Positions 1-64,000 of a stretch of DNA of 64,000 bases are shown here, in pieces. Under the pieces are notes generated by a model. It was not told where the DNA came from. It saw only the letters and a program-made list of their open reading frames with translations, and ran no database searches. Both the position numbers and the translations under genes were made by a program. Numbering within the stretch: position 1 is the stretch's first letter; each line of letters begins with the position of its first letter. The stretch is from Candidatus Limnocylindrales bacterium (GTDB lineage Bacteria; Moduliflexota; Moduliflexia; Moduliflexales; JAUQPW01): positions 124,001 through 188,000 of the forward strand of contig DATMBG010000022.1 of assembly GCA_035559535.1 (NCBI GenBank), given 5' to 3'.

Positions 1-94
1 TGGTCCTTATGTAATGAGTGGCGAGTGAGGAGGAATAAGCGATGAATAAAGTGGCGAGGGGTGAATAGAAAAAGCTTTACCCATCACTCATTAC

Positions 95-1588
95 TTAGGA
101 GGTTTTACGTTTTCGTTTAACTGAAGAGGGAATATTTAGATCTTCCCGGTACTTAGCGATGGTTCTTCGGGCTATTTCAATACCATCTTTCTTTAAAAGA
201 TCCAGAATTTCCTTATCACTATAAGGATTCGCCGTATCCTCATTTAAAATAATGTTCTTTATTTTTTCTTTCACTGCAATAGAGGAAATATCATTACCGG
301 AAGTACGGCTTAGCCCACTGTGGAAAAAGAATTTAAGTTCAAAGATTCCCCTCGGCGTATGCATGTATTTATTGGTTGTCACCCGACTGACGGTGGATTC
401 GTGCATAGAAATATCTTCGGCCACATCGCGTAATACAAGGGGTTTTAAATGGCTGATTCCGTGATCCAGGAACTCGCTTTGAAATTTAATGATACTTTTA
501 CCCACTTTATAGATGGTTCGTTTACGCTGTTCAATGCTTCGAATGAGCCAGATAGCAGACCGCAGCTTTTGTTCCACATATTGTCGGGTGGATTCGGAGA
601 CCTCCGCATTGTTGTGTCGAAGGATGCTTTTATAAAGGCTATTGATTCGCAAGCGGGGAATATCTTCTTCATTCAAAACGACTTCGTATTCTGATCCCAT
701 TTTATAGACGTACAAATCGGGAATAATGTATCGGGTTTTTTCATCAGAATATTCCAACCCGGGCTTGGGATTTAGCTTTTTAAGAATTTTATGAGCCAGT
801 TTAATATCTTCGACCGTGGTATTAAATTTACTGGCCAGTTCTTGATATTTTCCTCTTACCAGAGGTTCCAGCAAGTTTTCCTGGATAATTTTTTCGATAA
901 CGGTATTTTGCAGCTTGAGGTGTTGGATCTGAATCAGAAAACACTCCCGATAGTCCCTGGCTCCGACCCCGGCCGGATCAAAATTCTGAATTTTTCTTAA
1001 AACCCTCTCCACATCTTCTACCCGACACAGGGCCTCCTGGGCAATGTCTTCCAAAGGCGTTCGTAAATATCCATCTTCTTCTATATTACCGATAATAAGC
1101 GTACCGATTCGCAGTTCTTCTTCACTGGAGGTAGTCAGTTGAAGTTGCCATATCAGATGGTCGATGAGGGAGGAGGATTTGGTCAGGATATTTTCATAAG
1201 AAGGTCCTTCGCTATCGGGATCCCACTCGGTAAATTCTCCTAACCCACTGGGATTATCTTCAAAATAATCTTCCCAATTAACCAAATCCGATGATTTTTT
1301 TTCCTCGGGTTCTGTTTCCAGGGGCTCTTCCCAGGTGGGAGGGGGACTCTCAATCTGAATAGATGACTCACCGTCTAGTTCTCGCTCGATTTCCTCGATC
1401 CCTATCTTTTCTTGATCCGGTTCATCCTCTAAAGAAACTTCCAACAAAGGATTCTCGATAACTTCTTGCTCAATCATCTCCTTCAGTTCCAATGCAGACA
1501 TTTGCAGCAGTTTAATAGCCTGCTGTAACATGGGCGTCATGACAAGACGCTGAGTCATTTTGAGATTGAGTCTGGTATCCATGATCAT
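95..1588 (-). CDS. rpoN: RNA polymerase sigma-54 factor RpoN
   Basis: Alternative sigma factor that directs core polymerase to -24/-12 promoters and needs an AAA+ enhancer-binding protein to open them. The N-terminal glutamine-rich activator region is clear (MTQRLVMTPMLQQAIKLLQM), followed by an acidic stretch at about residues 55-120, the core-binding domain, and the C-terminal RpoN box ARRTIAKYRE. Length of about 497 residues is normal. The longest reading frame begins at a TTG at 1606. I prefer the ATG at 1588, which has a GGAG about 12 bases upstream; ATG at 1582 is also possible. It is the last gene of the lpt block, the usual position of rpoN in many proteobacteria and related phyla. 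Confidence 0.97.
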   Translation of the reverse strand: MIMDTRLNLKMTQRLVMTPMLQQAIKLLQMSALELKEMIEQEVIENPLLEVSLEDEPDQEKIGIEEIERELDGESSIQIESPPPTWEEPLETEPEEKKSSDLVNWEDYFEDNPSGLGEFTEWDPDSEGPSYENILTKSSSLIDHLIWQLQLTTSSEEELRIGTLIIGNIEEDGYLRTPLEDIAQEALCRVEDVERVLRKIQNFDPAGVGARDYRECFLIQIQHLKLQNTVIEKIIQENLLEPLVRGKYQELASKFNTTVEDIKLAHKILKKLNPKPGLEYSDEKTRYIIPDLYVYKMGSEYEVVLNEEDIPRLRINSLYKSILRHNNAEVSESTRQYVEQKLRSAIWLIRSIEQRKRTIYKVGKSIIKFQSEFLDHGISHLKPLVLRDVAEDISMHESTVSRVTTNKYMHTPRGIFELKFFFHSGLSRTSGNDISSIAVKEKIKNIILNEDTANPYSDKEILDLLKKDGIEIARRTIAKYREDLNIPSSVKRKRKTS

Positions 1589-1672
1589 AGTACTAAACCA
1601 CTCCAACTTCCATATTCAAAGCTCAAGGTAAAGAATCTTTTACCTTGGGCCTCAAATGATGAAATCTCAAAA

Positions 1673-2401
1673 CTACAATACAAAATCCTCTCCCAAATAA
1701 AGTTCTTTGGCCTTTTTATTAAAAGCCAGTTCTAAAGGAGTTCCTGAAAAACGTATTTCCCCATCAGTGAGAATATAAGCCCGGTCTGTAGTCTTCAAAG
1801 TCTCACGGACATTATGGTCGGTAATTAAAACCCCGATTCCCCGATAAGCTAGTTGGGCGATGATATCTTGGATATCTGCTACCGCCTTGGGATCAATGCC
1901 GGCAAAAGGCTCATCTAACAGAATAAAAGAGGGAGAGGTAACCAACGCTCTGGTAATCTCAACCCGTCGCCGCTCCCCGCCGGAGAGCGTATACGCTTTG
2001 TTATATCGAACCCTTGCAATATCGAGTTCGTTTAACAAAACGTCCAGCCGTTCTTTACGCTCGGTAGCTGTAAGATTGAGGGTTTCCAAAATGGCTAAAA
2101 TGTTTTCTTCAACGGTTAATTTCCGAAACACAGAAGCTTCCTGGGGTAAATAACCTAATCCCTTGCGTGCCCGCATATACATGGGATACTCGGTAATATC
2201 TTCCTCCCCTAAGTACACCCGTCCCTCTTCAGGTCGTATGAGCCCGATGAGCATATAAAAGGTAGTCGTTTTACCCGCCCCATTAGGTCCCAACAGTCCA
2301 ACGACTTCCCCTTGCCGAACGCTCAAACTGACTCCATTTACCACCTTCCGGCCTTTGTAACTTTTCTGAAGATTCTCCGCACGTAACTCAATCACAACCA
2401 A
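1673..2401 (-). CDS. lptB: LPS export ABC transporter ATP-binding protein LptB
   Basis: Cytoplasmic ATPase that powers extraction of lipopolysaccharide from the inner membrane, working with LptF/LptG and LptC. Walker [10 protein letters not shown], signature [10 protein letters not shown], Walker [12 protein letters not shown] and the switch histidine in [10 protein letters not shown] are all present. At 242 residues it has family length. The start is not ATG: the frame opens with TTG at 2401, and GTG at 2395 is an alternative; no ribosome-binding site decides between them. It lies between lptA and rpoN on the same strand. About 130 bases of octamer-like repeat separate it from lptA, so it may be expressed partly on its own. 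Confidence 0.96.
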
Positions 2402-2404
2402 CTA

Positions 2405-2530
2405 GGGAAGTAAGGGTATGGGAGTATGGGGGTAGGAGAGTAGGGAAGTAAGAGGGAAAGAGAAGATATGTTTATCACATTTCCACACTCCAATACTCCC
2501 ACACATCCGTACTCCCATACCTTCTACTTT
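2405..2530. repeat. Octamer-family intergenic inverted repeat
   Basis: Spacer between lptA and lptB filled by GGGAGTAT-like units on one side and their reverse complement (ACTCCCAT-like) on the other, so it can fold into a hairpin. The same unit recurs at 22975-23045, 45063-45172 and 52628-52748. I see no gene here. Confidence 0.6.
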
Positions 2531-2536
2531 TCTACT

Positions 2537-3739
2537 CTACGGCTTCCGTCCCCCAGGATAAAGGGTTGCCTTAATGGGGGACTCTACCTCAGTTTTTTCG
2601 CTTTTTTTTTCCTCCGATTTAGCTTTGTTATCAGCTCCTACATTTTGATCTCCTGGGAGAACCGTTTTAACACGACTTTTCTTAGCAGCCGTGGTGGTGG
2701 TAGCCGGACCACCCTTCGCAACATATTTATCCACGGCCAGAAAAGCTTCTATAATCGGGGCTTCTAAGGTATTTTTCTTGACCTTGTCTTCTGCACGGGC
2801 TTTGTTTCCGTCTAAACCCTCCAGAACGGCTCGTTGGGTATCATCATAGTACGTACCGCGATCCCCGGTAAAGAGCATATTATCCTTTGTAATGTGAACA
2901 TTATCAAACACTTCTATTTTCAAAAGCTCATCCTTTTCGGCCTGCGCATAGGCAATCATTTTCTCAGCCTTTAACTCGGTTGTTGCCTTCACGGCCACTA
3001 CATTTCCAATGTAAGTTGCGGTACGGTTTACATTATCTAAAATAACCTTATCAGCTGTAATCACAATGGGAACATCTCCCTTAAAACTTTCCTTCAAAGA
3101 ACTCGGTTTGGAACCTGAAGTTTTCTCAACCTTCCCGGATGTAAATCCCTTGTTTGGCTCACCATCTGAAGTTTTCTCAGCCGATTTAGATTCGGATTCT
3201 TTCTTCGGATGAAGCGTCATAACCACACGTTCAGGTCTGTTATCCGCAAAAGCTTCCACCACATCTTTATCCAGATAAGCAATCAAACGGTTACCGGTTA
3301 GCGTATTATCCACCTGCCAGGCCTTGGCATTTCCCTCCACCTCCAGCTTTTGCTCCGCATCATAATAAGTACATGTGTTTCCCGTTGCCGTGATGGTCTC
3401 CCGAACTAGCCGACAATCTCCAACGGCCACAGCCTTCTCTAGTTTTTCCTGGTCGTTGGCATAAACGATGAGTTTATCGGTAAAAATATTGGTCTGATCC
3501 TGACTGACAACCACATTACCGGTATAAATGGCAATCTTTTTGGTATTATCAATTTCAAGCTCATCTGCCGTAATTTCGGTAGGCCCACGACTTTTTTTCA
3601 TCTTGTCTTGTAATTTTTCATCTTTTTTCTCGGTTTTGGTGGGCTCTTGAGATTGGTCTTGAGATTGAACGGATGGTGATAGGACTAAACAGGCTCCCAG
3701 CATCACGAATCCTATAAACCATCTCTCCAGCTTTTTCAT
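2537..3739 (-). CDS. lptA: LptA/OstA-family periplasmic LPS transport protein, two-domain form
   Basis: Periplasmic bridge protein that carries LPS from LptC to the outer-membrane LptD. It has an N-terminal signal peptide (MKKLERWFIGFVMLGACLVL, then VQSQ), a charged linker, and two separate OstA/LptA beta-jellyroll units. The first opens with GPTEITADELEIDNTKKIA (about residue 53). The second opens with DVPIVITADKVILDN (about residue 225) and ends near residue 318. The C-terminal tail is charged and low in complexity. At 400 residues it is about twice the usual LptA length, so the domain appears duplicated inside one chain. A GGGGAG ribosome-binding site precedes the ATG. It lies 24 bases downstream of lptC. 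Confidence 0.9.
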   Translation of the reverse strand: MKKLERWFIGFVMLGACLVLSPSVQSQDQSQEPTKTEKKDEKLQDKMKKSRGPTEITADELEIDNTKKIAIYTGNVVVSQDQTNIFTDKLIVYANDQEKLEKAVAVGDCRLVRETITATGNTCTYYDAEQKLEVEGNAKAWQVDNTLTGNRLIAYLDKDVVEAFADNRPERVVMTLHPKKESESKSAEKTSDGEPNKGFTSGKVEKTSGSKPSSLKESFKGDVPIVITADKVILDNVNRTATYIGNVVAVKATTELKAEKMIAYAQAEKDELLKIEVFDNVHITKDNMLFTGDRGTYYDDTQRAVLEGLDGNKARAEDKVKKNTLEAPIIEAFLAVDKYVAKGGPATTTTAAKKSRVKTVLPGDQNVGADNKAKSEEKKSEKTEVESPIKATLYPGGRKP

Positions 3740-3763
3740 AACTCCCCCCTTTAAGGTTCTGAA

Positions 3764-4417
3764 TTAATCTGCCTTAAATAAAGGCAGTTGATCGGTTATC
3801 TCCACAAAACGCCCATCCCCGGTTGACCCATGCGTATTAAAACTCGAGCTATTTTCATCCTGGGATAAAATGATCGTTTTGACATTACGGCCAAATTTAA
3901 AGGTCTTGACATCTACTTTAGCCTCAAAGGCTTCTCCGGTTGTAATCGTGCGTCCCTTTTCAAGGGTTACCGGATCTTTAGAAGAAATAAGTCCCGTGGT
4001 GGTATCATAGACCAACTGATGGGCCTGTAATTTAACCCCGTCTTCATTTACAGCGACCACATTTCCGGTAATCGTAACGGTTTTGGTGATATCCGATTTT
4101 AATCCTTCCTTCCCCGTAAGGCTTAAGGCCTTACCCTGGTCATCAAAGAATCGTGCATGGACATCACTCAGTCGGGTTTCCTTTTGATCATTGAAAATTT
4201 CTGCAGTCTTGGCGGTCAGGCTCCATAAAAGCTGGTTTCCCGAGGACTCCGTCAACTCTACATCGTTAATAACCACATCTGCATGGGTATCCAACGAGTT
4301 ATTTTTAACCGGCGGCACGGGAACCCTCTGATATGAGAAAACATAGAAACTACTGATGGCTATTATAGCCAGTAAGATAAATAAAAATAATCCTCTTAAT
4401 ACCTTAAACTTGATCAT
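3764..4417 (-). CDS. lptC: LPS export protein LptC
   Basis: Bitopic inner-membrane protein that passes LPS from the LptBFG transporter to LptA. It has a single N-terminal transmembrane helix (about residues 8-28, LFLFILLAIIAISSFYVFSY) and a periplasmic LptC/jellyroll domain (ADVVINDVELTESSGNQLLW, GKEGLKSDITKTVTITGNV). At 217 residues it has normal length. Its start overlaps the end of the upstream HIT gene by 14 bases and lptA follows 24 bases downstream, so these genes are very probably co-transcribed. Confidence 0.92.
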   Translation of the reverse strand: MIKFKVLRGLFLFILLAIIAISSFYVFSYQRVPVPPVKNNSLDTHADVVINDVELTESSGNQLLWSLTAKTAEIFNDQKETRLSDVHARFFDDQGKALSLTGKEGLKSDITKTVTITGNVVAVNEDGVKLQAHQLVYDTTTGLISSKDPVTLEKGRTITTGEAFEAKVDVKTFKFGRNVKTIILSQDENSSSFNTHGSTGDGRFVEITDQLPLFKAD

Positions 4418-4892
4418 GATGGAAATAAGGGAGCAAAGTCCTATAGGTAGATTTGATATGCTCTGGGATGACCCGTACCTCCGCGATTACGGTCATATAG
4501 TTGGTGTCTCCTCCCCATCGGGGAACGATATGAACGTGGATATGATCTTTGACTCCAGCCCCCGCAACGGCTCCTATGTTGATCCCCATATTAAACCCTT
4601 CCGGGTGAAAAGCTTTCCTGAGAATGGTTTCACACCGTTGTACCTCCGAGAAAACATCCAAGATTTCCTCTTGAGTCAAATCGGCAAGATAAGGCACATG
4701 CCGATAAGGAATGATCATCAAATGCCCGTTATTATAAGGATAAAGATTCATCATGATAAACGAATGCTTACCTCGATACAATACGTAATGGACCTCATCT
4801 TCTTTTTCTGCCAACGCAGTGCAAAATAGACAACCCTTTTTTTTATCAGATAAAATATACTCGATTCTCCAAGGTGCCCAGAGGGTTTCCAC
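4404..4892 (-). CDS. HIT-family nucleotide hydrolase/phosphorylase
   Basis: Histidine-triad protein, probably acting on dinucleoside polyphosphates or nucleoside phosphoramidates. The active-site triad is HIHVHIVPRW near residue 119, and the start WAPWRIEYI plus CLFC (possible zinc site) is typical of the longer Ap4A-phosphorylase-like HIT branch. At 162 residues it is longer than HinT (about 114; a second HIT protein of that type lies at 51849-52193). It is the first gene of the lptC-lptA-lptB-rpoN run. This placement is frequent in delta-type bacteria and does not show a functional link to LPS export. Confidence 0.9.
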   Translation of the reverse strand: METLWAPWRIEYILSDKKKGCLFCTALAEKEDEVHYVLYRGKHSFIMMNLYPYNNGHLMIIPYRHVPYLADLTQEEILDVFSEVQRCETILRKAFHPEGFNMGINIGAVAGAGVKDHIHVHIVPRWGGDTNYMTVIAEVRVIPEHIKSTYRTLLPYFHHDQV

Positions 4893-5005
4893 AAAGTCTA
4901 AACTGATAGTTCACAGGAGGTAGGATCTAAAAAATTTTCTACTCCTTACTCCTTATGACCCAGTATTACCAATTCTTAGGCATATGTTATGCATACGCAA
5001 CTTTA

Positions 5006-5033
5006 GTTTTATTAGATTTTTTTTCTTTGTCAA
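5006..5033 (-). promoter_or_regulatory. Possible sigma-70 promoter for the HIT-lpt operon
   Basis: On the minus strand a perfect -35 TTGACA (5033-5028) is followed after 16 bases by TAAAAC (5011-5006), about 115 bases upstream of the HIT start. The -10 is weak, so this is tentative. Confidence 0.3.
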
Positions 5034-5153
5034 GTTCTTATATTGGAAATTTTTTACTTCTCCAATTGATAGGCTCTCCCGCCTCTAGAAACGATCTTAC
5101 CAGGGAACTTTATCCACTTCTTATCTCCTTACTGGATAACTCCAAAAATCGCC

Positions 5154-6353
5154 CTATGCCCACTCTAAAGCCTGGCGTAAATCTTCCAGGATATCTTCCA
5201 GATCTTCAATTCCTACTGATAATCGGATAAGTCCTTCGGTAATACCTAATTTCTCTCGCTCCTCCTTAGGCATCCGGCGATGAGAAGTGGCTGCAGGAAT
5301 AGTGACCAGCCCCTCAACCCCTCCCAAACTACCGGCTAAGTGAAAGAGTTTTAAGTGGCGTACAACCTTTTCTGCTTCTGCACCCCCGGACACCTCAAAA
5401 CTGAGCATTCCCCCAAATCCTCGCATCTGCTTCCTGGCGATTTCATGTTGGGGATGATCTTCGAGTCCCGGGTAAAAAACTTTTCGTACCTTAGGATGGT
5501 TTTGAAGAAATCGAGCAACCTGTAAGCCATTGTGATTATGACGTTCCATTCTGGCTCCTAAGGTTTTAATCCCTCGATTCAATAACCAGGCGGTATGAGG
5601 ATCCGGAATTCCACCGTATACATATCGGATATACTGAATTCGGCTCATCAGTTCCTGGCTTCCTATCACAACACCGGCCAAAATATCGCTATGACCTCCT
5701 AAATACTTCGAACCACTATGAATTTCAATATCCACTCCCAGGTTTAACGGCTTCTGATTAAAAGGTGAAGCAAACGTATTATCGATGACGGTAAGGATCT
5801 TATGCTTCTTTCCAATCTCAACGATTTTTTCGATATCCAACACCTTCAACATGGGATTCGTAGGGGTTTCAAAGTAAATGATTCGGGTGGAAGGGCGAAG
5901 GGCTGTTTCCAAGGCCCTTAAATCCCCGGTTTCAATAAAAGTAGTCTCTACCTGAAATCGGGGAAGCTCATTTTTAAGAAAGTTAAAGCTTCCTCCATAA
6001 ATATCTTGAAAAGCTACAATATGATCTCCGGAACTGACCAAAGCCAGGAAGGTAGAAGTAATGGCGGCCATTCCAGAAGCAAAAACTAAAGCCCTTTCTC
6101 CTTGGGCAAGGGTCGCAATTTTAGCTTCGACGGCCTGGAAGGTAGGATTGCTGGCACGGGTATAGAAAAAGCCCTTTTTCTTACCGCTAATGACCTCTTT
6201 GAAGGTCTCCATATCCGGTTGAGCATACATCACCGTGGGATAAATAGGGAGACCAATGGATCCGGTTGCCGGGTCTGGAGGGTCTCCGGCAGATACTGCC
6301 TGAGTATGAAATCCTTTCATCCGATTCATCTGATCCTGCCGCTCCTGTTCCAT
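5154..6353 (-). CDS. Cys/Met-metabolism PLP enzyme (cystathionine gamma-synthase / gamma-lyase family)
   Basis: Cytosolic PLP enzyme of the trans-sulfuration family. It carries the substrate-handling motif YTRASNPTFQAVEAKIA, the cofactor-stacking region FASGMAAITSTF, DNTFASPFNQKPL and the Schiff-base lysine in HSGSKYLGGHSD. I choose ATG 6353 (protein start MEQERQDQMNRMKGFHTQAV, about 399 residues) because an AAGGAG lies just upstream. The longer frame to 6482 adds 43 residues unlike this family and runs toward a repeat. MetB, MetC, MGL and O-acetylhomoserine sulfhydrylase cannot be told apart by eye. The neighbours do not help, being a divergent aminotransferase and the lpt operon. Confidence 0.92.
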   Translation of the reverse strand: MEQERQDQMNRMKGFHTQAVSAGDPPDPATGSIGLPIYPTVMYAQPDMETFKEVISGKKKGFFYTRASNPTFQAVEAKIATLAQGERALVFASGMAAITSTFLALVSSGDHIVAFQDIYGGSFNFLKNELPRFQVETTFIETGDLRALETALRPSTRIIYFETPTNPMLKVLDIEKIVEIGKKHKILTVIDNTFASPFNQKPLNLGVDIEIHSGSKYLGGHSDILAGVVIGSQELMSRIQYIRYVYGGIPDPHTAWLLNRGIKTLGARMERHNHNGLQVARFLQNHPKVRKVFYPGLEDHPQHEIARKQMRGFGGMLSFEVSGGAEAEKVVRHLKLFHLAGSLGGVEGLVTIPAATSHRRMPKEEREKLGITEGLIRLSVGIEDLEDILEDLRQALEWA

Positions 6354-6455
6354 ATTTCTACGCTCCTTCAATCTTGAACAATTTCCCGTAAATCCTCTTG
6401 ATTCTGTTTTTATAATACAGTACAGTATCCTTACTTCGATTTCAAGGAACTTTAT

Positions 6456-6590
6456 CAATTTAGTAGATGGAAAAAGAAACACTCCCCATCCCCCCTCCAG
6501 GGGGGACTGACATGGGGTTGCTGCTGCTGAATCCCCCCTGGAGGGGGGATGGGGAGTGTTCAGACAGAAAAAGGGACACCTACTAAATTG
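6456..6590. repeat. Nested inverted repeat (MITE-like)
   Basis: Outer arms read caatttagtagatg (6456-6469) and cacctactaaattg (6577-6590), matching as inverted copies with one mismatch. Inside is a perfect 29-bp inverted repeat, 6478-6506 against 6532-6560, C-rich then G-rich, with a 25-base loop. The outer arm recurs at 19646-19659 and, less exactly, near 8174-8190. It lies in the 352-base gap between two divergent genes. I see no coding potential. Confidence 0.75.
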
Positions 6591-6617
6591 TTATAGTGAC
6601 ATAAGACTTCGTTTTCC

Positions 6618-6646
6618 TTGACAAACCAGCCTTTATGGGTTATCAA
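6618..6646 (+). promoter_or_regulatory. Sigma-70 type promoter of the class III aminotransferase
   Basis: TTGACA (6618-6623), a 17-base spacer and TATCAA (6641-6646), about 60 bases upstream of the ATG at 6706. Confidence 0.5.
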
Positions 6647-6705
6647 CCTGAATAGTTTGACCCGAGAACAAAGCTTTTACTTTAACTGAAAAGGAGATTT
6701 TATTT

Positions 6706-8115
6706 ATGACTTCAAAACCATCCGGAACTCTTCTTGCTTCCTTACAATCTGTAGATGCCGAAAGAATTCGGGAGATCAGTCGAAAGCATCTTTGGCAACC
6801 CCTCCTCCAACATAGCCTGTTAGAAACCCAAAAACCCCTGATTATCACAGAAGGAAAGGGCTGCTATTTGATAGATTCCGAGGGTCATGAATATTTAGAT
6901 GCCTTCTCTGGGCTCTGGGCCGTTAACATAGGGTACGGTCGGCAGGAGATAGCCGATGCGGTTTATCGACAGATGAACCAGCTTAATTACTATCCACTCA
7001 GCCAGCTCAACGTTCCGGCAGCGCTTTTAGCCGAAAAGCTTGCTTCGATCCTTCCTGGAGATCTGGAGCGAATTTTCTTCGTTAATAGTGGATCGGAAGC
7101 GGTGGAAACGGCCCTCAAAATCGCCCGGCAATACGGACGGCAGAAATATCCTGGGGAAAATCGCTATAAAATCATCTCGCGATATCGAAGTTACCACGGA
7201 TTCACCATGGGTGCCCTCTCCGCCACAGGACAGAAAATGCGGAAGAGAAAATTTGAGCCCCTGGTTCCCGGTTTTCTCCATGCCCATCCTCCCTACTGTT
7301 ACCGTTGTCCCCTTAACCTCAAGTACCCGGAATGCAATATTCAATGTGCTGAGGAGATTGGAAATATCATTCAACACGAAGGGAAAGAATCCGTTGCAGC
7401 GGTTATTGCAGAACCGATTATCGGAGGAGGTGGCGTGATTGTTCCCCCACCCGAATACTTTCCCAAACTCAGGAAGATCTGTGATGATCATGGAGTATTG
7501 CTGATTGCCGATGAGGTGATTACCGGATTTGGGCGAACGGGTACCCTTTTTGCTTCAGAAGCCTTTAATATTAGACCGGATATGATCACTCTGGCCAAGG
7601 GAATTAGCAGTGCTTATCTGCCTTTAGCAGCCTGTGCCACAACTCCCCAAGTGTTCGATGCATTTCTGGGGAGTCCAGGAGCCGAACTGGAGTTCGGTCA
7701 GGTCAGTACCTTTGGGGGCCACCCGGTAGCCTGTGCAGCCGGTCTGGCCAATTTAGATATCCTCCTTCGAGAACGACTCTGGGAGAATTCTGCAGAAGTA
7801 GGCTCGTATCTTCTAAAGGGATTGGAACAGCTCAAGGAATTTCCCATTGTAGGTGATGTACGCGGCAAGGGGCTCCTGGCCGGAATCGAGATTGTGATAG
7901 ATGAAAACAAAACCCCCGCAGACGATAAAACTATCGGGACGATCTTGAAAGAAGCCCGGGAGGAAGGGGTTATCGTAGGCCGTATGGCCATGGCAGTTAC
8001 AGATTACAATAATGTCGTGGCCCTTTCTCCTCCCTTATCCCTCAAAAAAGAGGAGGCCGACCGAATTGTGAACGCGTTACAAAAATCCATCGGGAAAGTA
8101 GCAAGAAGTTTGTGA
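6706..8115 (+). CDS. Class III PLP aminotransferase
   Basis: Transfers an amino group between an omega-amino compound and a keto acid. Family marks are YLDAFSGLWAVNIGYG, VNSGSEAVETALKIARQYG, the LIADEVITGFGRTG aspartate that binds the PLP ring, and the Schiff-base lysine in TLAKGISSAYLP. The sequence resembles the beta-alanine/putrescine/omega-amino-acid:pyruvate branch, but the substrate is not readable. At 469 residues it is complete. The start is supported by AAGGAG nine bases upstream and a promoter at 6618-6646. It appears monocistronic, with about 380 bases of gene-poor DNA downstream. Confidence 0.93.
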   Translation: MTSKPSGTLLASLQSVDAERIREISRKHLWQPLLQHSLLETQKPLIITEGKGCYLIDSEGHEYLDAFSGLWAVNIGYGRQEIADAVYRQMNQLNYYPLSQLNVPAALLAEKLASILPGDLERIFFVNSGSEAVETALKIARQYGRQKYPGENRYKIISRYRSYHGFTMGALSATGQKMRKRKFEPLVPGFLHAHPPYCYRCPLNLKYPECNIQCAEEIGNIIQHEGKESVAAVIAEPIIGGGGVIVPPPEYFPKLRKICDDHGVLLIADEVITGFGRTGTLFASEAFNIRPDMITLAKGISSAYLPLAACATTPQVFDAFLGSPGAELEFGQVSTFGGHPVACAAGLANLDILLRERLWENSAEVGSYLLKGLEQLKEFPIVGDVRGKGLLAGIEIVIDENKTPADDKTIGTILKEAREEGVIVGRMAMAVTDYNNVVALSPPLSLKKEEADRIVNALQKSIGKVARSL

Positions 8116-8498
8116 GGATTTTAATCTATTACCCACCAGCCTGGAAAGTGGTAAGGGAGAGGGGTATCTGTATCCATTTAGCAGGTGGAAGGAAAAAAGT
8201 GACCTTTCCTAAACAGTCATGACCCGTTGGATCGTCGCAAGGTATGAAAATCGTAGGGCGTTTTCGTAAGACAATTATATGGGAGTGCGGGCGGGGACGC
8301 TTGCCATATCCCTAAGTTCTGTGCCAAACGTATCCAGTTTAAAACTCCCGAAGATGTGGCGGAGAGCTTTGAGGATTGTTAGAATTTTACAGTTATTAAC
8401 AGACCGCTCCTCCAGGGTTTAAACCCTTAACTTAACCCCTTACCCTGTAAGGGTAGCCCAGGAGCCAGAAGGTAGGTGTATCATTAAAAAGGAGATAT
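8116..8498. other. Intergenic region with a possible gene remnant and repeat fragments
   Basis: No intact gene. At 8257-8382 (plus) there is an open stretch without a start whose end reads CAKRIQFKTPEDVAESFED before TAG and looks protein-like, perhaps the tail of a decayed gene. Near 8174-8190 there is an arm like that of the 6456-6590 element. Near 8398-8418 there is a short match to the dispersed repeat at 15095-15233. A small hairpin (cttaccctgtaagggtag) lies near 8440. Confidence 0.4.
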
Positions 8499-8768
8499 AT
8501 GGAGTTTAAAACCAGTGACCTGAAAATGTTAAGCCAGAGATTAGAAGAATTGGCCAGTAATGGGAATAGAACGGCCATTCGGATACAAAAGACCTTACAT
8601 AGAACCATTGAGGAAGTCAGGGAAGTATGGCACGAATTAGATGATTTACCCTTGTCTGAATGGAACGAAGAGGCCAGGGAACTTTTTGAAGTAGTCGATA
8701 GCCTTCTAAAGGTTCTTTGTATCTTCTCGGTAGATGAAGGGAATATCTCTTTATCGCAATCCTGCTAA
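8499..8768 (+). CDS. Small hypothetical protein, helical
   Basis: 89 residues, not recognised. A strong AAGGAGAT precedes the ATG. The sequence is polar and probably all-helical (LKMLSQRLEELASNGNRTAI, TIEEVREVWHELDDL), with no signal peptide or membrane segment. Two cysteines occur late in the chain (LLKVLCIFS and the C-terminal SQSC). It is followed 113 bases later by another small hypothetical gene on the same strand, so the two may form an operon. Start signal and acidic composition make a real gene likely. Function unknown. Confidence 0.65.
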   Translation: MEFKTSDLKMLSQRLEELASNGNRTAIRIQKTLHRTIEEVREVWHELDDLPLSEWNEEARELFEVVDSLLKVLCIFSVDEGNISLSQSC

Positions 8769-8881
8769 AGGTAACCATCGGATCGAGCTCTTCTATTCTT
8801 TGGGATGGATGTCTTCTTTTGTGAGCGGGGTTGTCAGTTTACAGGGTTTACCGTTCACATAGGAAGAACGAAGAAAGATCC

Positions 8882-9322
8882 ATGAGTGATTGGATAGATC
8901 GATTAGAGAGAATTGATCCGAAACTCGTCCTGCATATTCGGGTTGACGAACTTACCATTACGGAGATTAACGAATTGCTGGATTTGTGGGAAGAACACTC
9001 CAATGACGAGTTCACCGAGGCCATTAAGGAGATGCTTTTTCACCGGGAAGGTTTTATAGGGAAAACTCTTTTGAAGGATTTGAAACAAAAGCTCCAGGTA
9101 AAGGAGGTAGATTCCCCGGACCGGAAGAAGATTCAGATTTTTGGGGAGGAGCATGTCATTACCCGGCACGGTAATTTTTTCTTACTGGACGGGAAATATC
9201 CCTTTGTTCATTATAGGCGCATAAACCGCGGCTTTTGGGTAGATCCCGACAGTGGTTATATCCTTTACCGTTTTGGAAGGTGGATGGTAAAGGATAACTG
9301 GCCGGTGTGTTTAAACGAATAG
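8882..9322 (+). CDS. Hypothetical protein
   Basis: About 146 residues from the ATG at 8882 (MSDWIDRLERIDPKLV). A TTG at 8831 would add 17 residues but has no support. The N-terminal half is helical and acidic (ITEINELLDLWEEHSNDEFT). The C-terminal half is rich in aromatic and basic residues (RRINRGFWVDPDSGYILYRF, GRWMVKDNWPVCLNE), as in a small beta domain. No membrane segment or known motif. It follows the small hypothetical at 8499 and is convergent with the TauD-like gene. Function unknown. Confidence 0.65.
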   Translation: MSDWIDRLERIDPKLVLHIRVDELTITEINELLDLWEEHSNDEFTEAIKEMLFHREGFIGKTLLKDLKQKLQVKEVDSPDRKKIQIFGEEHVITRHGNFFLLDGKYPFVHYRRINRGFWVDPDSGYILYRFGRWMVKDNWPVCLNE

Positions 9323-9345
9323 AGATAAGACTTTGGATCAATTCC

Positions 9346-10236
9346 TCAATAAGGTTCGTCTCCGATTACCGTACAGCGTCGCATGACCCGGCGCTCCCGG
9401 GTCGTATCATAGGCTGTTGCCCGGTGTAACAGACAGCGATTATCCCAAACGAGAACCTGTCTGGGCTCCCATTTATGGCAATAGATGAGATGATCAGGCG
9501 TGGCAAGCCGATTGACTTCTTCAATGAGGGCCCGACCTTCCTCGTAGTCCATACCCTGAATAGATTCTGCATGGTCTCCCAAAAAAATACATTTACGCTT
9601 CGTCTCCGGGTGGGTACGAATAATGGGATGGTCTACGGGGGGGACCTGGGCCTTTTGTTCCTCGGTTAACCGATCTTCCCCATGGCGACGGGTACGCGAG
9701 AAGTCCAAATTATGGATGGCCCGAAGTCCGCTGAGTCGTTCCTTCATTTCCTCACTTAATTCTTCATAAGCTCTGTACATGTCGCAAAAATAGGTTTCTC
9801 CACCCCTGGAGGGTACGATTTCTGCGTACATAATCGTGGCATGGCCAGTGCGGCGTCGCCAGGACCCGTCGGTATGCCAGTACAGGGTACCCTTGTCCGG
9901 GTGTTTCCCATTGGGATTGCCGGCCTCGTCCAGGTTGGAAAGAAAATAGATCTCGGGATAGTCCTTGTAACCATGATATTGATCCATCACATGGACCTGC
10001 ACTTCACCAAAATTCCGGGCAAACTGAACCTGCAACGCCGGAAGCAGGTCTACATCCCGGAACAAGATAACCTGGTAGGTGAGAAAGGCCTCGTAGATGG
10101 CAGGGAATATCTCTTCCCTGACCCCTTCGCTGAGAGTAATCCCGACGATTTCAGCTCCAAGGACTGGAGATAAAGGTCTGACTTCAAACGGCCAGTTATA
10201 AGATCGGTTCGCTTTATGAAAAGCTTGAAGGTTCAT
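9346..10236 (-). CDS. TauD/TfdA-family Fe(II)/2-oxoglutarate dioxygenase
   Basis: Non-haem iron dioxygenase that hydroxylates a small acid or sulfonate using 2-oxoglutarate. The facial triad is visible: WHTDGSW supplies HxD near residue 120, and LLHRATAYDTTRERRVMRR supplies the distal histidine and the 2-oxoglutarate-binding arginine. At 296 residues it has family length. The substrate (taurine, 2,4-D-like or other) cannot be assigned. It is followed on the same strand by an M20 peptidase about 42 bases upstream in transcription, so the pair may be one unit for using an organic substrate. Confidence 0.9.
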   Translation of the reverse strand: MNLQAFHKANRSYNWPFEVRPLSPVLGAEIVGITLSEGVREEIFPAIYEAFLTYQVILFRDVDLLPALQVQFARNFGEVQVHVMDQYHGYKDYPEIYFLSNLDEAGNPNGKHPDKGTLYWHTDGSWRRRTGHATIMYAEIVPSRGGETYFCDMYRAYEELSEEMKERLSGLRAIHNLDFSRTRRHGEDRLTEEQKAQVPPVDHPIIRTHPETKRKCIFLGDHAESIQGMDYEEGRALIEEVNRLATPDHLIYCHKWEPRQVLVWDNRCLLHRATAYDTTRERRVMRRCTVIGDEPY

Positions 10237-10278
10237 TATTTCCTCCTCTTCTATTTATTCTATTCCTTTATCAGGAGC

Positions 10279-11715
10279 CTACGAACTGCCGGCATAGGTA
10301 TATAAAATATCCACATAGGATTTCTCTGCCTCAACAATCCCTGCGACCTTCCCATCTCCCTCGATAACCAGATATTCATCTGGACTATGGGCATTACCAC
10401 CATGTCCCAAACCCCCACTACAATAGGGGAGGTTGATAGGATTTCCACAGTAAAGGTACATAGGCCAGCTCCCGCCGGAGATAGGCCATATTTGGGGTTC
10501 TATTCCGTTCTTTCGATAGGTTTGAATAACGGCCTGGGCAATAGCCGTTTTATGACTGACCTTAGCAGGAGGATAACCGGCCAGGGGCTTTATAAGGATA
10601 TCCTTATAACCTCGCCGATCCAAATGGGCTCTGAGCTTGCTCATGACCTCACTAACGGTCATTTTAGGGACCAGGCGAATATCTGCGGTACAGGCAACTT
10701 TATGGGGAAGGACGGTTTTGGAACCTGCACCGATATGACCTCCATAAATGCCTTGAATATTCAGGGTAGGACTGTAAAGAAACCTGATGAGCAAATCCCG
10801 TCCCTGGAGGTCGTCGATCCAATGATCGATTTTAAACATGCGCTGCCAGACTTCCGGATTGAAGGTTTTTTCCAATTGATCGATGAGTTCCAGATCTTCC
10901 TCCGAGGGAGGAAGAACATTATCATAGAAGCCTTCTATTTGTACGGTATTTCCATCTTCGGAAGTCAAGGAAGCCAGGGCATGAATAAAGCGCCAGATAG
11001 GACTATCCGCGGCAGCTTTCATGCTACTATGTACATCAAACTCCTTGGGACCCCGGCCCCAGAGACTGCCCGAGCATTCCAACTCAAATTCGAAAATTCC
11101 CTTGGCGCCCATTGCCATTCGAATACTCCCGTCAATTTGCTGGGAAGGGCCTGTATTGAGGACCGCATCGGCCCGACGCAATCGATCCTGATATTGACGG
11201 ATAAACTGCTCTAAATGAGGACTTCCCAGTTCTTCCTCTCCTTCCGCCGTAAACATGATATTCACCGGTAGTTTTCCCTCAACGGCGATGATGGATTCCA
11301 GGGCATTGAGCCACATCCGATACCCTCCTTTACTGTTAAAAGCTCCTCGGGCTATGACCACCTTTTTAAAAGGTGGTTTTTCCACCAACGTCGCATCAAA
11401 GGGCGGGAAAGTCCAAACCTCTCCGGCTACCGGCTGAACATCGTACATACAATAGTTGATCAGTGTTTTAGGAGCTCCCACATCATAGTGGGCCCAAATA
11501 CAGGGATGACCCTCTGTTTCCACCAGCTCAACTTCTCGACATCCCAGCTTGCGATAATACTCCATAAGGAGATCTGCACACTCTCGAATTCCCTTGTTTT
11601 CCGTACTAATACTGGGCTGACGCAGATATTCCTGCACCTTAGCAATGTGCTCCGATTTATGATCTTCTATATACCGATAGATTTTTTCAAGATCTGGCAT
11701 CGCACAAAGACCCAT
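10279..11715 (-). CDS. M20-family metallopeptidase / amidohydrolase
   Basis: Dizinc exopeptidase or deacylase of the M20 family (dipeptidase / carboxypeptidase / succinyl-diaminopimelate desuccinylase-like). Motifs: YCMYDVQPV (HYDVQP-type zinc motif in which the usual His reads Cys), RGAFNSKGGYRMW (normally RG..D.KG), and the catalytic MFTAEGEEELGS. C-terminal metal ligands lie around GGLGHGGNAHSPDEY. At 478 residues it is complete. ATG 11700 is an alternative start. The Cys in the first motif and the Asn-Ser in the second depart from the consensus metal ligands and are worth noting. It lies just upstream of the TauD-like gene. Confidence 0.88.
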   Translation of the reverse strand: MGLCAMPDLEKIYRYIEDHKSEHIAKVQEYLRQPSISTENKGIRECADLLMEYYRKLGCREVELVETEGHPCIWAHYDVGAPKTLINYCMYDVQPVAGEVWTFPPFDATLVEKPPFKKVVIARGAFNSKGGYRMWLNALESIIAVEGKLPVNIMFTAEGEEELGSPHLEQFIRQYQDRLRRADAVLNTGPSQQIDGSIRMAMGAKGIFEFELECSGSLWGRGPKEFDVHSSMKAAADSPIWRFIHALASLTSEDGNTVQIEGFYDNVLPPSEEDLELIDQLEKTFNPEVWQRMFKIDHWIDDLQGRDLLIRFLYSPTLNIQGIYGGHIGAGSKTVLPHKVACTADIRLVPKMTVSEVMSKLRAHLDRRGYKDILIKPLAGYPPAKVSHKTAIAQAVIQTYRKNGIEPQIWPISGGSWPMYLYCGNPINLPYCSGGLGHGGNAHSPDEYLVIEGDGKVAGIVEAEKSYVDILYTYAGSS

Positions 11716-11792
11716 GAACCAATAACCATTAATCCATAGCCATGAACAACTAATTAATCAGCCTCTACAGCCATACCCCATCTACTCAGGGT

Positions 11793-12032
11793 TCATGACT
11801 CGACTAATTTCCTTACGTAAACTTTATACTCCCCTTCGACCTCCTCTTCGATTCCTAAAAATTCATGACCGGTACTCTTACACCAATTGGGCATATCTAC
11901 TTTAATCCCTTCATCATCGGAAAGAACTTCCAGAATCTGTCCCACCTGCATACTCTTAAATTTTTTTGCCGTTTTGATGATGGGAATAGGACACAGGAGG
12001 CCTAACGTATCCAGCGTAGCATCTGCCTGCAT
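11793..12032 (-). CDS. TusA/SirA-like sulfur-carrier protein
   Basis: 79-residue protein of the TusA family, which receives persulfide sulfur on one cysteine and passes it on. The diagnostic N-terminal motif is DTLGLLCPIPIIKTAKKF, with the active Cys before Pro-x-Pro. It ends in a short beta strand (EVEGEYKVYVRKL). It lies between an M20 peptidase and a PP-loop thiolase, with a cysteine desulfurase further upstream on the same strand. That suggests the three act as a sulfur relay for tRNA or cofactor thiolation. Spacing of over 130 bases on the upstream side means separate promoters are possible. Confidence 0.9.
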   Translation of the reverse strand: MQADATLDTLGLLCPIPIIKTAKKFKSMQVGQILEVLSDDEGIKVDMPNWCKSTGHEFLGIEEEVEGEYKVYVRKLVES

Positions 12033-12164
12033 AACTCTGTCTGTTGTTCGTAATCTGTCGTCCGTTGACGAAGATCCAGGTCTGTAAAACGTTTCCCATA
12101 GACCGGACCCCTATTCCCCTGCACAGCCAACCGTGCTCCTACAAACCCAGGGACAACGGACGGA

Positions 12165-13214
12165 TCAGATACGAAACTCCTCCAGTTCTTGTCCGATAAT
12201 CGGGTGAACCTCTACGATTCCCTCTGTAGCGTTTCTGCGGTATTGAACCCGAACGGTTTCGGCGGTTTTTCCATCACTATGTCCGGCTGTAATTCCGGCG
12301 ATGAGTTCTATATCTTCCGGTAATACTTCCCCGTCTGTAACGGTTAAAGGACCTTTATAGTCCAAAGTTTCAAAAAACCAGTGGTCACCTTTTTTACAGA
12401 AGTTCGCAAGGAATTTATTTTCGGCTTCATCACGACCTACAATCACCTTCAGATCTTCGGATAATCGAAAATGCCGTCCTACCTTTGCCAAAATAAAGTC
12501 GTCCATGACGATCCGCTCTTTTCCCTTGTAGGTAATCAAATCCCGCAACTTCCTGGCATAATTCTGATCGGTTAGAAAACAACATCCTCCCGACGGTTGT
12601 GGATATTCTTCAATACCAAACTCGGCAGCAAGTTGCATCTGAACCTGGCGGGACCGTCCCTGAATGTCATAGAGCTTGTTTCGATCGACCCATCCTTTGA
12701 TTTCCGGAACGGTGGGAGGCAGTAACTTAGCGGAGAGTGGTCGCAACAGGAGACCCTCCAGGCCACTTTCCCTGGCGATTAGCAGAAGCTCACGCATGTG
12801 TTGGGATTTAGGACGCTGACCCAGAACTTCACCGGTAAAGACAAATTGAGCTCCAACCTCCTCCATATATTCTTTGGCTTTTTGAAACATATAGATCCGG
12901 CAATCTACACAGGGGTTCATGGCAGATCCATATCCGTACTTAGGCTCGAACAAAACCGTTTTATAATAATCTTCTGAGATATCCATCAACTCCACTTTAA
13001 TGCCCAGGTCTGCACCGGCTCTTAAAGCTTCATTTTGAATGATTTTGTTTTTATCTTTATTTCGCCGAATCTTTCTCCGATGTTCTGTTACACAAAACCC
13101 GGTGTAAAAGTTAATCCCCTGAACCTCAATACCCATGTTGCTGATTATTTTGACGGCCAGGGTACTATCTAGCCCACCGGAGAGGAGCGCGATAGCTTTT
13201 ATTTTTTCGGTCAT
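12165..13214 (-). CDS. PP-loop ATPase, MnmA/ThiI-like sulfurtransferase
   Basis: 349-residue N-type ATP pyrophosphatase that activates a substrate, probably a tRNA uridine, for thiolation. The PP-loop is LLSGGLDSTLAVKI at residues 10-23. Cysteines at CVDCR and SGGCCFLTD are candidate catalytic or Fe-S ligands, and FTGEVLGQRPKSQHM is a conserved segment of the MnmA-like branch. The C-terminal 100 residues form a separate small domain. The sequence is not classical MnmA or ThiI, but resembles the MnmA/ThiI-like proteins of delta-type bacteria. It lies between a TusA-like carrier and a cysteine desulfurase, which fits a tRNA thiolation role (inference). Confidence 0.85.
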   Translation of the reverse strand: MTEKIKAIALLSGGLDSTLAVKIISNMGIEVQGINFYTGFCVTEHRRKIRRNKDKNKIIQNEALRAGADLGIKVELMDISEDYYKTVLFEPKYGYGSAMNPCVDCRIYMFQKAKEYMEEVGAQFVFTGEVLGQRPKSQHMRELLLIARESGLEGLLLRPLSAKLLPPTVPEIKGWVDRNKLYDIQGRSRQVQMQLAAEFGIEEYPQPSGGCCFLTDQNYARKLRDLITYKGKERIVMDDFILAKVGRHFRLSEDLKVIVGRDEAENKFLANFCKKGDHWFFETLDYKGPLTVTDGEVLPEDIELIAGITAGHSDGKTAETVRVQYRRNATEGIVEVHPIIGQELEEFRI

Positions 13215-13225
13215 AATTAATCCCT

Positions 13226-13653
13226 GAATCCTTCATCCTGAACCATTAACCTCTTATACTCATTTATAAACAGGTGGCTCCTTGGAAGTTAAAAGCCTGA
13301 GGGCCAGGTTTTTTAACCTGATCCCCCTCTCTCATACGCGCCAGGGTAAGCGTGAGATCCCTGAGGAGGGCCCTTAATGCCAAATATCAAACGAGACGTT
13401 GTACGGGCGCAAGGCCTTGCGCCCCTACCTTAGGTTTGCAGGAGAAGGAACTTTGAAGCGAGGTTCCTTTCCCCCTCCCCTTCCTCCCGTTCACGGGGGG
13501 AAGGGACCTGCTGGGGACGCCTTAACCCGGCGCGTATGCCCCCTTCCCCCCCATAAGGGCCAGTCTAAAAAAGATCCCCTTGAAAGCAATCCCCCGCCAG
13601 AACTTTTTCGATAATTTAACAGGTTCGGGTTAATTATTCAGGATGAAGGATTC
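13226..13653. repeat. Repeat-rich interval flanked by 16-bp inverted copies
   Basis: gaatccttcatcctga (13226-13241) and its exact reverse complement (13638-13653) flank about 400 bases. The right copy overlaps the last codons of the cysteine desulfurase. Inside are a perfect 20-bp palindrome (13405-13424) and a C-rich/G-rich inverted segment near 13465-13560. No gene is visible. A similar ccttcatcc unit recurs at 45850-45890. Confidence 0.5.
13405..13424. repeat. REP-like palindrome, copy 1
   Basis: Perfect 20-bp palindrome gggcgcaaggccttgcgccc within a gtac...ctac frame. The same outer frame with different inner bases occurs at 59497-59516 and 59524-59542, so arms have changed together. Confidence 0.8.
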
Positions 13654-14804
13654 ATTACAGAGATACTTCTTAGCTTTTCCACCAGAGGTGGAAAGGTTTC
13701 TATCACAACGTCTATATCTTCTTCTCTGGTGTAAATTCCGGTTGAGAAAAGCAGTGAACCCTCTGCCAGTTCCAAAGGAATCCCCATGGCTTTCAGAACA
13801 TGGGAGGGTTTCCTGGCCGTAAAGGTACAGGTGGAACCTGGAGAAACCGCAATTCCCTTCCTGTCGAGAAGCAAAGTCAGGGCATCCCCCTTCACACATT
13901 CAACACAAAAACTCAGATAATGGGGAAGTCTTTGGGTAGGATGCCCGTTTAAGTAAAGACCCGATACTTTCTTTAAGAGGGCATCCCCCAGCCGATTTCG
14001 TAAAAACAAAATGTGATCTATTCGTTGGGTCATTTCTTTTCTGGCCAGCTCTGCCGCTTTTCCAAGCCCTACAATGCCTGAAATATTTTCGGTACCTGCC
14101 CGCCGTCCTTCTTCCTGCGTACCCCCATGGATCAACGGATAAATCCTTACACCTTCTCGAATGTATAAGGCCCCGACCCCTTTCGGACCGTAGAATTTAT
14201 GCCCCGAAAGACTCAGTAAATCAACTCCCAGCATGTCTACATCTACCGGTAAAATACCCACGACCTGTGTGGCATCGGTATGAAAATAAACTCCCTTCTC
14301 CCGGGTAATCCGACCGATTTCTGCTATGGGCTCTAAGGTTCCCACCTCATGGTTCCCATACATAATGGATACCAAAATCGTTCTCTCTGTGATTGCTTCG
14401 GCAATTTCTTCGGGATCAACCATTCCATATTTGTTTACAGGTACATAGGTCACCGTAAATCCCAGTTTTTCCAGAAATTTAAGGGCATAAAGTACCGATT
14501 GATGTTCAATCTGAGAGGTAACGATATGGGTTCCTTTCTTCTGATTCGCAAAGGCTACTCCTTTAATAGCAAAATTATTAGCTTCTGTACCACCCGAAGT
14601 AAAAACAATCTCCTCCGACTTAGCACCCATGAGCAGGGCAACCTGTTGTCTGGCTTCTTCTAGAGCTTCCCGAGGTTTTTTACTTTCTTCATAAAGACTT
14701 CCAGGATTCCCGAAAAATTCCCCCAAATAAGGGAGCATCGCCTCCCTCACTTCAGGATGCACAGGGGTCGTTGTGGCATAATCCAAATAAATTTTCTTCA
14801 TCAT
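13638..14804 (-). CDS. Cysteine desulfurase (NifS/IscS family)
   Basis: PLP enzyme that removes sulfur from L-cysteine as an enzyme-bound persulfide for Fe-S clusters, thiolated tRNA and cofactors. Family marks: IYLDYATTTPVHPEV near the N-terminus, TSGGTEANNFAIKG, HTDATQVVG, the Schiff-base lysine in LSGHKFYGPKGVGALY, and the mobile-loop cysteine within SPGSTCTFTARKPSHVL. 388 residues, complete. The last codons lie in a dispersed intergenic repeat, so the C-terminal SVMNPSS tail is repeat-derived. It lies upstream of the PP-loop thiolase and TusA-like genes on the same strand. Confidence 0.95.
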   Translation of the reverse strand: MMKKIYLDYATTTPVHPEVREAMLPYLGEFFGNPGSLYEESKKPREALEEARQQVALLMGAKSEEIVFTSGGTEANNFAIKGVAFANQKKGTHIVTSQIEHQSVLYALKFLEKLGFTVTYVPVNKYGMVDPEEIAEAITERTILVSIMYGNHEVGTLEPIAEIGRITREKGVYFHTDATQVVGILPVDVDMLGVDLLSLSGHKFYGPKGVGALYIREGVRIYPLIHGGTQEEGRRAGTENISGIVGLGKAAELARKEMTQRIDHILFLRNRLGDALLKKVSGLYLNGHPTQRLPHYLSFCVECVKGDALTLLLDRKGIAVSPGSTCTFTARKPSHVLKAMGIPLELAEGSLLFSTGIYTREEDIDVVIETFPPLVEKLRSISVMNPSS

Positions 14805-15094
14805 AGGGATTCATAAAGAATATAATCGAAATACCTCTCATCTTCAACCTTCTAACAAGCTTTCTTGTCCGAAGTTAACAAAATATCCTCCATAGAGGGA
14901 CTTTCAAGGGTCAACTTATCCTTCCAACCCCTCCCCATCCCCCCGCATGCGAGGAGAGGAAAGGGAGAGCGGCAAGATAAGGTAAGATAAAAATCGTATT
15001 ACTTAAATTTGATCCCATAGAGCTGCTTTCACTTCCCGACTCCCTTCTCCCCTTGTGTGGGAGAGGGACCTGGCATAGGTGCCAGGATAAGAAG

Positions 15095-15233
15095 GTTAGC
15101 CCCGGCGGGGTGACCTGTTTCACAGGCCGCTCCTCCGGAGCTTGAAAAAATCTGAATGACTGGATCCCCCAACTTGCGTCGGAGGCTACCCACAGTTCGC
15201 CCCTGACGGGGCCTTTCAACTTATCCTGGCGCC
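15095..15233. repeat. Dispersed ~140-bp repeat, copy A
   Basis: Aligns at roughly 85% by eye with 19753-19893. The shared core includes cgctcctccgga, ctgaatgactggatc and ttcgcccctgacgg, and small hairpins such as cctgtttcacagg and gcccctgacggggc. It does not look coding. A non-autonomous element or structured RNA is possible. Confidence 0.7.
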
Positions 15234-15294
15234 TCTAGAGCCGGGGGTGAGGGCCGCTCAAAAGTCAAGCAAAACTAACTAAATAGTGTAATAG

Positions 15295-15396
15295 ATGAAA
15301 AGTCCTGTTTCTAAGGGGTTTGATAGGATAACCTTAAAAGAAGTACAAACTTTATTGAAAGACTTAGAAAGACAGATTAAAATAGTTGAAACATAA
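15295..15396 (+). CDS. Possible 33-residue small protein or gene remnant
   Basis: Short ATG-initiated frame reading MKSPVSKGFDRITLKEVQTL and ending in an amphipathic stretch LLKDLERQIKIVET. Composition looks protein-like, but there is no clear ribosome-binding site. It may be a degenerate fragment rather than a working gene. Confidence 0.25.
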   Translation: MKSPVSKGFDRITLKEVQTLLKDLERQIKIVET

Positions 15397-15450
15397 AAAT
15401 ATTGCAGTTTGTAGAAATCAGGATAAGAATCCAACAGGAAGGTAGAGTCT

Positions 15451-16512
15451 ATGAAACGTAAAACGACGGTGAGTATTGAGGGGCCTTCTTTTTTCATTAA
15501 CGGTCAACCGACTTATCCAGGTCGTTGGTACCAGGGGCTCAAAGTAGAAGGTTTGCTTTTTAATGCCCGGATGGTTCAGGGGATTTTTGACGATCTTAAT
15601 CCGGAAACACGAAGTCGGTGGAATTATCCCGATGGACCCTGGGATGCAACACGCAATACGGAGGAATTTGTTGCCGCCATGCCTGTTTGGCGGTCTTATG
15701 GACTGTTGAGCTTTACCATCAACCTTCAGGGTGGGAGTCCGGAAGGTTACAGTAGCTCTCAACCCTGGCACAATTCTGCTTTTGAGGCCGACGGACGACT
15801 ACGCAGCGATTATCTGGCACGACTGGAAAGGATTCTGGATACTGCCGATGAATTGGGTATGGCTCCTATTTTAGGATTCTTCTACTTTGGACAGGATTGG
15901 CGGTTGAACAACGAGCAAGCTGTAATACGCGCAACAGAGAATGCTACAGACTGGTTGCTGGAAAAAAGTTATACCCACGTACTTGTGGAAATCGGTAATG
16001 AAGTGGATTTACCTTACTACCGGCATGAGATCATTCGAGCACCGCGCTGCCATGAACTGATAGAAATTGTGAAAACCCGGTCGACCGGGAAGGTTAAATC
16101 ACCTGCCGGGCGATTGTTGGTGAGCACCAGTATGCAAGGCGGGGCCATTCCCCCGAATAATATAGTTGCTGCGGCGGATTTTATACTCTTGCATGGGAAT
16201 CATGTTTCTGAAACGGCCCGGATTCGGGAGATGGTAGACCAATGTCGCCAGCTATCCGGCTACCGAGATCAGCCTATTTTGTTTAATGAGGACGATCATT
16301 TTGATTTCGACCGGGAGGACAATCATATACTTGCAGCCCTCAGCCGGTATGCAAGCTGGGGATATTTTGATTATCGCATGCCGGGGGAAGGCTATCCGGA
16401 AGGGTTTCAAAGTGTTCCGGTGGATTGGACTATCAGTTCCCATCGTAAACGTGGGTTTTTTAATTTACTGGCCAAAGTAACAGGTAGCAATCCGCAGATC
16501 CTTTCAAGGTAA
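15451..16512 (+). CDS. TIM-barrel glycoside hydrolase-like protein
   Basis: 353 residues with no signal peptide, so probably cytoplasmic. The opening VSIEGPSFFINGQPTYPGRW is the lead-in typical of clan GH-A hydrolases. VEIGNEVDLPYY (about residue 183) provides the N-E acid/base pair at the end of beta-4, and QPILFNEDDHFDFD (about residue 273) provides a glutamate where beta-7 carries the nucleophile. The exact family is not clear. It may be a catalytically altered member. It precedes a peptide-type binding-protein gene on the same strand by about 155 bases, so uptake and breakdown of one substrate is possible but unproven. Confidence 0.7.
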   Translation: MKRKTTVSIEGPSFFINGQPTYPGRWYQGLKVEGLLFNARMVQGIFDDLNPETRSRWNYPDGPWDATRNTEEFVAAMPVWRSYGLLSFTINLQGGSPEGYSSSQPWHNSAFEADGRLRSDYLARLERILDTADELGMAPILGFFYFGQDWRLNNEQAVIRATENATDWLLEKSYTHVLVEIGNEVDLPYYRHEIIRAPRCHELIEIVKTRSTGKVKSPAGRLLVSTSMQGGAIPPNNIVAAADFILLHGNHVSETARIREMVDQCRQLSGYRDQPILFNEDDHFDFDREDNHILAALSRYASWGYFDYRMPGEGYPEGFQSVPVDWTISSHRKRGFFNLLAKVTGSNPQILSR

Positions 16513-16666
16513 AACCAGATAGGCTTACCTTGTTCTCACCCCTTCTCCCATAAAAAGGAGTGGAGGACCTTATAGGGGTCGCTTCAATGGGGTCGCTCTT
16601 TGATCTATAGATAGTAGCCGCATAATTTAACAATTTAAAATCCCCTAACCTAAGGAGGAAGAAATT

Positions 16667-18277
16667 ATGCAAAATTTCTGTTGGTTTTTCCCTTTTCCTA
16701 TCACCCGAATAACTCTTATCGGATTACTTTTACTCAGTCTGGCTTCAGGGGCCGAACCTGCAGAGCCAAAGATGGGTGGGACCTTGAAATTTGTTCCACA
16801 GGCCGATTTGAAGATTCTGGATCCGATCTGGACTTCGGCTTACATAACCCGCAACCATGGTTATATGATCTACGATACCCTTTTTTCCCTGGATGAAAAT
16901 TTGAAACCACAGCCCCAGATGGTAAAAACCTGGCAGGTCAGTGAGGATGGTTTACAATATACCTTTACCTTACGAGAGGGTCTTAAGTTCCATGATGGTA
17001 AACCTGTCGTTGCAGAAGATGTCGTGGCTTCTCTTAAGAGATGGGGCCAGCGGGATGTTTTAGGTAAACTATTGATGGATTTTACCGCCAGACTGGAGGC
17101 CATAGATGAAAAAACTTTTCGATTGGTACTTAAAGAACCCTTTAACCTGGTTTTAGAGGCTCTGGCCAAGCCGAGCGGGAGTGTTCCTTTCATTATGCCG
17201 GCCCGGATTGCGGCAACTCCCGCGGATGAGCAGATTAAAGAGACCATTGGCTCAGGACCCTTCAAATTTGTGAAAGAGGAATGGGAACCCGGGCATCGGG
17301 TTGTTTACATACGTAACCCGGAATACATCCCTCGAGCCGAACCGGCCCACTCGGGTACCGGGGGTAAACGGGTATATGTGGATCGGGTAGAATGGATCTA
17401 CATTCCCGACCCGGCCACGGCCAGTGCGGCACTGGAGGCAGGAGAAGTGGACTTTTGGGAAAACCCACCAATTGATTTTGTAGTTCGATTAAAACAGAAT
17501 CCGCAAATTACAGTCTCTATCGTTGATCCGTTGGGTACCCAGGGAGTGCTACGACCCAATCATTTACACCCTCCCTTCAACAATGTAAAAGCCCGTCAAG
17601 CTTTACTTTGGATGGTCAGTCAGGAAATTTACATGCAAGCAGCCATCGGAGATAAAAATTTCTGGCGAACCTGTCCGGGGTTTTTTATATGCGGGGGGCC
17701 CTGGGAAACTGATGTGGGTTCGGAGCCTCTGAAGCAGCAAAATCTGGAGAAGGCCCGACAGTTAATGAAAGAAGCCGGCTATGATGGACGACCGGTAGTC
17801 TTGATGGATCCGACCGATATGCCCATTTTGCATGTAGCCACCCTGGTAACCCAACAACTGTTAACCCAAATCGGGGTCAAGGTAGACCTTCAGGCCATGG
17901 ACTGGAGTACCCTGGTCTCTCGCCGGGCTGAGAAGAAACCACCGGAGGAAGGGGGATGGAATCTGTTTCATACCTGGTCGGTAGGATCCGATGTCATGAA
18001 CCCGGCGGTCAGTTCCGCCAGTTCTGGGGCTTGTGACAAGGCCTGGTTTGGCTGGTATTGTAGTCCACGAATGGAAGAGCTACGAGCCGAATGGGTTCGC
18101 ACCCAGGACCCGGTCCGACAAAAACAATTGGTGGAAGAAATCCAAAAACTGGCTTTCGAAGAAGTACCTTATGTGCCCTTTGGACAATGGTTCTTGCCCA
18201 CAGCTTATCGCAAGGATGTAAAAGGTGTACTTCAGTTCCCGGCCCCTATCTTGTGGAATATCTGGCTGGATCGATAG
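16667..18277 (+). CDS. ABC transporter substrate-binding protein, family 5 (peptide/nickel type)
   Basis: Periplasmic receptor of an oligopeptide/dipeptide-type importer. An N-terminal signal peptide (LIGLLLLSLASGAEPAEP) is followed by the family pattern: GGTLKFVPQADLKILDPIW, then LFSLDENLKPQPQMVKTWQV, LREGLKFHDGKPVVAEDVV and SGPFKFVKEEWEPG. 536 residues, complete. A GGAGGAAG ribosome-binding site precedes the ATG. No permease or ATPase gene is next to it, so the receptor is an orphan here. Substrate unknown. Confidence 0.93.
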   Translation: MQNFCWFFPFPITRITLIGLLLLSLASGAEPAEPKMGGTLKFVPQADLKILDPIWTSAYITRNHGYMIYDTLFSLDENLKPQPQMVKTWQVSEDGLQYTFTLREGLKFHDGKPVVAEDVVASLKRWGQRDVLGKLLMDFTARLEAIDEKTFRLVLKEPFNLVLEALAKPSGSVPFIMPARIAATPADEQIKETIGSGPFKFVKEEWEPGHRVVYIRNPEYIPRAEPAHSGTGGKRVYVDRVEWIYIPDPATASAALEAGEVDFWENPPIDFVVRLKQNPQITVSIVDPLGTQGVLRPNHLHPPFNNVKARQALLWMVSQEIYMQAAIGDKNFWRTCPGFFICGGPWETDVGSEPLKQQNLEKARQLMKEAGYDGRPVVLMDPTDMPILHVATLVTQQLLTQIGVKVDLQAMDWSTLVSRRAEKKPPEEGGWNLFHTWSVGSDVMNPAVSSASSGACDKAWFGWYCSPRMEELRAEWVRTQDPVRQKQLVEEIQKLAFEEVPYVPFGQWFLPTAYRKDVKGVLQFPAPILWNIWLDR

Positions 18278-18457
18278 AAGACCTATCTCGTCCAGCCTGA
18301 AAGGGCAGGTCGAACGTCCCCGTTTGACAGGGTTAGAGGACTATGTCCACCAGACTCTCAGGGCCCCGAGAGCTTCCCTCCTTACAGATTGGATTCCATC
18401 GAACCGGGTTATAAATCCGTAAACTTGACTTTCTCAATGACTTTTCTTATATTCGGC

Positions 18458-19357
18458 CTATGCCAGGTGTTGTTTGAACCAGTCCACGGCCACACCCGCC
18501 GTTTTAGATACCCACGGCTCTGTATAAGCATCAAAATGTTTGCAGGGTTGAATGGAAATGGCCTTGGGTTGTAATGCCCGTTCGTAAGCGGCTACTGCAA
18601 GATCGGTGGGAGTTAGGGTATCATAGCCGGCAACTACCATCAGTAGGGGGGTCGGTGAGATAAGATGGATAGAACCGGCCGGATCGTACTCCAGGAATTT
18701 CTCCAGAGATTCCACAGTGACTTGATTGCGCCAGTTGGGCGCAAGGGTATTGCCTGCATGGGTGAACCATTGGTAAGACTCAGGCGTAGGAAGGACCGAA
18801 GGCTCTCCTTCGGGGGCTACAACCTTGAGATAGTTAACCTGACCGGTTTTATAGCGCTGGATTCGATCCTGGATCAGAAAATTAAGGAACTGAACAAAAT
18901 GATCCGGTCGGTTGAGACGTAACGCATTGTTCCAGCCGTTGACCAAAGGGACCTGTGAAACCACCGCTTTGATCCGTTTATCAAAGGCAGCCAAATGCAA
19001 AACATGAGCCCCGCTGTAGGACGTTCCCCACACCCCAATCCGATCCGGGTCTACTTGAGGGTGATCGGAAATCCAGGTGATGGCATTGCGGTAGTCTTCA
19101 ATCTGCTCCATGGGAAATATCTGACTGCGAGGTTCACCTTCACTGTCACCAAGATAGCGATAATCGAAAACAAGGGTTATAAAACCGGCTTCGGTAAACC
19201 GTTCGGCAAAGTTGGGTAAGTACATCTCTTTCACAGCCGAAAAACCATGGGCCATCACAATGGCAGGGGCTTTTTTACCCGCAGGAAGATTTTCAGGTAG
19301 GTAAAGCCAGCCTGCACAACGTAACCCCTGACTCATAAAAGTAATGTTCTGACGCAT
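18458..19357 (-). CDS. Alpha/beta hydrolase
   Basis: Serine hydrolase of the dienelactone-hydrolase/acyl-peptidase-like group. Oxyanion region AIVMAHGFSAVKEMYLP, then FDYRYLGDSEG, nucleophile elbow GVWGTSYSGAHVL (Ser near residue 118 of the 299-residue protein), acid in VVAGYDTLTPTDLA and His in QPCKHFDAYTEPW. I choose ATG 19357 because AAAGGAGGA lies immediately upstream; the longer frame to 19390 adds 11 residues from repeat-like DNA. No signal peptide. Substrate unknown. Confidence 0.9.
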   Translation of the reverse strand: MRQNITFMSQGLRCAGWLYLPENLPAGKKAPAIVMAHGFSAVKEMYLPNFAERFTEAGFITLVFDYRYLGDSEGEPRSQIFPMEQIEDYRNAITWISDHPQVDPDRIGVWGTSYSGAHVLHLAAFDKRIKAVVSQVPLVNGWNNALRLNRPDHFVQFLNFLIQDRIQRYKTGQVNYLKVVAPEGEPSVLPTPESYQWFTHAGNTLAPNWRNQVTVESLEKFLEYDPAGSIHLISPTPLLMVVAGYDTLTPTDLAVAAYERALQPKAISIQPCKHFDAYTEPWVSKTAGVAVDWFKQHLA

Positions 19358-20125
19358 AGATCCTCCTTTTTTCAGAATCCAGAAATTCAAAGTCAGAAAA
19401 AAAGGAAAGTAGAGATCTAAAGTAGAGATCTTTTGATTTCTGACTTCGAATTTCTAAGACCATCTCCGTATTGAAACACTAGATAAGTCCTAAGAACAAC
19501 TCCGATAACTGCCTGCTGAAGAGCGCCTGCTTCAAGTTACACGATATCTCTGGGTAGATTGGGCATAAGTAGATAGTATTCCACTCTTATAAGATTTGCC
19601 CAGGAAGGTCAACTTTATTTTTTAATAGGTAACTGTAACCATTTCCACCTACTAAATTGATACGGATACTTTTAATAGGTAGGAGAGAAACACTCCCCCT
19701 AACCCCATACACGCCAGGATAAGTAGGTTAACCATCCCAGGTTGGCAATTAGGTTAGCCCAGGCGGGACGATCTGTTTAACAGGTCGCTCCTCCGGAACT
19801 TGAAAAAATTCTGAATGACTGGATCCTCCGACTTGCGTTGGGGGCTACCAAACTGTTCGCCCCTGACGGAGCTTTTCAGTTTAAGCCGGTGCGTAGGGGA
19901 GCAGGGTAGAAAAAATCTACCCCCTGAAAGGAATATAGAATGATGTCATGGTATGGGTTTCAAGAAAAAAATCTCGCAGGAGGCAGTTTAAGTTTCCTGA
20001 TTCCCCTGGGAACTTTTCTTGTAGAGTAAAGTCTTTATTGACAAATTATCAAAGGTTTCTCTTCCGGGGATATAAAAAGTAAAGCATTTGCCGATTAATG
20101 AAGAGGTCCTTGGTTTGTACGGTCA
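19358..20125. other. Gene-poor intergenic region
   Basis: About 770 bases between divergent genes with no credible ORF. Holds a small inverted repeat of cagaa/ttctg type at 19385-19460, an arm matching the MITE-like element (19646-19659) and copy B of the 140-bp repeat (19753-19893). A TTGACA at 20038 has no -10 at proper spacing. Confidence 0.5.
19753..19893. repeat. Dispersed ~140-bp repeat, copy B
   Basis: Same orientation and order of blocks as 15095-15233. Differences are mostly single substitutions, several of them paired across small hairpins. Confidence 0.7.
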
Positions 20126-21670
20126 ATGCTTTGCTCCTCTTTCCTTACGACTATGTGGATATTTTTATTACTTACTTTGTTGTTATCTCCCTTTTCTGCT
20201 ATGGGAGCGGATTCAAAATCGATTCCTATGGGTTACGAGGAAGCCCGACATTTGCTCAATCGAACTTCCTTCGCCGCCGATGAGGGTCAGGTTCAAGAAT
20301 TTGCTGGATTGACCCGGGAACAGGCTGTAGACAGGCTGTTGAGTTCTATTCAAACCCAGGCTCAAACGCCACCTCCGGAATGGGTCAATGAAGTCATATC
20401 TCTCCGAAAAATTCGAAGTATGAGTGAAGAAGAGCGAGAAAATTTCCGCAAGCGATATCGTGAATACGGAATTGAACTGCGGGCGTGGTGGTATCAGGAA
20501 ATGTTGTCAACCCCTTCACCCTTCACCGAAAAGATGACGTTGTTCTGGCATAACCACTTTACCTCCAGCCTGCAAAAAGTTAAAGCACCCCAGTTCATGT
20601 ATCATCAAAATGTACTCCTGCGGCAATATGCCTTAGGGAACTTTGGCGAGATGCTCCACGCGGTTTCTAAAGATCCTGCCATGATCGTCTATCTGGACAA
20701 TGTCTCCAATCGTAAAGGTCAACCCAATGAAAACTTTGCCCGAGAAGTTATGGAACTGTTTACCCTGGGAGAAGGTCACTACACCGAACAAGACGTCAAA
20801 GAAGCCGCGCGGGCTTTTTCCGGCTGGAGTCTGGACCGTGAAACCGGACAGTTCCGTTTTTATCCCCATCTGCACGATGAAGGGTTAAAAACTATTCTCG
20901 GTCAGACGGGTAATTTCGATGGAGACGCCGTGTTGGATATTCTTTTGTCTAAACCTCAAACCGCGGAGTTTATTACCACTAAACTCTGGCGTGAGTTTAT
21001 TTCCCCGACCCCTAACCCTAGGGAAGTTAAACGCATGGCCGCGTTATTCCGGGACAGTCATTACGACATCAAGACTTTAATGCGAGCCTTATTAACCTCT
21101 GAGGATTTCTATGCTAAAGAGAATCGGGGGGTTTTGATCAAGTCGCCCGTGGAGTTTATTGTGGGGACACTCCGTCAATTTAATATTCAACCTCCGGATA
21201 TGCGGCCACTTGCGTTTGCTGCCCGTCAACTGGGACAGGATATTTTTATGCCACCCAATGTAAAAGGATGGCCGGGGGGCGAAAGCTGGATCAACAGCAA
21301 CACCCTGTTGATCCGTAAACAATTACTGGAACATTTATTCCGGGCCAGGGAAATGCCGGATGGATCCGGTCCTATCCTTGAAAGATCGGCCATGGGAAGT
21401 TCTCAGGCCCTTCAATCTGATCTGGATTCAAAACCGAATTCCCCCTCTGACCGGGAGCCGAGGAAGATGACACGACTCCAACGGGCTCTAAACTTTCAGT
21501 TTGATAGTGACACCTGGTGTGCTCAATTCAAAGGGAACCTCATAGAAAAACAGAATCAGATGACCAGACTCCTCCTGGCGATAGAACCCTTACAAAAACC
21601 CCAACCCACAACCGATTGTATTGAATTTATCCGTCAATTGGTTTTAGATCCGGTTTATCAACTCAAGTAA
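20126..21670 (+). CDS. DUF1800 family protein
   Basis: 514-residue exported protein of unknown function. The N-terminal hydrophobic stretch (IFLLLTLLLSPFSAMGADSK) is a signal peptide. Family marks are clear: MTLFWHNHFTSSLQKV, NENFAREVMELFTLGEGHYT, AARAFSGWSLD and MPPNVKGWPGGESWINSNTL. The start is uncertain (ATG 20126 or 20153), and neither has a good ribosome-binding site. It lies 83 bases before a DUF1501 gene. The two families are very often neighbours in bacteria, which implies joint function in the cell envelope, but the role is unknown. Confidence 0.92.
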   Translation: MLCSSFLTTMWIFLLLTLLLSPFSAMGADSKSIPMGYEEARHLLNRTSFAADEGQVQEFAGLTREQAVDRLLSSIQTQAQTPPPEWVNEVISLRKIRSMSEEERENFRKRYREYGIELRAWWYQEMLSTPSPFTEKMTLFWHNHFTSSLQKVKAPQFMYHQNVLLRQYALGNFGEMLHAVSKDPAMIVYLDNVSNRKGQPNENFAREVMELFTLGEGHYTEQDVKEAARAFSGWSLDRETGQFRFYPHLHDEGLKTILGQTGNFDGDAVLDILLSKPQTAEFITTKLWREFISPTPNPREVKRMAALFRDSHYDIKTLMRALLTSEDFYAKENRGVLIKSPVEFIVGTLRQFNIQPPDMRPLAFAARQLGQDIFMPPNVKGWPGGESWINSNTLLIRKQLLEHLFRAREMPDGSGPILERSAMGSSQALQSDLDSKPNSPSDREPRKMTRLQRALNFQFDSDTWCAQFKGNLIEKQNQMTRLLLAIEPLQKPQPTTDCIEFIRQLVLDPVYQLK

Positions 21671-21753
21671 TCCGGAAAAAGAGGGAGTAGAAGAAAGAAA
21701 CCGGGTTGATCTTAATCCCAGGTTTTTGACTCCTGACTCCTGAAACCCAAGGT

Positions 21754-22914
21754 ATGAATCGCCGTGATTTTCTTAAAGTTTTAAGCCTGACTCCCTTCAT
21801 TTCTTATATTCCTGACTTATCCTTTGCCGCCACATCCCAGACCAACTGGAATAATTTATTCATTTTATTGGAACTGAAGGGAGGAAATGATGGGTTAAAT
21901 ACGGTTATCCCCTATACCGATCCGACCTATTATGACCTGCGGCCTCGGCTCGGAATCACCCGGGATAAGGTCCTACAACTGGATGAGAAAGTAGGTTTCC
22001 ATCCGGCCCTGGAAGCTTTAATGCCGGTGTGGAAAAATGGCGAGTTAGCCGTAATTCAGAGTGTGGGTTATCCAGAACCGAATCTTTCTCATTTTCGTTC
22101 TATTGAGATCTGGGAAACAGCTTCCAATAGCAATCAATACTTATCAGAAGGTTGGTTATCACGGGTTTTTACTGCCTATCCTCCCCCCAAAACTTTTGCT
22201 GCCGACGCCATCGTGGTGGGAAGTTCTGATCTGGGACCTCTGGGTGGGGGTACCGCCCGAGTGGTTGTACTTTCCAATATCCAAAGATTCCTGGCCCAGG
22301 CTAAACAAAATGGTATCCCCAACGGCAGGCCTGCCAATCCGGCATTGGCACATATTCTCAAGGTCGAGGAAGATATTCGTCAGGCGGCTGAGGGTTTGAA
22401 AACCTCCGACGTGCTTAAAACTGAGTTCCCGGACTCTCCTTTTGGAAATGCTTTAAAAACCGCATCTCGAATTATTGCAGGTAATTCAGGTGTCGCCGTT
22501 ATCAAGGTTTCTTTAGATGGATTCGATACCCACAGCAATCAATCCAACCGGCAAGAACGTTTACTCCGTGAGATGGCTGAAGGCCTAAGCGCTTTCAGGG
22601 AAGCATTGATGGAAATCAACCGTTGGAATTCGACCCTCATCATGAGTTACTCGGAATTTGGCCGCAGACCCAGGGAAAACTTAAGTACCGGCACAGATCA
22701 TGGTACGGCCAATGTTCATTTCATGTTGGGTGGACGTGTGAAAGGAGGTCTATACGGTCAGATCCCTCAGCTTAAATCACTGGAGGGGGACAATCTCCGC
22801 TTTGCCCTAGATTTCCGTAGTCTGTATGCAACTGTTATAGAAAAGTGGTGGGGCCTCAACGCAAGCCCCGTACTAGGCAGGAAATTTGAGGTGTTGGATA
22901 TATTAAAAGTTTAA
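21754..22914 (+). CDS. DUF1501 family protein
   Basis: 386-residue exported protein with a twin-arginine-like signal (MNRRDFLKVLSLTPF). Sulfatase/alkaline-phosphatase-like fold marks: ELKGGNDGLNTVIPYTDPTY, HPALEALMPVW, HFRSIEIWET, GFDTHSNQ, and MSYSEFGRRPRENLSTGTDH with HGTANVHFMLGG. Asp and His residues in these blocks would bind metal in relatives. It follows the DUF1800 gene. RR motif and pairing suggest folded export by Tat and a joint envelope function. Confidence 0.92.
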   Translation: MNRRDFLKVLSLTPFISYIPDLSFAATSQTNWNNLFILLELKGGNDGLNTVIPYTDPTYYDLRPRLGITRDKVLQLDEKVGFHPALEALMPVWKNGELAVIQSVGYPEPNLSHFRSIEIWETASNSNQYLSEGWLSRVFTAYPPPKTFAADAIVVGSSDLGPLGGGTARVVVLSNIQRFLAQAKQNGIPNGRPANPALAHILKVEEDIRQAAEGLKTSDVLKTEFPDSPFGNALKTASRIIAGNSGVAVIKVSLDGFDTHSNQSNRQERLLREMAEGLSAFREALMEINRWNSTLIMSYSEFGRRPRENLSTGTDHGTANVHFMLGGRVKGGLYGQIPQLKSLEGDNLRFALDFRSLYATVIEKWWGLNASPVLGRKFEVLDILKV

Positions 22915-22974
22915 ACTTCATCAGCCTTTAGTATTTTTTATAAGTTGTTGATTTTGTTTATCTCGAAGAATATA

Positions 22975-23045
22975 GAAGTAAGGGAGTATCGGAGTAAATA
23001 CTCCCACACTTCCATACCCCCATACTTCCACACTCCCACACCAGT
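22975..23045. repeat. Octamer-family inverted repeat
   Basis: GGGAGTAT-like units followed by their reverse complement (ctcccacacttccatac type) between convergent genes. It may act as a bidirectional transcription stop. Confidence 0.55.
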
Positions 23046-23102
23046 AAAGGCAAGACTTGTCTTGCCCCTTCAAGGTAGGATAAAACGCCATTTGCCTTAC
23101 TT

Positions 23103-24191
23103 TTAACGCTTAGAATAAAAATGGAGGGTAATATGGGGAAAAGACCAGAGGGCAATATAATCCACATCAAATAACACATTCAGGGATTGGAAAGGGTGTA
23201 GATGGGATAATCCATAAAGGGCCAGAAAAAACAGATTAGCTAAGAGGAGTAGACCCAGAAAATGGGACGGGGAATGTTTGAACTTCCAGAAAGGGTCTCC
23301 CTGGTAATTGGCCGGAGGTCGGATACCAGTTAGGGGATTCGAGCCCTGGGACCTCAGCTCCGAAACCTGGGATTGGGAGTAAAGAACCCTTTCGATACCA
23401 AACAGATACCAGGTTATATAATGATAAAAAATCACAATTTTATTAAAACGGCCGGCAGATACACTGCTTACGATAAATTGATGGTAAAGAAGGACCAGCC
23501 CAATGATTCCTAAAGTATAAGCGGTACTTCGTAGAAAGGGATGCTCTTCTCCCTGGTGGGTTCGATAAAAGGAACTGATTCCCCAAATCAAAGCCACTCC
23601 CAGCAAAGCATAAAATCCCCAGGAGGACAGGCCCCGGTAAAAAGCAGCCAGATCATACTCTGAAGGCGGGACCAGGCCGTTGGTATAATTGGTATACAAC
23701 AGGGCAATAAAAACCAGAATCATAAAAATCCCATGAGCCTGAACTTTTTTATCCAATTTAGTATGCCTGAAATCAGAACTTCGCTGGACATAGAAAACAT
23801 GTTCATCGCGAATCATGTGGATAATAAAATAAACCATGAAAGGGAAGCCCCGGTACTGAATAGGAACCCAACCATAATAGATAACAGGAAAAATAAGGAT
23901 CAAAGGGAAGAAAGTTAAGAAGAAAAAAAGCTTTTTCTTGCGGGTTGTCAGCGTTCTCCTTAAGACATTGTAGTGAAACAAGTAAGAAACACCAAAATGA
24001 ACTTGACTGGTAATCATAAAGAAGACTTCCAGGCTATCAAACCCAAAAAACTTGGCTGTAAGCGACAGGGAAACAAACGTGATCCCCAGACTCAGGAGGA
24101 CATTATCTACAAAGTATTTCTGGGGGTTCCAGGAAAAGGTTTTCTCCTTGAGGATGGGAGAAATCGAGGTTTTTAAAGTCATTTGTTCCAT
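23103..24191 (-). CDS. Polytopic membrane protein, histidine-rich, unknown
   Basis: 362 residues with about eight or nine predicted membrane helices (for example LLSLGITFVSLSLTAKFF, FFFLTFFPLILIFPVIYYG). Histidines recur in or near helices: QVHFGVSYLFHY, IIHMIRDEHVF, FYHYITWYLFGIE, FPHITLHF. This resembles metal-dependent membrane oxygenases or desaturases in style, but I recognise no family. A segment (SQSQVSELRSQGSN, about residues 272-285) is encoded by DNA like the dispersed cagaa/ccagg repeats. It is the last gene of the long minus-strand cluster, 68 bases after the AMP ligase. Confidence 0.7.
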   Translation of the reverse strand: MEQMTLKTSISPILKEKTFSWNPQKYFVDNVLLSLGITFVSLSLTAKFFGFDSLEVFFMITSQVHFGVSYLFHYNVLRRTLTTRKKKLFFFLTFFPLILIFPVIYYGWVPIQYRGFPFMVYFIIHMIRDEHVFYVQRSSDFRHTKLDKKVQAHGIFMILVFIALLYTNYTNGLVPPSEYDLAAFYRGLSSWGFYALLGVALIWGISSFYRTHQGEEHPFLRSTAYTLGIIGLVLLYHQFIVSSVSAGRFNKIVIFYHYITWYLFGIERVLYSQSQVSELRSQGSNPLTGIRPPANYQGDPFWKFKHSPSHFLGLLLLANLFFLALYGLSHLHPFQSLNVLFDVDYIALWSFPHITLHFYSKR

Positions 24192-24259
24192 ACGCTTAGT
24201 CGGTTAAGAGCTTTTGATAAAAGCCCCCATCGCCCGATTGAAATTTATCAAAAGTTCTT

Positions 24260-25768
24260 TTAACCGATTTCCCTTAACTCTCTTTTTTTAATCTTACCTG
24301 TTTCCGTTCTGGGGAGTTTATCACAGATAATAATATATTTGGGTCTTTTGATCGGACTTAAGCGGCCGACACAGAATCTCAGGATTTGATCAGAATCTAA
24401 ATAGAAACCTTCTTTAGGAACTATATAAGCCTGAATGGCTTCTCCTAACCACTCATCCGGTACCCCGACTACGGCACAATCTGCAACCCCCTCATGACCG
24501 ATCAAAACAGCCTCAATCTCAGAGGGGTGGATATTTTCGCTGCCACTCTTAATCAGGTCTTTCTGACGTCCTGCCAGGTATAAATACCCTTCTTCATCCA
24601 TCCATCCCAGATCTCCGGTATGAATTCCATCTTCTTTAAAAACCTGCCGGGTTGCTTCTTCATTTTTATAATACCCTATGGCACTATGATCACACCGAAT
24701 AACAATCTCCTTTTCGGACCCTTCCTCTCCCTTTGCAAGGTGAACCTGCACCTCCGGAATAATGCGCCCACAAGATCCCGCTTTTTCTTGAAGTTTTTCC
24801 GGAGGTAAAACTGTGACCAAACCCACTTCGGTCAGGCCATAGGTCAGATAAATATCTACCCGGGGAAAAGCCTCACGAAGGTTCCGGATCAGTTGGGGCG
24901 TAACCTGGCCTGCTCCGATTCGGAAGTATCTTAAAGAAGTTAAGGTATAGCGCCGAATATCGCCCCGGGATAATAAGGTGTGGTAAACTGTTGGTACCGC
25001 CGAGAGTCCCGTAACTTGCTCTGCTTCCATGGAGGCCAGAACCGAGTTCGGGGAAAGAAAATTCCGCTCCAGAATTACGGTTGCCCCAACCATGAGATGG
25101 GCCAGAAGAAAAATTTTATTCATCCCGAAAAACAAAGGAAGCACAAGGGAAGTTCGATCTCTGGCCGAGATTTGGAAGTATTTAATATTCAGCTCCGCAT
25201 TCCGGATAAGATTCTTGTGGGGAAGAAGTACACCTTTAGGAATTCCTGTAGTTCCGGAAGTGTAATTGATACAGGCAATAGAAGGCGAATCCCCTCCTCT
25301 ACTTCGATTCTCCAGTTCTTCCCTTCTTCCCTTCTCCCCTTCTCTGATTTTCCCTTTCTCCCCCTCATCGGTTAACAAAATGGTAAGAGATTCAAACTGA
25401 CTTGAAATCTGCTCCCATAAATTCCTTTGAATCTTCTCGGTAATAAGCATTTTAATCTCGCATTGCCGGACAATACGGATGATTTCCTCGGGTTTAAAGG
25501 ACGGATTTATGTCTACAACGATCCCTCCCACCTTCCAGATGGCAAAAAGGGCCAGAACCAGCTCCGGGGAGTTCCAGCAACAAATTCCGATTCTTTCCCC
25601 CGGCGTTACTCCTCTTCGAATAAGATCATGAGCCAGCCGATTTGTTTGTTCTTCAAGTTCTCGATAGGTGTAACGTATTCCTTGTGAAACCAGTGCTGTT
25701 GCTTCTGGAAACCGATTTGCGCTCTGACTCAGTAAGTCTGCTAAGGTTTTTATAGACATAGAGTTCAT
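24260..25768 (-). CDS. AMP-forming acyl/aminoacyl ligase (ANL superfamily), ligase 1
   Basis: 502 residues. Activates a carboxylic acid as an adenylate and loads it on a thiol. Motifs: P-loop NYTSGTTGIPKGVLLPH, YLTYGLTEVGLVT, LYLAGRQKDLIKSGSENIHP, and the C-terminal catalytic lysine in LPRTETGKIKKREL. Just before the P-loop there is a charged insert (EGEKGKIREGEKGRREELEN, about residues 145-164) encoded by purine-rich repeat DNA. With two carrier proteins in the cluster, loading a carrier rather than CoA is likely (inference). It lies 58 bases downstream of AsnB copy 1. Confidence 0.9.
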   Translation of the reverse strand: MNSMSIKTLADLLSQSANRFPEATALVSQGIRYTYRELEEQTNRLAHDLIRRGVTPGERIGICCWNSPELVLALFAIWKVGGIVVDINPSFKPEEIIRIVRQCEIKMLITEKIQRNLWEQISSQFESLTILLTDEGEKGKIREGEKGRREELENRSRGGDSPSIACINYTSGTTGIPKGVLLPHKNLIRNAELNIKYFQISARDRTSLVLPLFFGMNKIFLLAHLMVGATVILERNFLSPNSVLASMEAEQVTGLSAVPTVYHTLLSRGDIRRYTLTSLRYFRIGAGQVTPQLIRNLREAFPRVDIYLTYGLTEVGLVTVLPPEKLQEKAGSCGRIIPEVQVHLAKGEEGSEKEIVIRCDHSAIGYYKNEEATRQVFKEDGIHTGDLGWMDEEGYLYLAGRQKDLIKSGSENIHPSEIEAVLIGHEGVADCAVVGVPDEWLGEAIQAYIVPKEGFYLDSDQILRFCVGRLSPIKRPKYIIICDKLPRTETGKIKKRELREIG

Positions 25769-25826
25769 AACAGACTATCTCTCTCAACCCGGTGGGGAAG
25801 GAGAATAAGGTAAAGAAATTCTGATC

Positions 25827-27680
25827 TTACCCATTAAAAACTTTGTGCCACCGTTCCAGAAAATAAAGACGGATCAAAGCATAATGTTTCTGGGTAAAAA
25901 GACCCGATGAACCTTCCTGGAAAGATGCCAGGAAAGCGTCTAACTTTTCTCTATTGAAATAAGCCTCGATGGCGAGGTGGGGTTGTTTCAAAGAAGTCAG
26001 CATGGCGTTTATTAATTCCTGGACCTCGAAGGGAGGAGGCATGGGACTTTTCTTGCGCATAAGAATGGTTTCCGGAAAATCCGGGAGATATTTCCGAATC
26101 ATGCGTTTTAAAAAATGTTTTTCATCGGATTTTTGAGTTTTGATCTCACCGGGAAGATTTAGTATCCACTCTACCAACCGATGGTCCAGAAAGGGAACGC
26201 GAACTTCTACCGAGGAGGCCATACTATGACGGTCTTCAATCTCCAGCATTTCGTGAAGATGCAATTTAACGAATAAATAACTTAGTTTGTTAAAGAAATC
26301 CGATGTTTTAGCCCTGGCCAGGTACTCTTCAAACCGGTCCTGATGGACTTCCCAGTAGAAGGTTTCCCATCGAAATTCATCTGTAACCAGGGTCTCTAAG
26401 AAGTCCACAGCACTGATGGGATAATCCGGTTTTCTGGGATCTGTACGCCAGATCCAGGGAAAGAACGTGGTATTCTGACGATCCTTCCGTTGTAACCAGT
26501 AGTAATAACCCCCAAAAAGTTCGTCGGCCCCCTGTCCGGATAAAAGAACCCGAACCTTTTGAGAAGCTTCCTGATTTAACAGAAAGTGACCATATTCCGA
26601 GAGGGTAACCAGAGGTTTTTCCCGATGCCAGATCATTCGATCAATGGCTTCACAAAGTGAGTCTGTAGGGAGAATGTAGAGATGATGATCCGTCTTAAGC
26701 TTTTGGGCGAAAAGCGATGCATAATACGTATCATCCCCCCGGACTTCCCCTACGATACGATGAGGGTTCTGTTTAAAAACTTCGGTATTTCGGGTATATC
26801 CAATGTTAAAGGTCTTTAAAAAAGGATGATACTTCAGGGCGAGTGCCGTTACAAGGCTTGAATCCAGACCTCCACTTAAACAGGCACCCAATGGGACATG
26901 GGAAAATAACTCCTGGTGGACAGACTCATCCAAAAAATTGTAGAGGTTCTCCAGGTCATCCTCGTCCTGATTTCGGGTTCTCGACGTCCAATATCCCATT
27001 TCTGAAAAAGGCACATCCCAGTACTCTCGAATTTTTAAACCCTTTCTGGAAACTTCCAGAAAATGGCCCGGACTCAAGGCCTGAATACCCCGAAATAGGG
27101 TGTTAGGAACCAAAGGAAACCCGCAGAACAGATACTCTGCTATGGCTTCGGGGTTTACTTCTACCGGGTGATCGGATTGGGCTAAGATAGCCTTGATTTC
27201 TGAGGCAAAGACAAATTTACCGGATTTCATCCCATAGAACAAAGGCTTTATTCCCAGACGATCCCGTGCCAGAAAAAGTTTCTCCTGCTTCTCATCCCAT
27301 ATGGCAAAGGCAAACATTCCATTTAAAAGATGGAGGCAATCGATTCCATAGACTTCATACGCCCGAAGAATAACTTCCGTATCGCTTCCGGTTACAAAAC
27401 AATATCCACGTTTTTCTAAATTTTCTCGGATCTCTCGATGATTGTAAATTTCTCCATTAAATACAATCCACAGGGACTGTTCCCGGTTCGATAGAGGCTG
27501 AGCCCCTGATTCTAAATCGATAATGGAAAGTCGCTGACTGCCCAGTCCTATAAACTCTCGAAAGTAAATTCCATTCTGATCCGGTCCTCGATGAGCCAGG
27601 GCACGATTCATAGCTCGAAGGGTCTCAGGATCGACCTTTTCTGAGTGATCGGTGATAAAAATTCCAGAAATTCCACACAT
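25827..27680 (-). CDS. AsnB-type glutamine amidotransferase, copy 1
   Basis: 617 residues. The N-terminal Ntn glutaminase domain starts MCGISGIF, with catalytic Cys2 fixing the start. The C-terminal synthetase domain has the PP-loop CLSGGLDSSLVTAL near residue 270. The family uses ATP to form an acyl-adenylate and then transfers glutamine-derived ammonia, giving asparagine or another amide. Three copies of this family lie within 15 kb, one more than ordinary asparagine supply needs, so at least two probably amidate a pathway intermediate. It lies between ligase 1 and a DUF2889-like gene. Confidence 0.92.
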   Translation of the reverse strand: MCGISGIFITDHSEKVDPETLRAMNRALAHRGPDQNGIYFREFIGLGSQRLSIIDLESGAQPLSNREQSLWIVFNGEIYNHREIRENLEKRGYCFVTGSDTEVILRAYEVYGIDCLHLLNGMFAFAIWDEKQEKLFLARDRLGIKPLFYGMKSGKFVFASEIKAILAQSDHPVEVNPEAIAEYLFCGFPLVPNTLFRGIQALSPGHFLEVSRKGLKIREYWDVPFSEMGYWTSRTRNQDEDDLENLYNFLDESVHQELFSHVPLGACLSGGLDSSLVTALALKYHPFLKTFNIGYTRNTEVFKQNPHRIVGEVRGDDTYYASLFAQKLKTDHHLYILPTDSLCEAIDRMIWHREKPLVTLSEYGHFLLNQEASQKVRVLLSGQGADELFGGYYYWLQRKDRQNTTFFPWIWRTDPRKPDYPISAVDFLETLVTDEFRWETFYWEVHQDRFEEYLARAKTSDFFNKLSYLFVKLHLHEMLEIEDRHSMASSVEVRVPFLDHRLVEWILNLPGEIKTQKSDEKHFLKRMIRKYLPDFPETILMRKKSPMPPPFEVQELINAMLTSLKQPHLAIEAYFNREKLDAFLASFQEGSSGLFTQKHYALIRLYFLERWHKVFNG

Positions 27681-27725
27681 AACTGAAAGTCTAAAGTTTA
27701 AAATTCGAAGCCTTTTAGACTTTCC

Positions 27726-28214
27726 TCAATTTGAGGCTTCAAACTTTGGACTTTGGACTGAATAGGCGACGCAGGTGTTTCGAACCGAAAGTTGATGTTG
27801 CTCCAGGAAAGCTATTTTCTCTTCAGGGGGATACGGCTGTTGGGGATTACCCATCTCCATACACTTTTTGGCTAAAAGTCCTTGAATCGAGATATGACAG
27901 GCATCCAATATAAGGTTGGTGAGATGAGTACATCCTTCCTTTCCACCGATTTGCCGCTCCAGAAGAAAGGTCAGACCTGGCCTGATCTGGAGTCCCACGC
28001 ATTTAGATATCTGAGTCAAAGCTGCGGGACAGATAGGATAGGGAGTTTGATTTATCCGGGGTTTAATCGAAACGATCACCAGATCCGGATACTGGAAGAT
28101 CACTTCAACCCCCATATCATGGAAAGAATCTTTCATACTTACCGTTACAACCAACCGGTTTTCTAGGTCATCCCAGAGAACTTTATAATCTTTTTTTCGA
28201 TGAAAAAGCTCCAT
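27726..28214 (-). CDS. DUF2889-like protein
   Basis: 162 residues, no signal peptide or membrane segment. Resembles DUF2889 by eye: an N-terminal strand-rich part (LENRLVVTVSMKDSFHDMGV, DLVIVSIKPRINQTPYP) and the family-type block GLTFLLERQIGGKEGCTHLT near residue 90. Several cysteines (PICPAAL, SKCVGLQI, EGCTHL, LDACHI) could bind metal. The biochemical role of the family is not established. It sits between ligase 2 and AsnB copy 1 with spacings of 18 and 45 bases, clearly inside the operon. Confidence 0.7.
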   Translation of the reverse strand: MELFHRKKDYKVLWDDLENRLVVTVSMKDSFHDMGVEVIFQYPDLVIVSIKPRINQTPYPICPAALTQISKCVGLQIRPGLTFLLERQIGGKEGCTHLTNLILDACHISIQGLLAKKCMEMGNPQQPYPPEEKIAFLEQHQLSVRNTCVAYSVQSPKFEASN

Positions 28215-28232
28215 ATTCTCCCATTCTCCCGT

Positions 28233-29825
28233 TCACTTCAATAAAGACCTTTGGGTTTTACCCAACACGGTCTTGGGAAGGGAATCTGAGAATTCAATCA
28301 CTTTAGGTACTTTAAAAGATTCCAGGTAACGGGCGCAGTACCCCATCAGTTCATGGGGATCGGGTGTAAATTTGGGGTCACAAACGACCCAGGCTTTTAC
28401 CACTTCCCCTAAGATTCCGGCTGGATCTGGGATGCCTGTCACCGCAGCTTCTCTAACCGCCGGATGCTTACGCAAGACGGCCTCTATTTCCTCTGGACTG
28501 ATCTTCTCTCCCCCACTGTTAATCAATTCATCGGTACGACCCAGTAAGAAGAGATAGTTTTCTGAGTCTAAGTAGCCATAATCCGGGGTCAACAGAGTTC
28601 CATCGGACCACAAGCATTGTTGCGTAAGATCTGGTCGATTCCAATAACCTTTCATAATCATGGAACTTTTAACCGCCACACGACCCGGTTTGTTAACTCC
28701 TAGGGGTTGACCCTGCTCATCTAAAATCGAAAGTGTTACCCCTGGATAAGGCTGTCCTACGGAACCCGCCTTCCGATCCGGTTCTGTAACTTCCCGGAAA
28801 CACACCCGACTGACCTCTGTAAGACCATAGGTTACAAATAACCGCGTGGTCGGTAAGGCTGTTTTGAGTTGGGTGAGGAGAGAAGGAGGAGCCGGTGAAG
28901 TACCCAGGGTAATATAGCGCAGATGCCTTTGGCATCTTTTCAACAGGGATTCATAGCGATCCATAAAAAGCGTTAATCCACCTGGAACTCCGGAGAATCC
29001 CGTGACCTGTTCCCCATGAAATTGCTTTAAAACCTGGGCCGGGTAGGTCAAATTCTTTGCCAGAATTAAAGTTCCCCCTGCTCGCAAACAACCGTCTATC
29101 TCCCGGAGTCCGTATAGATGGAAAAGAGGGACCAGAATCCCCATTCGATCCCGAGAAGTTAATTTCAGAAACTCTTTTCCGGTTTCCGCAATAACCTCTA
29201 AATTTCCGTGGGTCAGCATAACCCCCTTCGGTTGTCCGGTTGTTCCACTGGTATAAATAATAGCGGCCAGATCGTCTTCGATGTCCTTCTCCCGCCCTTC
29301 TATATTCCTTTGCATGCCGGAGGAATTGAGGGCATAGGCGCCAGGATAAAGCTTGGCTGAAGGCGTAACCGGAGGATGAGGATGCGAGACCCCAAAGGGG
29401 CGGGAATATGAAGAGAGAAAGAAAATTTCCACCTCACCTTCTCCCAGAGTTATGGGATCCCCAAAACCCAAAGAAATCAGATCTCCGGCATAGGAATGGA
29501 TTCGCTTTTCCAGGAACAACGCTTTGGGTGAGCAATCTTCAAGGGTATGGGTTAAGGCCTCTAAGGTCGTGGAGGGATTTAAAGGAACGACCACTCCCCC
29601 AACTTGAAGGATAGCAAGATAAGCGATCACAAAGTCTGGAGAATTATCCAGGAGCAGACAAATGCGATCTCCTGGAGCTATTCCGTTCTGTTGTAAAATA
29701 CCGGCAAGTCGATCCACCAAAGTATCTAACTGCGCATAGGTAAGACGATACTCTTCCTGGACTACTGCCTCTTTTCCTGGAGAAAGAGCCCTGTATTGTT
29801 TTAAAAACTCGTGTAATCTGGCCAT
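28233..29825 (-). CDS. AMP-forming acyl/aminoacyl ligase (ANL superfamily), ligase 2
   Basis: 530 residues. Motifs: AIIYTSGTTGQPKGVMLTH, LFVTYGLTEVSRVCF, LFLLGRTDELINSGGEKISP, and the C-terminal lysine in LPKTVLGKTQRSLLK. It starts 2 bases after the carrier protein at 29828-30121, so it is the natural partner that loads that carrier. A stretch before the P-loop (about residues 145-185, including HPHPPVTPSAKLYPGAYALN) is encoded by dispersed-repeat-like DNA and sits in the same loop as the insert in ligase 1. The acid substrate is unknown. Confidence 0.9.
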   Translation of the reverse strand: MARLHEFLKQYRALSPGKEAVVQEEYRLTYAQLDTLVDRLAGILQQNGIAPGDRICLLLDNSPDFVIAYLAILQVGGVVVPLNPSTTLEALTHTLEDCSPKALFLEKRIHSYAGDLISLGFGDPITLGEGEVEIFFLSSYSRPFGVSHPHPPVTPSAKLYPGAYALNSSGMQRNIEGREKDIEDDLAAIIYTSGTTGQPKGVMLTHGNLEVIAETGKEFLKLTSRDRMGILVPLFHLYGLREIDGCLRAGGTLILAKNLTYPAQVLKQFHGEQVTGFSGVPGGLTLFMDRYESLLKRCQRHLRYITLGTSPAPPSLLTQLKTALPTTRLFVTYGLTEVSRVCFREVTEPDRKAGSVGQPYPGVTLSILDEQGQPLGVNKPGRVAVKSSMIMKGYWNRPDLTQQCLWSDGTLLTPDYGYLDSENYLFLLGRTDELINSGGEKISPEEIEAVLRKHPAVREAAVTGIPDPAGILGEVVKAWVVCDPKFTPDPHELMGYCARYLESFKVPKVIEFSDSLPKTVLGKTQRSLLK

Positions 29826-29827
29826 GT

Positions 29828-30121
29828 TTATTGAATCCCAAACTTTTCTCCAAGGTACTTCATTACGGCTTCTAAAGAGCCAAAGTTTTCGGGCATGATA
29901 TCTTCCCCTGGAATTTTGATCTTGCAGAGTTTTTCAATAAACACAACAAAATCCAGAAGAGAAAGGGAATCAAAGATCCCTTGATCGATAAAAGAATCTG
30001 TACTTTGAAGGGTAGTAATCCCCTTCCCCTGTAAAGCCGGCAAACTCAGAATATAATTTTCGAGCGCCTGTGTTACGTTTGTGGGTTGTCTGTTGACGAT
30101 CTTCGGTTGTTCCCGGTCCAA
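29828..30121 (-). CDS. Acyl/peptidyl carrier protein, copy 1
   Basis: 97 residues. The 4'-phosphopantetheine attachment serine is in DQGIFDSLSLLDFVVFIE (about residue 54). The only start in frame is a TTG at 30121, just after a stop. The first 15 residues (DREQPKIVNRQPTN) look encoded by a dispersed repeat, so the true start may be later or unusual. It lies 2 bases before ligase 2 and about 76 bases after the MBOAT gene. It would hold the activated acyl group as a thioester after modification by a phosphopantetheinyl transferase such as that at 37986-38777. Confidence 0.85.
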   Translation of the reverse strand: MDREQPKIVNRQPTNVTQALENYILSLPALQGKGITTLQSTDSFIDQGIFDSLSLLDFVVFIEKLCKIKIPGEDIMPENFGSLEAVMKYLGEKFGIQ

Positions 30122-30197
30122 TTTTTATCGTCCGTTATCTGTTATCTGCCGTTTTCGGCTATAGAAGAAAAACAACCGACAACAGGTAACGGGTCCA

Positions 30198-31430
30198 TCA
30201 ACCAAAAAATAGACGCTGATAAGCCTGGAGGGTTACTTCCAACGGCTTACCGGTGATTCCATCCCAAAAACTTCGATGAATAAGGGCTATAAACGAAAAG
30301 GTAAGGGCAGTTTTTAGAGCTAAAAGGAGGATTCTTATCCCAGGACTCTTCACTTTAAGAGAAAATTCTTTTATCCATGGAGTCTGGGAAATCTTTGAAA
30401 TAACGGCAATGGCTAAACCAAAGGATCCAAAGGCCAGGGTTAGTTGAATGACAGCATCCCACGTTATGGCCGGTGTTACCAGAAGATGCCAGAGACCGCT
30501 GACTAAAAAGGTCGTTAGGATTTTAGCAGTTATCTGCTTATGCCCCCAGAAGGGATAAAAAACATGGGTCATGAGCCATCGATAAGTCGAAATGTTGGAA
30601 GTTTTCCAATATTGAACAGGGCTGGAGGACAGAAGTGGATTTGCAAAATTTTCATAAAGATTAAATCCCAGAAGTCGAGACAGGGCAATCGCCATATCTG
30701 TAAAACCGGAAAAAGCCCAATAAAAGCGAATTAAAAGCAGGCAAAAAGTACCCCATAGGAAAAGTCTCGGGTCCAGGTGTTGAAGAAAAGGATGGGGGAC
30801 AGAACCCTCCGCCCATTGTTGCAGTTTATTGTAGAGATTCTGAGAGTAAGGAGTCAAAACAAAAAACTTAATCCCTCCCCAGGTCATTTTAAGGAGGTTA
30901 TAAGGAACCAGTTGGGACCAATTAGAAATCTGAGGTTGATAACTCTTATAAAAATCATTGAACGAAACCACAGGTCCGGCGAATAGGGTAGGAAGAAAAA
31001 ATATATAAAGGAGAAACTGATTGAATCGATCCCAACCGGTTAAAGAGGTTTTAGGACGTTTACTGAGGACAAAATCTATACTTCGAAGCAGGAAAAAGGC
31101 CTCTATTCCCTGACGACCCCAGAAGACATACTTGATGGCTGGTCGGGGGAATTGGTATTTAAGGAAAACAAAAGCGACTAAAACCCCCAAAACCAAAATG
31201 AACTTCTGATTTCGGGTTCGGTTTGTTTCCCCAATGAGATAGATGGTCAGGGCCGTCAGGGTAAATATTAGAAAATTTAACGGGGGAAACAGCCATAAAA
31301 GGGCTCCCAGGCTAATAAAGAGCATGGAGTATTCACGAACCTGGAATTTTCCCGTCCATTCCGAGGAAGGCTTTGCCGGAGTTACGTAAAAAATCGGAGT
31401 CGTTGTCAGGAGACCGGTAAGATTTTTCAT
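30198..31430 (-). CDS. MBOAT-family membrane acyltransferase
   Basis: 410 residues with about ten membrane helices. Recognised by FLPTLFAGPVVSFNDF, YWAFSGFTDMAIALSRLLGF, the block NPLLSSSPVQYWKTSNIS and the catalytic histidine in LVSGLWHLLV. DltB and AlgI share this layout. They take an acyl group from a carrier or CoA in the cytoplasm and deliver it to an acceptor across or in the membrane. Here it overlaps the upstream AsnB copy 2 by 4 bases (coupled translation) and sits near two carrier proteins and two ligases, so transfer of a carrier-bound acyl group is likely. The acceptor is unknown. Confidence 0.88.
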   Translation of the reverse strand: MKNLTGLLTTTPIFYVTPAKPSSEWTGKFQVREYSMLFISLGALLWLFPPLNFLIFTLTALTIYLIGETNRTRNQKFILVLGVLVAFVFLKYQFPRPAIKYVFWGRQGIEAFFLLRSIDFVLSKRPKTSLTGWDRFNQFLLYIFFLPTLFAGPVVSFNDFYKSYQPQISNWSQLVPYNLLKMTWGGIKFFVLTPYSQNLYNKLQQWAEGSVPHPFLQHLDPRLFLWGTFCLLLIRFYWAFSGFTDMAIALSRLLGFNLYENFANPLLSSSPVQYWKTSNISTYRWLMTHVFYPFWGHKQITAKILTTFLVSGLWHLLVTPAITWDAVIQLTLAFGSFGLAIAVISKISQTPWIKEFSLKVKSPGIRILLLALKTALTFSFIALIHRSFWDGITGKPLEVTLQAYQRLFFG

Positions 31431-33244
31431 ACCTTAAAAACCCGATGCAAAAGTTCCAGGGTTAAAAGATACATGGAAATCTGCCACTGGGTCAGCAGAT
31501 CCACCCCTTCAAACTCATTTTTTCTTTCCAAGAAATCCTCTAATCGAGAAGGGTCGAAATAGGAAATAGCCCTTGAGTGGGGGCTTAAAAGGAGATCCCG
31601 GGTGAGCCGGAGTTGGTTGAACACCGAGGGTGGATCCCGGGGTATGGGCATGTGGGTTTTTTTTCGGTAAAGGATGGAATCTGGGAGAAAGCCCCGGAGC
31701 ATTTTTTTGAAGATATATTTACTCTGACCGTTTTTAACTTTTAATTCTGAGGGCATAGGCGCCAGGAGTTCAACCAATCGGTGGTCCAGAAAGGGAGGTC
31801 GTGTTTCCACCCCAAAAGCCAGGGAGGTCCGATCATGGAACTCCAAAAGCTCCAGAAGGAAGAACTTTAAATACAGATAAAGGGCCTGGTATAAGATATC
31901 CTGGTTAGAAACCCGGATCAGATGATCCGACAACTTTTGACCGAAGAGCTCTTCGGGTCTGATCGTCTTGCGAAACTCCTGGGAAAAGAGCTTGAGCATA
32001 ACTTTCCAGGAAGGGGCCCAGGGAAAGTAAGTAATTTGTCGGGTTTTTAAAATATCATCAAGACCCAGACCTCGCGATCCCAGATATCCGGCCAGGAGTT
32101 CATCGGCCCCTTCTCCACAGAGAACTACGGTGGCATAATCTTTAAGCTTTTCATAGAGGAGGTACATGGTGGCAGCCCCTTTATTAAAGGGTCTTTCTAA
32201 ATGCCAGGTCAATCGTTCCAGGGTGGAAAAATAGGCTTCAGGGGAAATTAAAAATTCATGATGTTTCGTTCCCAACGTTTGGGCGACGATTCTGGCATAG
32301 GTAGCATCATGGTCTTCCCCTTTCCAGGGATTTGGAAAGTCAATGGTAAAAGTTTGCAAAGAACCCGATAGCATCTGGCCGGCCCAGGTTGCGATGCTGC
32401 TGGAATCTGTACCTCCACTGAGTAAAACACCTAAAGGAACCTCTCCGACCAACCGAAGCCGGACGGCATCTTTAAGGAGTTCCATGAGGTGCTGCCCGTA
32501 ATACTTTTCCATCTCTTCCCCTTTAAGAGGGATGGGTTGGGTTGTCTCCGGAGAAGGAATTTCCCAATATTTTTTCAAACGATAATGAAAACCGGGTCTA
32601 CCGGTGTGAGCCATGGCGGTTAAGGTACAACCAGGAGGAAGGGTCCATATCCCTTTAAACAGGGTATGGGCTTCTAAAAGGGCTCCACAAAGGAGTACCT
32701 CAGCAACAGCTTCCAGATTAATATCCGGGGAAATGGCAGGATGTTGTAAAATAGCTTTAGCTTCCGATGCAAAAATAAATTGCCCATCGGCTATGGTATA
32801 GTGAAGAGGAACAATTCCCATCCGATCCCGGGCCAGAAAAAGTTTTTTTCCGGGATGATCCCAAATGGCAAAGGCAAACTGGCCGTTAAATTGTTCTACA
32901 CAATCCTCTCCGAAAGCTTCATAAGCATGTAAAACGACTTCCGTATCTGAGTCTGTTTTAAAACGATATCCCCGGCTTTTCAGAAGACGTTGAAGCTGTC
33001 GATAATTAAAAATTTCCCCATTATAGGTGATCCAGATCGAGCCATCTTCATTGGACATGGGTTGACGCCCGTATTCACGATCGATAATGGACAATCGCCG
33101 GTTTCCCAAACCTACCCGGTTGTTAAGATAGACGCCTACATCGTCAGGACCTCGATGACGCTGGATTTCATTCATTTTTTCCAGGGTTTCTACCTCAACA
33201 GGCTTATCTAAAGCAAAATTAAAGATTCCACTAATACCACACAT
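31427..33244 (-). CDS. AsnB-type glutamine amidotransferase, copy 2
   Basis: 605 residues, start fixed by MCGISGIF with catalytic Cys2. Synthetase PP-loop VLLSGGTDSSSIATW near residue 277 (Thr where copies 1 and 3 have Leu or Ile). It is closest in style to copy 1 and clearly shorter than copy 3. Its stop overlaps the MBOAT start by 4 bases, and it follows carrier protein 2 by 3 bases. That spacing argues for joint action on the carrier-bound or free intermediate rather than general asparagine synthesis. Confidence 0.92.
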   Translation of the reverse strand: MCGISGIFNFALDKPVEVETLEKMNEIQRHRGPDDVGVYLNNRVGLGNRRLSIIDREYGRQPMSNEDGSIWITYNGEIFNYRQLQRLLKSRGYRFKTDSDTEVVLHAYEAFGEDCVEQFNGQFAFAIWDHPGKKLFLARDRMGIVPLHYTIADGQFIFASEAKAILQHPAISPDINLEAVAEVLLCGALLEAHTLFKGIWTLPPGCTLTAMAHTGRPGFHYRLKKYWEIPSPETTQPIPLKGEEMEKYYGQHLMELLKDAVRLRLVGEVPLGVLLSGGTDSSSIATWAGQMLSGSLQTFTIDFPNPWKGEDHDATYARIVAQTLGTKHHEFLISPEAYFSTLERLTWHLERPFNKGAATMYLLYEKLKDYATVVLCGEGADELLAGYLGSRGLGLDDILKTRQITYFPWAPSWKVMLKLFSQEFRKTIRPEELFGQKLSDHLIRVSNQDILYQALYLYLKFFLLELLEFHDRTSLAFGVETRPPFLDHRLVELLAPMPSELKVKNGQSKYIFKKMLRGFLPDSILYRKKTHMPIPRDPPSVFNQLRLTRDLLLSPHSRAISYFDPSRLEDFLERKNEFEGVDLLTQWQISMYLLTLELLHRVFKV

Positions 33245-33247
33245 TTT

Positions 33248-33502
33248 TTAACCTCTTATCCTCTTACGTTGGATATAATCACAAATGGTATGGATACTCT
33301 GAAAATTTTCAGGTTGAAACTCTGCAGGAGATACAGTCAGATCAAATTGCCCTTCCAGAAAGTCGATCAAGTGGATCAAAGTCAAGGAGTTAAGAATACC
33401 GGTTTGCAAAAGCGGAGTATTTTTATCTAATTTTTCAACCTCAGCTTCCGGTAAAATCTGTTCGGCCAGGAATTTTCTAATTATTTTCTCCACTTCATCC
33501 AT
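33248..33502 (-). CDS. Acyl/peptidyl carrier protein, copy 2
   Basis: 84 residues. The phosphopantetheine serine is in LLQTGILNSLTLIHLIDFLE (about residue 38), with Asn where most carriers have Asp before Ser. The segment FDLTVSPAEFQPENFQSI is similar in style to DltC-type and other amino-acid carriers. ATG start. It lies 3 bases before AsnB copy 2 and 4 bases after the threonine-synthase-like gene, so these are translated as one unit. Confidence 0.88.
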   Translation of the reverse strand: MDEVEKIIRKFLAEQILPEAEVEKLDKNTPLLQTGILNSLTLIHLIDFLEGQFDLTVSPAEFQPENFQSIHTICDYIQRKRIRG

Positions 33503-33506
33503 AGGT

Positions 33507-34625
33507 TTAATCCGTTAAATTTAATAATACCCCTTCTTCAGGAGGAATGGCCCTCTGATCGGCCAACTTCCTTAAAGCAGCCACCGTGGTAGCTGCTGTA
33601 TAACCGCAGTCTATTTTTTCTAACTGAAACAGCAGCGCTTTGGCCTCTTTAATCTCCGTTTCTGTAACGCTGATAAAGGTACCCTTTGTTTCTTGAACCA
33701 ATCGATAAATATAAGGATAGCTGGTTACAGGATTGCCTCTTAGAATGGCTTTGGCGATTCCCTTAGGGTTTTTAACGATATGATGTTCCCGAATCACCGG
33801 GGATCCCTCTTCGAAGGCCTTAACCATAGGACAACAACCCTCTTGCTGGACACAAACCATTCGGGGAATATATCGGATTCTCCCCAAAGTCTGAAATTCT
33901 TTAGCCCCCTTGTAGGTTCCATAAACCCCCATGGCACTGCTGACGGCTTGAAAATACCATCGGATCTCCACAGGAACCTGATCAACGGCTTCCAGGAAGG
34001 CCAATTTGAGTCCTTCCCGTCGAGCCGGATTAAAAAAACCCGCCTCGAAGGGTAAATGATGGTGGAAAGCATATTCTCGTGCCTGATTAAAAGCTTCTGC
34101 AAAAGTCCTTCCTGTCAAAACATGGAGTAGAACACCGGGATTAAAATCCGAAAACCGAACCCGCTCCTGGAATTCTCCCCCAATGAAAAGATGCATTTTA
34201 AAATAGGGATATTTGAGAATTCCATATGCCAGGGCATTGGAGCTATTCCCGGTCGAAGAACTTACAAACTCTGTAATCTGAAGCTCTTTAAAAAAAGATA
34301 AAACCACAGCAGCCATTCGATCTTTTGTTGTACCGGTCGGATTTCGAGATTCGACTTTTAAGAAAACCTGTTTCAGCCCCAAGGCTTCTCCAAGAGCTTT
34401 CGCATGTACACAGGGGGTATTACCTTCTCCTAAAGGAAGGAGGTTTTGAGAATCCTGGATAGGAAGCAAATCAAAATATTTTTCCAGGGAGTGCGGCGAA
34501 TCGTAGATCTTGACCCGAGATAAATCGTAATAAATATCCACAAGACCCCCACAATAGGTACACTTAGGAGTATACGCATGGGGAAAGGTTTTTTGGCATT
34601 GGTTACAGCGATGAGTTAGTTTCAA
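33507..34625 (-). CDS. Threonine synthase-like PLP enzyme
   Basis: 372 residues of the fold-type II PLP family. A zinc ribbon at the N-terminus has CNQC and CTYC (threonine synthase style). The Schiff-base lysine is in NPTGTTKDRMA near residue 101, and the phosphate-binding loop is SSTGNSSNALAY near residue 122. The frame opens with TTG at 34625. Position in the operon, before carrier 2 and AsnB copy 2, suggests it makes an amino acid for this pathway, possibly by beta- or gamma-replacement. It could also be plain ThrC, but the non-standard GTTKDR and the neighbourhood favour a dedicated role. Confidence 0.85.
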   Translation of the reverse strand: MKLTHRCNQCQKTFPHAYTPKCTYCGGLVDIYYDLSRVKIYDSPHSLEKYFDLLPIQDSQNLLPLGEGNTPCVHAKALGEALGLKQVFLKVESRNPTGTTKDRMAAVVLSFFKELQITEFVSSSTGNSSNALAYGILKYPYFKMHLFIGGEFQERVRFSDFNPGVLLHVLTGRTFAEAFNQAREYAFHHHLPFEAGFFNPARREGLKLAFLEAVDQVPVEIRWYFQAVSSAMGVYGTYKGAKEFQTLGRIRYIPRMVCVQQEGCCPMVKAFEEGSPVIREHHIVKNPKGIAKAILRGNPVTSYPYIYRLVQETKGTFISVTETEIKEAKALLFQLEKIDCGYTAATTVAALRKLADQRAIPPEEGVLLNLTD

Positions 34626-34734
34626 CTTTGTATTTTTACTCTACCCTTGCAAGGGTTGATAAATCCTTAGCAGGTAAAGGAAATTCAGCACTTAAAATTT
34701 TTGCAAACGTAGAGTACTTTTATCTAACTCCTCC

Positions 34735-34822
34735 CCCAATCCTTCTCCCATATCAAGGGTGGGGGGGAAATCCACAGATTACCCCTATCTCCTCAAGAGA
34801 AAGGACTGGGGGTTAAGGAATT
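34735..34822. repeat. Inverted repeat between two cluster genes
   Basis: A C-rich arm (ctcccccaatccttctcc) and a G-rich arm (gagaaaggactgggggtt) form an imperfect hairpin. It lies in the 195-base gap between the LarA-like and threonine-synthase-like genes and may attenuate transcription. Confidence 0.5.
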
Positions 34823-36104
34823 ATACCTGTTCTACAACCGTGACATTTCCAAAGGGAATCCCATAAGTTGAAGGATTGGATTTTCCAAGCTTTTCCAATG
34901 CGAGTTTTTTTGCTTCTTCCAAATGAGTAGCCGGAATAAAGCCCAGGAGTTCTACCTGATCTTTCGGACATCGGGAGATCAAGATCACCTGAATTCGCTG
35001 CAAAATCTCTTTAAGCAGGTAAGAATTATGCCCGGTGAGATCGTATTGGGTCTTTACAGCTTTGGCTAATTCCGGGAGAGAGGAAAATTTTGCCCAACGC
35101 AAGAAGCCTTCCTTAATACCCTGGGGACAGGCCGCCAGGAGGATGAAGACCCCGCCATCGACCACACACGTATGGGTATTCATAAGGGTTTTGAGTGCTT
35201 GCATGAAGGAAATATCATAAGGATGACCTCCACAACTGGCCATGGCCAGTTCTGCCTTTTCTTTAAAGGAAACCTTAAAAAGGTTATCTACCACCTGACA
35301 CCCCATGACGTGGGCAGAAACGGGATGACCCGCATAGACGTGGGTTAATTCATGGTTTAAATTCACGAGGGTATTTACCAGGAAACTAGGTCGAAATAAA
35401 GCGGCTGCTTCCAGCATGTCCAGATGGACAGGATTTCCTTCCAGACAACCATTCCTGGCCAGGATATTTCGCGGTTGAACTTCATTACCGGACATAACCA
35501 GTTTGTGATTATGTAAAATCGTTTCATATCCCGATACCCCAGGTAAGACAGCTTTACGACCGCCCGTGAATCCGGCAAAATAATGATGGGTAATCCGGCC
35601 TGTCAAAATCTTAATATCCGCTTCATAAGCCAGTCGATTGACCTCGATGGCATTCCCAAAGGAGGTTTTTCCCAAATAAACATGGTTTTCTTTGTTCATG
35701 CAGTCGTGCCCTATCACTCGGATTTCTTTATCAAAGTGAGGCCCCAAGATGATATTCATATCTTCGGTTGTAAACCGCTCATGAGTCCCCGTTGCAATAA
35801 TAACCGTGATATCCTGCTTACGGATTCCGGCCCGGAGCAGTTCCCGGATCAAAAGCGGCATAAAAATATCGCCCCGGGTTACACGGTCCTTACCGGATAC
35901 CAGAATTACAGCCGTTCGCCCAGATTTAGCCAATTCATATAGGGGTTCCCTTTCAATGGGTTTTTGAAGGGCTTTTTCTACTAAAAAGTCGGGGGGATGG
36001 GCAGGGGAAACGGAACGCGGCGTGAGAATGCCCAGAAAATTTCTTTGGGGAACCTCTGTTTGTACAACTTCAGAGCCATAACCTAACCGGATAATCTCAA
36101 ACAT
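34821..36104 (-). CDS. LarA-like nickel-pincer racemase/epimerase
   Basis: 427 residues of the LarA family, which interconverts the stereoisomers of alpha-hydroxy acids with a nickel-pincer cofactor. Signs: GTHERFT (first His), THHYFAGFTGGRKAVLPGVS (His and pincer Lys) and ILHNHKL (His). A GGGAGGA precedes the ATG. No larB, larC or larE genes occur in the window, so the cofactor must be made elsewhere. It is the first gene of the minus-strand cluster, 195 bases before the next. It may supply a hydroxy acid to ligase 1 or 2, but could be independent. Confidence 0.85.
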   Translation of the reverse strand: MFEIIRLGYGSEVVQTEVPQRNFLGILTPRSVSPAHPPDFLVEKALQKPIEREPLYELAKSGRTAVILVSGKDRVTRGDIFMPLLIRELLRAGIRKQDITVIIATGTHERFTTEDMNIILGPHFDKEIRVIGHDCMNKENHVYLGKTSFGNAIEVNRLAYEADIKILTGRITHHYFAGFTGGRKAVLPGVSGYETILHNHKLVMSGNEVQPRNILARNGCLEGNPVHLDMLEAAALFRPSFLVNTLVNLNHELTHVYAGHPVSAHVMGCQVVDNLFKVSFKEKAELAMASCGGHPYDISFMQALKTLMNTHTCVVDGGVFILLAACPQGIKEGFLRWAKFSSLPELAKAVKTQYDLTGHNSYLLKEILQRIQVILISRCPKDQVELLGFIPATHLEEAKKLALEKLGKSNPSTYGIPFGNVTVVEQV

Positions 36105-36433
36105 AACGGATCCTCCCGCTCATTTGAGCTTTTAAGATAACCGTCGAAAGTAACGAAAGTAAAAAATTGCATGGAATGTGCCAACTTCATAGTTTTGGGA
36201 CCCGGAGTTCAAGGACACGGAGACCTTGGGACTGAGAGACGCGGGGAAATGTCTCCATGTTCCCAAGTCCCAGTTATCTTGGTGATGAATAAGGGCAAAT
36301 CTTCATGTAAAAGCAAAATAAACTTCGCACCTTTCATTTTCCCCTTGACTTAAAAGTTCAGGCTGAATAAGATCATATTTGCTCCAAGTTATGGGATTTT
36401 CATACCTTAAACCTTCATGATTTCCCAGGGTTC
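36105..36433. other. Intergenic region between divergent genes
   Basis: Apart from the promoter at 36345-36373, it holds an imperfect repeat near 36190-36280 (cttgggac/gtcccaag type). No gene seen. Confidence 0.5.
36345..36373 (+). promoter_or_regulatory. Sigma-70 type promoter of the pilin-like pair
   Basis: TTGACT (36345-36350), 17-base spacer, TAAGAT (36368-36373), 60 bases before the ATG at 36434. Confidence 0.5.
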
Positions 36434-37264
36434 ATGATAAAGATTTCATCTGCGCAGGGTTTTACGCTCTTAGAGACCCTCATGGTGACGGTTTTGTTTA
36501 CAACGGTTCTGATTTTATCTTTGGAATTTTTTCAACAACACCAGAAAATCTACTTCCGGTATCGGAGCGACGCGGAGATTATTCAAAATGCCCGAATGGC
36601 TTTAGATGCCATTTGTTCAGATTTGAGGGTTGCCGGTTATCATTTAGACCGGCAACAAAATCAGCCTGTTTTTATCGAAGCGGCTCCGTTTCAAATTATC
36701 TTGAATGCAGATAAGGACCCCGGTGAGCCGGTTTTGATTAAAAACGGTTTTGTCATGCTATCCAGTGGTACCCCCTATATTAACTCCCAGGATTACTCTA
36801 CAGGGGCTGAAACTATTCGATGGACTTTAGATTCGAATGATGATGGTCTCATCGATAACCGGGATATCGATGATAATCCAGAGGAGCGGGCCTCCCGATT
36901 TAACGACAATGATTTCGTTTTAATTCGAGAACTGAACGGAGGGCCGGATCAGCAGGTGGCTCTCTATCTCAGAGGGCCAATAGATGCTAAAAACAATCGT
37001 ACCTATGTGTCTCCTTTGTTTCAATATTGGATTTTGTCTTCCAATGGCTCTTTAATTTTATGGGGGGATACCGATGGGAATGGATTTTTAGAGGGGAATG
37101 AAATCTATTTCCCACCCCTGACTTCTCAAAGTGTTTTGGAGAAAATCAGGCGGATTACCGTGATGGTTTCGGTAGAGTCCGATGAGTGGGATCCTTTTCG
37201 TAATCCACCCGGCCATCGACAGGTCATCTTGAGTTCCGAGGTTGCAGTAAGGAACAACTTTTAA
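36434..37264 (+). CDS. PilW-like type IV minor pilin / pseudopilin
   Basis: 276 residues. The class III signal reads MIKISSAQGFTLLETLMVTV, with cleavage expected after Gly before Phe and the conserved Glu at +5, then a hydrophobic helix. The rest is a globular head with acidic, calcium-like loops (DSNDDGLIDNRDIDDNPEE, WGDTDGNGFLEGNE). Minor pilins prime pilus assembly. It lies 77 bases before a second pilin-like gene. No pilB, pilC, pilD or pilQ is nearby, so the machine must be encoded elsewhere. Confidence 0.8.
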   Translation: MIKISSAQGFTLLETLMVTVLFTTVLILSLEFFQQHQKIYFRYRSDAEIIQNARMALDAICSDLRVAGYHLDRQQNQPVFIEAAPFQIILNADKDPGEPVLIKNGFVMLSSGTPYINSQDYSTGAETIRWTLDSNDDGLIDNRDIDDNPEERASRFNDNDFVLIRELNGGPDQQVALYLRGPIDAKNNRTYVSPLFQYWILSSNGSLILWGDTDGNGFLEGNEIYFPPLTSQSVLEKIRRITVMVSVESDEWDPFRNPPGHRQVILSSEVAVRNNF

Positions 37265-37341
37265 CATTCATAAAAAAGTCTAAACTCCGGAGTTGCCCTA
37301 TTTTTCCACTGTGGAACGATCTCAAGGAACCCTGACGGCGT

Positions 37342-37791
37342 ATGAAACGATCCTTACTTCTCTCCTCAAGAGGTTTTAGTCTCATAGAAGTTCTCATGGC
37401 TTCGGCCATCCTGGGTTTTGCATTGCTCAGTTTATCTCAATTGTTTTTACAAAGCTCCCTGGAAATTTATCGGGCGAAGAACAGATCTCGGGCAACCCAC
37501 CTGGTGGATGAGATGATGGAAATTATGGCGGCTTCTCCCTATCCCATTGAAAATTATCAGGGTTTCTCTACCAACTCCTCTCCTGCAAATACGAACCCGG
37601 TAAAAGAAGACCTGCTCCGTTGGAAACGAAACGTAAAAGCTTTCCAGGATACCGCTTTAGGAACAATTTCCGTTGTTCAAGATAACTATCGAAAAACGGT
37701 TATTATCGATCTGGATTATCCAAATTTTGGGAAGAGAGATCAGGTAGAAATCAAACGCATTTTTTCAAGTCCGTTTCCTATTTCCCCTTGA
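37342..37791 (+). CDS. PilV-like type IV minor pilin / pseudopilin
   Basis: 149 residues. Signal MKRSLLLSSRGFSLIEVLMA with Gly|Phe cleavage and Glu5, then a hydrophobic helix (SAILGFALLSLSQLFLQSS). The head domain is short. It follows the PilW-like gene on the same strand. Together they look like a minor-pilin pair, possibly for a type IV pilus or a type II secretion pseudopilus. Confidence 0.8.
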   Translation: MKRSLLLSSRGFSLIEVLMASAILGFALLSLSQLFLQSSLEIYRAKNRSRATHLVDEMMEIMAASPYPIENYQGFSTNSSPANTNPVKEDLLRWKRNVKAFQDTALGTISVVQDNYRKTVIIDLDYPNFGKRDQVEIKRIFSSPFPISP

Positions 37792-37985
37792 TAGGGAGAC
37801 CTGATTATATTTCAATTTGTAAGGCGGCTTTCCCTATGAAGTTTTTCTATCCCTGGAATGCAACTTCTTTAAAAGGAATTGATAGGATGTGATCTATTCA
37901 ACCAGAGTGGATACTAACCCGATGCCTGTATGGTAAAAAAATCAAAGAGGGGATATTTTAGAGGGTAAGGAGGAGAGATAAATTT

Positions 37986-38777
37986 ATGGAAGATATCCCC
38001 ATCCAGGACCTGTTGGAGGGGGCATCCAGGGCAAATCCCTTTTCTCTCTGGTTTCCTTTACCGGAGGTCCTTCTATTGGGAAATGACGAAGTCCATGTCT
38101 GGCGTGCGACCCTGAATGTAGAGATTTCGTATCTACACAACCTGCAGCAACTTCTCTCGGCGGATGAGCAGGTCCGGGCCGGGCGTTTTTACTTTCAGAA
38201 GGATCGTGAACGCTTTATCATCACACGGGGATTGTTAAGGAGGATCCTGGGACGTTATCTGGAGAGGGAACCGGGCCAATTGCAATTTGGCTATGGACCC
38301 TATGGAAAGCCTTATCTCACAGGAGAATTTAGCTACAGTAGATTGCGTTTCAACTTAGCTTATTCCCAGGAGCTTGCCCTCTACGCCATTACACAAGGTC
38401 GTGAAGTTGGGATAGATATTGAATATATCCGACCTCATCCGGCCAATATGCAGATAGCGCATCGGTTCTTTTCACCCTGCGAAGTTATGGCTTTAAAGGC
38501 CCTTCCTTTCCATCTGCAGCAAGAAGCATTCTTTAATTGCTGGACTCGCAAAGAAGCTTATATAAAGGCCAGAGGAAAGGGTCTTTCGTTTCCTTTGAAT
38601 CAATTCTCTGTATCCCTGGCACCCGGCGAGCCTGCCGCTCTACTCAATGTCCTGGAAGATCCCCAAGAAACCTCCCGTTGGTCACTTCAGACGCTGGAAC
38701 CGGGTTCCGGCTACGTGGCAGCTCTTGCCGTAGAAGGACAGGATTGGCGGCTTAAATGTTGGCAGGTACAGGGGTAG
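37986..38777 (+). CDS. 4'-phosphopantetheinyl transferase (Sfp type)
   Basis: 263 residues. Transfers phosphopantetheine from CoA to the serine of carrier proteins. The Sfp-type core is REVGIDIEYIRPHP (magnesium-binding Asp and Glu), FFSPCEVMALKAL and WTRKEAYIKARGKGLSFPL. An AAGGAGGAG precedes the ATG by about 12 bases. It is the natural activator of the two carrier proteins at 29828 and 33248, about 4.5-8 kb away. A separate promoter and orientation mean it could also serve other pathways. Confidence 0.92.
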   Translation: MEDIPIQDLLEGASRANPFSLWFPLPEVLLLGNDEVHVWRATLNVEISYLHNLQQLLSADEQVRAGRFYFQKDRERFIITRGLLRRILGRYLEREPGQLQFGYGPYGKPYLTGEFSYSRLRFNLAYSQELALYAITQGREVGIDIEYIRPHPANMQIAHRFFSPCEVMALKALPFHLQQEAFFNCWTRKEAYIKARGKGLSFPLNQFSVSLAPGEPAALLNVLEDPQETSRWSLQTLEPGSGYVAALAVEGQDWRLKCWQVQG

Positions 38778-38848
38778 AGGGAAAGGCTTCCAGAACCCAT
38801 CCTATTTCCCTACCCTTTTAACCTCTCTTATTTATTACTCTACACTTA

Positions 38849-40837
38849 TTACTCTACACTCCGGACAGGACTATCTAAATACTCCCGACACCAGAGTTCA
38901 AAAATCAAAAGGGCCCAGAGGTGTTGGCTGTAATCTTTAAGGCCTTTTTGGTGTTCCTCGATAAGCAATCGGATATAATCCACGTTGAAAAGGCCGCGTT
39001 CCCGTAAGCGCTCTCCTAACAAGATATCTTCAAGTAAAGGTTTGAGATCTGTTCGAAACCACTCCAGGAGAGGTACTCCAAATCCATGTTTTCTTCTATG
39101 AATAATTTGAGAGGGAAGGATGCCGTGCAAGGCATGTTTGAAGATGTATTTGGTCGTAAGACCTTTCACTTTAAGATCTGAAGGGATCTGAGCCGCAAAT
39201 TCTACCAGTTCATGGTCCAGAAAAGGAACCCGTCCTTCCAGTGAAACTGCCATGGTCATTCGATCCTCCTTGACCAAAAGATCATCCGGAAGGAGCGTAT
39301 GAAAATCGGCATATAGAGCTTTATCCAGATCCGACAGGCTGGAGGCCTTTCGATAATATTGAGTAATAATTTCGTCTGAAGGACGTAATCCTTTAAAATG
39401 GGGAGAGGAAGGATTATAGAGGGCTTGCTTCATATCCTCGGTGAAGAAGGAAATGGTGGTGATATGTCGCAAATTAGGGGGTAAGTTACGGCATTCCAGA
39501 AATCTTTTAAAAAACAGAAAATATTCCCCAAGACTGGAAGTTCGAGAAACGGGCAGATGCTTTGAAATTTTCTCAAAGTAGTGTTGAAGCATGATGGGAA
39601 TTCGGCTGTAGTATCGAATCAAATTATCGATTAAATAACGTCGGTAGCCTCCGAAAATTTCATCGCCTCCCGTTCCTGAAAGGGCTACAATTACCTGTTC
39701 TCGAGCTAATCTGGCCAGATAATAGGTGGGAATGGCAGAAGGATCCGCAAAGGGTTCATCAAAATGCTTTATAAGCAAAGGAATAATATCAATGGCCCGG
39801 GGCTCTACCTCGAATTCGTAGTGTTCTGTGGCAAATCGTTCGGATACTTGTTTGGCATAGCGTCGTTCGTCATAATATCCGGCATTTTTAAATCCAATGG
39901 AGAAAGTCTTAATGGGTTGAATTTTACTGGCAAAGGCCACAATAGCACTGGAGTCGATTCCACCGCTCAGGAGGATTCCCACGGGGACATCGCTTACAAG
40001 ATGGCGTTTAACAGATTTTTGTAAGAGTTCTATCAACCCTTCCGAGTAAAACTTTTCATCCTTTGGACTTACAGGCAGTCTTTTAACCTCTGGGACCCTA
40101 TCGGATCGATCTTCTTCACTTGGCCCTGAGGTAGGAGGAGTCGATCTATCCACTCGACTCCCAACGGGCAAACTCCAATATCTCTGGAGGAAGATTTCAC
40201 CGTCTTTGTACTCCAGAACATGACCCGGCTGGAGTTTTTTGATTCCTTTAAATATGGTATCCGGGCCGGGAATGTAGAGATAGCTCAGATAATTGTGCAA
40301 AGCCTGAAAGTTAAGTTCTCTTTTAAAGGAAGGATCTTGAAGCAGGGACTTAATCTCAGAAGCAAAACAAAGTTTTTCCCGATCGATACGGTAAAACAGA
40401 GGTTTTATACCTATTCGGTCTCGGGCTAAAAAGAAAGCATGTTCCCGACTATCCCACAAGGCAAAAGCAAACATTCCGTAAAGTTCACGGATACACTCTT
40501 TGCCCAGGTCTTCATAGAGGTGGACGATGACTTCTGTATCACTGAGGGTTTTAAACTTATGATTGCGTTTTTCTAACTGTTCCCGAAGCTCCTTATAGTT
40601 ATAAATCTCCCCGTTGAATACGACCCATACCGACCGATTTTCATTGCTGATGGGTTGATGACCTCCCGTTACATCAATGACACTTAATCTCCGGACCCCC
40701 AGACCAACCTGACCGGACATGTAATAACCTTCTTCATCAGGTCCACGGTGTTTAAGAACCGAAGTCATCCGGCGTACAAGGTTTTTATCGATTTCTTTTT
40801 TTTCATTGAAATTAAGGACACCACATATACCGCACAT
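38849..40837 (-). CDS. AsnB-type glutamine amidotransferase, copy 3
   Basis: 662 residues. MCGICGVLNFNEKKEID fixes the start, with Cys2. Synthetase PP-loop GILLSGGIDSSAIVAF near residue 291. Longer than copies 1 and 2, with an insert between the domains that reads GSRVDRSTPPTSGPSEEDRS (about residues 220-240). It resembles the AsnB branch found in exopolysaccharide or exosortase regions, or ordinary asparagine synthetase. It lies 7 bases downstream of BamD and may be read from that operon. Confidence 0.92.
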   Translation of the reverse strand: MCGICGVLNFNEKKEIDKNLVRRMTSVLKHRGPDEEGYYMSGQVGLGVRRLSVIDVTGGHQPISNENRSVWVVFNGEIYNYKELREQLEKRNHKFKTLSDTEVIVHLYEDLGKECIRELYGMFAFALWDSREHAFFLARDRIGIKPLFYRIDREKLCFASEIKSLLQDPSFKRELNFQALHNYLSYLYIPGPDTIFKGIKKLQPGHVLEYKDGEIFLQRYWSLPVGSRVDRSTPPTSGPSEEDRSDRVPEVKRLPVSPKDEKFYSEGLIELLQKSVKRHLVSDVPVGILLSGGIDSSAIVAFASKIQPIKTFSIGFKNAGYYDERRYAKQVSERFATEHYEFEVEPRAIDIIPLLIKHFDEPFADPSAIPTYYLARLAREQVIVALSGTGGDEIFGGYRRYLIDNLIRYYSRIPIMLQHYFEKISKHLPVSRTSSLGEYFLFFKRFLECRNLPPNLRHITTISFFTEDMKQALYNPSSPHFKGLRPSDEIITQYYRKASSLSDLDKALYADFHTLLPDDLLVKEDRMTMAVSLEGRVPFLDHELVEFAAQIPSDLKVKGLTTKYIFKHALHGILPSQIIHRRKHGFGVPLLEWFRTDLKPLLEDILLGERLRERGLFNVDYIRLLIEEHQKGLKDYSQHLWALLIFELWCREYLDSPVRSVE

Positions 40838-40844
40838 AATTCAC

Positions 40845-41618
40845 TTATATATTAGACAACTCCTTCCTGGCCTTCTCCGCATAACCATTATTCGGATAAT
40901 TTTGAATCAATCTCTTTAAATATAACTCTGCTTCTTCTTTCTGACCCAACTTGAGATAATTCATACCCAGGTAGAAGAGGGTTTTATCAATGACCTCGGT
41001 ATCTGCATATTCTTGTAAAATGACCCGGAGACGATCAATAGAAGCTTTGTAAGCCTGTTCACGCAGGTAAAATTCGGCAATCAAAAACTCGTGCTCGGCC
41101 AATCTATTCCGGCATTTATGGATTTTTTCTTGGGCTTTTTGAGCATACTCGCTATTCGGATACTTTGTTTTAACCTTATCGAATTCTTCCAAAGCCCTAC
41201 GGGTGTTAGTCTGATCTCGATCTGCAGAAAGTATCTGTTTATAGTAACACATACCCAACTTATACTGGGCCTTTGGCACTTCAGGATGGGTTGGATAGAG
41301 ATTTATAAAACTCTGATAAGCGGCAATGGCTTCTTCATATTGCTTTTGAGCATAGTAGCTTTCGGCGATATAAAATTGGGTTTTACTCAGGTATTTGCTC
41401 TTAGGATACTGCTCCTTTAAAGTTTTAAACTCTTCAAGGGCTCGAGCATACTTCTTTTTATTAAATAACGTCTCTCCTTTTTTAAAGAGCATTTCATCGG
41501 CTGCCTGGGAGGGGTGATGCTTAGTTGCTTTAGAACATCCTGGACTGGTTATTAAAACAAACCCAATCAACAAAATAACACTTAAAACTTTTTGAGAGTT
41601 GAAGATTATTTTATTCAT
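40845..41618 (-). CDS. bamD: Outer membrane assembly lipoprotein BamD-like
   Basis: 257 residues from ATG 41618. A lipoprotein signal with lipobox SPGC is followed by TPR repeats (GETLFNKKKYARALEEF, YYAQKQYEEAIAAYQSFI, and so on). The DRDQTNTRRALEEFD block in the third repeat is typical of BamD/YfiO, which helps fold outer-membrane beta-barrels. A longer frame to 41657 would overlap the upstream gene's stop and adds residues before the signal peptide, so I reject it. AsnB copy 3 follows closely. Confidence 0.88.
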   Translation of the reverse strand: MNKIIFNSQKVLSVILLIGFVLITSPGCSKATKHHPSQAADEMLFKKGETLFNKKKYARALEEFKTLKEQYPKSKYLSKTQFYIAESYYAQKQYEEAIAAYQSFINLYPTHPEVPKAQYKLGMCYYKQILSADRDQTNTRRALEEFDKVKTKYPNSEYAQKAQEKIHKCRNRLAEHEFLIAEFYLREQAYKASIDRLRVILQEYADTEVIDKTLFYLGMNYLKLGQKEEAELYLKRLIQNYPNNGYAEKARKELSNI

Positions 41619-41637
41619 AATTTTGGGTTGTAAGGGA

Positions 41638-42828
41638 CTAGTTGAGGGTATCACCACCTTTCTCCTTTTCTAGCTGGGCATCGACACGGGTAGATCTACC
41701 ATCACTAACTTGAATATCGATTACAAAATGTTTATAACCCGGTTTAATCACTCGAAGTTTATAGATACCTGGAGGTTTATTCAGAGATATAGGAGTATAG
41801 CCTATATCCTCCCCTTCTAGAAAAACTTTAGCCGAAGGAGGATTGGACTCGATTTTAACCTCGCCTATTTCCGGAGTCAGTTCTCTCTGGATTTTCCTGG
41901 TAACCAGGTCCTCTACCACAACGGTTTCCGTCAGGGTCCGATATTTACTTTTCTTCAAAGTAAGTTCATAAGGACCCGGTTTCAACTCCTTTTTCAAAGG
42001 AGTCTCACCGTAATACACATCGTTGATATGAACTTCAACGCCAGGTGGGTTGGTTACAATATCTAAAATTCCGGTCCTCTCTTTAAGGGTTACGTTAATT
42101 TCCAGGACCTCATCGGCTACAAGGACTGCCTCACCCACATGATCCCGAAATCCTTCTTTTTTAAGAACCAACTTGTATTTACCAACCGGTTTATCATGGG
42201 TTAAGGGGGTCGTTCCAATAAATTTATCATCGATATAGACTTTGGCTTCTGAAGGCTCTGAGGTAATAACTAATCTTCCCACCTGGGGAATTAAATTTAC
42301 TTCCACCTCTGACGTAGTATCATCCTGAATAATCACAGGTCTTTGGTCGACATAGTATTGGTCTTTAACAATTTTTAACTCATACTCTCCAGGAGGTTTC
42401 TCGATCACTAAAGGAGTTACCTTATCCAGTTTGACCCCGTCGATATATACCGCGGCCTTTGGTGGGGCCGTTTTGATTTCTACTTTTCCTCGCTGCTCTG
42501 AAAGTTCTGCATCTAGAAAAGCCGTCTGTTTTTTATTTACCCAAACTTTTCTTGCATAGGTCCGATAACCTTTTAACAGGAGTTTTACATCATACTCCCC
42601 TTCTGCTAATTTCTCCATGAAAGGAGTTTTTCCTACATAGGTATTATTCAAGTAAACCGATGCGTTGGAAGGGGAAGAAGTAATTCTTAAAGTGCCTTTC
42701 TTATCAAAGTAGCCGTAGAAAACCTGCAGATAGGAAAAAATTCCACCAAAATCAGCAAAACGATTTAGCAGTGCCGTAATACAAACAAGGACAAATCCCA
42801 CAGAAATAACAGCTAGAAATCGCCTCAT
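41638..42828 (-). CDS. Membrane-anchored protein with five PEGA repeats
   Basis: 396 residues. A single N-terminal helix (VISVGFVLVCITALL) anchors the chain. Five PEGA repeats of about 67 residues follow (openings GTLRITSSPSNASVYL, GKVEIKTAPPKAAVYI, GRLVITSEPSEAKVYI, GILDIVTNPPGVEVHI, GEVKIESNPPSAKVFL). PEGA domains are beta-sandwich surface or periplasmic repeats with no known enzyme activity. It sits upstream of bamD with a gap of about 19 bases. Probably an envelope structural or adhesion protein. Confidence 0.85.
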   Translation of the reverse strand: MRRFLAVISVGFVLVCITALLNRFADFGGIFSYLQVFYGYFDKKGTLRITSSPSNASVYLNNTYVGKTPFMEKLAEGEYDVKLLLKGYRTYARKVWVNKKQTAFLDAELSEQRGKVEIKTAPPKAAVYIDGVKLDKVTPLVIEKPPGEYELKIVKDQYYVDQRPVIIQDDTTSEVEVNLIPQVGRLVITSEPSEAKVYIDDKFIGTTPLTHDKPVGKYKLVLKKEGFRDHVGEAVLVADEVLEINVTLKERTGILDIVTNPPGVEVHINDVYYGETPLKKELKPGPYELTLKKSKYRTLTETVVVEDLVTRKIQRELTPEIGEVKIESNPPSAKVFLEGEDIGYTPISLNKPPGIYKLRVIKPGYKHFVIDIQVSDGRSTRVDAQLEKEKGGDTLN

Positions 42829-42910
42829 AGCGCCATCCTCGACGAGAAATCCTTGCTGTTTACAGGATTACTTTATGTAAAGCCTCTAACCTCAGGAGAA
42901 CCCTCATACC

Positions 42911-43753
42911 TCATGGATTTTTGTAGGTAATCTTATCTAGAGCGGCAGCCATATCATCAATTGCTTCACTGAGCTGGATAACTGTGCTGAATACCCCATT
43001 TAAATCCAAAGAACCTGTGTGAATATCGGAAAATTTAAGCCTGATGATCGAGAGATGCACTTCCCTGAGTGAAGTTATAAAGTTCGTTAATTTAGATGTG
43101 ACATATTCTATCCCTTTTTCAATTTCTTGATGGCTTTTAAGCTGTTTAAGCAAAGAATTTCGAGTTCGAATCCACTCTAATTTGATAAATTCGTCGGAAC
43201 GGGCATTCTGGATCTTCTTCTCTAAATGCTTCAGAACAGCCCGGGTACGTGCCATGTCATGGCAACGTAAATCTTCATGAATCCCGTGAATCTTCTTTAC
43301 AATACTGAAAATTTTAAGGATTAAATGTTGAACAGCGGGAAAGATTTCTTTAAAAGATTCTGTAAGATAAATCTCCTTATCTTTATCCTTGATCGCTTTT
43401 TTAATCTCTCTGTAAAGGGTTACACTTTGGTGGATGAAATCCATATAGGGATCTTCCAGCTCGGACTTGAGTTGACGGTAGTTTTCTTCGATTTCATCAT
43501 ACCCCAAGTCCATATAGCGCAGGAGCCCCGTTTTTAGGGAAGCCCAGGTTTTCTTATCGCTTAACCAGATAGCCAGGCATAAAAAAATCCCTACATAGGT
43601 AAACCCCATATTAACCGCCAGGCCCGTCCATATTGAAATGCCTGATACAATGCCAAGCCATATGGGATGAGCAAAGAAACTAAAGATATCTCGTTTCTCT
43701 TCCTTTGTAGTTGGAAAGGAAGACGGTGTGCCTTGAGCTTCCAGACGTTCCAT
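42911..43753 (-). CDS. Hypothetical membrane protein with helical cytoplasmic domain
   Basis: 280 residues, not recognised. Two adjacent membrane helices (about residues 31-68: IWLGIVSGISIWTGLAVNMG, YVGIFLCLAIWL) are followed by a long, almost entirely helical domain with many charged residues (HQSVTLYREIKKAIKDKDKE, VLKHLEKKIQNARSDEF). It resembles a coiled-coil or toxic-anion-resistance-like helical bundle, but no motif is diagnostic. It is followed by the PEGA protein after about 82 bases. Confidence 0.65.
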   Translation of the reverse strand: MERLEAQGTPSSFPTTKEEKRDIFSFFAHPIWLGIVSGISIWTGLAVNMGFTYVGIFLCLAIWLSDKKTWASLKTGLLRYMDLGYDEIEENYRQLKSELEDPYMDFIHQSVTLYREIKKAIKDKDKEIYLTESFKEIFPAVQHLILKIFSIVKKIHGIHEDLRCHDMARTRAVLKHLEKKIQNARSDEFIKLEWIRTRNSLLKQLKSHQEIEKGIEYVTSKLTNFITSLREVHLSIIRLKFSDIHTGSLDLNGVFSTVIQLSEAIDDMAAALDKITYKNP

Positions 43754-43863
43754 GATCTAAAATAATGTAAATATTATTGGGAACATGTCAAGAAAAAACG
43801 AAAAGATACGGTCATCTACCTTCCCATGTATCCTTCACAACTTGCAATTGAAAGCGTTTTCAC

Positions 43864-43892
43864 TTGACAATTCCGCCCAAATCCATGATAAA
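43864..43892 (+). promoter_or_regulatory. Sigma-70 type promoter of the lipoprotein-ftsE unit
   Basis: TTGACA (43864-43869), 17-base spacer, GATAAA (43887-43892). The -10 lies 8 bases before the ATG at 43901, so translation may start at the later ATG (43916). Confidence 0.45.
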
Positions 43893-43900
43893 GTCACATT

Positions 43901-44362
43901 ATGATACGGTGGAAGATGAAACTTTTTAAATATTTCCAACTCTGGGTGTATTTAAGCTTCCTGGTAGGTTGTAGCTATGAAACAGCATCTCGTCCCTTAT
44001 CTCGGGAAGAATCTTATGGCTATCGATTAAAATTCATTCAAGAACCCCCCGCCAGGTTACTCAAATCTTTAGCTCTCCAGAATAAGGGGTATGTGATTGC
44101 TATCCAGGATAAAAAGGTATTTATAGACTTAACCGCTCAGGATGGAATTCAACGGGGGATGCCTTTGGGAGTTTACCGGGAAGGAACCGAAACCGAGCTT
44201 AAACATCCGGTAACCGGAGAAACTCTGGCCATATTAAGAAAGGAGCTGGGAACTATCCGGGTTTGGGAAGTCTCCGATAAATTTTCAGTTGCCTATCTGG
44301 AATCCCTGGTTAAAGGTGAGGAAATCCGTTTGGGAGACCGTGTGTGGCCAATTCAGTATTAA
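43901..44362 (+). CDS. Lipoprotein of unknown function
   Basis: 153 residues. A signal with lipobox LVGC near residue 23 places it in the envelope. The C-terminal part (GIQRGMPLGVYREGTETELK, KELGTIRVWEVSDKFSVAYL, EIRLGDRVW) has the rhythm of small beta-barrel domains seen in flagellar or envelope assembly proteins such as FlgT. Start at 43901 or 43916. It is followed by ftsE 15 bases later, so they are probably co-transcribed. Confidence 0.75.
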   Translation: MIRWKMKLFKYFQLWVYLSFLVGCSYETASRPLSREESYGYRLKFIQEPPARLLKSLALQNKGYVIAIQDKKVFIDLTAQDGIQRGMPLGVYREGTETELKHPVTGETLAILRKELGTIRVWEVSDKFSVAYLESLVKGEEIRLGDRVWPIQY

Positions 44363-44377
44363 AGAGATTAAAAAATC

Positions 44378-45061
44378 ATGTCCATGATCCAGATGTATAA
44401 CGTCTATAAGGTCTATGAAGGTGGCGTACGAGCGCTGGAGGATATCACTTTAAGCATTGAAAAAGGTGAGTTTGTTTTTTTAACAGGCCCCAGTGGAGCC
44501 GGAAAAACCACGTTATTGAAAATCATATTTCGCGAAGAACTCCCCACATCCGGTAATGTCCTGGTCAATAATTTTAATATCGCCCGACTTCAAAGATCCA
44601 GTGTCCCTTATCTGAGAAGAAACATCGGGGTCGTTTTCCAGGATTTTAAGCTTTTAAAAAAGAAAACGGTTTTTGAAAACGTTGCTTTCGCCCTTAAAGT
44701 CATAGGCGCGCCCCGACGCGAGATTGACCAGCGGGTTTTACAAATACTTCGCCTCCTGGATTTAAAAGATAAAATGGATATGCTCCCCCATCTTCTCTCC
44801 GGAGGCGAACAACAGCGGGTCGCCATCGCAAGAGCTCTGGTTAACCACCCCACCATCGTGTTGGCAGACGAACCCACGGGAAATCTCGATCAGGAACTAT
44901 CCCTGGAAATTATGAGTCTCTTCGAGGATATTAATGCCCGAGGTACAACGGTGGTGGTGGCCACCCATAACCGCATGATCATCCGGGAAATGAGGAAAAA
45001 AGTCTTTTGTCTGGATAAGGGTCGATTGGTCCGTATCGTAGACAATGGGAAAGATCTTTAG
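44378..45061 (+). CDS. ftsE: Cell-division ABC ATPase FtsE
   Basis: 227 residues. With FtsX, FtsE activates periplasmic peptidoglycan hydrolases at the division site. Walker A GPSGAGKTTLLK, signature LLSGGEQQRVAIARAL, Walker B IVLADEPTGNLD, His of the switch in VVATHNRMI. The opening MIQMYNVYKVYEGGVRALED is typical of FtsE. No FtsX follows: the next gene, on the other strand, is rsmI. The missing partner may be elsewhere, or this could be a related lipoprotein-export ATPase (LolD-like). Confidence 0.85.
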   Translation: MSMIQMYNVYKVYEGGVRALEDITLSIEKGEFVFLTGPSGAGKTTLLKIIFREELPTSGNVLVNNFNIARLQRSSVPYLRRNIGVVFQDFKLLKKKTVFENVAFALKVIGAPRREIDQRVLQILRLLDLKDKMDMLPHLLSGGEQQRVAIARALVNHPTIVLADEPTGNLDQELSLEIMSLFEDINARGTTVVVATHNRMIIREMRKKVFCLDKGRLVRIVDNGKDL

Positions 45062-45062
45062 A

Positions 45063-45172
45063 AGTATGGGAGTGTGGGGGAGTATGGAAGTATGGGAGTT
45101 CTATCTTCTACACCTACACCCCCACACTTCTACACCCCCACACCCCCATACTTCCATACTCCCATACTTTAC
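45063..45172. repeat. Octamer-family hairpin between convergent ftsE and rsmI
   Basis: gtatgggag units at the left, and their reverse complement (cttccatactcccatac) at the right, can form a long imperfect stem. Position between converging genes fits a bidirectional transcription stop. Confidence 0.65.
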
Positions 45173-45849
45173 CGCTTTCCTTCCAGGACCAGGGTAATTT
45201 CTCCTTTGATGGGGGTATTTTCAAATTTCTCGATAAGGGTACTCAGAGGGCCCCGTAAAACCTCTTCGAATTTTTTGGTAAGTTCCCGGGCTACGGCGGC
45301 CTTTCGATCTCCCAAAATTTCTTTCAGATCCTTCAAGGTTTCTAGAAAACGATGGGGGGACACATACATAATTAAAGTTCTCGGTTCCTCTCGAAGAGAT
45401 TCTATCTTTTTAAGCCGCTTACTTCTCTTATGGGGTAAAAATCCGATAAATACAAAACTATCAATGGGAAGACCGGAGACCACAGCAGCACTTACAAAAG
45501 CCGTAGGTCCGGGGATACAGACCACCGGAATATTATTTTCTATAGCCTGTTGAAGCAATCGATAGGCAGGATCCGATATGCCCGGGGTTCCGGCTTCGGA
45601 AACAAGGGCGATGTTGAGTCCGGATTTTAATTTATTTATTAACTCAATGGCTTTAAATTCTTCATTGGCATCAAAATAACTGGTAATCGGAACATGAATA
45701 TCATAGAAGGATAGAAGTTTTCGCGTTGTTCGCGTATCCTCAGCAGCAATAAGATCGACTTCCCTGAGAATGCGGAGAGCGCGTAGGGTAATATCTTCTA
45801 AGTTGCCAATGGGGGTACTGACAATATAAAGAGTCCCGGTTTTGGACAT
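45169..45849 (-). CDS. rsmI: 16S rRNA (cytidine1402-2'-O)-methyltransferase RsmI
   Basis: 226 residues. SAM-dependent methyltransferase of the tetrapyrrole-methylase fold. Opening GTLYIVSTPIGNLEDITLRA, then AAEDTRTTRKLLSFYDI, VSEAGTPGISDPAYRLL, and VCIPGPTAFVSAAVVSGLP. The frame is short of the longer RsmI C-terminal part (usual length about 275-290), ending at EGKR, so it is a compact version. Converges with ftsE. Confidence 0.95.
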   Translation of the reverse strand: MSKTGTLYIVSTPIGNLEDITLRALRILREVDLIAAEDTRTTRKLLSFYDIHVPITSYFDANEEFKAIELINKLKSGLNIALVSEAGTPGISDPAYRLLQQAIENNIPVVCIPGPTAFVSAAVVSGLPIDSFVFIGFLPHKRSKRLKKIESLREEPRTLIMYVSPHRFLETLKDLKEILGDRKAAVARELTKKFEEVLRGPLSTLIEKFENTPIKGEITLVLEGKR

Positions 45850-45967
45850 AATCCTTCATCCAGGATGATAGATGATTCATCCTGGAACTTTTGGTCAGGT
45901 TGTGAAAAATAGAATTAAGATTTTTTCTCTAGACAACTCGCCAGGAGTATATTACCAATTTAAGGAG

Positions 45968-46078
45968 TCAGGGGTTAAAAAACAAAAATCAGAAGTCAGA
46001 AAAGTAAAGTTTCTACTCACGTGGTGAGGGAATTGTTTTTATTCAATCCCCTGACTCTTGGATTCTGACTTCTGATCT
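45968..46078. repeat. cagaagtcagaa-type inverted repeat
   Basis: atcagaagtcagaa and ttctgacttctgat frame a loop before the aminotransferase start. The same unit occurs at 57131-57170, where it overlaps the end of a coding region. Confidence 0.55.
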
Positions 46079-46089
46079 TAAAAAGATGT

Positions 46090-47286
46090 ATGATGCGATT
46101 ATCTCAACGTGCCAGTGCCATAAAGCCGTCTTCAACCTTGGAAATTACCACCTTAGCTAAGAAAATGCGAGCCGAAGGGATTGATGTCATCGGATTTGGT
46201 GCGGGTGAGCCGGATTTTGATACCCCTTCCAATGTAAAAGAAGCAGCCATTCGAGCTATTCAAGAGGGTTTTACAAAATACACCCCGGTTCCGGGTATTG
46301 ACGAACTGAGGGCCGCCATTGCTAAGAAACTTGAAAAGGACAATAACCTGATTTATCGACCTTCTGAAGTAATTGTTTCTTGTGGAGCTAAACATGTTCT
46401 TTTCAATGCCATCATGGCCCTGTTTGAGGAAGGGGATGAAGTGATCGTGGCTTCTCCTTATTGGGAAACCTTCTTAGAGCAAATACAGCTCATGGGAGCT
46501 ACACCGGTGATTGTTTACACAGATGAGTCGACCGATTTTCAAGTCACCCGGGAACTTCTAGAAACAGCCATAACAAAAAAAACCAAAGGTCTGATTCTCA
46601 ATACGCCCTGCAATCCCACGGGAGCAGTTATAGACCGTGAGCATTTAAAGGCCATAGCCGCTCTGGCCGTAGAAAAAAATATCTATGTAATTTCTGATGA
46701 GACGTATGAAAAACTGGTTTATGAGGATGCCGAACACGTAAGCATTGCATCCTTAAATCCAGAAATTAAAGAACTGACCCTTACCGTCGGAGCCTTATCT
46801 AAGTCCTATTCCATGACAGGATGGAGAATCGGCTATGCAGCGGGTCCTGCCGAAGTGATCAAAGCCATGGTTAATCTTCAGAGTCAGAGTACCTCTAATC
46901 CTACTTCCATTGCCCAAAAAGCAGCCTTGGAAGCCCTTACAGGACCTCAGGAGGCTCTCAGCGAGATGCGCCTGGAGTTTTTGAGAAGGAGGAATTATAT
47001 CGTTCAGGAATTAAACACGATCCCTGGAATTTCTTGCTTAAAACCCAAGGGAGCTTTCTATGTGTTTCCCAAGGTATCCAGCCTTTATGGAAGGACCTAC
47101 CAGGGACGTACCATCTCCAACTCTAAGGATCTGGCATCTTATTTGCTAGCTGAAGCCAGGGTAGCAGTGGTTCCCGGTTCGGCCTTTGGTTCCGATCAGC
47201 ACGTGAGATTATCCTATGCTTTATCCATGGAACACATCCGGGAAGGATTACATCGGATAAAAGAAGCTATTGGGAAACTCCTCTAA
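46090..47286 (+). CDS. Class I aminotransferase, aspartate type (AspC/AspB-like)
   Basis: 398 residues. Family opening LSQRASAIKPSSTLEITTLA, IGFGAGEPDFDTP, NTPCNPTGAVIDRE, the aspartate in VISDETYEKLVYED, and the Schiff-base lysine in GALSKSYSMTGWRIGYAAG. The conserved arginine of the C-terminal domain lies in DQHVRLSYALS. Makes aspartate or aromatic/prephenate-related amino acids by transamination with 2-oxoglutarate. The neighbours give no further clue. Confidence 0.93.
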   Translation: MMRLSQRASAIKPSSTLEITTLAKKMRAEGIDVIGFGAGEPDFDTPSNVKEAAIRAIQEGFTKYTPVPGIDELRAAIAKKLEKDNNLIYRPSEVIVSCGAKHVLFNAIMALFEEGDEVIVASPYWETFLEQIQLMGATPVIVYTDESTDFQVTRELLETAITKKTKGLILNTPCNPTGAVIDREHLKAIAALAVEKNIYVISDETYEKLVYEDAEHVSIASLNPEIKELTLTVGALSKSYSMTGWRIGYAAGPAEVIKAMVNLQSQSTSNPTSIAQKAALEALTGPQEALSEMRLEFLRRRNYIVQELNTIPGISCLKPKGAFYVFPKVSSLYGRTYQGRTISNSKDLASYLLAEARVAVVPGSAFGSDQHVRLSYALSMEHIREGLHRIKEAIGKLL

Positions 47287-47334
47287 AACTTAAAGTAAAG
47301 TCCTTTTTCTGTCACCAGATCCCAATAAATTCCC

Positions 47335-47363
47335 TTGACTTATAGCCAGGAAGGTGCTAAATA
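47335..47363 (+). promoter_or_regulatory. Sigma-70 type promoter of the DnaC-like gene
   Basis: TTGACT (47335-47340), 17-base spacer, TAAATA (47358-47363), about 39 bases before the ATG at 47402. Confidence 0.5.
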
Positions 47364-47401
47364 TGGGTTCTTTAAAAGAACCAGGTTTTTGAGGAAATTC
47401 T

Positions 47402-48160
47402 ATGACTCTGCAAGAAAATATATTGACTTCCCAAACCCGAGGGGTAAGGTGTAAGGAGTGTGGAGACACGGGATGGCGGGTAAAAAATCAAGGTTCTGTG
47501 GAAACTGTGGAGAGATGTACATGCTACCGCATGAAGAGGAAAGAACATCTTCTTCTAAAAGCCTGTATTCCGGAGAGATATATGCAATGCTCTCTGGAAA
47601 ATTATAACCCACAGCCCTACCCGGATTGTGATGCCTCCATAGGTCGTGCCAAAGTTCTGGTTGAGCAATTTGTAAAAGAATATCCGGCCCGGAAAATAGG
47701 ATTGTTATTCATGGGAGGTTGTGGAGTCGGCAAAACCCATCTGGCGGTAGCCGCCATTAAATATCTCATTCTTGAAAAAGGCATCCCTTGTCTGTTCTAC
47801 GATTTCAGAAACCTCATAAAGGAGCTGCAGAATTCTTATTCCCGAGACTCTGAGTATTCGGAGTCAGACATTCTAGAGCCTGTACTATCCAGAGAAGTCC
47901 TTGTGTTAGATGAATTGGGGGCCAAAGTTATGAGTCCCTGGATACGGGATATCTTTACGCATATTCTCATTCAAAGGTACAATAACAATCTGGTTACTCT
48001 GATCACCTCTAACTGGATGGACGAAGAGGATAGAGGAATCCAGGAAGAAACCTTAGAGGATCGTATTGGCTATCGGCTACGGTCCAGACTCTATGAAATG
48101 TGCAAAACCATCGTGATAAAAGGGAAGGATTATAGAAAGTTTCGTGAGATTCGGAATTGA
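47402..48160 (+). CDS. DnaC/IstB-like AAA+ ATPase
   Basis: 252 residues. N-terminal zinc-finger-like cysteines (CKECGDTGW and ERCTCYRMKRKEH) are followed by the ATPase core: Walker A GGCGVGKTHLAVAAI near residue 106, Walker B REVLVLDELGAKV near residue 165, arginine finger region SRLYEMCKTIVIKG. The family includes replicative helicase loaders (DnaC, DnaI) and IstB transposition helpers. No transposase is adjacent, so a helicase-loader role is more likely, but neither is proven. Confidence 0.85.
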   Translation: MTLQENILTSQTRGVRCKECGDTGWRVKNQGSVETVERCTCYRMKRKEHLLLKACIPERYMQCSLENYNPQPYPDCDASIGRAKVLVEQFVKEYPARKIGLLFMGGCGVGKTHLAVAAIKYLILEKGIPCLFYDFRNLIKELQNSYSRDSEYSESDILEPVLSREVLVLDELGAKVMSPWIRDIFTHILIQRYNNNLVTLITSNWMDEEDRGIQEETLEDRIGYRLRSRLYEMCKTIVIKGKDYRKFREIRN

Positions 48161-48269
48161 AACGCAAGGATCCTCGCCGAGGATAAGAACCAGATAAAGG
48201 GGTCAGAAGGAGAACCTGGGGTATTGGGAATATGCTCCTGGATAAGGCTTATCAGAGATATTTTTTATC

Positions 48270-48298
48270 TTGACAGGATTTCTAGCGTTTGTTACCTT
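48270..48298 (+). promoter_or_regulatory. Candidate promoter of the Mgl-like module
   Basis: TTGACA (48270-48275), 17-base spacer, TACCTT (48293-48298), about 80 bases before the ATG at 48378. The -10 matches at only three of six bases. Confidence 0.35.
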
Positions 48299-48377
48299 TT
48301 CTCTACATCTGCAGAGGGGGTTTTAAAGTTATTTCAGAGCATAACTTACATCTTTATGAAGTCCGAAGGAGGGCTTA

Positions 48378-49502
48378 ATGATCATTCCGAGAGGTAAAGT
48401 TATCCACGAAGCCCTGAGTACATCCTTTACGGATATTAACGAGCTTCTCAGAGATCTTGCAGAAAATAGTTTTACTGGTTGTTGCCAGGTTAGTTTTTGG
48501 GAATACGAGGGGATCTTATTCATGGATACAGGCAAGATTGTCAGTGCCTTAGAAGAAATTCAAAAAGATCCCCCGGTCTGTACAAGTGGTGAAAAAGCAG
48601 TAAGAAGCATTCTGGCCAAATCCAGAGAAAAGGATGGAACGGTAACCGTTTTTCGGTTATCCAACGAACTGGTAGCCACCCTGGCCGCATCCTTAAAAAG
48701 TACCATTGTTTTAAAAGATTTGACCACAGAACTAACCAGTCTTGAAAAGCTCATTCAAAAACTCCGAAAGGAAGAACACACTGGATATATTGAGGTCATT
48801 TTAAATAACCAGGAAGGAAAAGGTTATATTTATTTCCAAGACGGTCGGGTGATGGAGAGTGTTTATAAATCCGACGAGGGAGAACTTATCTCAGGAGCTC
48901 AGGGGCTTAAGAAATTATTAGGGCTGAGTGCAGAGGTTGGAGCCGTTTTCAATGTGTATAAGGCAGATGTTGCTGCTGTCATAGAAGATACCACCAAGAT
49001 AATGGAAGGGGAGGTTTTAGATTCGGTTCTGACCGTATTTCAAAATATTTTACTTAATTTGGAAAAAGCAATCAATGACGCCATAGGCCAGGGGAAATTT
49101 TTGGAAATTTTCAAAAGGGTTTTAACGGCCTATGCCAATAAATATCCCTTTTTAGATCCCTTTGCCGGTGAGTTTAACTATAAGGATGGAGCCCTCTCTT
49201 TTGAAGGAACCGTAACCGTAGATGAGTTTGTAGAAGGGGTTTGTGATACCATTCGGCAGACCGTGGAAGAGGCGGCTAAAAGAACTCCAAAGGAAAAACT
49301 TCTGTATAATATTCATAACCGCTTCCAAACTATAAAAGGAGAATACAAACAAGATATCGAAAATCTTAAACTGATGAGTAGATTACCCGAACTTCTGGTA
49401 GAGCCTGCCGAACCTCCAAAACCTGCTAAGGAAAACCTGGAGGAATCCAAGGAAAAGAAAGGGTTATTGAGTAGACTCCGGTTAAACATCAAATCTGAAT
49501 AG
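48378..49502 (+). CDS. DUF4388/PATAN-like and helical regulator, first gene of Mgl-like module
   Basis: 374 residues. Not firmly recognised. Two similar strand-rich units in the first 190 residues (LAENSFTGCCQVSFWEYEGI with LFMDTGKIVSA; LRKEEHTGYIEVILNNQEGK with IYFQDGRVMES) have the rhythm of DUF4388/PATAN domains, which occur beside Mgl-type GTPases. The middle and C-terminal parts are helical, ending in a proline/lysine-rich tail. A GAAGGAGG precedes the ATG. Ten bases separate it from the HAMP protein. Confidence 0.7.
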   Translation: MIIPRGKVIHEALSTSFTDINELLRDLAENSFTGCCQVSFWEYEGILFMDTGKIVSALEEIQKDPPVCTSGEKAVRSILAKSREKDGTVTVFRLSNELVATLAASLKSTIVLKDLTTELTSLEKLIQKLRKEEHTGYIEVILNNQEGKGYIYFQDGRVMESVYKSDEGELISGAQGLKKLLGLSAEVGAVFNVYKADVAAVIEDTTKIMEGEVLDSVLTVFQNILLNLEKAINDAIGQGKFLEIFKRVLTAYANKYPFLDPFAGEFNYKDGALSFEGTVTVDEFVEGVCDTIRQTVEEAAKRTPKEKLLYNIHNRFQTIKGEYKQDIENLKLMSRLPELLVEPAEPPKPAKENLEESKEKKGLLSRLRLNIKSE

Positions 49503-49512
49503 GGTTTGAAAA

Positions 49513-50313
49513 ATGCTTGAGAAGATCAAGGATTTTAGTCTTTCGGCTAAACTGGCCTCTCTGATTGTAATTGCGTTACTCCTTTACGGTTTTTGTATTT
49601 TTTTCCTGTTGAGTTATCTACTTGATCAGAAATTTAATAGTGTTTATCCTACCGTTCGAGGAATGATGGTCGCCCAGATGGTAGCCCATAATCTGGCCAA
49701 TACTTCATTAAACGGAAGCAGTATGACTAAAAGTCAGATCCAGCAGACTTTAAATTCTTATGATCCATATAAAAGATACGGACTCTTCTATATCATTGTG
49801 CAAAATGATAAAAATGAGGTGGTGGCCACCACGTTAGAAACGACCCCCTCTCCGGAACTGATTAAAGCAAATGAACTGACCCAGGGAAAAGAAATACAAA
49901 ACAGGCGGTTTAAGTCGGGGGATAACACCATCCAGGACGTTGCCGTACCTATTGGGGATTCCCAACAACCTAAAGGAGTTGTTCGAGCCGGGGTCCTGGA
50001 GCAGAGTGGAAGTGAAACAGGTTGGGAAATAATCAAAGAGGGAAAAATCCATGAGGTTTTGAATCCTCTTCTATGGGGAATTTTTACCGGAGCTATTGTG
50101 ATAGGCTCCCTTCTGATGCTTTTCTTTTCTAAGATTATCGTGCAACGTGTTCAGTACCTGATTGATGTCGCAGACAAAATGAGTTTTGGAGATTTGGATG
50201 TGAAGATCGTTCCAGGTCCTAAGGATGAACTGGGAATATTGGGGGAAACTTTAGAAAGTATGCGGGCCAATCTCAAAGACGCCATCGAAAGACTTAAAAA
50301 GCGAAAACAGTAA
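49513..50313 (+). CDS. HAMP-domain membrane sensor without output domain
   Basis: 266 residues. A first membrane helix (IVIALLLYGFCIFFLLSYLL) is followed by an extracytoplasmic domain (about residues 45-170) similar in size to single Cache/PAS-like sensors, a second helix (IFTGAIVIGSLLMLFFSKII), and a HAMP unit (YLIDVADKMSFGDLDVKIVP). It ends in a short coiled coil, with no kinase, cyclase or methyl-accepting domain. It probably passes a signal to the GTPase or roadblock proteins next to it. This is inference. Confidence 0.82.
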   Translation: MLEKIKDFSLSAKLASLIVIALLLYGFCIFFLLSYLLDQKFNSVYPTVRGMMVAQMVAHNLANTSLNGSSMTKSQIQQTLNSYDPYKRYGLFYIIVQNDKNEVVATTLETTPSPELIKANELTQGKEIQNRRFKSGDNTIQDVAVPIGDSQQPKGVVRAGVLEQSGSETGWEIIKEGKIHEVLNPLLWGIFTGAIVIGSLLMLFFSKIIVQRVQYLIDVADKMSFGDLDVKIVPGPKDELGILGETLESMRANLKDAIERLKKRKQ

Positions 50314-50352
50314 TTTCTTTTTAAACTCAGTCTTTAATGAGGAGTAGGGACC

Positions 50353-50856
50353 ATGCCGAAAAAGATAGATGGAAGTAAAATTACCATATTATCCTCTGAA
50401 CAGTATGAAGCCATTAAAAAGTGTTTAGGAGAACTTTACTCCAAGACCAAGGCAAATGCGGTTCTTTTTGCCGATATAGCCGGTCAGCTTATAGGTGAGC
50501 GGGGAGATACCTCCCATATTAATACAACGGTTCTGGCCGCTTTGGCTGCAGCCGATTTTTCGGCCACTGCGGAAATGGCCAAATTGGTCGGAGAAGAAGC
50601 CCGATTTAAGCTTCTCTTCCATGAGGGGGAAAAGAATAATGTCTACCTTACCAATGTCGGAGATGAGTATTTTTTGATTATCATTTTTCAATCTAATGTG
50701 GCTTTGGGGATGGTAAGGGTTTATACCAAAAAAGCGGTCGAAGCCCTGGATAAGATCATCAAAGAGGGGGGTAGCAGTAAAACTGTTACAGATATTATTG
50801 ATGATGATTTTGGAGAACTCCTGGCAAATGAGTTAGATAGCTCATTTAAAGAGTAA
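50353..50856 (+). CDS. Roadblock/LC7 family protein, copy 1
   Basis: 167 residues. Roadblock core reads TKANAVLFADIAGQLIGERG, then a helix, NNVYLTNVGDEYFLIIIF, and LGMVRVYTKKAVEALDKII. In well-studied systems (MglB of Myxococcus) such proteins are the GTPase-activating partners of the MglA GTPase. Here it precedes the GTPase gene by 23 bases. An acidic C-terminal tail of about 25 residues is unusual for MglB. Confidence 0.82.
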   Translation: MPKKIDGSKITILSSEQYEAIKKCLGELYSKTKANAVLFADIAGQLIGERGDTSHINTTVLAALAAADFSATAEMAKLVGEEARFKLLFHEGEKNNVYLTNVGDEYFLIIIFQSNVALGMVRVYTKKAVEALDKIIKEGGSSKTVTDIIDDDFGELLANELDSSFKE

Positions 50857-50879
50857 CTTGTCTCCTATCTATCACGACT

Positions 50880-51464
50880 ATGTATATTAACTGGGCTTTA
50901 CAGCAAATCAATCTGAAGATCGTTTATTATGGCCCCGGTGTCAGTGGAAAAACCACCAATTTGCTTTATATTCACTCTAAAGTGGCTCCAGAACTTAAAG
51001 GAGAGCTCGTTTCCCTTCAAACCCAAGAAGACCGTACCATCTTTTTTGACTTCCTCCAACTGGAGGTAGGTAAAATAAAAGGGAAAAAACCAAAATTCAA
51101 TTTATATACCGTCCCAGGTCAGGTGTATTATGCTTATAGTCGAAAGGTCATCCTAAATGGAGTGGATGGGGTGGTATTTGTAGCCGATTCTCAATTCGAT
51201 CGACTGGAAGCCAATCTTGAAACCCTGAACGATCTGGAGAATAATTTGAAACAGGATGGACATAAGATGGATGAGTTTCCTTGGGTTATTCAATACAACA
51301 AGCGAGATCTTCCCAATGTAGCCCCTATTCCTTATTTACAACTCAAACTGAATAAATATAACGTTCCCTATTTTGAAGCGGTGGCCAATAAAGGGATCGG
51401 AGTTTTTGAAACCCTTAAGGCAGTCATTAACCTGGTAGTGGCTAACGTCAGGAAAAAACTCTGA
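50880..51464 (+). CDS. MglA-like small Ras-family GTPase
   Basis: 194 residues. P-loop YYGPGVSGKTTNLLYIH, switch I region SLQTQEDRTIFFDFLQ with the conserved Thr, switch II TVPGQVYYAYSR (DxxG replaced by VPGQ, as in MglA), and base-specificity motif YNKRDLP. MglA proteins set cell polarity and drive type IV pilus and gliding reversals in Myxococcus. The gene overlaps the second roadblock gene by one base, so they are co-translated. Confidence 0.92.
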   Translation: MYINWALQQINLKIVYYGPGVSGKTTNLLYIHSKVAPELKGELVSLQTQEDRTIFFDFLQLEVGKIKGKKPKFNLYTVPGQVYYAYSRKVILNGVDGVVFVADSQFDRLEANLETLNDLENNLKQDGHKMDEFPWVIQYNKRDLPNVAPIPYLQLKLNKYNVPYFEAVANKGIGVFETLKAVINLVVANVRKKL

Positions 51465-51844
51465 TGGATCAAGATCTTCCCTCAACTCAAAATCTCATTG
51501 AAGAAAAGCTTCAAGAAATCAGTAAAGAAGGCCGCTTTGATCTGCTGGTTCTATTTAGTGAAGAAGGTCTTCCCATGATTCAGATTCCATCATCTAAGTA
51601 TGATAAAGACAATTTTATTGCCCTTTCTATCCTGCTCAACGACCTGGCAAAAGTCGCAGAAACGTTAGATTCTTCCCTCAAAGTCGTGGAAACTTCTATT
51701 ACCACATACCATAAAACCAAAATCGTGGGTCGTATTTTTTATGTCAACGGAATTCGCTTGAATCTGGTCGCCATCGTCCCACCTGAAGTGGCCTATCGTA
51801 AATTTTTCAATAAGGCAGTTAAAGCCCTTTCGGCTATTTTATAA
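51464..51844 (+). CDS. Roadblock/LC7-like protein, copy 2
   Basis: 126 residues. The pattern fits a roadblock domain: EGRFDLLVLFSEEGLPMIQI, a helix (FIALSILLNDLAKVAETL), then RIFYVNGIRLNLVAIVPPEV and a last helix. Shorter and more divergent than copy 1. Overlap of stop and start with the GTPase gene (TGATG) indicates tight coupling. Possibly the true MglB-like regulator, with copy 1 as scaffold or second partner. Confidence 0.75.
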   Translation: MDQDLPSTQNLIEEKLQEISKEGRFDLLVLFSEEGLPMIQIPSSKYDKDNFIALSILLNDLAKVAETLDSSLKVVETSITTYHKTKIVGRIFYVNGIRLNLVAIVPPEVAYRKFFNKAVKALSAIL

Positions 51845-51848
51845 CTTT

Positions 51849-52193
51849 CTAACCCGGCGGCCATCTCATACCTCTCCCCCCTAAAAGATGGAGATGAAGA
51901 TGGTAAACCGACTGTCCCCCTTCGGGATTACAATTTATAACCAATCGGAACCCACGATGATGAACGTTTTTTAAAGTCGCAATTTTTTTTGCTACCAGGA
52001 TCATTCTTCCCATGAGCATCTCTTCCTGATCTGGAACATCCATTAAAGTAGCTATATGCTTTTTGGGAATGATGAGAACATGAACCGGAGCTTGAGGATC
52101 GATATCTTCAAAGGCAAAAACCTGATCATCTTCATACACAACGGTACTCGGAAGCTCTTTTTTAACGATCTGGCAAAAAATACATCTCCTCAT
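51849..52193 (-). CDS. HinT-like HIT-family protein
   Basis: 114 residues. The HIT triad is in [17 protein letters not shown] at the C-terminus, the opening is [20 protein letters not shown], and HVLIIPKKH is also conserved. Purine nucleoside phosphoramidase of broad distribution. It overlaps the hisI gene by 4 bases, a common arrangement in many bacteria. Confidence 0.95.
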
Positions 52194-52567
52194 GATCCGT
52201 AAACCTTCTTTTCATCGAACACCTTTTCCTGAATGATAGTACTGGTTTCTAAATCCTTCTCCAGGCGCCTGTAAAAACAACTACGATAACCTTCATGGCA
52301 CGCACCGACCACCTGTTCCACTTTAATTAACAGACAATCCCCATCACAATCCAAAAATACCTCCCGTACAAATTGATAATGACCGGAAGTTTCTCCTTTT
52401 GTCCATAACTTCTTCCGGGATCGGCTCCAAAAATAAACTTTACCCGTCTCAAAGGTTTTTTCTAAGGCGGTACGGTTCATATAACCCATCATGAGGACCT
52501 CATTATTTTCTGCATCTTGAACAATGGCCGGAATTAAACCATTTGAATCAAATCTGAGCGCTGTCAT
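52190..52567 (-). CDS. hisI: Phosphoribosyl-AMP cyclohydrolase HisI
   Basis: 125 residues from ATG 52567; a longer GTG frame to 52603 adds 12 residues with no ribosome-binding site. Third step of histidine synthesis. Family marks: [39 protein letters not shown], and zinc cysteines in [13 protein letters not shown] and [14 protein letters not shown]. Stand-alone cyclohydrolase without HisE fusion. No other his genes are in the window. Confidence 0.95.
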
Positions 52568-52627
52568 GGAGTACTCTTTTGGACTATAAAGCCCCAAAGG
52601 CACAAAGGAAACCGGATAAAAAAGTAT

Positions 52628-52748
52628 GGGAGTGTGGGAGTATGGGAGTATGGGAGTATGGGAGTATGGGAGTATGGGAGTATGGGAGTATGGGAGTGTG
52701 GGAGTATGGGAGTGTGGGAGTATGGGAGTGTGGGAGTATGAAAGTGGG
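52628..52748. repeat. Octamer tandem repeat (GGGAGTAT/GGGAGTGT)
   Basis: Fourteen GGG runs at an exact period of 8 bases from 52628 to 52734, plus a further GGG at 52746. Units alternate AGTAT and AGTGT after GGG. Runs of GGG with 5-base loops meet the usual G-quadruplex pattern. Upstream of hisI. The other copies of the unit are short and palindromic (2405, 22975, 45063). Confidence 0.9.
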
Positions 52749-52918
52749 AGGATGTAGGAGATTCACCTATATCCCTCTACCTCCATACTTTCGTGATATT
52801 CTTTGTACCTTTAGAGCGAATAGGATTAAAAAGTTATCCACGATGTTAATCATAATTCACCATACCCCCAATATCTATGACTCCACATGCCTTGTCAACA
52901 GTTAATTGCGAATTCTTT

Positions 52919-53740
52919 TTAATAATCCCAGGGTCCTCTAGATAAATAGTAGTCGTCCACCACTCTAAAGGTAAATTGATTAGTCGCCTCCAGCCGCCTA
53001 TAACCATATCGGGTCTCGGACCACAATTTGACCGTATAGGTTAAAACTCCCGGCGGGGTCTCTCGATCTACAACCAGATCCAATTCGTAGACCCCTGGAG
53101 ATCTTTTCCAGGCTTCCACCCGTTTCCATAAATGACCCCAACTGTTATAAATTTCGAAGTAATATCGAATCGAAGGTTTGGAAGAAGCATTGGTTCTAAC
53201 CGTTATAACCCCACTCCCACCTTGAGGTATAGACCAGGGAGTTACATAGGCACTGATCCATAAATCATCCGGGTAAGGACGGTCATCGCAATCCAGGACC
53301 CTAAAACGAACCCGATTAGCATAACCATAACCCGAATCCCCATCCACATTTACCCAGAGTGATTCGGTGCCTGGAGGACCTTCGACCTCAAACATGACAT
53401 CCATCAAATCCGATAGATAATAAGTACCCGGATTTAATCTGCCACTGTAAAGGGTTCGGGTAATACCTCGGGTATCTCGATTCATAAGGTAAATGTATTG
53501 GGAATAATCCCCTCGATTGGTTAACCGGATATCTATCCGGTCTCTACCTATGCAAAAAGAAGTTTTCGGATATTTGGTATAGTAATCTACGGTTTCTATA
53601 CTTATCCGGACCCTGGGTTGAGGAACCAGCTTGCGATACTCCGCTCCCCAGGTTTCTCCAATAAAATTCGTTAAATTTCCGATTCCTGATAAAAGTAGAG
53701 TTAAAATTAAAAACACTTTATATCCGCGAGATGGAAGCAT
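52919..53740 (-). CDS. Exported protein of unknown function, probably beta-rich
   Basis: 273 residues. A strong AAGGAGG precedes the ATG. The N-terminal signal (VFLILTLLLSGIGNLTNFIG) is followed by a strand-rich sequence with many aromatic residues (DYYTKYPKTSFCIGRDRIDI, NPGTYYLSDLMDVMFEVEG, NSWGHLWKRVEAWKRSPGVY). The last 90 residues look like an immunoglobulin-like or PKD-like beta-sandwich (SGVITVRTNASSKP, VLTYTVKLWSETRYG). No known family recognised. It stands alone beside a repeat-rich gap. Confidence 0.7.
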   Translation of the reverse strand: MLPSRGYKVFLILTLLLSGIGNLTNFIGETWGAEYRKLVPQPRVRISIETVDYYTKYPKTSFCIGRDRIDIRLTNRGDYSQYIYLMNRDTRGITRTLYSGRLNPGTYYLSDLMDVMFEVEGPPGTESLWVNVDGDSGYGYANRVRFRVLDCDDRPYPDDLWISAYVTPWSIPQGGSGVITVRTNASSKPSIRYYFEIYNSWGHLWKRVEAWKRSPGVYELDLVVDRETPPGVLTYTVKLWSETRYGYRRLEATNQFTFRVVDDYYLSRGPWDY

Positions 53741-54286
53741 ACTCTTTATCCTCCTTTTTAATCAAGTTTAAGAAGTATAGGACATAGTGCTTTGTTACTT
53801 TAATTTTGCTTAATGTTTAAGTGGCCCTCACCCCCGGCCCCTCTCCCACGCTTCGGGAGAGGGGAGCTGGGGAGTGAAAGCAACCCTATGAGGTCAAAAT
53901 TAAGGTAACAGTGTAACAGGAGCCTGCCTGGGAGCGCAGGCATCCCGCCCGACATTAATTATTTGAAACAAGATTTACAAGAGTTTGGAAGTGCAGGCAT
54001 CCTGCCTGGTTTGATAGTTGTAACCGGTTTTTCTACTTAGAAAGATGTAGAAAGTGGTGAAAGGTTGCAGAATTATCGATTTGATATAAAAATCGGAAAT
54101 TAAAATCTTAGTTCTGAACTCTCTTGAAATATATCTTGACAAACCCTAAGGGAACGTTCTAATCTTTCTTAATAGAAAACAAGCGTAAAGGAGTCAAACG
54201 CTAAATCAGGTTTAGATTTCAGAGATCAGCTCTCATTTAACTATCTAAATAATGAGTGGCAGATTCATTTAGGAGGAGAAAACCTC
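53741..54286. other. Intergenic region with nested inverted repeats
   Basis: Outer arms gttactttaattttg (near 53793) and caaaattaaggtaac (near 53895) enclose a C-rich/G-rich hairpin (cccctctccc...gggagagggg), the same plan as the element at 6456-6590. Two further units of gcaggcatcc type lie near 53935 and 53991. No gene seen. The ctpA promoter is at the right end. Confidence 0.5.
54136..54165 (+). promoter_or_regulatory. Sigma-70 type promoter of ctpA
   Basis: TTGACA (54136-54141), 18-base spacer, TAATCT (54160-54165), about 120 bases before the ATG at 54287. Confidence 0.5.
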
Positions 54287-55699
54287 ATGTATCAAAGGAT
54301 CAAGAACCATAAGATATTTACCCTCATTGTCATCTTCAGTCTAGTCTTTGGGATTAGTCTGACTTCAAAAGTTCTTGCCACCCAATCTAACGCCTATGAA
54401 AAGCTGAAAATACTCAGCGAAGTTTTATACTTAATCCAAACCAATTATGTTGAAGAGGTGAATACGCAGGACTTGATTTACGGGGCCATCAATGGAATGC
54501 TTAAAGTTTTAGATCCCCATAGTTCTTTTATGCCCCCGGATGTTTATCAGGAAATGCAGGTAGAAACCAAAGGGAGTTTTGGGGGGTTAGGGATTCAAAT
54601 TGCCATTAAGGATAATCAATTAACCGTCATTGCCCCTATTGAAGATACGCCTGCGTATCGTGCCGGGATTGAGGCTGGAGATAAGATCGTTAAAATAGAA
54701 GACAAGCCGACGAAGGATATGACGCTGATGGATGCTGTGAAAATGCTTCGAGGTCCTAAAGGAACTAAAGTAACCATCACCATCATGCGGGAAGGATTCG
54801 AGAAACCCAAAGATTTCGTTTTAACCCGGGATGTCATCGAGATAAAAAGTGTTAGCTGGAAAGTCTTGGAAGGAAATATCGGATATATTCGGTTAAAACA
54901 GTTCCAGGAAAATACGGCCGATGAGCTTGAGACGGCATTGGACAAACTAGAAGAAGCCGGCATCAAAGCCATGATCCTGGATCTGCGTAATGATCCGGGC
55001 GGACTCCTCAATGCAGCGGTAGATGTAGCCGATAAATTCCTGGAGAAAGGTAAGTTGATTGTCTATACCAAGGGTCGGGCGAAAAATCAGGATATGCGTT
55101 TTGTGGCCCGTCAAGGAGCTACCCATCCTTACCATCCCCTGGTGGTATTGGTTAATCACGGAAGTGCCAGTGCTTCTGAAATCGTTGCCGGGGCCATTCA
55201 GGATCATGGAAGAGGCCTTATTGTAGGAACCAAAACCTTTGGTAAAGGTTCTGTACAGAGCGTCGTACCTCTTTCAGATAATTCAGGACTTCGGCTGACT
55301 ACCGCTAAATATTATACCCCCAATGGACGAACAATCCATGAAAAGGGAATTATCCCCGATGTAATCGTTGAGCTTCCTAAATCGGGCCAGGATACCGAAG
55401 AAGCGGCTCTGGAAGCTTTATCAAAGGAAAAACCTAAAGAAAAATCCGAATCTTCCGATAAGGGAAAATCCCCACAGGTCCCAACCGAAAAGGGCACACA
55501 GCCGGAAAGTAAAAATCCATCGGATAGCTCTCAACAGAAAACCGGTGAAGGCAGTGATACGAGTAAAGAAGGAAAAGAAGAAACGGTTAAAAAAGATCCC
55601 CAACTGGAAAAAGATGTTCAGTTACAACGGGCTGTGGATATCCTCAAAGGGATCATGATATTCGAAAAACAAAAACTGATGGAGGCGAAAAAGCCTTAA
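54287..55699 (+). CDS. Carboxyl-terminal processing protease CtpA (S41 family)
   Basis: 470 residues. A signal or anchor helix (FTLIVIFSLVFGISLTSKV) is followed by a PDZ domain (GGLGIQIAIKDNQLTVIAPI) and the catalytic core with the Ser in HGSASASEIVAGAIQDHGRG and the Lys in TKTFGKGSVQSV. Cleaves periplasmic proteins at their C-termini. A charged, Lys/Ser/Glu-rich tail of about 75 residues (from residue 365) is low-complexity. An AGGAGGAG precedes the ATG. It may form a unit with the following deacetylase and glycosyltransferase genes, though a terminator-like hairpin lies between. Confidence 0.95.
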   Translation: MYQRIKNHKIFTLIVIFSLVFGISLTSKVLATQSNAYEKLKILSEVLYLIQTNYVEEVNTQDLIYGAINGMLKVLDPHSSFMPPDVYQEMQVETKGSFGGLGIQIAIKDNQLTVIAPIEDTPAYRAGIEAGDKIVKIEDKPTKDMTLMDAVKMLRGPKGTKVTITIMREGFEKPKDFVLTRDVIEIKSVSWKVLEGNIGYIRLKQFQENTADELETALDKLEEAGIKAMILDLRNDPGGLLNAAVDVADKFLEKGKLIVYTKGRAKNQDMRFVARQGATHPYHPLVVLVNHGSASASEIVAGAIQDHGRGLIVGTKTFGKGSVQSVVPLSDNSGLRLTTAKYYTPNGRTIHEKGIIPDVIVELPKSGQDTEEAALEALSKEKPKEKSESSDKGKSPQVPTEKGTQPESKNPSDSSQQKTGEGSDTSKEGKEETVKKDPQLEKDVQLQRAVDILKGIMIFEKQKLMEAKKP

Positions 55700-55707
55700 A
55701 AAATAGA

Positions 55708-55760
55708 AAGGAGACGTGTGATAACGAAACATCGGTTCTAGTTCTCCCCCACGTCTCCTT
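55708..55760 (+). terminator. Hairpin after ctpA
   Basis: aaggagacgtg (55708-55718) pairs with cacgtctcctt (55750-55760), loop of about 31 bases, followed by atttctgtgttatt. The long loop and mixed tail make it an uncertain terminator. Confidence 0.45.
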
Positions 55761-55835
55761 ATTTCTGTGTTATTGTATCCTTTATCCCTCATGTCCTTAA
55801 CTTCTTGACTTTTATCTCAAGCGGTACCCGATCCC

Positions 55836-57155
55836 GTGGAAGACGAAAAGGAGCAGCATCCAGCTCAACTGGATATACCTCAGAATCCGGCAGTTTTAAG
55901 ATCATTCTGGATTGTCTTTTTATTCTTCGCTTTTCTTTTTTCCATAGGTTTATTAACGCGACCTTTTTTTCCAGCCCTCAAAGGATTAAAGAATTATATC
56001 TTCCATGAGATTTTTAAAAAACCTGACTTTGGCCATACGGTCTTTAATCTGGATACCATAATCAGTAAAGAACTTACCGATCTGGGTCTTTCCAAAGATC
56101 AGATCCAGGTCCAGATCTCTCAGAATGTTGATGCATTCCATCAGGAGTGGACTTCTTACCTCTATGAGATTAAACTTCCCCCGGAATATAATTTCTCGGA
56201 TATCCAGCAAAGATTTTATCAGGCGATAAAGTCCGCCCGGGGAAGGCTCTTCGAAGTTTATAAAGGGGAGGTTCCTCAAGAGGTCTTTGTTTTGACCCTT
56301 GGCATAGAACAAACCATTACCCATACCCTTCGATTTATAAAACAGACCCTCCCGGATTTGAAAGAATCTCTCCCACCAGCTCTGCCGGGGCCTGAAGAGA
56401 AACGACCTCAAGTGGCCATCGTGATGGATGATGTAGGCTTCAGTGAAGAAGCAGTTCATAAAATCCTCCAGTTAGGGGAACCTTTTACTTTCGCCATCAT
56501 TCCCCATCTGGAGAAATCCGTTGCCATTGCGGAACTTCTCAATGAAAAAAAGCAAGAAATTATCCTCCATATTCCCATGGAGCCCGAAGAGGATTCCTTT
56601 ATAAATCTGGGGAAAGGAGGGCTCTGGACCCATATGAGCAATGAGCAGATCCGACAAACTGTACGAGAAGATATTGAAGCAGTCCCTTATATCAAAGGGG
56701 TCAGTAATCATATGGGTTCTCGATTCACTACAAGAGCCGAAAAAATGCGGGTGGTTTTAGAGGAGATAAAAAAATATCATCTTTTCTTCCTGGATAGTCG
56801 AACCAGCAGCCAAACCGTGGGCTATCAACTCGCCAGGAAAATGGGTCTTAGATCTCTAGAGCGAGATATTTTCCTGGATGATGTGGAAGAGTTAAATGCT
56901 ATCCGGGCCCAGTTGAAAAAGGTCGAGAATTTAGCCCTTAGAGATGGAAGAGTCATTGCCATTGGCCATCCCAGATCTATCACCATTGAAGCCCTCCGTC
57001 TAATGCTCCCTGAGTTTAAGAAAAAAAATATTGAGATGGTCGGTTTATCTAAACTCATCGATGAAACTCAGACAGAAAGCGGACATCAGGATTCAGAAGT
57101 TAGAAATCATGAATCAGAGACCAGAAGCCAGAAATCAGAAGTCAGAAAATTCTGA
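55836..57155 (+). CDS. Divergent polysaccharide deacetylase (YibQ family)
   Basis: 439 residues, GTG start. A cytoplasmic head and one membrane helix (SFWIVFLFFAFLFSIGLLT) are followed by a helical linker and the divergent deacetylase domain: VAIVMDDVGFSEEAVHKIL, FAIIPHLEKSVAIAELLNEK, IILHIPMEPEEDSF, GVSNHMGSRFT, IAIGHPRSITIEALRLML. The last ~30 residues (EVRNHESETRSQKSEVRKF type) are encoded by cagaagtcagaa repeat DNA, so the C-terminus is repeat-derived. It follows ctpA, a frequent neighbour of this family. Confidence 0.9.
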   Translation: MEDEKEQHPAQLDIPQNPAVLRSFWIVFLFFAFLFSIGLLTRPFFPALKGLKNYIFHEIFKKPDFGHTVFNLDTIISKELTDLGLSKDQIQVQISQNVDAFHQEWTSYLYEIKLPPEYNFSDIQQRFYQAIKSARGRLFEVYKGEVPQEVFVLTLGIEQTITHTLRFIKQTLPDLKESLPPALPGPEEKRPQVAIVMDDVGFSEEAVHKILQLGEPFTFAIIPHLEKSVAIAELLNEKKQEIILHIPMEPEEDSFINLGKGGLWTHMSNEQIRQTVREDIEAVPYIKGVSNHMGSRFTTRAEKMRVVLEEIKKYHLFFLDSRTSSQTVGYQLARKMGLRSLERDIFLDDVEELNAIRAQLKKVENLALRDGRVIAIGHPRSITIEALRLMLPEFKKKNIEMVGLSKLIDETQTESGHQDSEVRNHESETRSQKSEVRKF

Positions 57156-57180
57156 CTTCCGGCTTCTGATCTCTCTTTTT
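57138..57180 (+). terminator. Hairpin overlapping the deacetylase stop codon
   Basis: gaagtcagaa (57138-57147), 2-base loop, ttctgacttc (57150-57159), then further ggcttctgat and a T-rich run. It belongs to the cagaa repeat family and covers the TGA stop. Confidence 0.45.
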
Positions 57181-58328
57181 TGTTGTCAGAAAAATTTCGG
57201 ATTCTCCAAATTACAACGGGAACTACCTGGAGTGGCGGGCAAGAACAGGTTTATCAGCTCAGTAAAGGGCTTGCTGAAAAGGGTCATGAGGTTACTGTGA
57301 TATGTCCACCGGGAAGTAGTTTGGGCGACAAACTGGAAAAAATCCATATACCTGTGGAGCGTATCCCGATGCGTAAGGAATGGGACTTTCTAGCTGTCCC
57401 TCAAATTATCCGGGTACTGGTTCAGCGAAAAGTGGATCTGATTAATGCCCATAGACCGACGGCGCATATGCTGGCCTGGATTGCGACCTTTTTCCGGAAG
57501 ACTCGGGCCTTCATCGTAACACGCCGTGTTGCACTTCCCATAAAAAATCCCCTCTCTGCAAAATTTAAATACCGTTTTAGAGTATCAAAAATCATTGCGG
57601 TTTCGCAAAGTGTTAAACAGGTTTTAATAGACTCCGGAATCCCTTCCACCCAGATTGAAGTCATCTACAGTGGTACGGATCTGGCGCGATTTAATCCGGC
57701 TCAGGTGGACGGAACTTCCTTCAGGAAAAACCTTGGACTGGATCTTTCCCAACCCTTGATAGGGGCCATTGGAAATCACTCTTCCCACAACTTTAGAGGT
57801 TACTCCTATTTTTTAGAGGCTGCAGCCAGGATCCTTCAGGTTGCTCCCCGGGCACGATTTATCTTGATCGGACGGGGAACGAATTCCCAAGAACTTCTTG
57901 CTTTAAGCAAAAAGCTTCATTTAGATCCTCATCTCTCCTTTCTTGGATTTCGAGAGGATATTCCAGAAGCACTGGCCGCCCTAGATATTTTAGTAAATCC
58001 TGCTCTTACAGAGGGATTCTCCGGGGTCATTCGAGAGGCAATGGCCATGAGAAAACCTGTGGTAGCTACCCGGGTAGGTGGGAACCGGGAGCTGATCCAG
58101 GACGGAATCAACGGATTTTTAGTACCCCCTGCCGATGCCCATAGCCTGGCCGAGAAAATACTTTATCTTCTGAATCACAAAGACCTTGCATTGAACATGG
58201 GAAATCAGGGTCATGCACTGGTTGAAGAAAAATTCTCTATCCAGAAGATGGTGGAAAATACAGAGCGGCTATACGAACAGGTCCTTCAGAATACAGATAA
58301 CCCTTCAAATGCCTGTTCCCTATTATGA
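57180..58328 (+). CDS. GT4-type glycosyltransferase
   Basis: 382 residues. Opening FRILQITTGTTWSGGQEQVY (donor-binding G-G-Q loop), VICPPGSSLGDKLEKIHIP, and the C-terminal nucleotide-sugar motif EGFSGVIREAMAMRKPVVAT (E-x7-E) near residue 285. The frame begins with TTG at 57180 with no ribosome-binding site; the true start is uncertain by a few residues, since the frame upstream is repeat DNA. Its end overlaps the next deacetylase by 4 bases, so the two act together, probably in surface polysaccharide or lipid glycan synthesis. Confidence 0.88.
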   Translation: MLSEKFRILQITTGTTWSGGQEQVYQLSKGLAEKGHEVTVICPPGSSLGDKLEKIHIPVERIPMRKEWDFLAVPQIIRVLVQRKVDLINAHRPTAHMLAWIATFFRKTRAFIVTRRVALPIKNPLSAKFKYRFRVSKIIAVSQSVKQVLIDSGIPSTQIEVIYSGTDLARFNPAQVDGTSFRKNLGLDLSQPLIGAIGNHSSHNFRGYSYFLEAAARILQVAPRARFILIGRGTNSQELLALSKKLHLDPHLSFLGFREDIPEALAALDILVNPALTEGFSGVIREAMAMRKPVVATRVGGNRELIQDGINGFLVPPADAHSLAEKILYLLNHKDLALNMGNQGHALVEEKFSIQKMVENTERLYEQVLQNTDNPSNACSLL

Positions 58329-59449
58329 TCTCACCTTCCACGGCAGTTCTTTTATACCATCATGTAGATCCCCACGATGCCATTAAACCGGAAGTGTTTG
58401 ATTGGCAGATGAAGTATCTTCAACAGCATGGCTATTCGGTTGTTTCCCTCGGTGAATTGGTACAGGGGATGAAAGGGGAGCGGGATCTTCCTAAAAAATC
58501 CGTTGTAATTACCTTCGATGACGGTTTTTTAAATACCTGGGTGTACGCCTATCCGATTTTAAAAAAGTATCAGTTTAAAGCCACCCTCTTTATGATCACG
58601 GGTCTTGCAGGAAATCCCTCGACTCCGCCCCGTTTTAACCTGGAGGACGTTTTGAAGCGAAGGTGTCAGGAAAAAGATCTGTACCGGCGAGGTCATATTT
58701 TCCATCCTTCCCTTTCAGAGAGAGCACAGGATCCAGATCGTGAACTTCCGGATTTTCTAACCTGGAAAGAATTAAGGATCATGGAAGCCAGCGGAATTAT
58801 CGATGTTCAATCCCACAGTCGCTGGCACAGTTCGGTCTATCGAAGCGAAAAAATTGTAGAATTTCATATCCCTGCCTTTGTAAATAGAAAATGGCCCATA
58901 GAAGGGGATTGCCGATTGGGGACCCCCATGTATCAACGCGGTTCGGCAATGGCTACGCGGAAGTATCTGGGTGATCCGCTCCTGGCCGAAACTCTGATCC
59001 AGTATGTTAACCGGCACGGGGGTGAAGATTTCTTTAAAGGCAAAAGAAAAGCCGACATCGATAAAGCCCTGATGGAAGTCGTCCGGGCCTACAAAGCCTG
59101 CCACAAAGTAGAAGATCGTTATGAGGATGAATTTTCCTGGCAGGAGCGGGTGAAAGCAGAACTCTTAGAGTCGAAACGAGATATTGAAAAGCACCTGGAC
59201 AAAACCTGTCGTTATTTAGCCTGGCCCTGGGGGGAATATAACGCGGCAGCCCTTGCAATAGCCCGGGAAGTAGGCTACGAAGCGGCAGTTACCACAGAAC
59301 GAGGGGCTAACGTCCCCGGAGGGGATGTGATGCGAATTAAACGGTTTAAAATCTGGAAACCCGGCCGGCTGGCCTTCGTTTTAGGGCTCCTTATCCATAC
59401 CCATGCAACCTTTGCCCGAATCTATGCCCGACTCTATGGCTGGCTATAA
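58325..59449 (+). CDS. NodB-type polysaccharide deacetylase
   Basis: 374 residues. VLLYHHVDPHDAI opening, VVITFDDGFLNTWVYAYPIL (metal-binding DD), QSHSRWHSSVYRSE (His pair), and WPWGEYNAAALAIAREVGYE near residue 297. A segment between the His pair and the WPWG motif is longer than in basic NodB. Removes N-acetyl groups from an extracellular or periplasmic glycan. It overlaps the glycosyltransferase gene by 4 bases, so both act in one pathway. Confidence 0.9.
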   Translation: MISPSTAVLLYHHVDPHDAIKPEVFDWQMKYLQQHGYSVVSLGELVQGMKGERDLPKKSVVITFDDGFLNTWVYAYPILKKYQFKATLFMITGLAGNPSTPPRFNLEDVLKRRCQEKDLYRRGHIFHPSLSERAQDPDRELPDFLTWKELRIMEASGIIDVQSHSRWHSSVYRSEKIVEFHIPAFVNRKWPIEGDCRLGTPMYQRGSAMATRKYLGDPLLAETLIQYVNRHGGEDFFKGKRKADIDKALMEVVRAYKACHKVEDRYEDEFSWQERVKAELLESKRDIEKHLDKTCRYLAWPWGEYNAAALAIAREVGYEAAVTTERGANVPGGDVMRIKRFKIWKPGRLAFVLGLLIHTHATFARIYARLYGWL

Positions 59450-59496
59450 AGAATCTGATCGGGAACCGGTTAAAACCATGAATCCTTACCATGTAA

Positions 59497-59516
59497 GGGC
59501 GTAAGGCCTTACGCCC
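59497..59516. repeat. REP-like palindrome, copy 2
   Basis: Perfect 20-bp palindrome gggcgtaaggccttacgccc. Differs from copy 1 at symmetrical positions. Confidence 0.8.
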
Positions 59517-59523
59517 CTTGTAC

Positions 59524-59542
59524 GGGCGGAGGGCCTCCGCCC
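59524..59542. repeat. REP-like palindrome, copy 3
   Basis: gggcggagg, one base, cctccgccc, only 8 bases after copy 2. Same outer frame, different inner arms. Confidence 0.8.
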
Positions 59543-59771
59543 CTACTTCCAATAGCGCACGGGCATAATCTAGCAAGCAGCAATGTGCTCTCGTCTTTGA
59601 TCTGGAAATTCTGCAATAATTTCCTCAGTAGTATGGGCCGGCTGCAAGGTACCTAAGAATAAGACTCCCAGGAATTTTAGTCCCTTTTATTCGGGGTTTA
59701 CCCCGAAGCACATCAGCCGTACTTATAATACGATCTCTCCAGTCTACCCGTATCATATCCTCCTTTCGCAT
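59536..59771 (-). pseudogene. Broken DUF433 antitoxin-like gene
   Basis: Read from ATG 59771 on the minus strand: IRVDWRDRIISTADVLRGKP, then IKGTKIPGSLILRYLAAG, matching the DUF433 consensus (G-K-P-x-I-x-G-T-x-I-P and L-A-x-G). The frame then stops at about 59625. After a shift of one base it continues HTTEEIIAEFPDQRREHIAA, and after a second shift LDYARALLEVG, the expected DUF433 ending. Two frameshifts therefore break an otherwise recognisable gene. DUF433 proteins are usually antitoxins paired with a PIN-like toxin, and none is seen downstream; palindromic repeats begin there. Confidence 0.75.
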
Positions 59772-59775
59772 TAGG

Positions 59776-59852
59776 GCCTAAAGGCCTGCACTTCACCTGC
59801 GGCGAACCGAACGCAACGAGGCGAAGCCGTCAGGTGCAAGCGCATGTTAGCA
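59776..59852 (-). other. attC-like imperfect hairpin
   Basis: Ends read gcctaaa (59776-59782) and gttagca (59846-59852), close to the inverse core sites GYYYAAC/GTTRRRY of integron attC sites. Between them are paired arms (cacctg 59794-59799 with caggtg 59831-59836, and tgca 59787-59790) with unpaired ctt on one arm, and an inner ggcgaa/ttcgcc stem. The DUF433 relic begins 5 bases after it in the minus-strand reading. Core sites are imperfect and no integrase is in the window, so this is tentative. Confidence 0.35.
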
Positions 59853-60091
59853 CGCACTAGGGTAGCGCTGTCCGTTTGCCCGGTACCAGGCTTTCTCGTA
59901 AAATCAGGTTATCGATATTCGTAATATCCTACGACTCTTATCATCTGCATTTGCTTGACAACTTTAATTTCAGCTACTTAGATAAACTACTACAGAAAGA
60001 TTGTCCGAAAAAAAACGGTTAGTTCTGCAAATCGGTCATAACGTGTTGATGCAATTTAGATAATGTGACTCACTTTAAAATACTTGTACAT

Positions 60092-60139
60092 ATTATGTCA
60101 AGAAAATTTTTCTTAAGTTAAGAAAAATTTTCTTAACTA
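60092..60139. repeat. Two tandem AT-rich palindromes
   Basis: tcaagaaaatttttcttaa followed directly by gttaagaaaaattttcttaac, each self-complementary around its centre. They lie 26 bases after the stop of the downstream ATPase gene (minus strand) and could be a terminator or a protein-binding site. Confidence 0.55.
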
Positions 60140-60164
60140 TAGTTTTTACAGGTATTGCAGCAAA

Positions 60165-61658
60165 TCACTCCTGCTCCAAAGTTGCAAGTATCTCTTTACA
60201 GTACCCCTCAGCGGTCTGTCGTTCATAATCGTAAAGCGATTGATCTCGATTGTGAGCCAAAGGAGTTCTTATTTTTGATAATAATTGGGCACGTTGATCC
60301 CAGTAGTTCTTGTCTTTGCCAAAAATATCTCTGAAAATTGCCCATTCAGCAAAGATAATGTCGAACAGGTCTCGCGGATAAGTGAACTCGATCAAATTTC
60401 GAGATGCTCTGCTTCCAAAAGACTTTTCCTCTCTCTGTTGTACTTCTGTACACCTCTCAAAAATCGGCTTCAAATTTGGTCTCGCCTTACACAACTTATC
60501 AACCCACTGCTCACCATACTGTTCTCTCATCTTTTCTGTAATCAGCCGTCGCAAAGCCACCTCAGTTTTCTTCCATAAAGGCCATAAATCAACCTGGCGC
60601 CCAATCATTTTCAAATAGGTCTGAAAATGTTCTGAAAATGCCACATAATTCCCTTGTTCAGTGAGTTTGACGAGGCCATATCTTTGTAGTTCTTCCGCAT
60701 CGGTTGGTCGGGCCTCAATAACAGGGCCGAATAGAATTTGCAGAATCTTACTTAGGCTTTTATCCTCACGAAGTACGTCAAGCATGTGTTCATAATGATG
60801 AATAAAAGATTGTTCGACTCGCTTAACCGCTTGGCTTACATCAACTACATTAGTTTCCCGAAATAGTTCCACCACCTCGTATCCCACCATATCGAGAAGA
60901 TAAGGATGACCGCCGCAATAATACAGAAAGCCTTCTCTAATTTGCGGTGTTATGCTGATACCAATTGATGATAAACGTGCAAGATACGCCTCAAATGCCT
61001 CATCATCAAACATACCAAGATAATAGTTCTGGAAAACACCTTCTAACGTTGAAATAGCCTTTGTCTGGAATTCAATACTCTGCAGAGATCTGCGAGATGT
61101 TGTTATTAAAGTCACCCGCCATTCCGGGCGATATGACAATTCGCGAAGCCCTTGAAAACTTGAAATATCTCCCCGAAAAAGATGACGTGCATGATCAAAC
61201 TCGTCCAGAATAAAAAGAATGCGTATTCCGGCTTGGCGAACTTTCTCAAAATATCGCTGTATACGTCCGTAACCTTCACTCCACGAGACCTCATCTTTTA
61301 GGGCGCCTTCTGCCGCTCTCTTTACTGTATCAGTCAACCATCCCAGACCTTCTATCTCATCATAACTGTTTGTGACAAGCGAGCGGAAAAATATCGGCGC
61401 TTGATCAAAGGTCGCCAGATTGATCCAAATCGGAATGCGTTTTTTCTCCAGCAAGTCACTTTTGCGTGTCATTATGGAATGATAAACCAGACTACTCTTT
61501 CCAATTCGATAATCACCAATAAGTGCCAGATTTCCTGGCTCTGTTGGTCGGATGACTCGATTTTCAACGGCACGAATGGCATCAGGGCGGTTTATAAAGC
61601 GCTCTCCATATACAATGTTTCCGTAATCACTGAAAGGATTAGCAAAATCACGCTCCAT
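60165..61658 (-). CDS. P-loop ATPase with C-terminal HEPN-like domain
   Basis: 497 residues, not a named family I can fix. AAA/STAND-type core: Walker A ALIGDYRIGKSSLVYHS near residue 46, Walker B IRILFILDEFDHARHLF near residue 145, sensor region WRVTLITTSRRS, and GGHPYLLDMVGYEVVELF, which is typical of archaeal-type ATPases and their bacterial relatives. The last 130 residues are helical and contain LSKIRTPLAHNRDQSLYDYE, where R-T-P-L-A-H fits the RX4H signature of HEPN ribonucleases, here of the Swt1-like kind. It follows the next ATPase gene by 8 bases. Predicted conflict or defence function (inference). Confidence 0.75.
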   Translation of the reverse strand: MERDFANPFSDYGNIVYGERFINRPDAIRAVENRVIRPTEPGNLALIGDYRIGKSSLVYHSIMTRKSDLLEKKRIPIWINLATFDQAPIFFRSLVTNSYDEIEGLGWLTDTVKRAAEGALKDEVSWSEGYGRIQRYFEKVRQAGIRILFILDEFDHARHLFRGDISSFQGLRELSYRPEWRVTLITTSRRSLQSIEFQTKAISTLEGVFQNYYLGMFDDEAFEAYLARLSSIGISITPQIREGFLYYCGGHPYLLDMVGYEVVELFRETNVVDVSQAVKRVEQSFIHHYEHMLDVLREDKSLSKILQILFGPVIEARPTDAEELQRYGLVKLTEQGNYVAFSEHFQTYLKMIGRQVDLWPLWKKTEVALRRLITEKMREQYGEQWVDKLCKARPNLKPIFERCTEVQQREEKSFGSRASRNLIEFTYPRDLFDIIFAEWAIFRDIFGKDKNYWDQRAQLLSKIRTPLAHNRDQSLYDYERQTAEGYCKEILATLEQE

Positions 61659-61666
61659 CTTTCACC

Positions 61667-64000
61667 TCACCGATGAGCGAGCAGCCATTCCCTGAATAGC
61701 CCAACGCGAATAGAGTAGTATTGCCCTCGTTCGCGTTCGATAACGTCTCGCCTAACAAGATCTTCGAGAATCTCATCAGCGGGTGTTTTCGTCTCGCAAG
61801 CAATATTGCTTCGGCCGCAGGGTCCGGTGCGACTATTTTCGGCAATCGAGGTCAGTACTTTTAACACATCTTTATCGCTAATCGCATCCGGCGATGTATC
61901 GCCAGAGTTGATCAAGTTGTCAAACTTGTCTTTTCCTAGCGCATTCACCCCGCGAATGAGCTCGTCTTTCACCTGTTCCACATCAGCCTCTGTAACAAGA
62001 CTGGCACGTTTGCGATTCATATACTCAACCAATCTATTACACAAAATCTGGATGTAGAAAGGACTTCCCGCTGTAAGCTCCAGAATACGCTCAATGGCGC
62101 GTTCCCGATAACGGCTTTCCCCGAAACGTCCACCGATACGAATCGGCTCATCAATCAATCGCATAGCATCTTCTCTCCTGAGATAAGTCACCCTTTCATC
62201 TTGCGTTGTCCCAAATTCGTTTGGAAAACGTTGCTTGAACTTGGGCATCACATCCTGTCCAACGAGCACCGCGTTGAAAAAGTTATCTTGTAATAAGGCT
62301 TTCCAGTTCTTCATAAATGATTCTGGGATGAACTCATTCATAATATACCCATAAATGTATGAGAACTCGTCTATCAACAGAATAACTCGCATCCCTTGCC
62401 AGTCAGGTAAATTGGTAGTAGCCCGGCGAAAACTTTCAAAAATATCTCTGAAAAGTACTAATGGGCTTGGGTGCTGATAAAATTCCAAATCTGCAGGGAA
62501 TGAAATCCCTGGCGGATTTTTGCCTTGTGAAACTTTATCCTCAATAGCATCTCGCAGCGCCTTCAGGATTGTCCAAAGAATCTGATAGAGGAAAGGAACT
62601 TTTGAGTGTTCATCTAGAATCGCTCCGATATTGCCTATATTAAGAACAAGCAAATCATCTTTTGTCTCCAGTCTCTTTTTTAGATGATACAGAATAGATG
62701 ACTTGCCAGCGCGCTTTTGCCCATAAATCACTACACACTTACTTTGGCTTCGCGATGTTTCAAGCGCTTTGGCCACATTTGCAATCAGGTCATCGCGCCC
62801 ATAGAACATCGTTGGCTCGCCGACAATGCCACCTTCGGCATAAGGAGCGTATGGGTTTTCAATTTCCTCAAAATCCTGTTCTGAACTTAACCGAATTGAG
62901 AAATTGGCAGCAGGCGTCTGTTGAATTTCTCCAGACCGCGTGCGGTAACGAGCATGTATAGGAAGTGAAAAAGCTTGGGCAGAGAGGGCCTCTTCACTCA
63001 GTTGAATAGGGACCCTCAAGATGCGCTGCTCGCCACCTCGCAAAGACCCATCCAATCTGACAGAAAACGTATCCTCATACTCTTGCACAACTAACTCTAA
63101 CGCCTCCGCAGGACTGCATCCTGTTCGATTACTAACTACGACCTGGACTTCTATAGAACGGTCATTGTCAGGTGTACAGGTTTCAATAGGCAAGCGTAAG
63201 GTCAATTGAGGCGTTGAAGTTTCATAGAGCTGTTCCAGGTAAACTTTTGTCTTCTCTTGGATACTCTTGACAAGCGGATACATCTCCTCTACCGAAATCT
63301 TTGTTGAACTTGCTTCAATCTCTCTCAGCAAGTCCTGGCATCTGTTCTCAATTTGAATGCAAAGTCGTTCCTTTTCTTCAAAGACTGTTTGAACACATAG
63401 GTCTAGAGCGGTTTCCAGTACTTTCTGTATTTGTATAGCCCTCTGTCGATCTAGGTCAAAAAAGAGATTTTCAGCAATCGCCTTGACCCTTTCTATACCG
63501 TGTTCAAGGGAAGCGGCGGTCAGTTCAACCTGAGCCAACGCGCGAAGCTCATTGAGCAAGGAACGTTGTTCATCCAGTTTTTTCCTCACCAATTCGTTCC
63601 ATAATTTGACAAAATCATCTAATTTTTTGACGGGCCCAACGCTTATACCTGATGCCCTTAAATACTCTAGCGCCATTGCCTGTAGTGACGATTTGTCATA
63701 AAGGCGGTTAAGCAAGCGACTAGCCGCATACCGGCTGCGGAAAACAAGATAAGCAATCGCCTCAAAGACTTTGTTTCGATCTGGGTGATGAGTTAGCACA
63801 TATTCGAGTGTTTCATCAATGGAAGGTATGCTGGGCTTGATGGGAATTTGCGCTGGTCCCATAGTCGAAAACAGAAATCTTACCAGAGCATTAACTGCAT
63901 CTTGTTCAATCCCTTGGCTCCGATCTCCATCGTATGCACTTAACGACTCGCAGTAAAACTCCCGTGCTGCGTCTAACGGTCTATTTTCAACAACAATTGC
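61667..64000 (-). CDS. Large multidomain P-loop ATPase (5' end outside window)
   Basis: The frame is open to the window edge: 46 codons beyond the ATG at 63862 carry no stop and read protein-like (RPLDAAREFYCESLSAYDGD), so the true start lies outside. Visible part 777 residues. An N-terminal helical region with a long coiled coil is followed by a beta-sandwich (SIEVQVVVSNRTGCSPAEAL). The ATPase has GREP-like entry FYGRDDLIANVAKAL, Walker A VVIYGQKRAGKSSILYH and Walker B ILLIDEFSYIYGYI, and the chain ends in a winged-helix-like domain (DEILEDLVRRDVIERERGQY). It is followed by the HEPN-like ATPase 8 bases later. Function unknown. Confidence 0.8.
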   Translation of the reverse strand, partial: AIVVENRPLDAAREFYCESLSAYDGDRSQGIEQDAVNALVRFLFSTMGPAQIPIKPSIPSIDETLEYVLTHHPDRNKVFEAIAYLVFRSRYAASRLLNRLYDKSSLQAMALEYLRASGISVGPVKKLDDFVKLWNELVRKKLDEQRSLLNELRALAQVELTAASLEHGIERVKAIAENLFFDLDRQRAIQIQKVLETALDLCVQTVFEEKERLCIQIENRCQDLLREIEASSTKISVEEMYPLVKSIQEKTKVYLEQLYETSTPQLTLRLPIETCTPDNDRSIEVQVVVSNRTGCSPAEALELVVQEYEDTFSVRLDGSLRGGEQRILRVPIQLSEEALSAQAFSLPIHARYRTRSGEIQQTPAANFSIRLSSEQDFEEIENPYAPYAEGGIVGEPTMFYGRDDLIANVAKALETSRSQSKCVVIYGQKRAGKSSILYHLKKRLETKDDLLVLNIGNIGAILDEHSKVPFLYQILWTILKALRDAIEDKVSQGKNPPGISFPADLEFYQHPSPLVLFRDIFESFRRATTNLPDWQGMRVILLIDEFSYIYGYIMNEFIPESFMKNWKALLQDNFFNAVLVGQDVMPKFKQRFPNEFGTTQDERVTYLRREDAMRLIDEPIRIGGRFGESRYRERAIERILELTAGSPFYIQILCNRLVEYMNRKRASLVTEADVEQVKDELIRGVNALGKDKFDNLINSGDTSPDAISDKDVLKVLTSIAENSRTGPCGRSNIACETKTPADEILEDLVRRDVIERERGQYYSIRVGLFREWLLAHR

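Follow-up and report, generated by a model that had tools for sequence, protein, structure and literature searches.

Layout and conservation of the operon

In the window, by which we mean the whole 64,000-nucleotide stretch of DNA that was analysed, eleven uninterrupted open reading frames lie in close order on the minus strand at 23103-36104. Read in the direction of transcription, they begin with a LarA-family nickel-pincer 2-hydroxyacid racemase/epimerase (34821-36104, 427 aa, Pfam Lar_N 207 bits) and a threonine-synthase-like PLP enzyme (PALP; 33507-34625, 372 aa, with an N-terminal CxxC...CxxC, Pfam PALP 149 bits), followed by carrier protein 2 (ACP2; 33248-33502, 84 aa, PP-binding 26 bits), the glutamine-dependent amidotransferase AsnB2 (31427-33244, 605 aa, with Cys2, SGGTDSS and GEGADE) and an MBOAT acyltransferase (30198-31430, 410 aa, Pfam MBOAT 55 bits). 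Next come carrier protein 1 (ACP1; 29828-30121, 97 aa, PP-binding 20.2 bits, marginally under the cut-off of 20.8), AMP-forming ligase 2 (lig2; 28233-29825, 530 aa, AMP-binding 273 bits), a DUF2889 protein (27726-28214, 162 aa, Pfam DUF2889 66 bits), the glutamine-dependent amidotransferase AsnB1 (25827-27680, 617 aa; both AsnB proteins match Pfam Asn_synthase and GATase), AMP-forming ligase 1 (lig1; 24260-25768, 502 aa, AMP-binding 272 bits) and an orphan, histidine-rich multi-pass membrane protein (23103-24191, 362 aa). The first-pass annotation had placed eleven close-set minus-strand genes with these identities here; the open reading frames agree with it, and so does Pfam for ten of the eleven names, with LarA recognised as Lar_N/LarA_C. 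Outside the operon lie a gene for an Sfp/HetI-type PPTase (37986-38777, plus strand) and, adjoining the operon region, a third AsnB gene of exopolysaccharide (EPS) type, AsnB3 (38849-40837).

The spacing of the genes is 195 bases between LarA and PALP, 4 between PALP and ACP2, 3 between ACP2 and AsnB2, -4 (an overlap) between AsnB2 and MBOAT, 76 between MBOAT and ACP1, 2 between ACP1 and lig2, 18 between lig2 and DUF2889, 45 between DUF2889 and AsnB1, 58 between AsnB1 and lig1 and 68 between lig1 and the membrane protein. By consensus matching only, no minus-strand terminator-like site was found in these ten gaps, and one was found at 23005-22982, just 3' of the last gene. Gaps of -4 to +195 bases that are free of terminator-like sites, together with the recurrence of a LarA-PALP-ACP-ligase core in another family (see below), bear out the earlier view of the locus as one unit: the eleven genes are a real, coherent operon.

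The congener G001 (MAG JAUQPW01, 'bacterium isolate JZ-2.bins.100') carries the whole block at 82-98% amino-acid identity and without internal stops. Against this congener, dN/dS ranges from 0.03 (PALP) to 0.31 (DUF2889) across all eleven genes, indicating that every gene of the operon is under purifying selection. The genes flanking the block are also syntenic in the congener, so block synteny alone is insufficient proof of a single unit; independent support for the unit comes from the core that recurs in another family. The full gene combination was seen in this genus only, where it joins two smaller modules that are found elsewhere. When genome contigs were scanned with the MBOAT, JAUQPW010000007.1 of the congener MAG was the sole match, and alignment of PALP against viral contigs gave no match. 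Plasmid matches to PALP and MBOAT were discarded, as they were just ordinary threonine synthases and AlgI-type MBOATs.

The first-pass annotation knew of no named pathway with this set, and no named cluster was matched in the searches that we ran; nor did the literature search return a paper that combines MBOAT, asparagine synthase, acyl carrier protein and gene cluster. The annotation had also considered that the order might prove to be that of an already named locus, such as an exosortase or siderophore locus. The whole order was not found in either, but an XrtA/exosortase locus does contain the ACP-AsnB-ligase sub-module.

Two of the eleven proteins gave little to build on. The orphan membrane protein was seen in its own genus only, among 385 genomes; its sole Pfam match, EamA, is below the cut-off, no family scores above cut-off, and 11 of its histidines are kept in the congener. 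The DUF2889 gene of the order relative G003 does not lie in a comparable cluster, and the literature examined gives no function for DUF2889.

A LarA-PALP core shared with a second family

The window LarA keeps six of the seven residues that bind the NPN cofactor or act in catalysis in Mar2 (the equivalents of R74, H108, H171, K181, H197 and K294); the seventh, D72 in LarA numbering, is Gly in the window and Cys in the loci of a second family, f14, described below. It shares the fold, the NPN ligands and most catalytic residues with the Mar2 (malate) and LarAH10 (phenyllactate) racemases, but it falls below the family cut-offs and has D72 replaced. LarC, which is needed for the NPN cofactor, is present in the host genome. 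Mar2 is the best structure match, and malate was considered as the substrate; the window LarA differs at the Mar2 residues assigned to malate binding (PMC7583248), with F, L and N at the positions of K173, Q293 and K351, and we rejected malate on these pocket residues, among which F and N replace the malate-binding K173 and K351. The pocket residues (Y, F, L/I, N) agree between the window and five f14 genomes, which suggests that these enzymes have the same substrate.

The window PALP is 39-47% identical to its f14 counterparts and shows no more than 34% identity, along most of the length, to the rest of the threonine-synthase-like proteins. Judged by sequence, the window and f14 proteins form a subfamily of their own. 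The protein does not reach the NCBIfam threonine synthase cut-offs (145 bits on the best model, where the cut-off is 303; 93 on TIGR00260, where it is 167), and the host genome has three further PALPs. A first search placed the subfamily in three f14 genomes; when 367 genomes around f14 were surveyed next, six genomes of f14 had it, as did the congener, and no others; outside the genus and f14 it was absent among about 750 genomes.

f14 is a single family, unrelated to the window genus. In six genomes of this family the loci consist of LarA, a PALP-ACP fusion, an AMP-forming ligase and a weakly matching LpxL/HtrB-like acyltransferase. G387 and G385 keep this gene order; in G389 the core lies divided between contigs, with LarA unseen there. 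This four-gene operon (L146-L151, L163-L165) is apparently undescribed. LarA with its pocket residues, the PALP subfamily, an ACP and a ligase are thus common to both lineages. The two differ in that PALP and ACP are fused in f14 and separate in the window, and in that an LpxL-like acyltransferase stands in f14 in place of the MBOAT. The fusion suggests that PALP perhaps works on the carrier. In the window operon the ligase genes are parted from ACP2 by other genes, and the f14 clusters examined have no MBOAT, DUF2889 or AsnB gene, so that the linkage of the two operon halves rests on the layout in one genus.

This bears on whether the block could instead be two unrelated operons that happen to adjoin, LarA-PALP-ACP2-AsnB2-MBOAT and ACP1-lig2-DUF2889-AsnB1-lig1-membrane protein. 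The 76-base MBOAT-ACP1 gap would mark the border, and f14 has LarA, PALP and ACP2 of the first part together with a ligase just 23-31% identical to lig1 and lig2. We consider this division highly improbable, as the gap has no terminator-like site, the ACP and AsnB types are duplicated on both sides of it, and the first part would be left without a ligase although the f14 core has one.

Carriers, ligases and AsnB proteins

Both carriers have the attachment serine, in DSL (ACP1) and NSL (ACP2). The host genome encodes two PPTases: the HetI/Sfp-type enzyme, 1.9 kb upstream of LarA (ACPS 72 bits; 4PPT_HetI 256 bits, cut-off 370), and an AcpS-like protein of 129 aa. The neighbouring Sfp-type enzyme probably activates the carriers.

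The Asp that binds the alpha-amino group marks ligases that activate alpha-amino acids. In the A4 region lig1 reads PLFFGMNK and lig2 PLFHLYG, and this Asp is in neither; the one motif argues against a classical alpha-amino acid as the substrate. Low-complexity insertions are seen in lig2 (28233-29825), lig1 (24260-25768) and AsnB3 (38849-40837); those of the two ligases sit directly before YTSGTTG, and that of lig2 is 47 residues longer in G001.

The ligases and ACP2 also supply the grounds for the main rival to the explanation that we favour below, in which the direction of acylation is reversed: the ligases would load the ACPs with fatty acids, and the MBOAT (the LpxL-like enzyme in f14) would acylate a head group that LarA and PALP make and AsnB amidates, giving a lipo-amino or lipo-hydroxy acid as an ornithine-lipid-like lipid of the membrane. 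The top model of both ligases is long-chain fatty acyl ligase, below cut-off, among named models ACP2 scores best on that for the ornithine-lipid ACP (56 bits, under the cut-off of 130), two ligases and two ACPs would suit two chains, and LpxL-family enzymes usually transfer fatty acyl groups from ACP. We nevertheless consider this reading unlikely, since oxalate, ferulate and coumarate ligases head the solved relatives of lig1 and acyl-ACP synthetases come far down that list, and since the PALP-ACP fusion of f14 suggests that PALP acts on a molecule held by the carrier.

The best solved relative of the AsnB proteins is the hydroxyamidotransferase 7ylz (260 bits for AsnB2 and 238 bits for AsnB1, about 31% identity). 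In a tree of 25 sequences, with the 7ylz sequence as printed in the search alignment, a clade with 96/93 support unites AsnB1, AsnB2, 7ylz and two AsnB proteins of secondary metabolism, and AsnB3 stands apart. AsnB1 and AsnB2 thus belong to the clade of the TsnB9/SaHAT enzymes (trichostatin, benzohydroxamate). TsnB9-type SaHAT uses ATP to activate a free acid, not a thioester (PMC13418202), so amidation in the window pathway may precede the carrier-bound step or occur away from it. No TsnB6/TsnB7 amide oxygenase was recognised by Pfam among the eleven genes, which makes plain amidation likelier, although the orphan membrane protein might still be such an enzyme.

The same grouping would fit a diffusible secondary metabolite, an amide compound built by the ligases, ACPs, PALP and AsnB, acylated by the MBOAT and exported or oxidised by the membrane protein, in that AsnB1 and AsnB2 fall with 7ylz and with AsnB proteins that adjoin SbnA/SbnB-like or NRPS genes. 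We regard such a product as quite unlikely, because no condensation domain, thioesterase, regulator or recognised transporter is among the eleven genes, and because the strong constraint and the simple four-gene f14 version look more envelope-like. On a Paenibacillus cellulosilyticus megaplasmid (L170, 4040-9845), adenylating ligase-like, SbnA-like and SbnB-like genes adjoin a hydroxyamidotransferase-like AsnB in what looks like an unannotated small-molecule cluster.

As in the window, XrtA/PEP-CTERM EPS loci contain an ACP-AsnB-ligase sub-module of related sequence. In G267 (L114) the three genes lie beside a WbuX-like protein, PrsT, PrsK and PEP-CTERM-like proteins, and the ligase is 34% identical to lig1 and 32% to lig2. 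Plasmid pRACO34Ab of Rhizobium sp. ACO-34A (L169) carries AsnB, ACP, AMP ligase and NAD synthase in a row; lig1 and lig2 show 32-34% identity to the ligases of G267 and of this plasmid, and ACP2 shows 38% to the Rhizobium carrier. The plasmid module is uncharacterised and is related to that of the G267 XrtA locus. In the surroundings of AsnB genes (20 stretches), the AsnB was closest to the EPS-type AsnB3 and had no carrier or ligase beside it, with the exception of G267. On the XrtA-family models the window proteins score well under the cut-offs (ligases 343 and 278 bits on TIGR03098, cut-off 592; AsnB proteins 432 and 444 bits on the TIGR03108 amidotransferase, cut-off 817), and unlike XrtA loci the window operon has no adjoining exosortase, PrsT/PrsK or glycosyltransferase. 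The exosortases of the host genome are on contig C36 and about 60 kb off on C22.

The MBOAT protein and a possible membrane acceptor

The window MBOAT is the sole MBOAT of its host genome. Aligned with 41 homologues, it shows Asn279 at a position that is His in nearly all of them; His315 is kept, as WHL and not WHG. Its tail reads AYQRLFFG, and the FIYFQF-like C-terminal Tyr motif of most of the homologues is missing. It scores 44 bits on the DltB model TIGR04091 (cut-off 375) and 20.7 bits against the best DltB structure, and by these scores it is only distantly DltB-like. The predicted structures of the MBOAT (pLDDT 35) and the orphan membrane protein (pLDDT 40) were unusable. No AsnB/ACP/ligase cluster was found in 20 MBOAT neighbourhoods; a ligase lies near the MBOAT in G032, and an AsnB several kb away in G337 and G143.

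The first-pass annotation had likened the locus to Dlt, and the likeness holds as far as the joint presence of an AMP-forming ligase, a small carrier and an MBOAT in one operon, as in DltABCD/DltX. It is weakened by the DltB score, by Asn279 and by the lack of a Tyr motif and of a recognised SGNH protein. The window also differs from Dlt in its two ligases without the alpha-amino-acid Asp, its two carriers and its additional LarA, PALP and two AsnB genes. No DltD or DltX-type Tyr microprotein was recognised in the operon among open reading frames of at least 60 aa. A Dlt-like locus with two ligases and without AsnB is found in G121 (L045, 3321-8737): a ligase, a ligase-ACP fusion, a weak-GDSL protein and a DltB-like MBOAT.

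In PatAB and Dlt systems a C-terminal Tyr and an SGNH partner form a relay (PMC12148441). Pfam gave no SGNH/GDSL match among the eleven proteins, and the absence of both the Tyr motif and a recognised SGNH partner suggests that the acyl group goes to an acceptor in or at the membrane and is not exported to a polymer. The missing tail likewise speaks against decoration of an exopolysaccharide with a toolkit derived from XrtA/PEP-CTERM EPS loci, in which the MBOAT would act as in AlgI-type acylation. The relatives of lig1, lig2 and ACP2 beside PrsT, PrsK and PEP-CTERM-like proteins would agree with that origin, as would the EPS-type AsnB3 nearby and the presence of exosortase in the host genome. 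Still, the cluster has no recognised gene for a glycosyltransferase, for export or for an SGNH protein, the exosortases are distant, and the ligase and AsnB scores are far under the XrtA family cut-offs, so we judge EPS decoration very unlikely. Overall, the operon is not a member of the Dlt, XrtA or hydroxamate systems; the kind of chemistry proposed for it, carrier-dependent acyl transfer, is a known one.

Our best explanation, offered tentatively and at somewhat less than even confidence, is that the operon builds a small hydroxy or amino acid on a carrier and that the MBOAT passes it to a membrane lipid or glycolipid. From the observed gene content, motifs and conserved core we infer each chemical step, the order of the steps and the acceptor. 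LarA would set the configuration of a 2-hydroxy acid, and PALP, perhaps working on the carrier, would remodel this acid or its partner. The two ligases would adenylate the acids and load ACP1 and ACP2, both converted to the holo form by the adjoining Sfp-type PPTase, while AsnB1 and AsnB2 would use glutamine and ATP to amidate free carboxylates. Acyl transfer from ACP to a membrane lipid or glycolipid would fall to the MBOAT with its Asn279/His315 pair, and would do without a Tyr/SGNH export relay such as DltBD and PatAB have. The membrane protein and DUF2889 are given no role in this model.

The proposal is supported by the operon layout and purifying selection, the recurrence of the core in f14, the agreement of the LarA pockets, the carrier serines, the adjacent sole Sfp-type PPTase, LarC and the single MBOAT with its conserved His. 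The f14 LpxL/HtrB-like enzyme is of a different type and also moves acyl groups to membrane lipids. MBOATs that take a carrier-bound acyl group are known, as DltB does with DltC (PMC12148441). Against the proposal counts the missing Asp72 equivalent of LarA, and the window MBOAT is remote from characterised ones, so its use of ACP is putative. LpxC is present in both lineages, and lipid A would therefore be an available acceptor; its availability is no evidence of such a role. Possibly, though with doubt outweighing confidence, the loci represent an undescribed envelope modification in which an unusual acyl group is made by LarA together with a PALP linked to the carrier, is amidated by AsnB and is attached to a membrane lipid by a lineage-specific acyltransferase (MBOAT or LpxL-like).

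If true, the proposal would add an acyl-transfer pathway that belongs to none of the Dlt, AlgI and PatA types and would put a nickel-pincer racemase into an anabolic envelope pathway; characterised LarA homologues are discussed mainly as serving the use of hydroxy acids as carbon sources (PMC7583248). It would also indicate that two little-studied bacterial lineages have lipids as yet unknown, and if the envelope-modification reading holds, the lipid so modified would add a new class to those of these bacteria. The LarA-PALP-ACP-ligase core of f14 offers a small, directly testable four-gene target.

Elsewhere in the window, a PP-loop (ThiI/MnmA-like) protein with a C-terminal NFACT-R_2 domain (12165-13214) lies beside a NifS-like cysteine desulfurase (13638-14804), and a small GTPase adjoins an MglB-like GTPase-activating protein at 50353-51464.
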